Origin: Actinomycetes bacterium
GTDB lineage: Bacteria; Actinomycetota; Acidimicrobiia; Acidimicrobiales; RAAP-2
DNA: 36,076 nt
Direction: 5' to 3'
NCBI GenBank assembly: GCA_021844425.1
Contig: JAKBTL010000040.1
Coordinates: forward strand, 1-36,076
Below, piece by piece: positions 1 to 36,076 of the stretch; the stretch's first letter is position 1; each line of letters opens with the position of its first letter. A program made the translations under genes and the position numbers. A model generated the notes under the pieces. The model searched no databases. It saw only the letters and a list, made by a program, of their open reading frames with translations, and was not told where the DNA came from.

Positions 1-243
1 CACACCCCCTTGGGGAGGCCTCCCATATGACCGGCGGGGACAGCCTGGTCGCCCATCCGCGGAGTTGTCGGTCTGAGAGGTGATGTACCGGGATGCCAGG
101 CCCGGGGTGCCAAGTCTAGGCCTGCGAACGCTCGGCGTGGCAACGTCATCGCACCCTCGTGGGGAGGCTGCCACGAGGGGCCTCCACGCGAGAAGGGAGA
201 GCAGGGCCGCGGGAAGGGAGAGAAGGGACGCGAGAATGGAGCA
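1..243. other. Upstream stretch without a supportable gene
   Basis: This stretch precedes uvrC. A short open frame on the plus strand enters from the window edge and stops at 81-83, but its translation resembles nothing I recognise. The last 60 bases are purine-rich (repeated gggaaggg/gagaaggg-like runs) and include the likely ribosome binding region of uvrC. Confidence 0.4.
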
Positions 244-2385
244 GTGCAGAACCGTCCGCCCACCGGTGCGATCCCGGACGCCCCGGGCTCGTACCAGTTC
301 CTCGACGCGGAAGGTCGCGTGCTCTACGTGGGAAAGGCGAAGTCGCTCCGCCATCGCCTGCCGAGCTACTGGCAGGACCCCGCAGCGCTGCCGCCGCGCA
401 CCGCGCAAATGGTCGCCTTGGCCGACCGCGTGGAGTGGGTGGTGGTGGCCACGGAGGTGGAAGCGCTCATGCTCGAGCACTCCCTCATCCAGGCCCACCA
501 GCCACGGTTCAACGTCCGGCTGAAGGACGACAAGAGCTACCCGTGGCTCGCGGTGACCGTGGGCGAGGAGTGGCCCCGGCCGATCGTCTACCGGGGACGA
601 AAGCGCAAGGGCGTGCGCTACTTCGGCCCGTACGGCCACGTCGGAGCGCTGCGGGAGACGCTGGACCTGCTGCTGCGGAGCTTTCCGTTGCGCACGTGCT
701 CGGACACGAAGTTCCGTCGCCACGAGCGGCTGGGGAGGCCCTGCCTCCTCTACGACATCGAGCGGTGCTCGGGACCGTGTGTCGGCGCGGTCGGCCACGG
801 GTGGTACTCGCAGATGGTCGAGGAGCTGATGAGGTTCCTCTCGGGCGAGACGGCCCCCGTCGTCGACAGGCTCGAGCGGGAGATGACGGAGGCGTCCGCC
901 GCGCTCGAGTACGAGCGCGCCGCGCGGCTGCGGGACCAGCTCGTGGCGGTGCGGAAAGCCGCCGAGACCCAGCAGATGGTCTCGGAGAAGCCCGAGGACT
1001 TCGACGTGGTGGGCATCGCCGAGGACGAGCTCGAGGCGGCGGTGCAGGTGTTCCACGTGCGCCGCGGCCGCGTCGTGGGTCGCGGCGGCTTCGTGGCCGA
1101 CAGGGTGGAGGATCTCACGCCTGCACAATTCGCCGGCCGGGTCCTCGAGGAGCTCTACGGCGCTCCGGGCGCCGACGTGCCCCGTCGGATCTTCGTGCCC
1201 GTGGGACCCGAGCCGCCAGCGGTGCTCGCCGACTGGCTGGCGCAGGTCCGCGGCGGGCCGGTCGGGATCACCGTCCCCAAGCGCGGCGCGAAACGTGCGC
1301 TGTACGAGACCGTGGTGCGCAACGCCGAGGAGGACCTCACTCGGCACCGCCTGCGCCGGGCGTCGGACCACAACGCGCGTGCCCGGGCGCTCACCGAGCT
1401 CCAGGGGGCGCTCGGCCTCGCACAGGCGCCGTTGCGGATCGAGTGCTACGACATGAGCCACCTCCAGGGCACGGACTACGTCGGGTCCATGGTGGTGTTC
1501 GAAGACGCCCTCCCGAAGAAGTCGGACTACCGGAAGTTCGCGGTGCGCCACGTGCCGGGAAACGACGACTATGCCGCGATGCGCGAGGTGCTCACGCGGA
1601 GGCTCGGTGCTCTGGCGGCCGAGCGCTCGGGTGCGGCGCGCGAGCGCAGGGCGACAGAAGCCCGTACCGTCGGGCCGGACGCTGCAGAGCCGGACGCTCC
1701 CGAGCCGGACGCTCCCGGGCCGGACGCTCCCGAGCCGGATGCTCCCGAGCCGGATGCTCCCGAGCCGGACGCTGCAGAGCCGGACGCTCCCGAGCCGGAC
1801 GCTCCCGGGCCGGACGCTGCAGAGCGCGGTGCGACCGGCGTGCGCGCGCCGCGCCGACGTTTCGCCTACAGCCCGCAGCTCCTCCTCCTCGACGGAGGAA
1901 AGGGGCAGCTTTCCGTGGGCGTGCAAGTGCTCGAGTCTCTGGGTCTGACCGGGCAGGTCGAGATCGCCGCGCTGGCCAAGCAGTTCGAGGAGGTCTACCG
2001 GCCAGGCAGCCCCGATCCGGTCCGGATCCCGAGGGGCTCCGAGGCGCTCTACCTGCTCCAGCGGGTCCGCGACGAGGCGCACCGCTTCGCGATCACGTTC
2101 CACCGCAAGCGCCGCGGGGGGCGGATGACGGCCAGCGTGCTCGACGGCGTGCCGGGGCTCGGTCCCGTGCGGCGGGCTCGGCTCGTGAAGGAGATGGGCG
2201 GTGTGCGAGCGTTGCGGCAGGCGAGCGAGGAAGAGCTTCGAGCACTGCCCTGGCTGCCGGACCGGGTGGCCGCTTTAGTGCGCGAGCGGCTGCACGCGGT
2301 GACACCGGTCGTGGCCCCGTCCGCGGCTGGGCACGGCGGGGCGTCGCACCCCGGAGCTGCGATGCGGGAGAATGACCGCCAGTGA
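244..2385 (+). CDS. uvrC: UvrABC system protein C (excinuclease subunit), with a repeat insertion
   Basis: UvrC makes the two incisions flanking a DNA lesion in nucleotide excision repair after UvrA/UvrB loading. The N-terminal GIY-YIG nuclease is visible as GSY (residues 15-17) and LYVGKAK (from 27). A UVR helical motif lies near 212-236. The RNase H-like second nuclease begins around 399 with CYDMSH (Asp403) and continues at LLLLDGGKGQL (Asp550). Helix-hairpin-helix motifs follow at about 630-690. At 713 residues it is longer than the usual 600-650 because residues 477-526 are a ten-unit EPDAP-type repeat lying between two catalytic aspartates. The GTG at 244 is chosen because the GIY-YIG domain starts immediately after it and no better in-frame start exists. 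The stop overlaps the rapZ start. Function is well supported; whether the insert affects activity is unknown. Confidence 0.96.
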   Translation: MQNRPPTGAIPDAPGSYQFLDAEGRVLYVGKAKSLRHRLPSYWQDPAALPPRTAQMVALADRVEWVVVATEVEALMLEHSLIQAHQPRFNVRLKDDKSYPWLAVTVGEEWPRPIVYRGRKRKGVRYFGPYGHVGALRETLDLLLRSFPLRTCSDTKFRRHERLGRPCLLYDIERCSGPCVGAVGHGWYSQMVEELMRFLSGETAPVVDRLEREMTEASAALEYERAARLRDQLVAVRKAAETQQMVSEKPEDFDVVGIAEDELEAAVQVFHVRRGRVVGRGGFVADRVEDLTPAQFAGRVLEELYGAPGADVPRRIFVPVGPEPPAVLADWLAQVRGGPVGITVPKRGAKRALYETVVRNAEEDLTRHRLRRASDHNARARALTELQGALGLAQAPLRIECYDMSHLQGTDYVGSMVVFEDALPKKSDYRKFAVRHVPGNDDYAAMREVLTRRLGALAAERSGAARERRATEARTVGPDAAEPDAPEPDAPGPDAPEPDAPEPDAPEPDAAEPDAPEPDAPGPDAAERGATGVRAPRRRFAYSPQLLLLDGGKGQLSVGVQVLESLGLTGQVEIAALAKQFEEVYRPGSPDPVRIPRGSEALYLLQRVRDEAHRFAITFHRKRRGGRMTASVLDGVPGLGPVRRARLVKEMGGVRALRQASEEELRALPWLPDRVAALVRERLHAVTPVVAPSAAGHGGASHPGAAMRENDRQ
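1672..1821 (+). repeat. 15-bp tandem repeat, 10 units, inside uvrC
   Basis: Ten in-frame 15-bp units encode (E/G)PDA(P/A), giving an acidic, proline-rich linker. Unit variants recur in order (GPDAA, EPDAP, EPDAP, GPDA...), which suggests expansion of a larger block. The array lies between the first conserved Asp of the RNase H-like nuclease and the LLLLDGG strand. Confidence 0.95.
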
Positions 2386-3239
2386 GCGCGTTCCTCTTCG
2401 TGACCGGGATGTCGGGGGCGGGACGTTCGACGGCAGCGGCGACGCTCGAGGACCTCGGGTGGTTCGTCATCGACAACCTGCCCCCTGCATTGATCACGAA
2501 AGTGGCCGACCTCGTCGCGCGACCCGGGTCGGAGAGCGAGCGCGTCGCGCTCGTGATCGGGCGCGGCGGGGGCGACGAGTACGTCGACGACGTGGTGCCG
2601 ATGCTCGGCCGGCTGCGCAGGGGGCACCACGACGTGCGGGTGCTCTTTCTGGACGCGCCGGACGACGTCTTGGTGCGGCGCTTCGAGGGGACGAGGCGGC
2701 GGCATCCCGTGGCGTCCCGAGGCGTCGAGGAGTCGATCGCCGACGAGCGCCGGCTCCTCGACGGGCTGCGTGCGATCGCCGACGTCGTCATCGACACCGG
2801 CGAGCTGAACACGAACCAGCTGCGCCAGCGGGTCGTCGAGCTCTTCGGCGACCCTGTGCACGCCGCGCGCATGCAGACGTCCGTCGTGTCCTTCGGGTAC
2901 AAGCACGGGATCCCGCTCGACGTGGACATCGTGCTCGACTGCCGGTTCCTGCCCAACCCGTACTGGATCGACCAGCTCCGGCCGCTCTCAGGGCTCGACG
3001 ATCCGGTCCGCGACTACGTGCTGTCGCAGCCAGGCACCCAGGCGTTCCTCGGCAAGGTCGAGGAGCTGCTCACGATGCTCCTGCCGAACTTCGAGCAAGA
3101 GGGCAAGTCCTACCTCACGGTTGCGCTGGGCTGCACCGGCGGACGGCACCGCTCCGTCGTCCTCGCCGAGGCCCTGGCCGAGCGGCTCTCGAAGGCCGGG
3201 GTCCGAACCGCAGCCTTCCACCGAGACGTCGACCGCTAG
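2382..3239 (+). CDS. rapZ: RNase adapter / nucleotide-binding protein RapZ (YvcJ family)
   Basis: RapZ-family proteins are P-loop nucleotide-binding regulators. In enterobacteria RapZ directs RNase E to GlmZ; in Gram-positives the YvcJ homologue has a less clear role. The sequence opens with GMSGAGRST (Walker A) and GWFVIDNLPP, both hallmarks of the family. The C-terminal hallmark GCTGGRHRSV lies near residue 247. The length of 285 residues matches the family. The GTG start overlaps the uvrC stop (GTGA), so the two are translationally coupled. In many actinobacteria rapZ is followed by yvcK and whiA; here it is followed instead by a palindrome, tandem repeats and a reverse-strand gene. Confidence 0.95.
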   Translation: MSAFLFVTGMSGAGRSTAAATLEDLGWFVIDNLPPALITKVADLVARPGSESERVALVIGRGGGDEYVDDVVPMLGRLRRGHHDVRVLFLDAPDDVLVRRFEGTRRRHPVASRGVEESIADERRLLDGLRAIADVVIDTGELNTNQLRQRVVELFGDPVHAARMQTSVVSFGYKHGIPLDVDIVLDCRFLPNPYWIDQLRPLSGLDDPVRDYVLSQPGTQAFLGKVEELLTMLLPNFEQEGKSYLTVALGCTGGRHRSVVLAEALAERLSKAGVRTAAFHRDVDR

Positions 3240-3247
3240 AACCCTGT

Positions 3248-3263
3248 GAGCGCTCGAGCGCTC
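3248..3263. terminator. Perfect 16-bp palindrome after rapZ, possible terminator hairpin
   Basis: GAGCGCTCGAGCGCTC starts nine bases after the rapZ stop and can fold as a 6-bp stem with a TCGA loop. The bases that follow (gtcattcctt) are only mildly T-rich, so terminator function is a guess. Confidence 0.35.
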
Positions 3264-3269
3264 GTCATT

Positions 3270-3456
3270 CCTTCAGGTCGTCCTGCCGGGCGTCCCTCAG
3301 CTGTCACCGGCCGTCCCTCAGGTCGTCCTGCCGGCCGCCCCCGCAGTTGCCACCGGGCGTCCCGCAGCTGGCAGCGGCCGCGTCCCCCGCAGGTCGTCCT
3401 GCCGGGCGTCCCTCAGCTGTCACCGGCCGTCCCTCAGCTGTCACCGGCCGTCCCTC
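3270..3456. repeat. Tandem array of roughly 21-bp units between rapZ and the DUF3151 gene
   Basis: About eight imperfect units alternate two flavours: cctcag followed by ctgtcaccggccgtc, and cctcag followed by gtcgtcctgccgggcgtc. The array sits between convergent genes. It also supplies the last codons and the stop (3441-3443) of the reverse-strand DUF3151 gene. Confidence 0.85.
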
Positions 3457-3998
3457 CAGTCGGGGTCGAGCTGGTGGAGGAACCGCCGACAGCGCTCGGC
3501 CTCGTCGGTCTCGCCGATCGCGTCTGCCGCGGCGCGCAGCGCGTCGAGTGAGCGGAGGAACCCGCGGTTCTCCTCGTGCACCCACTGGACGAGCCCGGTG
3601 CCCCGCCATCCCGCGGCCCGCAGCGCGTCCAGACCACGGTGGTAGCCGACCCTCGCGAAGGCATATCGGTCCGCGTCGGCGGAGGCAACCTCGGCGAGGC
3701 GTGCCCACACGTCGAGGTGCCGGGGCCATCGCACCGCGACAGAGGACAGCGCGGCACGGCGGCGCTCGGGCGTCTCTGCCATCGCCGCGGCGGTCGCTTC
3801 GGCAGCTCCAGGCTCGGCCGGCGGCAGCACCGTCTCAGGCGGTCCGGTCGTGAAGGAGACCGGGTTCGTGGCGCCGGGTGTGCGTGCCCCGCCGGGCGCT
3901 GGTGTGCGTGCCCCGCCGGGCGCTGGTGTGCGTGCCCCGCCGGGCGCTGGTGTGCGTGCCCCGCCGGGCGCTTCGGCTGCATGAGGAGCGTCGGTCAC
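3441..3998 (-). CDS. DUF3151 family protein with a repeat-expanded N-terminus
   Basis: About 185 residues. The C-terminal 110 residues match my recollection of the actinobacterial DUF3151 family: a helical protein with YAFARVGYHRGLDALRAAGW, then HEENRGFLRSLDALRAAADAIG, then DEAERCRRFL. The family has no assigned function that I know of. The N-terminal 45 residues are four copies of GGARTPAP, unlike the rest and probably disordered. I chose the GTG at 3998 (VTDAPHAAE); another in-frame GTG is at 4004. Longer upstream in-frame sequence runs through a 17-bp intergenic repeat and is unlikely to be coding. The stop codon lies inside the neighbouring 21-bp array. The gene converges on rapZ and diverges from the ubiD operon. 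Confidence 0.75.
   Translation of the reverse strand: MTDAPHAAEAPGGARTPAPGGARTPAPGGARTPAPGGARTPGATNPVSFTTGPPETVLPPAEPGAAEATAAAMAETPERRRAALSSVAVRWPRHLDVWARLAEVASADADRYAFARVGYHRGLDALRAAGWRGTGLVQWVHEENRGFLRSLDALRAAADAIGETDEAERCRRFLHQLDPDWRDGR
3878..3972. repeat. 24-bp tandem repeat, 4 units, in the DUF3151 N-terminus
   Basis: Four nearly perfect 24-bp units start at 3878, 3902, 3926 and 3950; the last is cut by one base at its edge. On the minus strand each encodes eight residues (GGARTPAP), so copy number can change without a frameshift. Confidence 0.93.
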
Positions 3999-4004
3999 CT
4001 CCAC

Positions 4005-4290
4005 ATCCTGCCTGCTCGACGCCGGCACGCGAGCGCCCCGAGCACGTGACCTGGAAATGGTGACGATCGCTCGAGGTCGAAGCAGGTGCTTACCGGTACG
4101 GCGCGTCGGTCCGCTGGTGCGGAGACGTGCCTCGACCTGCGAGAACGGCTCCACCGCGCCAGCACCTCCACCGCGCCAGCACCTCCACCGCGCCAGCACC
4201 TCCACCGCGCCAGCACCTCCACCGCGCCAGCACCTCCACCGCGCCAGCACCTCCACGGCCCGGGGAGCAGGAAGGACGCAACGATCCGCG
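4005..4290. other. Divergent intergenic region between the DUF3151 gene and ubiD copy A
   Basis: This gap is continuous with the duplicated ubiD leader (4291-4389), making about 385 bp without a gene. It contains a six-unit 17-bp tandem array and no RNA gene that I can recognise. The upstream signals of the DUF3151 gene should lie here, but no convincing promoter was seen. Confidence 0.6.
4151..4252. repeat. 17-bp tandem repeat, 6 perfect units
   Basis: Six identical copies of ccaccgcgccagcacct run head to tail. The period is not a multiple of three, which argues the array is intergenic. It ends 38 bp before the left edge of the ubiD duplication. Confidence 0.97.
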
Positions 4291-4298
4291 CGATGTCC

Positions 4299-4327
4299 TT
4301 GACGTAAGAATCTTGACGTAGAAGAAT
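4299..4327 (+). promoter_or_regulatory. Putative ubiD copy A promoter with tandem CTTGACGTA motifs
   Basis: Two near-copies of cttgacgta(g)aagaatct lie head to tail. TTGACG at 4299-4304 with a 17-base spacer leads to AAGAAT at 4322-4327, a plausible but weak sigma-70-type pair. The motif resembles the left half of the CTTGACATCAAG dyad seen at two other promoters in this window. The start codon has its own Shine-Dalgarno (GGAGGGG, 4374-4380). Confidence 0.45.
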
Positions 4328-4389
4328 CTAGATCGTCTTCGGCCGGTGCACTAGGTCGCCGGTCTCCTGACCCGGAGGGGTGGTAATCG

Positions 4390-5862
4390 ATGTCAGCTTC
4401 CGAGCGGTACTCCCAGGACGAGCTCGGCAGGAGTCTTCACGAGTTCATCGACTTCCTCGACAAGCACCACCCCGGTGAGGTGCTGCGGGTGGAGAGGGAG
4501 GTCGACCCGGTCTTCGAGGTGACCGCGGCGCTGTGGCGTCTCGAGAACGAGCGGCGGTTCCCGCTCGTGGTCTTCGAGAACGTGAAGGGGTCGAAGATCC
4601 CCTGCGTGACCAACGTGCACGCGAGCTTCCCCCGCCTCGCCCTCGCCCTCGGGCTCCCGATCGATGCCACGCCCCGGGACTTCATCTTGGAGTACATGAG
4701 CCGGGAGGACCACGCGATCGAGCCGCGCCTCGTCGACGCGGCGTCGGCCCCTTGCAAGCAGGTCGTGATGACCGGCGACGACGTCGACGTGACGGCGCTG
4801 CCGACGCTCAAGTACCACGAGCTCGACTCGGGCCAGGTCGACCCGGGCTTCGAGGCGTTCCAGGGCCGCTACTTCACCTTGGGCTACGAGATCATGAAGG
4901 ACCCCGACACCGGGGTGCGCAATGCCGGCATCTACCGCCTGCAGGTGAAAGGGCGCAACAAGCTCGGCATCCAGATCTCCGAGACCGCGCACGGCCACTA
5001 CATCATGCAGAAGAACCTGCGCCAGGGCCGACCCACCCCGATGGCCGTTGCCATCGGGCTCCATCCGACCGTCGAGCTCGGCTTCCTCTCGTTCACCGGC
5101 ATCGACGTCGACGAGTTCGCGATCGCGGGCGCCATGCTCGGTGAGCCTCTCGAGATGGTGAAGTGCGAGACCATCGACGTCGAGGTGCCCGCCCAGGCCG
5201 AGATCGTCCTCGAGTGCGAGATCCACCCGACCGAGCGCGAGCCCGAGGCGCCCTTCGGCGAGTACCCGGGCACCTACGGCCCCGAGCGGCTGAACCCGGT
5301 CGTCTACGTGAAGGCGATCACGATGCGCCGGGACGCCTACTACCAGAGCTCGTTCGTCGGACACCGAGACAACCTGCTCTTGTCCGGGGTGACCCGCAAC
5401 AGCCAGATCTACAAGAGCTGCCGCCTCGCCTCGGGCGCGGTCACCTCGGTCTACGTGCCCCCCTCGGGCCGCTCCCGCTACATCTGCTACGTCCAGATGG
5501 ACAAGGTGATCGAAGGAGACCCGAAGAACGCCGCGATGGCCGCGTTCGCCGCGGATCCGTTCTTGAAGTACGTCGTCGTCGTCGACGCCGACGTCGACAT
5601 CACCAACGACTCGGAGGTCTGGCACGCCATCGCGACCCGGGTGCGCTTCGACCACGACGCCTTCGTCGTCTCCTACTCGCGCGGCTCACCCCTCGACCCG
5701 GCGTCCTACGACCCGGCGGGAGGCTCACACCTCGTGACCAAGGTCGGCATCGACGCCACGAGGAAGGCGAACTACCAGCCCGAGATCTCGACCCCAGGCG
5801 TCGACAGCGTCGACCTCGACGCCGTCTTCGGCGACCTCTGGCAACAGGTCCGCCAGGACTGA
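4390..5862 (+). CDS. UbiD-family prenylated-FMN-dependent (de)carboxylase, copy A
   Basis: UbiD-family enzymes decarboxylate, or reversibly carboxylate, aromatic, heteroaromatic or alpha,beta-unsaturated acids using prenyl-FMN made by UbiX. At 490 residues the length is typical. Catalytic landmarks are present: NAGIYR (Asn178, Arg183) and EAPFGE (Glu286, Glu291), matching the Arg-Glu-Glu set of UbiD/Fdc enzymes including the five-residue spacing between the glutamates. The C-terminal core with VVVVDADVDITN is also intact. GGAGGGG lies nine bases before the ATG. It heads operon A and is followed after eight bases by a ubiX-like gene. The protein is identical to copy B at 16844-18316. Substrate cannot be read from sequence; the neighbouring molybdenum hydroxylases and LivKHMGF importer favour an exogenous aromatic or heteroaromatic acid over ubiquinone or menaquinone synthesis. 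Confidence 0.92.
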   Translation: MSASERYSQDELGRSLHEFIDFLDKHHPGEVLRVEREVDPVFEVTAALWRLENERRFPLVVFENVKGSKIPCVTNVHASFPRLALALGLPIDATPRDFILEYMSREDHAIEPRLVDAASAPCKQVVMTGDDVDVTALPTLKYHELDSGQVDPGFEAFQGRYFTLGYEIMKDPDTGVRNAGIYRLQVKGRNKLGIQISETAHGHYIMQKNLRQGRPTPMAVAIGLHPTVELGFLSFTGIDVDEFAIAGAMLGEPLEMVKCETIDVEVPAQAEIVLECEIHPTEREPEAPFGEYPGTYGPERLNPVVYVKAITMRRDAYYQSSFVGHRDNLLLSGVTRNSQIYKSCRLASGAVTSVYVPPSGRSRYICYVQMDKVIEGDPKNAAMAAFAADPFLKYVVVVDADVDITNDSEVWHAIATRVRFDHDAFVVSYSRGSPLDPASYDPAGGSHLVTKVGIDATRKANYQPEISTPGVDSVDLDAVFGDLWQQVRQD

Positions 5863-5870
5863 GGGCGGAC

Positions 5871-6419
5871 GTGTCGGCTCCCCGCAGGCTCGTCGTGGGC
5901 ATGGCAGGAGCTCCAGGTGCGAGCTACACGGTCAGCCTGCTCGGCCGTCTGCGGCAGCTCGGAGTCGAGAGCCATCTCGTCACGTGCGGGTGCTCCAGGT
6001 CGATCATCTACTCGGAGACGGGTCTCGGCCTGCGCCAGCTGTGCTCGAAGGCCGACGGGTGGTACCACGAGAGGAACCAGGCCGCGGCCATCTCGAGCGG
6101 CTCGTTCCTGAACCTCGGCATGGTCATCGTGCCTTGCACGATGCGGTCGCTCGCGGCCATCGTGACCGGCGTCGCCGACAACCTCGTCCAGCGTGCAGCG
6201 GACGTGACGCTGAAGGAAGGCAGGACGCTCGTGCTGGCGATGGCAGAGTCGAGCAGCTCGCGCATCGGACAGGAGAACCTGCGGCACGCCGAGGAGGTCG
6301 GCATGCGTATCCTCATGCTCCCCCCACCGGGTTCGACGCTCACAGTGGCCGAGAAGAACGAGGAGATCCTGGCGTGCTTCGGTCTCGGGGACGCCGCCGT
6401 GCCCCCCTCGCTGCGATGA
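5871..6419 (+). CDS. Divergent UbiX-like flavoprotein
   Basis: This 182-residue protein has the flavoprotein fold signature of UbiX, the flavin prenyltransferase: a glycine-rich N-terminal loop, then SSGSFLNLGMVIVPCTMRSLAAI and RAADVTLKEGRTLVL. It departs at positions conserved in UbiX. The loop normally reading GASGAIYG is GAPGASYT, the REAPLS segment is replaced by AESSSS, and the C-terminal YARP-containing region is missing. The other ubiX in this window (22188) keeps these. It may be a specialised partner of ubiD copy A, similar in idea to VdcB-type subunits, or may not prenylate FMN at all. GTG at 5871 is chosen for its spacing to gagggcgg and to the ubiD stop. The stop overlaps the next gene's ATG (ATGA). 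Confidence 0.8.
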   Translation: MSAPRRLVVGMAGAPGASYTVSLLGRLRQLGVESHLVTCGCSRSIIYSETGLGLRQLCSKADGWYHERNQAAAISSGSFLNLGMVIVPCTMRSLAAIVTGVADNLVQRAADVTLKEGRTLVLAMAESSSSRIGQENLRHAEEVGMRILMLPPPGSTLTVAEKNEEILACFGLGDAAVPPSLR

Positions 6420-8941
6420 CGTCGGGCGGGACGGGCGCGGCTCGCACGACGGCCTCCCCGGCTCGGGAGCCCGAGGAGTCCCGACGTCGCAGGAACCGTC
6501 GCACACTGGAGAAAGAGGGTCGGGCGGCGGAGGAGGCACGTTACGTCGGCAGGTCCGTGCCCAGGAGGGAGGACCGACGCCTCGTGACGGGGACGGGCAC
6601 GTTCGTCGCGGACATCCGCCTCGACGGCATGCTCGAGGCTGCCGTGCTCCGCAGCCCGTTCTCACGCGCGCGGATCCTCGGCATCGACGTCGCCGCAGCC
6701 CGAGAGCTTCCCGGTGTCGTGGCGGTCGTCACCGCCCAGGATCTCGTCGGCGCCGTCGATCCGTTCACCCGTTTCGTCGACCAGGAGGACACCCCGCCTG
6801 GCCTCGAGGAGGCGGTGCACCCGGTCGTCCGGCCCTGCCCGATGGAGCCGCTCGCGTCGAACGAGGTGCGCTACGTGGGCCAGCCCGTGGCTGTCGTCGT
6901 GGCCACATCCCGGTACGTCGCCGAGGACGCGCTCGAGCTGGTCGTGGTCGAGTACGAGGAGCTGCCCGCCGTGGTCGACCCCGAGGCTGCGGCCCGAGAC
7001 GGCGCGGACCTGGTGCACGCGCATCTCGGCACGAATGTCCAGGCGTCCTTCGAGGTGAGCGTCGGCGACCCCGCAGCCGCGCTCGCCGCCTCCGAGCACC
7101 GCCTCACCTGCCGGGTTCGAGTCCCGCGCCTTTCGGCGAACCCGCTCGAGACGCGCGCGGTGCTCGCCGACTGGGATCGCTCCCAGGGGCAGCTCACCGT
7201 GTGGAGCTCGACGCAGGTGCCCTACATGGTGCGTACCAGGATCTCCGAGCAGCTCCACCTTCCCGAGGCAGACGTGCGGGTGGTCGCGCCCGACGTCGGC
7301 GGCGGCTTCGGCCCGAAGGTGAACGTCTATCCCGAGGAGGTGATCGTTCCCCACCTTGCCCGGACGCTCGGTCGGCCTGTGCGGTTCGTGGAGGACCGCC
7401 AGGAGCACCTCGTCTCGACCATGCACGCCCGGGACCAGCTCCACGAGGTGACGGTCGGCTTCACCTCCGACGGGCACGTGTCGGTCGTCGACGACCGGTT
7501 CCTGCTCGACTGCGGAGCGTTCAATCCGTTCTCCCTCACCTGCGCGTACAACTCTGCGGCACATCTTCGAGGTCTCTACCGCATTCCGCACGTCCGGGTC
7601 GACGGGTCGTGCGTGCTGACCAACAAGACGCCCAACGGCCCCTACCGCGGCGCGGGGAGGCCGGAGGTCGTGTTCGTGATGGACCGCGTGATGCACCTCG
7701 TCGCGACGAGGCTCGGTCTCGATCCCGCGGATGTCGTGCGGAGGAACCTGATCACGGTCGACGAGCTCCCGTACGACCAGGGCCTGCCCTATCGTGACGG
7801 GGCCCGTGTGGTCTACGACGGCGGCGACTACCCGGCGGCGCTGGATGCGGCGCTCGGCGCCGTCGACTACGACGCGTTCCGGGCTGGCAAGGCGCTCCGG
7901 ACTTCGGAGAGCCGGCGTGTCGGGCTCGGCATCTCCCTGTACGTCGAAGGCACGGGCATCGGCCCTTTCGAAGGAGCCTCGGTGAGCGTCAACGGAGACG
8001 GCAAGGTGGTCGTGCGCTCGGGGTCGGCGCCGCACGGCCAGAGCCACCTGACGACGCTCGCCCAGGTCTGCGCCGACGAGCTCGGCGTCACAATCGACGA
8101 CGTCGACGTGCGCGCCGGCGACACGGCCCTTCTGCCCTATGGGGTCGGCACCTTCGCCAGCCGCAGCGCAGTCACTGCCGGGGCCGCAGTGGCCGATGCT
8201 GCGAGAAAGGTGAAGGACGACGTGCTGGCGGTCGCCGGTGAGCTCCTGGAGGTCGACGCCGGTGACCTCGTCATCGAGTCGGGGTCGGTCCATCCGAGAG
8301 GCTCGCCTTCCACCTCGATCGACCTCCGGGCGATCGCGCGGGCGGCCGCACCCGGGCCGCGGGCCAAGGTGCCTGCAGAGAGGCACTTCGGCCTCTCTGC
8401 GACGTCGTACTTCGTCCCTCCATCGGTCACGTTCGCCTACGGCGTCCATGTGGCGATCGTCGAGGTCGACGTCGAGCTGGGCCAGGTGAGGCTCCTGCGC
8501 TACGTCGTCGCGCACGACTGCGGACGGATGTTGAACCCGCTCGTGGTCGAGGGACAGGTGCAGGGTGGCGTCGCCCAAGGCATCGGCAGCGCGTTCTACG
8601 AGGAGGTCGTCTACAGCCCCGACGGCCAGCCGCTCACGACCACGTTCATGGACTACCTGCTCCCGACCGCGGTCGAGGTGCCTTCTGTCGACCAGATCCA
8701 CCTGTCGACCCCTTCGGAGCGAAACGTCCTGGGCGTGAGGGGTGTCGGCGAGGGCGGCGCGATCTCCCCGCCGGCGGCGATCGCCAATGCGGTGGCCGAC
8801 GCGCTCGGCCATGACGCCGAGGACCTCGTGGCGTTGCCGCTCAGCCCTGAGCAGGTGCTCCGGCTCGCGGGCGCTGCCGAAGGTGCCGGGGAACGAGGGA
8901 GCGGGACATGGCCGGCGGGCGTCTCCGGGGGTCGGTCGTGA
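6416..8941 (+). CDS. Molybdenum hydroxylase large (Mo-binding) subunit, XDH/CoxL family, no. 1
   Basis: This 841-residue protein is the molybdopterin-cytosine-dinucleotide-type catalytic subunit of the xanthine oxidase family, which inserts water-derived oxygen into heteroaromatics or aldehydes. The aldehyde-oxidase hammerhead domain begins near residue 43 (RYVGRSVPRREDRRLVTG). The Mo-binding motifs DVGGGFGPK and GPYRGAGRPE follow, and GVGEGGAISPPAAIANA near the C-terminus carries the conserved active-site Glu. The CO-dehydrogenase signature (AYRCSFR) is absent. The first ~42 residues are a basic, low-complexity extension. The ATG overlaps the ubiX-like stop. No FAD or iron-sulfur subunit gene sits in this operon, so it may borrow those at 18334-19709. 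It is clearly a paralogue of the gene at 19723. Confidence 0.93.
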   Translation: MTSGGTGAARTTASPAREPEESRRRRNRRTLEKEGRAAEEARYVGRSVPRREDRRLVTGTGTFVADIRLDGMLEAAVLRSPFSRARILGIDVAAARELPGVVAVVTAQDLVGAVDPFTRFVDQEDTPPGLEEAVHPVVRPCPMEPLASNEVRYVGQPVAVVVATSRYVAEDALELVVVEYEELPAVVDPEAAARDGADLVHAHLGTNVQASFEVSVGDPAAALAASEHRLTCRVRVPRLSANPLETRAVLADWDRSQGQLTVWSSTQVPYMVRTRISEQLHLPEADVRVVAPDVGGGFGPKVNVYPEEVIVPHLARTLGRPVRFVEDRQEHLVSTMHARDQLHEVTVGFTSDGHVSVVDDRFLLDCGAFNPFSLTCAYNSAAHLRGLYRIPHVRVDGSCVLTNKTPNGPYRGAGRPEVVFVMDRVMHLVATRLGLDPADVVRRNLITVDELPYDQGLPYRDGARVVYDGGDYPAALDAALGAVDYDAFRAGKALRTSESRRVGLGISLYVEGTGIGPFEGASVSVNGDGKVVVRSGSAPHGQSHLTTLAQVCADELGVTIDDVDVRAGDTALLPYGVGTFASRSAVTAGAAVADAARKVKDDVLAVAGELLEVDAGDLVIESGSVHPRGSPSTSIDLRAIARAAAPGPRAKVPAERHFGLSATSYFVPPSVTFAYGVHVAIVEVDVELGQVRLLRYVVAHDCGRMLNPLVVEGQVQGGVAQGIGSAFYEEVVYSPDGQPLTTTFMDYLLPTAVEVPSVDQIHLSTPSERNVLGVRGVGEGGAISPPAAIANAVADALGHDAEDLVALPLSPEQVLRLAGAAEGAGERGSGTWPAGVSGGRS

Positions 8942-9411
8942 GCAGCGCCCTCGGGGACCGGATGCCCGCTTCGGTCATGGCGGCGTTCGACGGCGCGGGG
9001 CTCGAGGACAAGGTCGGCCTCGGCTACCTGCTCGTCACGAGCGATCCTGACGGCTCGCCCCGCCCGTGCATGCTGTCGTGCGGCGAGCTGCTCGCTCCCG
9101 ACGACCGGCGCCTGCGCGTCGCGCTGTGGTCCGGCACCCACACCTGTGCGAACCTCTCGAGGGGGTCGGCCTGCCTGTTCTGCTATGTCGCAGAGGGGGT
9201 CGTCCTCTACGTGCGGGGCACGCCCAGGCACGTCGGGGTCTTGGCACGCCACCACGTCGACTGCTTCGACATCGACATCTCGAGCGTGGAGAGCGACGAC
9301 CACCCGGGGATGCCGGCGACGGCCACCTTCGGGTTCGCGGTCACGGGCCAGTCGGTGGAGTCGGTCGTGGCCGAGTGGCATGAGCGGCTGGCCGCGCTGC
9401 GCTCGCTTTGA
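8908..9411 (+). CDS. PNPOx-like (FMN-binding split-barrel) protein
   Basis: A 167-residue protein resembling pyridoxamine-5'-phosphate-oxidase-like split-barrel proteins: GLGYLLVTSDPDGSPRPCMLSCGELL forms the first strands, followed by RVALWSGTHTCANLSRGSACLF and VVLYVRGTPRHVG. Such proteins bind FMN, F420 or haem and serve as oxidoreductases or flavin carriers. I assign this from pattern, not from strong motifs. It is the last gene of operon A. ATG 8908 has a good Shine-Dalgarno (gagggagcggg) but lies inside the preceding gene; GTG 8938 gives a GTGA overlap with the coxL-type stop and is an equally plausible start. Confidence 0.6.
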   Translation: MAGGRLRGSVVSSALGDRMPASVMAAFDGAGLEDKVGLGYLLVTSDPDGSPRPCMLSCGELLAPDDRRLRVALWSGTHTCANLSRGSACLFCYVAEGVVLYVRGTPRHVGVLARHHVDCFDIDISSVESDDHPGMPATATFGFAVTGQSVESVVAEWHERLAALRSL

Positions 9412-9532
9412 GGGGCGTGGTCACTGTGAGGGGCGTGCTCGCTTTGAGGTGCCGAGCCGGTGGCCGGCAAGCCGGCGCGGCGGACCCCACCCTCCGGCGT
9501 CCCGCTTCAGACGGCTAGCTCACAGTCCGTCG

Positions 9533-9587
9533 CGAGGTCGACGGGCCGAGGTCGACGGGCCGAGGTCGACGGGCCGAGGTCAGCGGG
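9533..9587. repeat. 14-bp tandem repeat at the 3' end of the MarR gene
   Basis: Three perfect units of cgaggtcgacgggc (9533-9574) and a degenerate fourth overlap the stop codon of the reverse-strand MarR gene. Just upstream (about 9405-9450) is a looser duplication of a tttgaggggcgtg motif after the operon A stop. Confidence 0.85.
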
Positions 9588-10182
9588 TCTTCGTGCGGCG
9601 CCCGTCGCCGCTGTCCGGCCCGTCAAGCGGGTCGGCGAGGTCCCCGAGGTGGACCAACAGCTCTCGCAGGAGCTTTGGCAGGACGCGGCGCTCGGAAGCC
9701 GTCAGGACGTCCAGCATGCGGCGCTCGTTCTCGAGGTGGTCGCGCACGGCGTCGTCGATCACCGTGCGCCCGCGCGCGGTGAGGACGACCTTGATGCCGC
9801 GACGATCGTCGGCGTCGGGGATGCGCTCGACCAGGCCCATCTCCTCGAGGCGGTCGATCCGGTTGGTCATCGCTCCCGACGAGATGAGCAGCGAGCTGTA
9901 GAGCTCGGTCGGGGAGAGCTCGTAGGGCGCGCCGGCACGCCGGAGTGCCGCGAGCACGTCGAAGCCACCTCTCGAGAGCCCGTGCTCGGCGAAGATCTCT
10001 TCGGTGGCGGCCTCGGAGAGACGTGCGAGGCGCCAGATGCGAGCGATGGTGCCCATGGGGGACGCGTCGAGGTCGGGGCGCTCGCGCGACCACTGCTCCA
10101 AGATCTGGTCGACGTAGTCCCTCCGGGCCACGTGCTGAGTCGGCTGGCCCTTCGCCTCCTTCTCGGCGCCAACGACGGTCAT
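9580..10182 (-). CDS. MarR-family transcriptional regulator
   Basis: A 200-residue winged-helix regulator. The MarR core is visible as LSRGGFDVLAALRRAG, SPTELYSSLLISSGAMTNRIDRLEEMGLVERIPDADDRRGIKVVLTARG, with the recognition helix around SSGAMTNRIDRLE and the wing DADDRRG. MarR proteins usually bind short dyads as dimers and release DNA on binding a phenolic or related ligand. A strong GGAGGAGG precedes the ATG. It is divergent from livK, and the shared intergenic region holds the dyad CTTGACATCAAG at 10221-10232, the natural autoregulatory site. The same dyad lies before the LLM gene at 23132. Regulation of the importer and operon C by an aromatic-type ligand is inferred. Confidence 0.9.
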   Translation of the reverse strand: MTVVGAEKEAKGQPTQHVARRDYVDQILEQWSRERPDLDASPMGTIARIWRLARLSEAATEEIFAEHGLSRGGFDVLAALRRAGAPYELSPTELYSSLLISSGAMTNRIDRLEEMGLVERIPDADDRRGIKVVLTARGRTVIDDAVRDHLENERRMLDVLTASERRVLPKLLRELLVHLGDLADPLDGPDSGDGRRTKTR

Positions 10183-10220
10183 GGGCGGCCTCCTCCAGGT
10201 TGTCTCTCTAGCTCTTGTAT

Positions 10221-10250
10221 CTTGACATCAAGTAGGCGAAAGTGTAGCTT
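10221..10250 (+). promoter_or_regulatory. livK promoter with overlapping MarR-type operator
   Basis: The dyad CTTGACATCAAG (10221-10232, half-sites CTTGA/TCAAG) overlaps TTGACA at 10222-10227. A 17-base spacer leads to TAGCTT at 10245-10250. A repressor on this dyad would cover the -35 box. The identical dyad with the same promoter geometry occurs at 23096-23125. Confidence 0.75.
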
Positions 10251-10295
10251 TCTTGTGGCACCGGACCTGGACCAAAGAGAAGGGGGGCGGTCACC

Positions 10296-11633
10296 ATGCG
10301 GCATCGGTTCGCCAAGGTAGTCGCAGCGCTCGGAGTGGGGGGGCTTGTCCTCGCCTTCTGCGGAGCGGGGACCATCGTAGGCGCCAGCCAAGCGAAGCAT
10401 GCCAAGAAGGGCTTGTCGGGCGTCTCGGGGAAGCTGACCATCGGCGTCTTCAATCCGTTCAGCGGCAACACAGCCAGCTTCGGCCCGTTGATGATGTCGG
10501 GCTGCATCCCGGCAGCTCGGCTCGTGAATGCCGACGGGGGGCTCTTCGGCCATCACCTGACCTGCGTGCCTGTCGACACGAGGGGCGACCCGGTCGACGC
10601 GGTGCCCGCTGCAGACAAGCTGGTCGCCACGGGCAAGAACCTCATCATGGTCATCGGGCCCAGCTCCGACGAGGCGCTCGCGACGGTGCCGATCTTCCAG
10701 TCTGCGAAGGTCCCGATGTTCCCCGACGCGGGCAATGCGGCGTTCGACAGGAGCAAGTACACGTACCTGTGGCGCCTGATCCCCCCAGACGCGGCGACCG
10801 GCGTCGCGATGGCGATCTGGGCGCACAAGATGGGCTACAAGCGGGCGGCGAACATCTACACATCTGCCACCGGGTACGGCACAGGTCCAGCTGGGATCGA
10901 CGCCGGGTTTCCGGCTCTAGGGGGCAAGATCGTCTACGACGGGGTGCTCACCCCTGGCCAGCCCACCTACGAGAGCACCATCACCGCGATGCTCGCGAAG
11001 AAGCCGCAGGTCATCTTCTACCAGGCAGGCCCGCCGACCTCGGCCACGTTCTTCTCCGAGCTAAAGGCGCTCGGCCACCTCCTGCCGACGATCGGTCCTG
11101 AAGCGATCTACGAGCCGCAGTGGGACAAGGCGGTGAGCGGCGTCATCGGTGCCGGCACGCTGGCCAAGAAGGTGACGATCGTGGAGGGCTACGTGACAAC
11201 CAAGGCTCGGGGGTTCCCGATCTGGAAGAAGGCGCTCCTCGGGTCGGCGTCACAGGTGCCGCAGGCGTCGACGTACCTCACAGACCCGTTCTCCCTGGCG
11301 AACTACAACGCGGTCAACATGGTGAGCCTCGCCATCCTGGAGAAGAAGACGGTCACACGCACCGTCATCAACAAGACGTTGAACTCGATCATCGACCCGG
11401 GCAAGGGCAAGACGGTGTGCAACTCGTTCGCCGCCTGCAAGAAGGACATCCTCGCCGGCAAGAAGATCCAGTACGTGGGAGCGACAGGGCCGATCAAGCT
11501 CAACAAGTGGCACAACGCAGGCGGCACATACCATGTGATCACCGACTCGTTGAAGCCGAAGACCCTCGGCAAGATCCTGGGCGGCGAGGTCGCCCCGGTT
11601 ATCGCCAAGTCGAAGATCACGACAAAGCCCTGA
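10296..11633 (+). CDS. livK: ABC transporter substrate-binding protein, branched-chain amino acid/aromatic type
   Basis: A 445-residue extracellular solute receptor of the LivJ/LivK (type I periplasmic-binding) family. The N-terminus MRHRFAKVVAALGVGGLVLAF is a signal sequence; the Cys at about 22 is not in a good lipobox, so lipidation is uncertain. The mature part starts with KLTIGVFNPFSGNTASFGPLM, typical of the family, and carries DTRGDPVDAVPAADKLV and GPSSDEALATVPIF. Liv-type systems import branched-chain amino acids, but also amides, urea and aromatic acids. Given the neighbouring decarboxylase and hydroxylase operons, an aromatic acid is the better guess. It is transcribed from the MarR-overlapped promoter and separated from livH by a strong hairpin. 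Confidence 0.9.
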   Translation: MRHRFAKVVAALGVGGLVLAFCGAGTIVGASQAKHAKKGLSGVSGKLTIGVFNPFSGNTASFGPLMMSGCIPAARLVNADGGLFGHHLTCVPVDTRGDPVDAVPAADKLVATGKNLIMVIGPSSDEALATVPIFQSAKVPMFPDAGNAAFDRSKYTYLWRLIPPDAATGVAMAIWAHKMGYKRAANIYTSATGYGTGPAGIDAGFPALGGKIVYDGVLTPGQPTYESTITAMLAKKPQVIFYQAGPPTSATFFSELKALGHLLPTIGPEAIYEPQWDKAVSGVIGAGTLAKKVTIVEGYVTTKARGFPIWKKALLGSASQVPQASTYLTDPFSLANYNAVNMVSLAILEKKTVTRTVINKTLNSIIDPGKGKTVCNSFAACKKDILAGKKIQYVGATGPIKLNKWHNAGGTYHVITDSLKPKTLGKILGGEVAPVIAKSKITTKP

Positions 11634-11645
11634 CGGGGCCGACGA

Positions 11646-11673
11646 CGGGCCGGGCCAGTACAGGCCCGGCCCG
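11646..11673. terminator. Strong GC hairpin between livK and livH
   Basis: An 11-bp perfect stem (cgggccgggcc pairing with ggcccggcccg) closes a six-base loop (agtaca). There is no T-run, so it is more likely a partial attenuator or 3'-end stabiliser that favours livK expression over the permease genes than a full terminator. Such hairpins are common after binding-protein genes. Confidence 0.65.
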
Positions 11674-11756
11674 GGACGCCCCTGCGCACCCGGTCCCGTA
11701 CCGCGGCGCGCCACCTTTCCCTCGGATGCAAGGATGAGCAGGAGGACTAGGAGGAG

Positions 11757-12647
11757 ATGAGCCAGTTCATCGCTGCCACCGGCTTCGGGATCGTGAACGC
11801 CGGCATCTTCGCGCTCGCCGCAGTCGGCTTCACCCTGCAGTTCAGCGTGACGAACGTCTTGAACATCGGCTTCGGGGCGATCATGAGCCTGGCGGCCTTC
11901 GTCGCCTACGACCTGAACGTCGTGGTCGGGGCCAACATCTGGCTGGCGCTGGCCATTGCTGCGGTCGCGAGCGGTGTCCTCTCGGTCCTCATCAACCGTG
12001 GGATCATCCAGCCGTTCTTGAAGCGCGGCACCAGCTTCTTCGGGATGGTCGTCATCACGATCGCGCTCGACCTCATCGTGGAGTACGCGGTGGAGGCGAT
12101 CTGGGGGCCGACATTCCTCCACTACAACGTGGCCGCCGGCACCCCGGTGACCCTGGGGAGCCTCACCTTCACCCACTTCCAGCTCGTCGCGATCGGGATC
12201 TCGGTGGTCGGCATGATCGGCATCCACCTGCTCCTCAAACGGACGAAGCTCGGAAAAGCGATGCGCGCGACGTCCTGTGACGCCCGGCTCTCGAAGGTGT
12301 GCGGCATCCGGACCTCGCGGATCCACGACGCCGGGTGGTTCCTCTCCGGCACGCTCGCCGGCGTGGCGGGGGTCATCCTCGGCCTCACGCTCGGGACGTT
12401 CTCGTTCACGGTCGGTGACCAGTACCTGATCGTCATCATCGCGGCCACGATGCTCGGCGGCATCGGGCAGGCGTACGGCGCGATGCTCGGCGCCGTGGTC
12501 ATCGGGCTCGTCACCCAGTGGAGCTCGCTCGTCATCTCCGGCGGCTACAGCGAGGTGGTGGCCTTCGTGATCCTCATCGCCGTCCTGCTGGTGCGGCCGA
12601 CGGGCATCATCTCGGGCGTGGCGGCGGACAGGAACATGGCGGCGTGA
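11757..12647 (+). CDS. livH: ABC transporter permease, LivH type
   Basis: A 296-residue polytopic membrane protein of the branched-chain amino acid permease family. The opening GFGIVNAGIFALAAVGFTLQFSVTNVLNIGFGAIMSLAAF is characteristic of LivH, where a first hydrophobic helix leads into the conserved N-x-G-x-G segment. Later LGKAMRATSCDARLSKVCGI forms the cytoplasmic loop that contacts the ATPase, and TMLGGIGQAYGAMLGAVVIG is the conserved C-terminal segment. The ATG follows GGAGG repeats (aggaggactaggagg). It pairs with LivM to form the inner-membrane channel. The neighbour livM starts eight bases after its stop. Confidence 0.93.
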   Translation: MSQFIAATGFGIVNAGIFALAAVGFTLQFSVTNVLNIGFGAIMSLAAFVAYDLNVVVGANIWLALAIAAVASGVLSVLINRGIIQPFLKRGTSFFGMVVITIALDLIVEYAVEAIWGPTFLHYNVAAGTPVTLGSLTFTHFQLVAIGISVVGMIGIHLLLKRTKLGKAMRATSCDARLSKVCGIRTSRIHDAGWFLSGTLAGVAGVILGLTLGTFSFTVGDQYLIVIIAATMLGGIGQAYGAMLGAVVIGLVTQWSSLVISGGYSEVVAFVILIAVLLVRPTGIISGVAADRNMAA

Positions 12648-12654
12648 GCCCAGC

Positions 12655-13689
12655 ATGAGCAACAGCGACATCTACCTGCTGACGACGCTGCTCGTCTACA
12701 CGGGAGTGGCGATGATCGCCTCCTGGGGGCTCGACCTCCAGATCGGCGAGACCAACGTCTTGAACTTCGGGTTCATCCTCTTCGAGGCGATCGGGGCCTA
12801 CGTCACGGCGATCCTCAGCCTCGGGCCGGACACGGCGAACGGAGGGGTTCAGCAGTACGTCTTCGGCGCAGCGCTGCCCTTCCCGGTGCCGTGGCTCGTC
12901 GCCACGGCGGCCGGCGCTGTGCTCGGCCTGTTCATGGGGCTGCTCACCCTCCGCAGGCTCCGGGGGGACTACGAGGCCGTCGTGATGCTGGTGATGGCCC
13001 TCGTCGCCTTCTACGCGGTATCGGCGGACACGTCCCTGCTGAACGGCTCGGAAGGTCTGAGCCTCATCCCGGCACCATTCCAGGGTCTCGTCGGCGGCGG
13101 CCCCAACACATCCATGACGTACCGCTGGGTGTACGTGGCCGTGGTGGCGTTCGTCTGCCTGCTCGCCTTCTTCGTGGTGCGGCGGATCACGTCCGCGCCA
13201 CTGGGGCGGGCGCTCCGGGCGGTGCGCGAGAACGACGCCGTGGCCATGTCGCTCGGTAAGGACGCCGTGAGGCTGCGCATCCTGGTCCAGGTGGTCGGCG
13301 GGGCCCTCGGGGCGCTCGCCGGGGCGATGCTCGTGCAGTGGGTGGGGGCGTGGGCGCCCGGCTCGTGGACCTATCCGGAGACCTTCACGCTGTTCGCCGC
13401 CATTATCGTCGGCGGCAGGGCGAACGCCTCGGGCGTCGCGCTGGGGGCGATCATCGTGCCGGGCATCATCCTCGAGGGCGTCATCTTCCTGCCGTCGATC
13501 GGCCCTTCCTACCTCACCCCGGCACTGCAGTGGGTCCTCATCGGGGTACTCATCATCGGGTTCATGTGGTTCCGCCCGCAGGGCATCATCCCAGAGCGAC
13601 GACGGCGGTTCCCTGCCCTGGCGCTGCCGGGCGGGGTGGAGCAGTCGGGTGCCATCCAGCTCGTCGACGTGGAGCCGAGGCGGTCGTGA
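12655..13689 (+). CDS. livM: ABC transporter permease, LivM type
   Basis: A 344-residue polytopic permease. It begins SNSDIYLLTTLLVYTGVAMIASWGLDLQIGETNVLNFG, the LivM-type N-terminus. The coupling loop is PLGRALRAVRENDAVAMSLGKDAVRLRILVQVVGGALGALAGAM, and IIVGGRANASGVALGAII is the conserved terminal motif. It forms a heterodimer with LivH. The last ~35 residues are a hydrophilic tail after WFRPQGIIPERRRRF. The stop overlaps the livG start (GTGA), indicating translational coupling. Confidence 0.93.
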   Translation: MSNSDIYLLTTLLVYTGVAMIASWGLDLQIGETNVLNFGFILFEAIGAYVTAILSLGPDTANGGVQQYVFGAALPFPVPWLVATAAGAVLGLFMGLLTLRRLRGDYEAVVMLVMALVAFYAVSADTSLLNGSEGLSLIPAPFQGLVGGGPNTSMTYRWVYVAVVAFVCLLAFFVVRRITSAPLGRALRAVRENDAVAMSLGKDAVRLRILVQVVGGALGALAGAMLVQWVGAWAPGSWTYPETFTLFAAIIVGGRANASGVALGAIIVPGIILEGVIFLPSIGPSYLTPALQWVLIGVLIIGFMWFRPQGIIPERRRRFPALALPGGVEQSGAIQLVDVEPRRS

Positions 13690-14519
13690 GCGCGGACACG
13701 GTGGCAGGGGGCATGCCGGAGACCAGCAGATCGCATATGGCCGTCGCTACCGAGGAGGGCACTTCTTGCATCCTCGAGACGCGCGGGGTCCGCAAGAGCT
13801 TCGGCGGTGTCGTCGCGGTCGAGGACGTGTCGATCACGGTCCCAGCCGGCCACATCGTCGGGTTGATCGGGCCGAACGGTGCAGGGAAGTCGACCCTGCT
13901 GTCGATCCTTGCCGGTGCTCAGGTGCCGGATGCCGGCTCGATCTGGTTCCTCGGGGAGGAGATCTCGCGCCAGAACCCCGTCAAGCGGGCGCGCAAGGGA
14001 CTGACCCGGACGTTCCAGCTCTCGGGCGACCTTCCGCGCCTGACCGTGCTCGAGAACCTCCTCCTTGCGGCTCCCGATCAGAGCGGGGAGCACCTCTGGG
14101 CTGCGCTCGTCGGCAAGCGGCTGTGGAAGCGCCAGGAAGAGGCGCTCGTCATCCGCGCCCGGGCGCTCCTCAACCGCTTCGACATGCGCAAGCACGAGGA
14201 CGCGTACGTGAACGAGCTCTCCGGGGGTCAGCGCCGGCTCGTGGAGATCATGAGGTCGCTCATGGCGAACCCCCGTCTGCTGCTTCTCGACGAGCCGTTC
14301 GCCGGGGTGAACCCCAGCTTGTCGCGGCGGATCGAGAGCCATCTCATCGACTTGCGCGCCGACGGGCTGACGATGGTGCTCGTCGAGCACGAGCTGGGCG
14401 TGGTGGAGCGGTGCTGCGACCCGGTCGTGGTGATGGCCATGGGCCACGTCATCGCAGAGGGCACGATGGGAGACGTACGGACGCGAGGTGAAGTGCTGGA
14501 TGCATATCTGGCAGGATGA
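13686..14519 (+). CDS. livG: ABC transporter ATP-binding protein, LivG type
   Basis: A 277-residue ATPase that powers the LivHM channel. Walker A is GPNGAGKST, the signature is LSGGQRR, and Walker B is LLLLDEPFAGVNP; the FAGVNP/ENLLLA pattern and KGLTRTFQ are typical of LivG. The GTG at 13686 is chosen for its 4-bp overlap with livM; it adds ~30 residues before the ABC domain, so an internal start near the ATG at 13734 (MAVATEEG) is an alternative. The livF start lies one base after the stop. Confidence 0.93.
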   Translation: MSADTVAGGMPETSRSHMAVATEEGTSCILETRGVRKSFGGVVAVEDVSITVPAGHIVGLIGPNGAGKSTLLSILAGAQVPDAGSIWFLGEEISRQNPVKRARKGLTRTFQLSGDLPRLTVLENLLLAAPDQSGEHLWAALVGKRLWKRQEEALVIRARALLNRFDMRKHEDAYVNELSGGQRRLVEIMRSLMANPRLLLLDEPFAGVNPSLSRRIESHLIDLRADGLTMVLVEHELGVVERCCDPVVVMAMGHVIAEGTMGDVRTRGEVLDAYLAG

Positions 14520-14580
14520 CGTGAGCACGTCCAACGACGACGTGAGCACGTCCAACGACGACGCAAGCACGTCCCACGAT
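14518..14580 (+). repeat. 21-bp tandem repeat, 3 units, at the livG/livF junction
   Basis: Two identical 21-bp units start at 14518 and 14539, and a third with three changes starts at 14560. They encode the peptide DVSTSND repeated at the LivF N-terminus and overlap the livG stop. Confidence 0.9.
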
Positions 14581-15354
14581 CACATCGAGGTCTCGCTCGC
14601 CGCGGAGCACGGACGACCCGAGCCGATCCTGCAGGTGGCCGACCTCTCCGCTGGGTACGGCGGCCCGCCCATCGTCTCGGGACTCAACCTCACGGTCGGG
14701 AAGGGCGAGATCGTGACGATCGTGGGGCCGAACGGCGCAGGGAAGAGCACCCTCGTGAAGACCATCATCGGGGAGCTGCGTGCGTCGAGAGGGGTGGTGA
14801 CGCTCGCTGGAAAGCCCGTGACGGCAGTCCCGACGGAGCTGCTCGTGCGCAGGGGGATCGGCTACGTTCCCCAGCGAAACGACGTCTTTGGAATGCTGAC
14901 CGTGCGTGAGAACTTGGAGGTTGGCGGGTACCTGCTTGCGAAGCGGGAGGTCGGCCGGCGCATCCAAGAGACCCTCGCGTACTTTCCGAGGCTCGAAGAG
15001 CTTGCTGCACGCCGCGTGCTTGTGAGCAAGATGAGCGGCGGCGAGCGGAAGATGCTCGCACTCGCGCGCGCGTTGATGATGCGTCCCGAGGTGCTCATCT
15101 TGGACGAGCCGACCGCCGGGTTGGCAGTGCAAGTGGCAAAGACCGTCCTCCACGAGCAGGTTCCGGCACTCGCGGAAAGAGGCGTGTCCATCTTGCTCAT
15201 CGAACAGCGTGCTGCCGACGCGCTCGAGATCTCCAACTGGGGGTACGTTCTCGTCTCGGGAATGGTGCGGATCTCGGCGAGCGCGTCGGAGATCCTCGGG
15301 CGTAAAGACATCGGCGAGATCTTCCTCGGCAAGTTCTCCACCGACACCCGGTGA
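14521..15354 (+). CDS. livF: ABC transporter ATP-binding protein, LivF type
   Basis: A 277-residue ATPase, partner of LivG. Walker A is GPNGAGKST, signature MSGGERK, Walker B VLILDEPTAGL; VPQRNDVFGMLTVRENLEVGGYL is the LivF-type Q-loop region. I chose GTG 14521, one base past the livG stop; an upstream in-frame GTG (14488) lies inside livG. The first ~20 residues are the VSTSNDD tandem repeat, not part of the ABC fold, so the true start could be slightly further in. The GTG of the next gene starts two bases after its stop. Confidence 0.92.
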   Translation: MSTSNDDVSTSNDDASTSHDHIEVSLAAEHGRPEPILQVADLSAGYGGPPIVSGLNLTVGKGEIVTIVGPNGAGKSTLVKTIIGELRASRGVVTLAGKPVTAVPTELLVRRGIGYVPQRNDVFGMLTVRENLEVGGYLLAKREVGRRIQETLAYFPRLEELAARRVLVSKMSGGERKMLALARALMMRPEVLILDEPTAGLAVQVAKTVLHEQVPALAERGVSILLIEQRAADALEISNWGYVLVSGMVRISASASEILGRKDIGEIFLGKFSTDTR

Positions 15355-15355
15355 C

Positions 15356-16756
15356 GTGAGCGCGGCCTTGGGAGACGGTGCGATCGCATCGGATCCTCCG
15401 GCTCGCGAGCGACTGCTCACGCTGCGACTCGTCGCACTGCTCTCTGCGACGTTCGCAGGCGCCTACTACAGCAACATCGCGCTGGTGCCGCTTGGCGCGG
15501 TCCTCGATCACTTCCACACCTCCGTGGCCCTCGGCGCGCTCGTCCTCGGCGGCTTCGCCGTCCCACTCGCTGCAGCGACGCCCGTCGCCGCGTATGCGGG
15601 GGAAGCGATCGGCCTCACGCGGGCCCTCGCTCTGGCGGTGGGGATCGTCGCGCTCGGCTCGGCCGCAGCAGCCCTCGCCCCGAGCTTCGCCGTGCTCGTC
15701 GCGGTGCGCGTCGTCCAGGGCACCGCCGCGGCCGTCATCGTCCCAGCGGTGCTGATCCTCCTCGTCTCCACCTCCTCTGAGCGGGTACGGCCGCTCGCGC
15801 TGGGGATGTGGTCGTCGGTCAACAGCCTGGGCCGTCTGATCTCGTTCCCCGTCGGAGGAGCGCTCGCCTCCGCCGCAGGCTGGAGCGCGGTGTTCTGGTC
15901 GGCCGTGCCGATCTGTGGGCTTGCGTCGCTGGCGATCGCGCTCTTCGTGCCGCGCCGCGCCATGGCGCGCCCCCCGCTCGACCGCCGTGTTGCGGCTTCG
16001 TTGACGTTCGGGGCCGCACTCGTGCTCGGGGGCCTCACCGCGATCGCCACCGACCGGACGGGGCGGGTGGTCGGCGCGTGCCTCGGCGCAGCCGGTGCCG
16101 CGCTGCTCGTCGTCGCGTGGCGGCGGTCGCGCGGCCGGCCGGGAAGCCTCTTGCCGGTCGCGCTCTTTTCGACGCCGACCTTCGTGCGCAGCAGCGTCGG
16201 CGGCTTCGTGCAGATGGCGATGATCGTCGTGGACATCACGGGAGTGTCGTTGTTCTTGGTCCGTGGAGGAGAGGCGAGCACCGCAGTCGCCGGCCTGGTG
16301 GCGCTCGCCTTTCCCGCGGTCATGGTCGTCGCGTCGACCGTCGCGGGGGCGGCGATGGCCCGTCTCGGCGGGCGCCGCGTCTTTTGGATCGGCCTGGCCC
16401 TGCTCGCCGCAGGGCAAGGGGGGATCGCGGTCGCGCTCCGGCCCGGTGCAGGAGTGTCTGCGCTCCTCGTCGCGTCCCTGGGCGTCGCCGGGGGCGGAGC
16501 AGCGCTCGTGCAGACCTCGTCGGCGAGCGGCGCGACGCGGCCGGAGCATCGTGACGGGACCGCCGCGGTCGGCATCTTCAACCTCGTGCGGTTCTCGGGA
16601 ACTGCGGCAGGAGCGGCATGGCTCGCCATTGCCTTTTCCGTCGGGACCAGCTATCGAGCGCTGTTCCTCAGTGCAGCCGCCACCGTCGGCGCGGTGCTGG
16701 CGCTCACTGCGGTGCTCGGTCGTCGCCCGCGGGCCCTGGAGCGCCGATGTCCTTGA
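15356..16756 (+). CDS. MFS transporter (DHA2-like drug/metabolite exporter), C-terminus formed by the ubiD duplication
   Basis: A 466-residue multi-spanning membrane protein of the major facilitator superfamily. The segment VAVRVVQGTAAAVIVPAVLILL, then LALGMWSSVNSLGRLISFPVGGALASAAGWSAVFW, matches the conserved motifs of the DHA2 (14-helix) drug:H+ antiporters. It may export a pathway intermediate or toxic aromatic. GTG 15356 lies just after the livF stop, so it is probably in the liv operon. The last codons (RCP and stop) come from the left edge of the duplicated ubiD segment that starts at 16745, so the original C-terminus may have been replaced. The loss looks small because the final helix is complete. 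Confidence 0.85.
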   Translation: MSAALGDGAIASDPPARERLLTLRLVALLSATFAGAYYSNIALVPLGAVLDHFHTSVALGALVLGGFAVPLAAATPVAAYAGEAIGLTRALALAVGIVALGSAAAALAPSFAVLVAVRVVQGTAAAVIVPAVLILLVSTSSERVRPLALGMWSSVNSLGRLISFPVGGALASAAGWSAVFWSAVPICGLASLAIALFVPRRAMARPPLDRRVAASLTFGAALVLGGLTAIATDRTGRVVGACLGAAGAALLVVAWRRSRGRPGSLLPVALFSTPTFVRSSVGGFVQMAMIVVDITGVSLFLVRGGEASTAVAGLVALAFPAVMVVASTVAGAAMARLGGRRVFWIGLALLAAGQGGIAVALRPGAGVSALLVASLGVAGGGAALVQTSSASGATRPEHRDGTAAVGIFNLVRFSGTAAGAAWLAIAFSVGTSYRALFLSAAATVGAVLALTAVLGRRPRALERRCP

Positions 16757-16781
16757 CGTAAGAATCTTGACGTAGAAGAAT
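16753..16781 (+). promoter_or_regulatory. Putative ubiD copy B promoter with tandem CTTGACGTA motifs
   Basis: Identical to the leader of copy A. TTGACG at 16753-16758 overlaps the MFS stop codon, and AAGAAT lies 17 bases on. Because the leader is inside the duplicated segment, both ubiD operons should respond to the same signal unless read-through from the liv operon dominates here. Confidence 0.45.
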
Positions 16782-16843
16782 CTAGATCGTCTTCGGCCGG
16801 TGCACTAGGTCGCCGGTCTCCTGACCCGGAGGGGTGGTAATCG

Positions 16844-18316
16844 ATGTCAGCTTCCGAGCGGTACTCCCAGGACGAGCTCGGCAGGAGTCTTCACGAGTTC
16901 ATCGACTTCCTCGACAAGCACCACCCCGGTGAGGTGCTGCGGGTGGAGAGGGAGGTCGACCCGGTCTTCGAGGTGACCGCGGCGCTGTGGCGTCTCGAGA
17001 ACGAGCGGCGGTTCCCGCTCGTGGTCTTCGAGAACGTGAAGGGGTCGAAGATCCCCTGCGTGACCAACGTGCACGCGAGCTTCCCCCGCCTCGCCCTCGC
17101 CCTCGGGCTCCCGATCGATGCCACGCCCCGGGACTTCATCTTGGAGTACATGAGCCGGGAGGACCACGCGATCGAGCCGCGCCTCGTCGACGCGGCGTCG
17201 GCCCCTTGCAAGCAGGTCGTGATGACCGGCGACGACGTCGACGTGACGGCGCTGCCGACGCTCAAGTACCACGAGCTCGACTCGGGCCAGGTCGACCCGG
17301 GCTTCGAGGCGTTCCAGGGCCGCTACTTCACCTTGGGCTACGAGATCATGAAGGACCCCGACACCGGGGTGCGCAATGCCGGCATCTACCGCCTGCAGGT
17401 GAAAGGGCGCAACAAGCTCGGCATCCAGATCTCCGAGACCGCGCACGGCCACTACATCATGCAGAAGAACCTGCGCCAGGGCCGACCCACCCCGATGGCC
17501 GTTGCCATCGGGCTCCATCCGACCGTCGAGCTCGGCTTCCTCTCGTTCACCGGCATCGACGTCGACGAGTTCGCGATCGCGGGCGCCATGCTCGGTGAGC
17601 CTCTCGAGATGGTGAAGTGCGAGACCATCGACGTCGAGGTGCCCGCCCAGGCCGAGATCGTCCTCGAGTGCGAGATCCACCCGACCGAGCGCGAGCCCGA
17701 GGCGCCCTTCGGCGAGTACCCGGGCACCTACGGCCCCGAGCGGCTGAACCCGGTCGTCTACGTGAAGGCGATCACGATGCGCCGGGACGCCTACTACCAG
17801 AGCTCGTTCGTCGGACACCGAGACAACCTGCTCTTGTCCGGGGTGACCCGCAACAGCCAGATCTACAAGAGCTGCCGCCTCGCCTCGGGCGCGGTCACCT
17901 CGGTCTACGTGCCCCCCTCGGGCCGCTCCCGCTACATCTGCTACGTCCAGATGGACAAGGTGATCGAAGGAGACCCGAAGAACGCCGCGATGGCCGCGTT
18001 CGCCGCGGATCCGTTCTTGAAGTACGTCGTCGTCGTCGACGCCGACGTCGACATCACCAACGACTCGGAGGTCTGGCACGCCATCGCGACCCGGGTGCGC
18101 TTCGACCACGACGCCTTCGTCGTCTCCTACTCGCGCGGCTCACCCCTCGACCCGGCGTCCTACGACCCGGCGGGAGGCTCACACCTCGTGACCAAGGTCG
18201 GCATCGACGCCACGAGGAAGGCGAACTACCAGCCCGAGATCTCGACCCCAGGCGTCGACAGCGTCGACCTCGACGCCGTCTTCGGCGACCTCTGGCAACA
18301 GGTCCGCCAGGACTGA
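16844..18316 (+). CDS. UbiD-family prenylated-FMN-dependent (de)carboxylase, copy B
   Basis: Its 490 residues are identical to the protein at 4390-5862, including Asn178/Arg183 (NAGIYR) and Glu286/Glu291 (EAPFGE). Here it heads operon B and is followed after 17 bases by the FAD subunit of a molybdenum hydroxylase. A canonical ubiX closes the operon, which would supply prenyl-FMN to both copies. The absence of even synonymous change means the duplication is very recent, is maintained by gene conversion, or is an assembly error. The functional reading is as for copy A. Confidence 0.92.
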   Translation: MSASERYSQDELGRSLHEFIDFLDKHHPGEVLRVEREVDPVFEVTAALWRLENERRFPLVVFENVKGSKIPCVTNVHASFPRLALALGLPIDATPRDFILEYMSREDHAIEPRLVDAASAPCKQVVMTGDDVDVTALPTLKYHELDSGQVDPGFEAFQGRYFTLGYEIMKDPDTGVRNAGIYRLQVKGRNKLGIQISETAHGHYIMQKNLRQGRPTPMAVAIGLHPTVELGFLSFTGIDVDEFAIAGAMLGEPLEMVKCETIDVEVPAQAEIVLECEIHPTEREPEAPFGEYPGTYGPERLNPVVYVKAITMRRDAYYQSSFVGHRDNLLLSGVTRNSQIYKSCRLASGAVTSVYVPPSGRSRYICYVQMDKVIEGDPKNAAMAAFAADPFLKYVVVVDADVDITNDSEVWHAIATRVRFDHDAFVVSYSRGSPLDPASYDPAGGSHLVTKVGIDATRKANYQPEISTPGVDSVDLDAVFGDLWQQVRQD

Positions 18317-18333
18317 GGGCGGGGAACGTCACG

Positions 18334-19209
18334 ATGAAGCCAGCACCGTTCGAGTACGTCGCGGCGCGTAGCCTCGACGAGGCGCTTGCCGCTCTTGCCG
18401 ACGCAGGCGAGGGTGGCAAGGTGCTCGCAGGAGGGCAGAGCCTCGTCCCGCTCCTCGCCCTCAGGCTTGCTCGGCCCGACGTCTTGGTGGACGTCAACCA
18501 GGTCGCAGGGCTCGACCGGGTCGTCGTCGACGACCATCGTCTCGTCATCGGGGCATTGGCTCGCCACCGGGCTGTCGAGCTCGACGAACAGGTGCGCAGA
18601 GCGTTCCCGCTCGTGAGCGCGGCCGCTGCGAAGATCGGCCACGTCGCCATCCGTAACCGCGGGACCGTCGGGGGCAGCGTCGCGCACGCCGACCCCGCCG
18701 CCGAGTGGCCGGCACTGCTCCTCGCGCTCGACGGCGAAGTGGAGGTCGCGAGCCCACGCGGTCGGAGAGTGGTGAGTGCCGGCGACCTCTACGCTGGCTA
18801 TCTGACCACGACGCTCGAGGTCGACGAGGTCGTGTGTGAAGTGCGTGCCACGCTTCCCGAAGGACGAACGGGCACGAGCTTTCTCGAGCTCGCCCGAAGG
18901 GAGGGCGACTTCGCGATCGTCGGGGTCGCTGCGGTTCTTGCGATCGAGGGAGACGAGGTGCGCCACTGTCGCCTTGCGCTCAGCGGGGTCGGATCCACCC
19001 CGGTGCGCGCGCGAGGGGCCGAGGAGCTGCTGGCCGGCGCTGCGGCGGACGACGCCGCGATCGCCGCGGCCGCTCGGGAGGTCGTGGAGGAGATCGATCC
19101 TCCCGGCGACATCCACGGCTCGGCTGACTATCGCAGGAAGGTCGCGGGGGTGCTCGTGCGCCGGGCGCTCTCAGCGGCGCGTGACGAGATCGGAAGGATG
19201 GTGGCGTAG
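18334..19209 (+). CDS. Molybdenum hydroxylase FAD-binding medium subunit (CoxM/HcrB-like)
   Basis: A 291-residue protein of the CO-dehydrogenase flavoprotein family. It passes electrons from the iron-sulfur subunit to an external acceptor through FAD. FAD-binding motifs are AGGQSLVPLLALRLARP near residue 33 and TVGGSVAHADPAAEWPALLLAL near 110; the C-terminal domain contains LALSGVGSTPVRA. The 4Fe-4S insertion typical of 4-hydroxybenzoyl-CoA reductase beta subunits is not apparent, so that specific enzyme is disfavoured. ATG 18334 is supported by the upstream ggcgggga. Its TAG stop shares one base with the next GTG. Confidence 0.93.
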   Translation: MKPAPFEYVAARSLDEALAALADAGEGGKVLAGGQSLVPLLALRLARPDVLVDVNQVAGLDRVVVDDHRLVIGALARHRAVELDEQVRRAFPLVSAAAAKIGHVAIRNRGTVGGSVAHADPAAEWPALLLALDGEVEVASPRGRRVVSAGDLYAGYLTTTLEVDEVVCEVRATLPEGRTGTSFLELARREGDFAIVGVAAVLAIEGDEVRHCRLALSGVGSTPVRARGAEELLAGAAADDAAIAAAAREVVEEIDPPGDIHGSADYRRKVAGVLVRRALSAARDEIGRMVA

Positions 19210-19709
19210 TGAGCGAGCGTAGGACGGTCACGGTGGAAGTGAACGGTGAGCGGCGGTCCGGCTCCGTGGAGCCGCGGACGACGCTCGCCGACTTCCTGCG
19301 AGACGAGCTGGGTCTCACCGGCACCCATCTCGGCTGCGAGCACGGGGTGTGCGGCGCCTGCACGGTGCTGCTCGACGGGCGCAGTGTGCGCTCCTGCCTG
19401 ATGCTCGCCGTCCAGGCCGACGGCTGCAGCCTGCGCACGGTGGAGGGCCTCGCCGCAGAGGGTGGCGAGCTCCACCCCGTCCAGGAGGCCTTTTCCGCGG
19501 AGCACGGCCTCCAGTGCGGGTTCTGCACCCCCGGGTTCCTCATGGCGACGCTCGAGCTCCTCAGCGAGTCGCCGCAGCCTTCCGAAGAGCAGATCCGCAG
19601 CCATCTCTCGGGGAACCTGTGCCGGTGCACCGGGTACCACCACATCGTCAAGGCGGTGCTCCGAGCAGCCGAGACGATGCGTGGCGACGTCGCAGCCAGC
19701 CGGGCCTGA
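19209..19709 (+). CDS. Molybdenum hydroxylase 2Fe-2S small subunit (CoxS-like)
   Basis: A 166-residue protein with both expected clusters. The plant-ferredoxin-type cluster uses Cys43, Cys48, Cys51 and Cys63 (GCEHGVCGAC...C). The helical-domain cluster uses Cys103, Cys106, Cys138 and Cys140 (CGFC...CRCTGY). It transfers electrons between the Mo centre and FAD. Length and motif order match the family exactly. GTG at 19209 overlaps the previous stop by one base. It is the only iron-sulfur subunit gene in the window, although three large-subunit genes are present. Confidence 0.96.
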   Translation: MSERRTVTVEVNGERRSGSVEPRTTLADFLRDELGLTGTHLGCEHGVCGACTVLLDGRSVRSCLMLAVQADGCSLRTVEGLAAEGGELHPVQEAFSAEHGLQCGFCTPGFLMATLELLSESPQPSEEQIRSHLSGNLCRCTGYHHIVKAVLRAAETMRGDVAASRA

Positions 19710-19722
19710 GGCAGGTGCGGGG

Positions 19723-22191
19723 ATGACCGAGCCAGGGACCGCGAACGCCCGAGCAGCCCGACGCGTGCCGATCGAGAGCGTTCGCCCGCATCAGTTCGTA
19801 GGCCAGCGCCTTCGTCGCAAGGAGGACGCGCGGCTGGTCTCGGGAAAGGGGCGCTACCTCGCGGACCTCGTGGTTCCCGGGATGCGCCACGCGGCCGTCC
19901 TGCGCAGTCCGGTGCCCCACGGCCGCATCGCCGCATTCGACGCCTCCGAGGCGCTCGCGCTCGACGGCGTGGACGCCGTCTTCACCGGCCGAGATCTCCT
20001 CGGGAAGGTCGGACCCTTCGTCGAGGGCGGGCGCCTGGAGATCTCGCCGGTGTTCCTGGACAAGGTCGGCCCCGAAGTCAAGCCTCACGCCATGCCGGTG
20101 CTGGCGGCCGAAGACGTGCACTTCGTCGGGCAGCCGGTGGCGGTGGTGGTGGCAGCCAGCCGCTATCTCGCCGAGGACGCGCTCGAGCTCATCCGAGTGG
20201 ACTACGAGGAGCTCCCGGTCGTGACCGACCCGGAGGCTGCGCTCGCTCCGGGCGCGCCGGTGCTCCACGGACACCTGGGCGACAACGTCGCCGCGCACTT
20301 CGTCGTCGAATCGGGGGACGTCGATGCGGAGCTCGATAGAGCGCCGCACGTCTATCGCGGCCGTTTCGAGGTCGGACGGCAGGCGTCGAACGCGATGGAG
20401 CCCCGGGGCGTGCTCGCGACGTCGGACGACGGCACGGGCGATCTCACGGTCTGGTGCACGAGCGCTCGACCACATCTGGTGCGCACGTTTCTCTCCGAGA
20501 TGCTCGGGATTCCGCTCGACCGGATCCGCGTGATCAGTCCCGACATGGGAGGCAGCTTCGGCACCGGCGTGTTCAGCGAGGACTTCCTGATCCCCTTCGT
20601 CGCTCGCGAGCTTGGTCGCCCCGTCCGCTGGGTGGAGGACCGCAGTGAGAACCTGCTCGTGACGCGCCACGGTCGCGACCAGGTGCACCTCGTCGAGGTC
20701 GGCTACGACGACGACGGTCGGATCCTCGCCCTGAAGGACCGCTTCCTCGTCGACGCCGGCGCGTACAACCAGTACGCGATCACCGTGTCGTACAACGCCG
20801 CCGCCCATGCCCGGAACCAATTCGACATTCCCGCGGTCCGGCTCGAAGGGTTGAACGTTCTCACGAACAAGGCGCCCGTCGCGCCGGTGCGCGGTGCAGG
20901 GCGGCCCGAGGTGACGTTCATGATGGACCGGGTCGTCGACATCGTGGCGCACGAGACGGGCATCGACCCGGTGGAGTGCCGGCGGCGCAACCTGGTGCGC
21001 CCCGAGCAGATGCCGTACCACGCCGGCATCCCGTACCGCGACGGCGTCGACATCGTCTACGACCGGGCGGATTTCCCCGCCCAGCTCTCCCAGCTCTGCG
21101 ATCTCGTCGACTACGCGGCATTTCGCAAGGAGCAGGCCGAGGCGCGCCGCGAGGGAAGGCGGCTCGGCATCGGCTTCTCGAGCTACATGGAGGGCTCGGG
21201 GTTCGGGCCGCACGAAGGGGCCGTCGTCCGAGTGGACACGAACGGGCACGTGACGGTGTACACGGGTGCGAACGCCCACGGGCAAGGCCTGGCGACCACC
21301 CTCGCGCAGGTGTGCGCCGATCAGCTCGGGGTGACCCCCGAGGACGTGACGGTGCGCATGGGCGACACGAGCTTCATCCCCTACGGGATCGGGACGTTCG
21401 CGAGCCGAAGCGCCGTGACCGCCGGCACCGCCACGGGCGTGGCGGCGGGGCTGGTCCGCGAGAAAGCGCTCGCGATCGCAGCAGAATTGCTCGAGGTGTC
21501 GTCTTCGGACCTCGAGCTCGAGGAGGGCACGGTCAGGGTTCGCGGGACGCCGAGCCGCGAGGTGAGCCTCGGCGACGTCGCCCGGGCCGCGGCGCCTGGA
21601 CCGCGCAGCCGTCTGCCTGCGGGGATGGAGCCGGTGCTCGAGGCGGAGCACTACTACGTGCCGCCGTCCGTCACGTGGTCGTCGGGGACGCACGCCGCGG
21701 TGGTGGAGGTCGACGAGGAGACGGGCTTCGTGCGAGTCCTCCGGTACCTGACGGTCGACGATTGCGGGCAGATGCTGAACCCGACCATCGTGGAGGGTCA
21801 GGTGCACGGTGGGGTGGCGCTCGGTCTCGGCGAGGCCCTCACCGAAGAGGTGATCTACGACGCGACCGGGCAGCCGCTCACCGGCACGTACATGGACTAT
21901 CTGCTCCCGACCACGGCCGAGACCCCGCCGATCACCGTCGCGCACCAGGTGTGCCCCTCAGAGGTGAACCCCTTCGGGATCAAGGGATGCGGGGAGGGCG
22001 GGGCCGTCGGGCCCCCCGCCGCGATCGCCAACGCCATCGTCGACGCCCTGCGCCCCCTGGACGTCCGGATCTCCCGTGTGCCGATCCGTCCTGAGCGCCT
22101 CCTCGAGCTCATCGAGGTCGCCAAGGCGGGATCGGCGCATGACGGTGGGGTGGGAGCTCTCGAGGACGGCGGGGCAGGATCGCGCTCGTGA
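19723..22191 (+). CDS. Molybdenum hydroxylase large (Mo-binding) subunit, XDH/CoxL family, no. 2
   Basis: An 822-residue catalytic subunit, the partner of the two preceding genes. The hammerhead domain starts near residue 26 (QFVGQRLRRKEDARLVSG). Mo-site motifs are present with unusual residues: DMGGSFGTG replaces the usual GGGFG, and APVRGAGRPE replaces xPYRGAGRPE, so a normally conserved tyrosine is Val. The active-site Glu in GCGEGGAVGPPAAIANA is kept. The CoxL CO-oxidising loop is absent. Closely related in layout to the protein at 6416 (shared GTFASRSAVTAG and DYLLPT segments), indicating a paralogue pair. It overlaps the ubiX start. Substrate is unknown; N-heteroaromatic ring hydroxylation or aldehyde oxidation is typical. 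Confidence 0.93.
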   Translation: MTEPGTANARAARRVPIESVRPHQFVGQRLRRKEDARLVSGKGRYLADLVVPGMRHAAVLRSPVPHGRIAAFDASEALALDGVDAVFTGRDLLGKVGPFVEGGRLEISPVFLDKVGPEVKPHAMPVLAAEDVHFVGQPVAVVVAASRYLAEDALELIRVDYEELPVVTDPEAALAPGAPVLHGHLGDNVAAHFVVESGDVDAELDRAPHVYRGRFEVGRQASNAMEPRGVLATSDDGTGDLTVWCTSARPHLVRTFLSEMLGIPLDRIRVISPDMGGSFGTGVFSEDFLIPFVARELGRPVRWVEDRSENLLVTRHGRDQVHLVEVGYDDDGRILALKDRFLVDAGAYNQYAITVSYNAAAHARNQFDIPAVRLEGLNVLTNKAPVAPVRGAGRPEVTFMMDRVVDIVAHETGIDPVECRRRNLVRPEQMPYHAGIPYRDGVDIVYDRADFPAQLSQLCDLVDYAAFRKEQAEARREGRRLGIGFSSYMEGSGFGPHEGAVVRVDTNGHVTVYTGANAHGQGLATTLAQVCADQLGVTPEDVTVRMGDTSFIPYGIGTFASRSAVTAGTATGVAAGLVREKALAIAAELLEVSSSDLELEEGTVRVRGTPSREVSLGDVARAAAPGPRSRLPAGMEPVLEAEHYYVPPSVTWSSGTHAAVVEVDEETGFVRVLRYLTVDDCGQMLNPTIVEGQVHGGVALGLGEALTEEVIYDATGQPLTGTYMDYLLPTTAETPPITVAHQVCPSEVNPFGIKGCGEGGAVGPPAAIANAIVDALRPLDVRISRVPIRPERLLELIEVAKAGSAHDGGVGALEDGGAGSRS

Positions 22192-22889
22192 CCGTGTCCC
22201 GGCAGGCAGCCGAACGGGCTCCAGGGCCTGCGAGCACGTCCGAGCGCCCGGGCCCCGACGGTGTGGAGGGCGGCCGCGAGGTGCGCAGGGTCATCGTGGG
22301 AATGACCGGGGCAAGCGGGGCAATTTACGGCATCCGGCTGCTCGAAGCGCTGCGAGACGAGCCGATCGAGGTCCACCTCGTGATGAGCGAGTGGGCGCGC
22401 AAGACGATCGTGCTCGAAACTGACTACCGTGCTGCCACCGTGGCCAAGCTGGCAGACGTCGTGTACCCCGAGGACGACATGAGCGCGCCGGTGGGGAGCG
22501 GGTCGTTCCTTGCGGACGGGATGATCGTCGCCCCTTGCAGCATGAAGTCCCTCGCGGCGATCGCCAACGGGCTCTCCCAGAACCTCCTCCACCGCGCTGC
22601 GGACTGCACGTTGAAGGAGCAGCGCAAGCTTGTGCTCTTGGTGCGCGAAGCGCCCCTGTCGGTCATCCACCTCGAGAACATGCTGCGCGTGGCCCGCGCG
22701 GGGGCGATCGTCAGCCCTCCGGTTCCAGCCTTCTACGCGCGCCCGCGGTCCCTCGACGAGATGGTGGACCACACGATCGGGCGGCTGCTCGACCACTTCG
22801 GCATCGAACGCGGGATGGTCCGGCGGTGGGACGGGAGACGCCAGCGTCTCGAGCAGGCGGCCGACGGAGTCGTGCCCGCCGACGGCTGA
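22188..22889 (+). CDS. ubiX: Flavin prenyltransferase UbiX
   Basis: UbiX transfers a dimethylallyl group to FMN to make prenyl-FMN, the cofactor of UbiD. The canonical motifs are all here: VGMTGASGAIYGIRLLEAL, GSFLADGMIVAPCSMKSLAAIANG, RAADCTLKEQRKLVLLVREAPLS, IHLENMLRVARAGA and FYARPRSLDEMVDHTIGRLLD. The start at GTG 22188 overlaps the previous stop and gives 233 residues with a ~31-residue low-complexity lead; GTG 22281, after GAGGGCGG, gives a more usual 202 residues and may be the real start. Last gene of operon B. Its stop lies inside a 23-bp tandem repeat. Confidence 0.93.
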   Translation: MTVSRQAAERAPGPASTSERPGPDGVEGGREVRRVIVGMTGASGAIYGIRLLEALRDEPIEVHLVMSEWARKTIVLETDYRAATVAKLADVVYPEDDMSAPVGSGSFLADGMIVAPCSMKSLAAIANGLSQNLLHRAADCTLKEQRKLVLLVREAPLSVIHLENMLRVARAGAIVSPPVPAFYARPRSLDEMVDHTIGRLLDHFGIERGMVRRWDGRRQRLEQAADGVVPADG

Positions 22890-22938
22890 GCGCGCCGAGC
22901 GCCGACGGCTGAGCGCGCCGAGCGCCGACGGCTGAGCG
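22878..22938. repeat. 23-bp tandem repeat across the ubiX stop
   Basis: Two perfect 23-bp units and most of a third contain gccgacggctgagcg. The first unit carries the ubiX stop codon (22887-22889), so the last two codons of ubiX are encoded by repeat sequence. Confidence 0.88.
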
Positions 22939-22975
22939 TGCGGACGCTCGCCTCCATGTCCCAGCCGTGACCCTG

Positions 22976-23044
22976 CCACACGGCCCAGCCCCGGATGCCC
23001 CGCCCCACACGGCCCAGCCCCGGACGGCCCCGCGCCACACGGCC
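22976..23044. repeat. 29-30-bp imperfect repeat upstream of the LLM gene
   Basis: Blocks beginning ccacacggcc start at 22976, 23005 and 23035 and share ccacacggcccagccccgga in the first two. This fills the intergenic space between operon B and the operon C promoter. Confidence 0.75.
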
Positions 23045-23095
23045 GACAGGCCGCGTCTCGTCATGGTCGCGACAGGATTTCTTCATTCACGCTTT

Positions 23096-23125
23096 CTTGA
23101 CATCAAGAGATAACGCTGGTATCGT
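23096..23125 (+). promoter_or_regulatory. Operon C promoter with MarR-type operator
   Basis: CTTGACATCAAG (23096-23107) is identical to the dyad before livK. TTGACA at 23097-23102, a 17-base spacer and TATCGT at 23120-23125 form a good promoter. The ATG of the LLM gene is six bases after the -10 box and has no Shine-Dalgarno, so the mRNA is probably leaderless. Confidence 0.78.
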
Positions 23126-23131
23126 CCTCCC

Positions 23132-24139
23132 ATGGCACGAGTTGGCTTCGGCACCGGTTACGACCCCAAGGCGGACGCTCGCCAGATGGCGCAATGGATG
23201 AGGGACGCCGAGGAGGCCGGCTTCGAGATCGGCTTCTTCTCAGAGACGATCGAGCTTATGCGCGACTCGGTCACGGCGCTCTCGGCGTGCGGCCTCGCCA
23301 CCGAGCGGCTGACGCTGGGGTGTACCCAGATCACCCGGCTGCGTACCCCGCTGGTGATGGCGCAGACCATCGCGTCGCTCGACGAGCTGACCGGCGGCCG
23401 AATGATGCTCGCACCGGGGGCGTGCACGTCGACCCACGCCGTGCGTCACGGGCTTCCGCCAGCGGCTCCGCCGCAGGCGCTCATCGAGTACGTGGAGTCG
23501 ATCCGCCTCATCCTCACCGGGGAGACCGTCAGCTACCACGGAGAGGTCGTCAACTTCGACGACGTGCGCCTGGGCTGGACCCCCGCCCGCACGGAGATCC
23601 CGATGTACATCCCCGCGACGAGCCGTGCGGGGCTGCGCATCGCCGGGCGCATCGGCGACGGCGTGCTCCTGAACGCCATTTGCTCACCGGAGTACAGCGC
23701 GAACGCATTGAAGATCGTCCGCGAGGCGTGTGAAGCGGCGGGGAGGGACTGGTCGACCTTCAAGGTTGCCCAGCTGATCAACTGCTCGGTCGAGGACGAT
23801 CACGCAGCCGCCCTGGATGCGATTCGCTGGGAGGTCGCGAGCAAGCTCGACCCGATCCAGCTGCCGTTCATCATCAAGCCGAAGAAGCTGGTCGGCGAAC
23901 CGTACATGCACGAAGAGGACATTCCGATCTTCGAAGAAGCGTGGCGGCGGGGAGGCAAGGAGGCGCTCGTCGCCGCGGTGCCGGACAGCTACGTCGAGGG
24001 TATGACGGCGAGCGGCACCCCCGAGGAGGTCGAGAAGCGGATCCAACAGTTTCGCGACGTCGGCGTGCAGCTACCGATCCTGCGTGCCGCCGCGCCGCAC
24101 CAGGCGCCTCGCCTGATCGAGATGTTCTCCGTGGCGTGA
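23132..24139 (+). CDS. LLM-class flavin/F420-dependent oxidoreductase
   Basis: A 335-residue TIM-barrel protein of the luciferase-like monooxygenase family, which use reduced FMN or coenzyme F420. Family features include [57 protein letters not shown] (normally ...GR..LGLG), and [17 protein letters not shown] followed by [26 protein letters not shown]. Members include monooxygenases that cleave heteroaromatic rings and F420-dependent reductases; the sequence does not decide between them. The first gene of operon C, with a start set by the leaderless promoter. The stop overlaps the SDR start. Confidence 0.9.
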
Positions 24140-24936
24140 GTGCTCAGGGCGCTCCGCCCGTTCCCACGGGCTCCGCACCTTCGGACCACGGTGCGCTGAC
24201 TGGGTCTGTCGCAGTCGTCTCGGGCGCATCGCGCGGTATCGGCAAGGCGATCGGCCTTGCGATGGCGGCGGCAGGGGCCGACGTGATCGGGATCGCCAGG
24301 AGCGCGGATGGGTTGGCTGCGCTGGGAGCGGAGGTGGCGGAGATCGGGCGCGAGTTCCTCGCGGTGCCCGCCGACCTGTCCGACGTTGACTCGATCCGCT
24401 CGGCGGTCGAGCGAGCATGCGCCTGGAAGGGCGCGATCACGACCCTCGTGAACGCGGGAGGCACGATCGTGCGCCGCGAGGTGCTGGAGGTGACGCCTTC
24501 GGACTGGGACGAGGTCTTCGACGTCAACGTCCGGGGGACGTTCTTCCTCACCCAGGCCGTCGCGCGCCAGATGCTGGAGAACGGTGGCGGCGCTGTCGTG
24601 AACATCGCCTCGGTAGCTGCCGAGGTGACGACCGGCGCGTCGGCTCCGTACTCGGCCAGCAAGGCGGCGCTGGTGCAGCTGACGCGCGTGCTCGCGATAC
24701 GCCTCGCGCCGAGCGTCCGCGTGAACGCGGTCGGTCCTGCGTACATCCGCACGGAGTTGAACTCGGAATGGCTCGAGAAGGACCGGAACCGACAATGGGT
24801 GGTGGATCGGACGCCGCTCGGACGGGTGGGTGAGCCCTGCGACGTCACCGGGGCTGTCGTCTTCCTCGCGTCACCTGCGGCGTCCTATATCACGGGACAG
24901 CACCTGCTCGTGGACGGTGGATGGACGGCGCAATGA
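24136..24936 (+). CDS. Short-chain dehydrogenase/reductase (SDR)
   Basis: A 266-residue classical SDR oxidising or reducing a hydroxyl/carbonyl with NAD(P). The cofactor motif SGASRGIG is at 29-36, NAGG follows, and the catalytic residues are Ser159, Tyr172 and Lys176 (YSASK). The C-terminus [18 protein letters not shown] is the standard ending. GTG 24136 overlaps the LLM stop; the first ~20 residues are a flexible lead. In operon C it probably acts on a hydroxylated intermediate of the pathway; the exact substrate is unknown. Confidence 0.93.
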
Positions 24937-24972
24937 GCGAGTCTCCGAGAAGACGAGCATGAAGGAGCGAGC

Positions 24973-26634
24973 ATGAGCCTCGTCACGAATGACTATCGGA
25001 GCGTCCTCGAGCGTACGGGGTTCGACTCGTGGTACCACAGCCTTCCGCCGAAGCTGGGGATCGACCAGTTCCGGACGGTGCTGCCGACGATGGTCGCCGA
25101 CGACGCGAGGGCGACGATCGTCGCCAAGGAGATCGACCGTACGAACCTGGAGGCGATCGGGGCGGCAGGTCCGAGGTTCGTCTTCCACACGCCGTACTTC
25201 ACGTTCGACCGGGTCGAGTCGCCGACCGACGCGGCCCCGGATCTCGCGTCGGCAGTGTCGGGCCTCCTCGACGGGGAGGCCCAGCTCGATCCGCGGATGT
25301 CGGTCTCCCTCTACGACGATCTGGCCGCGCGCCTTCCCCGCAGCTCGCGTATGCAACGTCCGGCCTTCGTCCCGCCGCTCAATTGCTATCGGGTGCCTCG
25401 CGCTGCTGTCGATGAGCTGGCACGTCCTGGTCGCGAGGCAGCGCTCCTTCCAGCGCGTCGGTACCTCGAGGAGATCGGGAGTGCCAAGCAGGCGGAGCCC
25501 TGGCTGGTGCGCCCCCCGGTGGGGGCGCTCGCATCCCTCGATGCTCTGATGGCCGAGGCCCGCGTCGACGCCGTGGTGGCGAGCACGCCGGTCAACGTGC
25601 AGGGTCTGACCGGCGTACCGGCCGCACTGCTCGGACAGGACACGTGGGCGCTCTACGAGCGCGAGTCCCCCGATGTGCTCTTGGTGGCCCGCAGGGAGCT
25701 TCCGTGGCTCGGGCTGCCAGAGGCGTCGCCGCTCACGGGCAGCGGCCTCTCGAGCCTGTATGGCGGGACGGTCGGTTACGAGGAGCTGGACCTTTCCCGA
25801 GAGGCGGCCGACGGTCTCGGCCTGGCCGATCGGGGCGTGCCGGCGAGCCACCTGCTCCGACGCTGGCGGGAGGTGTCCTCGTGGGAGGACCTGAGCTTCT
25901 ACGTGCTCGGAGCGCAGGTGACGGTCCGTGCCATCGAAGCCGCCCTGAGCGTCGTGCGGGATGCCGTACGGCAACACGAGTCGGTCGACGAGCTCGCCGC
26001 CTACGAGCGGTACCGGGCTGTCGTCGCCGACGAGATCGCCTCACGCAGGCTCCCGATTCGTGTCCGGACGTACTTCACCCACACGCACGCCGGGAGCCGG
26101 TCGCTCATCCCGGCGAGGGCGACCGGTTACCGCCTGCTCCCGTTGACCAGCTTGAAGATCGATGCGGGGCTGGAGGTCTACGACGCCGGTGGATCGCTGC
26201 GCGCGGTGTCCGACGTGACGCGAAGCGCTGTTGGCAGCCAGGCAGCGCAGGATGCGTACGAGCTGTTCGACCGGGTCCTCGTCACCGACGTGATCGACGC
26301 ATGTCGCCCGGGCCGCACCGGCGACGACGTGTTCCGGTCGGGCGCAGAGGCCCTCGAGCCCTACCACGGCGACCTCGCGGACGCGGGCCTGTGCCCCGCG
26401 GACGGCGTGCCGTTCACGCAGGCGATCGGCCGTGACATCGGGCATCTCCTCGGCAAGCAGGAGCCGGCGACGGTCGTCTTCCAGCGCGGGAATGCCGAGC
26501 GGTTCGAGCCTGGGATGCTCGCTGCGGCAGAGCTCCAATGGCCGTACCACGACCACTGCATCGGCGTCGAGGACGTCTTCATGACCACCGAAGGGGAACC
26601 CCTCAACCTCACGCGCAGCTCGCGTGAGGGATAG
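24973..26634 (+). CDS. M24-family metallohydrolase (creatinase/aminopeptidase-P fold), long N-terminal region
   Basis: A 553-residue protein. The C-terminal ~200 residues have the pita-bread metallohydrolase pattern: Asp404 (YDAGG) and Asp414 (SDVTRS), His491 (GRDIGHLLG), Glu520 (AAAELQWPY) and Glu533 (GVEDVF), so all five candidate metal ligands are there, although the Asp-Asp spacing is 10 rather than the usual 11. The long N-terminal part, with ASTPVNVQGLTGVPAALLGQDTW, resembles creatinase N-domains in its later half. M24 members include peptidases, creatinase and ectoine hydrolase. In this catabolic operon hydrolysis of a C-N bond in a ring-opened intermediate is a fair guess. AAGGAG precedes the ATG. 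Confidence 0.8.
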   Translation: MSLVTNDYRSVLERTGFDSWYHSLPPKLGIDQFRTVLPTMVADDARATIVAKEIDRTNLEAIGAAGPRFVFHTPYFTFDRVESPTDAAPDLASAVSGLLDGEAQLDPRMSVSLYDDLAARLPRSSRMQRPAFVPPLNCYRVPRAAVDELARPGREAALLPARRYLEEIGSAKQAEPWLVRPPVGALASLDALMAEARVDAVVASTPVNVQGLTGVPAALLGQDTWALYERESPDVLLVARRELPWLGLPEASPLTGSGLSSLYGGTVGYEELDLSREAADGLGLADRGVPASHLLRRWREVSSWEDLSFYVLGAQVTVRAIEAALSVVRDAVRQHESVDELAAYERYRAVVADEIASRRLPIRVRTYFTHTHAGSRSLIPARATGYRLLPLTSLKIDAGLEVYDAGGSLRAVSDVTRSAVGSQAAQDAYELFDRVLVTDVIDACRPGRTGDDVFRSGAEALEPYHGDLADAGLCPADGVPFTQAIGRDIGHLLGKQEPATVVFQRGNAERFEPGMLAAAELQWPYHDHCIGVEDVFMTTEGEPLNLTRSSREG

Positions 26635-26655
26635 CGACAAAGGAAGGTAGCAGAC

Positions 26656-27813
26656 ATGCAAGAAGACATCCTCCGGACGATGGATGAATGGGGCCCCGAG
26701 AAGATCGTGCTCGTCTCCGACACGAGGACGGGAATGCGAGGGGTCCTCGTCATCGATAACACCGCACGGGGCATGGGCAAGGGCGGGACGCGGATGAGCC
26801 CATCGGTCACCGTCGAAGAGGTGTGCCGGCTTGCGCGTACCATGACGTGGAAGTGGGCTGGTGTGGACCTGTCCTTCGGCGGCGCCAAGGCGGGGATCCT
26901 CGCGGACCCGAACGACCCCAACAAGGAGACCATCCTTCGCGCGTGGGCCCGGGCGCTCAGTCGCCATATCCCCTCCGAGTACGTGCTCGGGCTGGACATG
27001 GGGCTGAACGAGCGTGACGCGGCGGTCGTCCAGGACGAGCTCGGTGACCGGGGAGCGGCCGTCGGCAGTCCCTATGAGCTCGGAGGCGTGCCGTACGACC
27101 AGCTCGGTCTCACCGGTTTCGGCGTCGCCGAGTCGGCAGACGTGGCGTGCGAGATCGCCGGGATCTCCCTGAAGGGAGCCACGGTCTCGATCCAGGGCTT
27201 CGGCGCTGTCGGGCACGCGGCTGCGAAGCGCTTCGCCGAGCTCGGCGCGACGGTCGTCGCCGTGTCGAGCGTCGCCGGTGCGCTGCACGACCCAGATGGT
27301 CTCGACGTAGACAAGCTCCTGCGTCTGCGCGAAGAGCACGGAGACACAGCGGTCGCCGAGTACGGCGGCAAGGTGCTCGAGCCGGGCCAGGAGCTGACTG
27401 TTCAGGCGGACGTCCTGGTGCCCGCGGCGATCCAGGACCAGATCGACGAGAAGCTTGCCGCGACCCTTCCGGCGAAGGTGGTCGTCGAGGGGGCGAACCT
27501 GCCTACCTCTCGGGCCGCCCAGAAGGTCCTCCGGGACCGGGGCATCACGGTGGTCCCGGACTTCATCGCGAACGCAGGGGCTGTCGTCGGCGCCGGCGTC
27601 GCAATGGACAGCCGCTACTCGGCCTTCCGCCCCGACGCCGACAGCATCTTCGATCTCATCTCACGCAAGCTGCGAGAGAACACCCGGGTCGTCCTGACGC
27701 AGGCAGCGCACGACGGCTCGACCACGCACGAAGCTGCGCTTTCCATCTCCCAGGATCGAGTGCGCAAGGCCATGGAGCTGAAGGGCCGCCTGCCCGCCGC
27801 GTCGAGACGCTGA
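26656..27813 (+). CDS. Glu/Leu/Phe/Val-type amino acid dehydrogenase
   Basis: A 385-residue NAD(P)-dependent dehydrogenase of the ELFV family, which reversibly deaminates an amino acid to a 2-oxo acid and ammonia. The substrate domain shows GGTRMSPSVTVEEVCRLARTMTWKWAGVDLSFGGAKAG with candidate catalytic lysines Lys66 and Lys78, and the Rossmann domain shows TVSIQGFGAVGHAAAKRFAELGA. The ending domain has VVEGANLPTSRAAQKVL. It is shorter than standard 420-450-residue glutamate dehydrogenases, so substrate specificity should not be assumed to be glutamate. Its place in operon C suggests nitrogen release from a substrate-derived amino acid. A GGAAGG motif precedes the ATG. Confidence 0.9.
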   Translation: MQEDILRTMDEWGPEKIVLVSDTRTGMRGVLVIDNTARGMGKGGTRMSPSVTVEEVCRLARTMTWKWAGVDLSFGGAKAGILADPNDPNKETILRAWARALSRHIPSEYVLGLDMGLNERDAAVVQDELGDRGAAVGSPYELGGVPYDQLGLTGFGVAESADVACEIAGISLKGATVSIQGFGAVGHAAAKRFAELGATVVAVSSVAGALHDPDGLDVDKLLRLREEHGDTAVAEYGGKVLEPGQELTVQADVLVPAAIQDQIDEKLAATLPAKVVVEGANLPTSRAAQKVLRDRGITVVPDFIANAGAVVGAGVAMDSRYSAFRPDADSIFDLISRKLRENTRVVLTQAAHDGSTTHEAALSISQDRVRKAMELKGRLPAASRR

Positions 27814-27846
27814 GCGGGCGAGAGCTCTCGAGGTCGGTGGTCCGGC

Positions 27847-28638
27847 GTGAGCGACCAGTTCGCGGGGCGCATGGTCGAGCGCCTGAGGAACGGTGAGACG
27901 CTGATCGGCACGTTCGCCAACCTCGGGTCCGCCGTCAGCGCGGAGATCTGCGGATCGGCGGGCTTCGACTGGGTCCTCGTCGACCTCGAGCACGGAGCGG
28001 GGACGGAGTCCGAGCTCCCGAGCCAGCTGCAGGCGCTCGGCTCGACGCCGGCGAGCGGGCTCGTGCGCGTCGAGTCGCACGAGCGATCTCGCATCGTTCG
28101 AGCGCTCGACGCGGGCGCAGCGGGTGTGATGGCGCCTCGAGTGGATTCGGCGGATCAGGCGCGCGCCGTGGTCAGGGCGACCCGCTATCCGCCGGCAGGC
28201 AGCCGCGGTGTGGCCCTCATGAACCGCGGGGCGGCCTTCGGCGCGCGTGCGGGGATGTTCGCCGACACCGATGACCTCGTTCTCGTCGTCGTGCAGATCG
28301 AGAGCGTCGACGCGCTCGAGTCCCTCGACGAGATCGCCGCAGTCGAAGGCGTCGACGTCCTCTTCGTCGGCCCGTCCGACCTGAGCCAGGTCCTCGGATG
28401 CTTCGGTCGTTTCGACGAGCCCGCGTACGCCGACAGCATCCAGGCCGTCTCCAAGGCCTGTCGCGCTGCGGGAAAGGCGGCGGGGGTGCTCGCGGGCAGC
28501 GTCGCAGATGCAGAGCGTTACCTTGGGCTCGGCTATCGCTTCGTCGGCGTGTCCGGAGACGGGGGGTTCCTGGCCAAAGGCGCAGCGGCGGCCGCCGCCG
28601 AGCTGGGATCCCTACGTGAGGCGGGGCCGATGAGCTGA
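27847..28638 (+). CDS. HpcH/HpaI-type class II aldolase
   Basis: A 263-residue aldolase of the family that splits 4-hydroxy-2-oxo acids to pyruvate and an aldehyde at the end of aromatic degradation routes. Candidate catalytic and metal residues are His49 (VDLEHG), Glu152 (QIES) and Asp178 (FVGPSDLS); their spacing matches HpcH closely. PRV and TRYPPAGSRGV are further family motifs. GTG 27847 is 33 bases after the previous stop with a weak GAGG upstream. It is the last gene of operon C and fits as the carbon-carbon cleavage step. Other family members are malyl-CoA or citramalyl-CoA lyases, but the length and motifs favour HpaI. Confidence 0.92.
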   Translation: MSDQFAGRMVERLRNGETLIGTFANLGSAVSAEICGSAGFDWVLVDLEHGAGTESELPSQLQALGSTPASGLVRVESHERSRIVRALDAGAAGVMAPRVDSADQARAVVRATRYPPAGSRGVALMNRGAAFGARAGMFADTDDLVLVVVQIESVDALESLDEIAAVEGVDVLFVGPSDLSQVLGCFGRFDEPAYADSIQAVSKACRAAGKAAGVLAGSVADAERYLGLGYRFVGVSGDGGFLAKGAAAAAAELGSLREAGPMS

Positions 28639-28718
28639 GGCGGCCCGTCCTGCGAGGTCGGGCACGCGGCGAGAGCAACGGTGACGGAGCTCTCCAAGGC
28701 CCTTCGGTCCTCGAGCGC

Positions 28719-28816
<98 letters not shown>

Positions 28817-28820
<4 letters not shown>

Positions 28821-30358
28821 CCGCGGGCATTGGACCGTCAGTGAGGCGCGCCTCGGCTCCGCCGGGCGTTCATCCAGGTGGCGCAGAGGGTGAGGGGGTC
28901 CCGGCCGCCGCGCCCGGGAGGACACGGACGGGGCTCGCGCTGCTCGTGATCGTGATCGGCGTGCTCATGGCTGCCGTCGACACCACGATCGTGGTCCTTG
29001 CGCTCCCCGAGATGGAGCGCTCGCTGCACGTCGCGATCTCGGGCGTGATCTGGGTGATCATCGGCTACCTGCTCGTGATCACGGTGCTCGCGACGCAGGT
29101 CGGGCGGCTCGGCGACATGTTCGGTCGCGTCCGGATGTACGAGGCGGGGTTCGTCGTCTTCATCGTCGGCTCGGCCCTCTGCGCGCTCGCGAGCAACGAG
29201 GCGACGATCATCGTCTACCGGCTCGTCCAGGGTGTCGGAGGTGCGCTGATCACGGCGAACAGCGGCGCCGTGATCGCCGACACGTTCCCTCCCGAGCGGC
29301 GCGGGCGAGCATACGGGTTCAACGCGGTGGGCTGGAGCGTGGGCGCGATCCTCGGGATCCTCCTCGGGGGCGCGATCGTGACCTACGTCGACTGGCGTTG
29401 GGTGTTCTGGATCAACGTCCCCGCAGGCGTCGGCGCCGTGGTCCTCGCGCTCCGGGTGCTCCACGACAGGGGAGAACGGCGCCGCGAGCGGCTCGACCTC
29501 GCCGGGATGGCGCTGTTCGGCGCGGGCGTGTTCGGGGTGCTCTGGGCGATGACCAAGCTCTCGACGACATCGTTCAGCGGCGACGTCGCCGGTTTCCTCC
29601 TCGGCGGGGTGGTGCTCCTCGCCGTGTTCGTGCTCGTGGAGCGGAGGCGGTCAGCCCCGATGCTCGATCTCTCGCTGTTCAGGATCCCGACGGTCAGCCC
29701 GACGATGCTCGCGTCGCTCTTCCAGGCGATGGCGAACTTCGCGGTCCTCTTCCTCGTGATCATGTACCTCCAGGGGGTGCGCGGCTACACGCCCCTGCAC
29801 GCGTCGTTGCTCCTCGTGCCCGGCTACCTCGTGGGAGGCTTCGTCGGGCCGATCGGCGGGCGGCTTGCCGACCGGGTCGGGGCGGTGTGGCCGGCGACGC
29901 TCGGGCTCGGGATCCAGATCGTCGCCCTCCTCGTCTACGCCCAGCTAGGCGTCCACAGCTCCGTCGGCCTCGTGGTCGTCGCGTCGGTCGTGAGCGGCCT
30001 CGGCGCCGGGCTCTTCTTCCCGGCCAACACGACGGCCGTCATGCGGGCTGCGCCGCCCGAGCTGTTCGGGGTGTCCTCGGGGATGCTGAGGACGTTCGCG
30101 AACGTCGGGATGGTCTTCTCGTTCGCCGTCGCGATCCTCGTTGCCGGCCGGGCGATCCCCCATCGAGTCGCGTTCGCGATCTTCGTCGGCACCACCCGTC
30201 TCACCCACCACCTGGCAGGGTCCTTCACCGACGGGCTGCACGCGGCGTTCTACGCGTCGGTGGGCATCATGGCGCTCGCAGCCCTTCTTTCTGCCACGCG
30301 GGTGGTGCACCCGTGGCGCAGGTCGCACGCGCCGGCGGAGGTGGCGGCGGAGGGTTGA
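28817..30358 (+). CDS. MFS transporter, DHA2 family (EmrB/QacA-like)
   Basis: A 513-residue polytopic protein. The first helix contains LLVIVIGVLMAAVDTTIVVLALPEM, with the D-T-T-I-V motif (motif D1) of 14-helix drug antiporters. LGRLGDMFGRVRMYEAGFVVF is motif A, and YRLVQGVGGALITANSGAVIADTFPPERRGRAYGFNAVGWSVGAILGILLGG is motifs B/C. It is expected to export drugs or small toxic metabolites in exchange for protons. The GTG start sits just after a -10-like TAGAAT. It is distinct from the MFS gene at 15356 and has no visible regulator beside it. Confidence 0.92.
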
Positions 30359-30533
30359 GCGTGCGCAGTCGCGGGAAGAATTCGTGACGACGACCGGATT
30401 TCTCGAAGAAGTTCGGAGCCATGCCGAGACATACGGGTGCGGCTTTGGCACAGTTGTGCGAGTAGGCATCCGATCGGGGGGGAGCGGACGCGAGGACGGC
30501 AGCGGGGCGGAGACGAAGGGGGAATCGGAGAAG

Positions 30534-30881
30534 ATGGACGACCACCCGATCGAGCAGTTCGACCCGTTGCTGCGCAACATGCTTGCGTGGGACCTGGTCC
30601 AAGAGACCGACGACGGCCGATGGGCGCTGCGTCCCGACGTCGCCGAGCGGCTGAGCGCCCTGACGAGGTACACGAAGCGCAGCGAGCCGTCCGAGGTCGT
30701 CTACTTCGGCCATACCTGCGCGGGGTGCAAGTCCAACGGCCTGACCCGCCTGCGGGACGGCACGTACCTCTGCGACGAGTGCCGCCGGGCGGAGGACCTC
30801 TCGTCGGTCGCGACGCTGTTGCCCGCGCCCGAGCAACAGAAGCCTCGCCGTTTCAGCAGGTCGCGCAAGATCGCGAGCTGA
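30534..30881 (+). CDS. Small zinc-ribbon protein of unknown function
   Basis: A 115-residue protein with one C-x2-C...C-x2-C zinc ribbon (TCAGC about 18 residues before CDEC). The part before it (FDPLLRNMLAWDLVQETDDGRWALRPDVAERLSAL) looks like a winged-helix-type segment with a W-x-L strand, and the C-terminus is basic (KPRRFSRSRKIAS). DNA or RNA binding is possible but unproven. ATG 30534 has GGAG upstream; an in-frame GTG at 30384 would add 50 residues of poor quality. I do not recognise a named family. Confidence 0.65.
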   Translation: MDDHPIEQFDPLLRNMLAWDLVQETDDGRWALRPDVAERLSALTRYTKRSEPSEVVYFGHTCAGCKSNGLTRLRDGTYLCDECRRAEDLSSVATLLPAPEQQKPRRFSRSRKIAS

Positions 30882-30982
30882 TGACCGCCAGCGCGCGGGC
30901 AAAGAGCGCGGCCGCGCGATACCGCTCCAGCACAGCGCGCGGGGGACTGCGGTCGTGGGAGCTGCGCCCTGGCCTCGGCGAG

Positions 30983-30988
30983 TAGAGT
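30983..30988 (+). promoter_or_regulatory. Putative -10 box before the third Mo-hydroxylase subunit
   Basis: TAGAGT ends eight bases before the GTG at 30997, consistent with a leaderless or near-leaderless transcript. No convincing -35 hexamer was found. Confidence 0.35.
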
Positions 30989-30996
30989 GCTCGAAC

Positions 30997-33300
30997 GTGC
31001 CGGGGGAGGGAGCGTCGAACTTCAGCGTGAGCGTCCTCGGCCACCGCGTGGAGCGCCGCGAGGACCCTCCCTTGCTCACCGGCGCTGCCGAGTACCTGGA
31101 CGACCTCCATGCCGACGGCCTGCTGCACGCGGTCTTCGTGAGATCGTCGGTCGCACACGGGGAGCTTCGCAGCGTGGACGTCTCGAGCGCGAGGGCGCAG
31201 CCGGGCGTGGTCGAGGTCTTCTGCGCCGCAGACCTGGGTCTCCGCGACATCCCTGAGTGGTACCGCCCCGACGGGCCGCCGAGAGCGGAGGTCGGGCGAC
31301 CATGCCTGGCGAGGGACCGGGTGCGCTTCGTCGGCGAGGCCGTGGCGGTCGTGGTGGCCGAGTCCCTCGCAGCCGCCGTCGACGCGGCGGAGCACGTCGT
31401 CGTCGACGTCGACCCCCTGCCGGTCGTGGTCGACCCGCTCGCCGCGCTCGCAGAGGACGCCCCGCAGCTCTTCCCTGCCCTCGGCTCGAACGTGGTGCTG
31501 GAGGCCCCTCCGACCGACGCGGACGTCCTCGAGGGTGCTGACGTCGTGGTGCGCGGGCGCTTCGTGAACCAGCGGGTGGCCCCTGCGCCGATCGAGACGA
31601 ACGCCGCCTTGGCGTTGCCGAGCCCGGAGGGCGGCTTGGACTGCGTCGTGACCTCCCAGGCGCCGTTCGCCGTCCGCCAAGGGGTCGCGGCCGCGCTGGG
31701 CATCGAGCCGTCGACCGTGCGCGTGCGCACCGTCGCAGTCGGAGGGGGGTTCGGGGCGAAAGGGGGCGTCTACCCCGAGCAGGTCGTCGTCGCCGCGCTC
31801 GCCGCTCGCCTGAGACGGCCAGTGCGCCACGTGGAGACCCGATCGGAGAACCTGGTGGCCATGAGCCACGGGCGAGGCCAGATCCAGGACGTGGCGCTCG
31901 GTGCGCGCAGGGACGGGACCATCGTCGGGCTCGAGGCGAGGACGGTGACCGACATGGGTGCGTACCCGTGGCGTGGGGGCATCCCGTTCCGCACGGCGCG
32001 GCTCATGGCGAATGGTGTCTACCGGATCCCGCGCCTCTCGCTCACCTCTCTCGGGGTGGTCACGAACACCACGCCTATCGGTCCCTACCGCGGCGCCGGG
32101 CGCCCTGAGGCCACCGCGATGCTCGAGCGCGCGATCGACCTTCTCGCCGCGGAGCTCGGTATCGACCCTGCCGAGGTGCGCCGCCGCAACATGCTGGTGC
32201 CTTCCGACTTCCCGTACACGACGCCGACGGGCGCCGTGTACGACAGCGGCGACTACGGGCGGGCCTTGGAGGCGGTGCTCGCGCTGGGAGATTACGACGC
32301 CCTCCGCAAGGAGCAGGCCGAGCGCAGGAACCGCGGCGACGCCGTGGTCGTCGGCGTCGGGCTCTCGACCTTCGTGGAGATCAGCGGGTCAGGCTGGGAG
32401 TTCGGCGGGGTGACCGTCGACCCGGACGGCAGCATCGTCGTCGTGACGGGTGCGTCCCCGCACGGCCAGGGTCTCGTCACGGCGCTGAGCCAGGTCGTGG
32501 GCGGCGTGCTCGGCGTCGACCCCGGCGAGGTGCGCGTCGTGCACTCCGACACCGGGGTGGTGCCGCGCGGGATAGGGACCTTCGGCTCTCGATCGGGCCA
32601 GCTCGCCGGCAACGCCGCGTTCGCCGCGGCACGCGCAGTCGTCGACCAGGCGCGCGAGGTGGCCTCTGGTCTGCTCGAAGCGGCGCCCGCAGACGTGGTC
32701 GTGGTCGACGGCGGCGTAGCCGTCGCGGGCGTCCCGACGAGCGCGCTGACCTGGGCTCAGGTGGCCGCGGCGGCACCGGAGGGTTGGCTCCGCGCGGAGG
32801 GGGACTTCACACAGGAGCAGGGCACCTACCCGTTCGGGGCGCACCTGGCGGTCGTGGAGGTCGACACGGAGACGGGCCGGGTGCTGCTGCGGCGGCTCGT
32901 CGCCGTGGACGACTGCGGGACGGTGATCAACCCGACGATCGTGGAGGGGCAGGTGCACGGCGGGCTCGCCCAGGGCATCGCGCAGGCGCTGTTCGAAGAG
33001 GTCCGCTACGACGAGTGGGGCAACCCGCTGACCGCGACGTTCGCGGATTACGGGGTCCCGAGCGCTGCGGAGCTCCCGTCGTTCGAGCTGGGCTCGACCG
33101 AGACGCCCTCCCCGCTCAACCCGCTCGGGCTGAAAGGAGTAGGGGAGTCGGGGACCGTGGGCTCGGCTGCCGCGGTGCAAAATGCGGTCATCGACGCGCT
33201 GCGGCCGTTCGGGGTGCGCCACGTCGACATGCCGCTCAGCGCGGAGCGTGTCTGGCGCGCCATCCACGACCGCGCCCCTGCGTCGCCCGACCGGCCCTAA
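30997..33300 (+). CDS. Molybdenum hydroxylase large (Mo-binding) subunit, XDH/CoxL family, no. 3
   Basis: A 767-residue catalytic subunit of the xanthine oxidase family, more distant from the two earlier ones. It begins VLGHRVERREDPPLLTGAAEYLDDL, then has FVGEAVAVVVAESLAAAVDAAE, AVGGGFGAKGGVYPEQ and GPYRGAGRPEATAMLERA. The C-terminal active-site Glu motif is GVGESGTVGSAAAVQNAVIDAL. The CO-dehydrogenase loop AYRCSFR is absent. Start at GTG 30997; GTG 31027 is an alternative. No FAD or 2Fe-2S subunit gene is next to it, so electron-transfer partners must be elsewhere. It stands alone between the zinc-ribbon gene and the MMPL gene, so a link to the catabolic operons is uncertain. Confidence 0.92.
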   Translation: MPGEGASNFSVSVLGHRVERREDPPLLTGAAEYLDDLHADGLLHAVFVRSSVAHGELRSVDVSSARAQPGVVEVFCAADLGLRDIPEWYRPDGPPRAEVGRPCLARDRVRFVGEAVAVVVAESLAAAVDAAEHVVVDVDPLPVVVDPLAALAEDAPQLFPALGSNVVLEAPPTDADVLEGADVVVRGRFVNQRVAPAPIETNAALALPSPEGGLDCVVTSQAPFAVRQGVAAALGIEPSTVRVRTVAVGGGFGAKGGVYPEQVVVAALAARLRRPVRHVETRSENLVAMSHGRGQIQDVALGARRDGTIVGLEARTVTDMGAYPWRGGIPFRTARLMANGVYRIPRLSLTSLGVVTNTTPIGPYRGAGRPEATAMLERAIDLLAAELGIDPAEVRRRNMLVPSDFPYTTPTGAVYDSGDYGRALEAVLALGDYDALRKEQAERRNRGDAVVVGVGLSTFVEISGSGWEFGGVTVDPDGSIVVVTGASPHGQGLVTALSQVVGGVLGVDPGEVRVVHSDTGVVPRGIGTFGSRSGQLAGNAAFAAARAVVDQAREVASGLLEAAPADVVVVDGGVAVAGVPTSALTWAQVAAAAPEGWLRAEGDFTQEQGTYPFGAHLAVVEVDTETGRVLLRRLVAVDDCGTVINPTIVEGQVHGGLAQGIAQALFEEVRYDEWGNPLTATFADYGVPSAAELPSFELGSTETPSPLNPLGLKGVGESGTVGSAAAVQNAVIDALRPFGVRHVDMPLSAERVWRAIHDRAPASPDRP

Positions 33301-33311
33301 GCTGGGTCTTC

Positions 33312-33386
33312 GTGGGCTTCCTCCTGCGCAAGCTGCTGCGGCTCATCCAAGTGCGGCGGGAACGGCGTCGGCGCTACGGCAGGTGA
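33312..33386 (+). CDS. Possible 24-residue basic amphipathic peptide
   Basis: From GTG 33312 the frame reads VGFLLRKLLRLIQVRRERRRRYGR and stops at TGA. A hydrophobic start followed by an arginine-rich end could be a membrane-associated small protein. TAAGCT (33298-33303) lies eight bases before the GTG, as at other likely leaderless genes here. Too short to call with assurance. Confidence 0.25.
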   Translation: MGFLLRKLLRLIQVRRERRRRYGR

Positions 33387-33404
33387 CCGGCTAGGCGCGT
33401 CGCC

Positions 33405-35624
33405 TCAGGGGCGCCGCGCGCCGGTGGCCGCTGCTGCGTCGTCTCCCGGAGTCCCGACGTGCGATTCGCCGGCTCCGTTCGATCGGGTGGCGCCGACGCC
33501 CTGCATGGAGCCGGCGGACGGCGGGACCCCGGGAGACGGTTCGTCGCGATGGCCGGGCCACCAGGCGCGGTGACCGACGAGCGCGGTGAGCGAGGGCGTG
33601 AGGAACATGGCCATCACGAACGCGGCGATGGCGATGCCGACGGAGATGGCGAACCCCATCTGGCTGAGCGTCGTGCCTCCGGCGAGGATGAGCGATGCGA
33701 AGGTCCCCGCGAGGATGAGGCCGGCCGAGGCGATCGTCGGGCCGGCATGGCGGACCGCCATCGCGGCGGCGCCCCGCGGGTCTCGGCCTTCGCGGGCCTC
33801 CTCCCTTAGCCGAGAGACCATCAGGATGTTGTAGTCGGTGCCGAGCGCCACGACGAAGAGGTACATCACGATGGGCAGGATGAACGTCAGACCGCTCTCG
33901 CCCTGGGCGTCTTGGAACACGAGAACGGACGCGCCGAGGGTGCTCGCGAACCCGAGCCCCACCGCGCCCATCAGGTACCACGGAGCGACGACGCTGCGAA
34001 GGAGCAGCGCGAGGATGAGCAGGATCAGGACGGCGGCCACCGGGAACACGAGCGCGTAGTCGTGCCCCATCGCGGACTCGAGGTCCACGTACACCGAGGT
34101 GATCCCGCCGATGAGGGGTCTGGTGCCCGCAGGAGCGTCGTCCGCAGCGCGCTGGAGTGGACCGCGGACGGTGGTCATCGCCGCGTCGGACTTCGGGGAG
34201 TGCGTGAGCACCACGCGGAAGTCGGCCACGGTGCCGTGCTCGGCGACCCTGGCGGGGGCGACCGACGCGACCCCCTCGACGCGTGCGAGGCGCTGCCCGT
34301 AGGCGGTGAGCGCGGAGGAGGGGATCGCCGTGCCGTCGGTGGACTCGAGGTAGACGTCGGTCGGCTCGGCCTTCCCAGCGGCGTACCCGCGTAGCAGCAC
34401 CTTCGAGTACACCGCGGACTCGGTGGTGGCTGTCTTGCCGGATGTGAGTGTGAAGGAGGGATGGAAGCCGAGCGCGAACCCTCCCAGGACGACGAGCACG
34501 CCGGCGCTCAGCACGGCGACCCTGCCGGGGTGGTGCGCGAGCACGTTGCCGATCGCACCGAACCGGGCGCCCTCAGGCTCGCGCTGCCAGGCGCTCGACG
34601 GCCAGAACGTACGGGTCCCGAGCAAAGAGACGATCGCGGGGATCAAGGTGAGCCCCGCGAGCAGCGTGGCTGCAACCGCGATCGCGAGCGCGGGGCCGAG
34701 GGAGCGGAAGAGCGTGATGCTCGACAGCGTCAGCGCGAGGAACGCGATGATCACCGCACCGGCCGCCGTCGCGATCGCCGGCCCGACCTTCGTGACCGCG
34801 TTGACCATCGCCTCCTTGGCCTCGACGCCTGCACGGAGGCGCTCTCGGAAGCGGAACATCAGGAAGAGGACGTAGTCCGTCCCCACCCCGAAGAGGACCA
34901 CGATCAGCATCGTGGACACCGTGCTGTCGATGTGCAGCCCGAGCGCTCGGCTGAGGGACGCGATGAGGCCGTCGGCGATCTCCGAGACGACGCCGATCAC
35001 GAGCACGGGTAGCAGCGCGATCACCGGGCTGCGGAAGATGAGGAGCAGGAGCGCCAGGATCAGCCCGATCGTGGCGATCGCGACGACCTTCGACGCGGTC
35101 TGCCCGGACTTCTGCTGGTCGAGGGCTTGGGCGGCGGTGCCGGTCACCCCTGCGCGCAGATCGGTTCCCTTCGTGAGGGACGTCACGTCGCGTCGCAGCG
35201 TGAGCACCGCGTAGGTCTGTGCGGTCGTGAGCTGCCCTTGGACATTGGGCATCTCGACGCCGATCAGGCCGACGAGGTGGTTCGGCGAGACGACGGCAGG
35301 GTCGACCGCGTTGACGGCAGGGATGCGGCGGGAGGCGAGCACGCGCTGGGCCCGGTCGAGCAGCGCGACATCCCTGGCGGTGAGCGGCCCGCCCCCTCGC
35401 CGCTCGGCGACCACGAGCGCCGCGGGCGTCGCGGTGTTCGTGAACGCCTCCTTCTGGAGGTTCGCGGCCTGCACCGATTGATAGTGGCTCGGAAGGAACG
35501 CCACCTCGCTCGTTGTCGTCGAGAGCTTCGGTGCGAGGCCGACGATGGCCACGGCGGCGACGATCCACACGCCGATGACCCTCCAGGGGTGGCGTACGAC
35601 GATCCGTCCGAGCTTCGCGAACAT
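33405..35624 (-). CDS. MMPL-family RND transporter
   Basis: A 739-residue inner-membrane exporter of the actinobacterial MMPL family, which move lipids, siderophores or drugs using the proton gradient. It has the duplicated RND layout: a first helix in [19 protein letters not shown], an extracytoplasmic loop, a helix bundle with [16 protein letters not shown] (Asp250), a second loop after ~390, and a second bundle with [17 protein letters not shown] (Asp597). The paired GTDY motifs are the proton-relay signature. The last ~45 residues are a disordered Gly/Ser/Ala-rich tail. AGGAG lies five bases before the ATG. It is divergent from a TetR gene, the common actinobacterial arrangement in which the regulator controls the pump. 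Confidence 0.93.
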
Positions 35625-35680
35625 GTTGCTCCTGTCGGCTCCTTCGCTCTCCTGCCGGCCTGCAAGGTACCCACCTGTCT

Positions 35681-35707
35681 ACTTACTTGTCGACAGGCAA
35701 GTCAAGT
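35681..35707. promoter_or_regulatory. TetR-type operator dyad between MMPL and tetR
   Basis: The sequence from acttacttg to caagtcaagt forms a near-perfect inverted repeat (ACTTACTTG against ACTTGACTTG read from the other strand). A second symmetry, CCTGTC...GACAGG, overlaps it. It covers the tetR promoter and, on the other strand, a TTGACT -35 candidate for the MMPL gene, so one site could repress both. Confidence 0.65.
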
Positions 35708-35716
35708 CGCTATGCT
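35687..35716 (+). promoter_or_regulatory. tetR promoter
   Basis: TTGTCG (35687-35692), an 18-base spacer and TATGCT (35711-35716) form a reasonable promoter overlapping the operator. The GTG at 35724 is seven bases past the -10 box, consistent with leaderless translation. Confidence 0.5.
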
Positions 35717-35723
35717 CGGCGTC

Positions 35724-36076
35724 GTGGTGCTGGACGCGACCGGAGCGAAGGTGGGCGAAGTGGCCGCCGGCGGGAAAGGACCGGAGACGCCGCACGCCCC
35801 CGCGGACGAGGTCTGCGCCCCCGCAGGCCTGACGCACGCCCATGCGGGGGACCAGACGAGGGCCCGGATCGTGGAGGTCGCGCTCGAGCTCATCACCGAC
35901 CGGGGATTCGCGGCGACCTCGACGCGCGAGATCGCCGAGCGCCTCGGGGTCACGAAGGCGGCCCTTTACTACTATTTCCGCACGAAGGACGACCTTCTCT
36001 CAGCCATCGTCGGACCGGCGACGGCTGAGCTCGAGGCGCTGATCGAGCGTGCGGTCACCGAGCGTGCGGTCACCGA
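35724..36076 (+). CDS. TetR-family transcriptional regulator (partial, runs off window)
   Basis: The frame is open to the window end (117 codons). The TetR DNA-binding domain is clear: [48 protein letters not shown], with the helix-turn-helix at [21 protein letters not shown]. The ~45 residues before it are low-complexity. I choose GTG 35724 over the ATG at 35712 because that ATG lies inside the likely -10 box. It is divergent from the MMPL gene and probably represses it and itself. At the window end the coding sequence enters a 15-bp repeat (ERAVT). Confidence 0.88.
36045..36074 (+). repeat. 15-bp tandem repeat at window end, inside tetR
   Basis: Two perfect units of gagcgtgcggtcacc and the first two bases of a third encode ERAVT repeats. 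The array may continue beyond the window. Confidence 0.85.

Follow-up and report, generated by a model that had tools for sequence, protein, structure and literature searches.

A ubiD gene and its promoter-like leader in two places of one catabolic cluster: probable concerted evolution by gene conversion

Gene pairs that stay alike

In Acinetobacter, pcaIJF and catIJF are near-identical genes in two catabolic operons that are exchanged by gene conversion, and they resemble the ubiD gene described here in being common to two such operons. The tufA and tufB genes of Salmonella are reported as a near-identical pair in different surroundings for which conversion has been measured, with extensive stretches of sequence difference acting as a block to it (PMC5485169). 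The tuf pair is a housekeeping gene with copies 762 kb apart in inverse orientation, whereas ubiD is catabolic and its copies lie 12.5 kb apart in direct orientation with the promoter inside the repeat. The amoCAB, haoAB, and cycAB genes of ammonia oxidisers are given as members of a set of 26 prokaryotic genes that evolve in concert (PMC6053082); like ubiD, they are described there as metabolic genes with near-identical copies in conserved surroundings, and the synteny argument used below is the one made in that work. Whole operons were copied in those organisms, as opposed to one gene with its promoter here, and the main text of PMC6053082 does not name UbiD. Gene conversion of paralogues is a known process; ubiD with its promoter, within one cluster, would be a new place for it.

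The repeat and the genes of the cluster

Self-comparison of the window (the whole 36,076-nucleotide stretch of DNA analysed) found positions 4291-5868 and 16745-18322 of the forward strand to form a direct repeat whose copies agree at 1578 of 1578 bases, the exact duplication claimed in the first-pass annotation, with 0 single-base differences in the assembly as given. The exact match continues for 0 bases to the left and 0 to the right, with a copy spacing of 12,454 bases; none of the window's other exact direct repeats of at least 25 bases is longer than 91 bases, and their spacings are 14-137. Each copy comprises a leader (4291-4389 in copy 1) with a promoter-like site, the whole of ubiD (4390..5862 and 16844..18316), and 6 bases past the stop codon, in agreement with the earlier description of the edges as those of a promoter-plus-gene module. 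The reading frame of an MFS transporter gene stops inside the first 12 bases of repeat copy 2, and none of the genes identified at the edges of the two copies (rapZ, MFS, ubiX1, and coxM) is a transposase. Among the best 40 of 327 candidates scored in the genome that contains the window (3.0 Mb), no full-length copies beyond the two were found, and three additional matches covered 27-95 bases each.

The product of ubiD is a UbiD-family decarboxylase of 490 residues (PF01977, PF20695, and PF20696) in which the UbiD_N, UbiD, and UbiD_C domains are all found and whose family score exceeds the cut-off (TIGR00148, 323 bits against 244.85). Its closest solved structure is 6H6V (E 1.8e-85, residues 13-476), named in the database "3-polyprenyl-4-hydroxybenzoate decarboxylase and related decarboxylases" and presumably HmfF, a furandicarboxylate decarboxylase; the match places the two in the same family, and the substrate is not carried over from it.

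As had been proposed, the copies head differently composed operons, ubiX1-coxL1 after copy 1 and coxM-coxS-coxL2-ubiX2 after copy 2, all on the forward strand. The first consists of a UbiX-family flavin prenyltransferase of 182 residues (ubiX1, 5871..6419; TIGR00421, 126 bits, cut-off 108.9) and a molybdenum hydroxylase large subunit (coxL1, 6416..8941; PF01315, PF02738, and PF20256) that is not adjoined by genes for M and S subunits. The second encodes an FAD subunit (coxM, 18334..19209; PF00941 and PF03450), a 2Fe-2S subunit (coxS, 19209..19709; PF01799 and PF00111), a second large subunit (coxL2, 19723..22191; PF01315, PF02738, and PF20256), and a second UbiX (ubiX2, 22188..22889; TIGR00421, 263 bits). 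UbiX1 and UbiX2 are 46.6% identical over 133 residues and CoxL1 and CoxL2 51.7% identical, and the presence of two UbiX-family genes fits a predicted decarboxylation with prenylated FMN. Between the operons lie a MarR-family regulator on the reverse strand (9580..10182; PF12802 and PF01047) and, on the forward strand, a branched-chain-amino-acid-type ABC importer (10296..15354; PF13458, two BPD_transp_2 and two ABC_tran domains), which we take to be livKHMGF, and the MFS transporter (PF07690), listed as an ORF at 15209..16756 that extends 12 bases into copy 2 and whose true start may be later. A 167-residue ORF at 8908-9411 was considered as a PPOX and rejected, its score of 17.2 bits falling short of the 28.1 cut-off.

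The promoter-like site in the leader, TTGACG-17-AAGAAT on the forward strand, lies at 4299..4327 in copy 1 and 16753-16781 in copy 2 and scores 9/12 (shuffles, mean 0.0, sd 0.2). The sequence CTTGACGTA is present twice at this site, 14 bases apart, and the block TTGACGTAAGAATCTTGACGTAGAAGAATC is unchanged in the relative YP2.bin33, with one change in the relative WH2.bin86. A candidate MarR operator, CTTGACATCAAG, is found between marR and livK at 10221..10232 and again at 23096-23107 (2 exact sites, against 0.05 expected with at most one mismatch), and in WH2.bin86 it likewise stands between marR and livK.

Where ubiD sits in related genomes

Further genomes bearing the gene were sought in sets that overlap one another. 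At E values up to 1e-50 the gene was found in 1 of 61 relatives, and at E values up to 1e-120 in 1 of 172 genomes of the family, 1 of 397 of the order, and 1 of 395 of the class, the sole match each time being the genome of the window itself. The phylum set (E up to 1e-120 here and below) gave 3 of 396, namely this genome and the outgroups Centralia_MAG_23, recognised by its contig number and coordinates, and G932; relatives of WH2.bin86 gave 2 of 98, WH2.bin86 and YP2.bin33; and relatives of Centralia_MAG_23 gave 2 of 198, Centralia_MAG_23 and a genome with the contig number and coordinates of G932. Only three of the 33 loci found exceed 80% identity, and the other 30, at no more than 37%, were left out.

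Both places of ubiD recur in other genomes. In YP2.bin33 the gene lies between rapZ and ubiX1-coxL1, the place of copy 1, with the same 3' junction as in the window. In WH2.bin86 it lies between the MFS gene and coxM-coxS, the place of copy 2, on a contig (L047) that opens within the 3' end of another ubiD standing before ubiX1; the order on this contig, ubiD 3' end-ubiX1-coxL1-(167-residue ORF)-marR-liv-MFS-ubiD-coxM-coxS, is matched by the neighbouring gene order in the window. The 3' piece and the second copy of WH2.bin86 itself agree at 102 of 102 bases, made up of the stop codon with 85 bases ahead of it and 14 beyond, these being all that is visible of the first copy, at the tip of a contig whose coverage is 1.35 by its record and with the 5' side outside it. 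No overlaps were found among 22 contig tips of WH2.bin86, and its contig matching uvrC ends inside uvrC (best 40 of 367 candidates scored). In the outgroups, a single ubiD stands before coxM-coxS-coxL2-ubiX2, and a ubiX1-like gene is present with no ubiD adjoining it.

The three relatives searched whole yielded one full ubiD of this kind each, and at least WH2.bin86 carries the end of a second in addition. YP2.bin33 has only one copy of this kind, and its bin gave no long match to the surroundings of copy 2 among the best 40 of 504 candidates scored; because the DNA searches of the relatives scored 40 candidates per genome, absent matches are weak evidence. The first-pass annotation had also proposed that recombination between the copies makes the locus unstable or switchable, a suggestion that finds no support, as the deleted form, rapZ-ubiD-coxM, is seen in none of four gene-bearing relatives (YP2.bin33, WH2.bin86, Centralia_MAG_23, and G932). 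A deletion origin for the YP2.bin33 arrangement was rejected, ubiX1 rather than coxM following ubiD there.

Across ubiD the window differs from YP2.bin33 at 56 of 1470 bases (31 of 258 fourfold sites) and from WH2.bin86 at 170 of 1452 (74 of 238), and the two window copies (0 of 1578, subject to the assembly caveat below) resemble each other more closely than copy 1 resembles the YP2.bin33 gene in the corresponding place or copy 2 that of WH2.bin86. Across the ubiD 3' piece, the window and WH2.bin86 differ at 11 of 89 bases, a divergence at which 102 unchanged bases would have a probability of about 1.4e-6. The identity ends 6 bases past the stop in the window and 14 past it in WH2.bin86.

Origin of the copies

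The probable history is that ubiD was copied once and then kept identical by gene conversion, so that two operons share a promoter and a decarboxylase. The ubiD promoter and the whole gene would have been copied from before coxM to before ubiX1-coxL1 in an ancestor of the window genome, YP2.bin33, and WH2.bin86; since both places are also found in relatives, the pair seems to predate the split between the window and WH2.bin86 lineages. Homologous recombination between the copies would then let one be overwritten by the other, so that within a genome the copies match as far as their homology extends, even as ubiD goes on diverging from species to species. The combination of within-genome identity and between-genome divergence is that of concerted evolution, for which gene conversion, raised in the first-pass annotation, is the simplest account and the best reading, because WH2.bin86 has the two-place order with its own differing sequence, identical between copies over 102 bases. 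Differing 3' edges of identity in the two genomes are expected if the lineages were homogenised separately. The two operons of this MarR-linked catabolic cluster may in this way be supplied with a common promoter and a doubled dose of the decarboxylase.

Copy 2 seems to have been the source. In YP2.bin33, 52 bases resembling the 3' end of the MFS gene precede the ubiD leader (score 64, shuffle maximum 31, reached by 0 of 500 shuffles), and this scrap, together with the two single-copy outgroups, points to a copying out of the coxM place; the same observations support the earlier suggestion of promoter and gene capture, here by the ubiX1-coxL1 operon. Left of copy 1 the window is unlike YP2.bin33, having about 260 other bases in place of the scrap; no MFS tail was detected there (313 and 470 of 500 shuffles attained the scores), and the exact 5' junction of window copy 1 is confirmed by none of the relatives.

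It is possible, though rather unlikely, that ubiD truly occupies both places but in copies that differ slightly, a short-read assembler having merged them and used the consensus twice. The window assembly appears to be a short-read assembly built with k=127, as judged from a comparison of 62 of its 276 contig ends, in which two pairs share an overlap of exactly 127 bases; a 100-base N gap stands at C38:36077, and a 1578-base repeat is unreadable end to end with such data. Both window copies probably derive from one collapsed stretch of the k=127 graph, and as reads probably never spanned the repeat, "exact" may conceal a few differences. In a graph loop of the form A-R-B-R-C, one walk alone uses every edge. 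Merging should nevertheless require that the copies share a 127-base word at each end of the repeat, and the separate assembly of WH2.bin86, though also a short-read contig, shows 102 of 102 identity. The exact identity of the copies is not provable from the window assembly alone, and full identity within the repeat is to be taken as an upper bound; other genomes lend support to the near-identity and to both places. Two further pairs of contig ends, among the same 62 of 276, have shorter internal matches in common.

Separate duplications, in which each lineage recently gained a second ubiD at the same place with no ongoing conversion, would account equally well for within-genome identity and differing edges, and the unlike left flanks of copy 1 in the window and YP2.bin33 suit them. 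Repeated insertion before ubiX1 would be needed, however, and the window and WH2.bin86 agree in surrounding gene order, making such a history improbable. Comparably doubtful is that the repeat is a recombination module whose identity is itself selected, crossing over removing or multiplying the 12.5 kb block (importer, regulator, coxL1, and ubiX1) besides conversion; if so, cells would form a standing mixture in which the dose of ubiD and importer is single, double, or higher. Very improbable is that each genome has one ubiD, the second reflecting misassembly or mixed strains (some cells with rapZ-ubiD-coxM, others with a circle or a different arrangement). The single full ubiD in each relative searched whole, and a path through the window repeat that probably lacks spanning reads, would agree with this, but in YP2.bin33 the copy 1 place is occupied and its 3' junction matches that of the window, WH2.bin86 contains copy 2 between its two neighbours as well as the junction of ubiD with ubiX1 that belongs to copy 1, and separate assemblies would all need the same error. 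An assembly artefact is weakened as a refutation of the duplication because the arrangement is seen in relatives, and plain assembly error is rejected, as is pure chance.

Under duplication followed by gene conversion, a single catabolic gene and its promoter evolving in concert within one cluster would be a tidy natural test of how conversion supplies two operons with the same enzyme while their ubiX and coxL partners are about 50% identical. Such pairs can go unnoticed in metagenome bins built from short reads, as the relatives illustrate, with one full copy in each one searched although at least WH2.bin86 carries the end of a second.

Divergence at fourfold sites is lower in ubiD than in neighbouring genes, which is not predicted by conversion alone. 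The table of divergences omits livG, whose frame contained a stop, and the pooled WH2.bin86 test excluded the 167-residue ORF (21 of 45) as well as coxL2 and ubiX2, whose matches were paralogues. The fourfold sites of ubiD are C-rich, which suggests codon constraint from high expression, and exchange between species could also contribute to the low value.

Two identical copies of a ubiD unit

The first-pass annotation had described an apparently exact 1578-bp duplication, and this was confirmed in the assembly: on alignment of 4291–5868 (copy 1) with 16745–18322 (copy 2), 1578 of 1578 bases were equal, and the match extended no further on either side. A DNA search of the genome (3,005,586 bases, 138 contigs, 91.76% complete) found only these two full copies. 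The window forms bases 1–36076 of a 40,411-base scaffold, with a run of 100 Ns starting directly after it (scaffold base 36077). Comparison of 62 of 276 contig ends revealed exact 127-base overlaps (25-base words in common from offset 0 through offset 102) between two pairs of ends, and contig order and sizes resemble length-ranked node names in text-sort order, from which we infer that short reads were assembled in a de Bruijn graph with k=127. An assembly of this type is unable to span 1578 bases; an assembler can output A-R-B-R-C as the sole walk that takes in all edges, and both copies would then be one graph edge. At each end of the repeat, 127 bases of identity should be genuine, and minor differences inside it could have been smoothed away.

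The promoter-plus-gene duplication is genuine, ordinary in kind and neat in form, and the ubiD unit is most likely under concerted evolution. The proposal that the locus could be switched by recombination found no support. Short tandem repeats also occur in the window at 1674–1818, 3274–3456, 3877–3972, 4149–4256 and 22877–22938, one of them in frame inside uvrC; that at 4149–4256, a 17-base-unit array, lies directly ahead of copy 1.

Location of ubiD in relatives and direction of copying

Three loci with >80% identity emerged from one scan of GTDB contigs. In YP2.bin33 (YP2; UbiD 98% identical to that of the window in amino acids), the order uvrC-rapZ-hypothetical-ubiD-ubiX1-coxL1 corresponds to the place of copy 1; the 3' junction of ubiD is as in copy 1, and the sequence left of the leader differs. 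In WH2.bin86 (WH2; 92%), the order ubiX1-coxL1-(167-aa ORF)-marR-liv genes-MFS-ubiD-coxM-coxS corresponds to the place of copy 2 with both neighbours present. Centralia_MAG_23 (82–83%) and G932 (82%) each have one such ubiD ahead of coxM-coxS-coxL2-ubiX2, and their ubiX1-like genes (49% and 56% identical, respectively) lie elsewhere on the contig with no adjoining ubiD. As to whether relatives carry one or two copies, each yields a single full ubiD of this type, which counts little against a second because short-read bins merge identical copies, and WH2 also holds the end of another: its contig begins within a ubiD upstream of ubiX1, in the last 85 bases ahead of the stop. These first 102 bases, to 14 past the stop, equal the 3' end of WH2's own second copy and diverge beyond. 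The likely ubiX1 start codon (99–101) falls inside this shared tail (89–102 of WH2 contig L047), so the edge of identity is the start of the next gene.

The YP2 ubiD leader is preceded by 52 bases that resemble the MFS gene's 3' end (score reached in 0 of 500 shuffles), which in the window lies ahead of copy 2 only. Homology to the window on the rapZ side of YP2 stops at the start of this scrap, with about ten bases overlapping, and copy 1 has about 260 other bases at that position, including the 17-base array. Because of the scrap and two single-copy outgroups, the coxM-side copy (copy 2) is likely to be the source.

Divergence and homogenisation of ubiD

Between the window and YP2, fourfold sites differed at 31/258 in ubiD, against 35/110 in uvrC, 45/169 in rapZ, 27/105 in ubiX1 and 76/341 in coxL1 (p about 6e-6). 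Against WH2, the figures were 74/238 in ubiD and 0.47 to 0.57 in the 11 other orthologues counted (p about 4e-11, 10 of 11 genes). The ubiD gene (4390–5862) thus has about half the fourfold divergence of its neighbours in comparisons with YP2 or WH2 and not with Centralia, where it diverged like its neighbours (113/214).

By this fourfold divergence the window/WH2 split is old; with ubiD at both places in both genomes, copies should without exchange differ about as the species do, and within a genome they do not differ as much. The same test, of paralogues more alike than orthologues across species with synteny excluding recent duplication, is described in PMC6053082, which reports 26 genes and whose main text does not mention UbiD. 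For repair-proficient strains, PMC5485169 gives rates of tuf conversion between 2e-8 and 1e-5 per cell per generation. In the literature searched, UbiD and gene conversion were not found together, and UbiD with concerted evolution only on another subject, by title and abstract.

The low synonymous divergence of ubiD is a fact separate from within-genome homogenisation. C is unusually frequent at its fourfold sites (0.58; only marR, at 0.59, is as high among 19 genes), which fits strong expression. Exchange among closer species may also have contributed, as ubiD in Centralia diverged like its neighbours.

Putative function and control of the cluster

UbiD is a clear family member by domain and family profile searches, and its closest solved structure is 6H6V, which we take to be HmfF. 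For CoxL1, the nearest relatives of solved structure are quinoline 2-oxidoreductase and 6-hydroxypseudooxynicotine dehydrogenase. We infer a route in which the liv-type importer would take up an aromatic or heteroaromatic acid, the molybdenum hydroxylases would hydroxylate it, and UbiD would decarboxylate it using the cofactor made by UbiX. ubiX1 (5871–6419) matches UbiX profiles over the first 143–146 positions only and has a divergent C-terminal end. Both coxL1 (6416–8941) and coxL3 (30955–33300) encode molybdenum hydroxylase large subunits without adjoining M and S subunit genes. CoxL1 may use the M and S subunits of the second operon, and such sharing would reward common control; the genome has eight Fer2_2 matches, so other partners are possible.

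Exact CTTGACATCAAG sites are found ahead of livK, beside marR (10221–10232; also present in WH2), and ahead of a luciferase-like monooxygenase gene (PF00296; 23096–23107), two in the window against 0.05 expected. Each contains TTGACA, a possible −35 box, and together with the MarR regulator the two sites suggest a control circuit, a candidate MarR regulon. The ubiD leader holds CTTGACGTA words, related to CTTGACATCAAG but different, and MarR action there would be a guess. The promoter-like site of ubiD lies within the repeat, in a block kept in YP2 and one base different in WH2.
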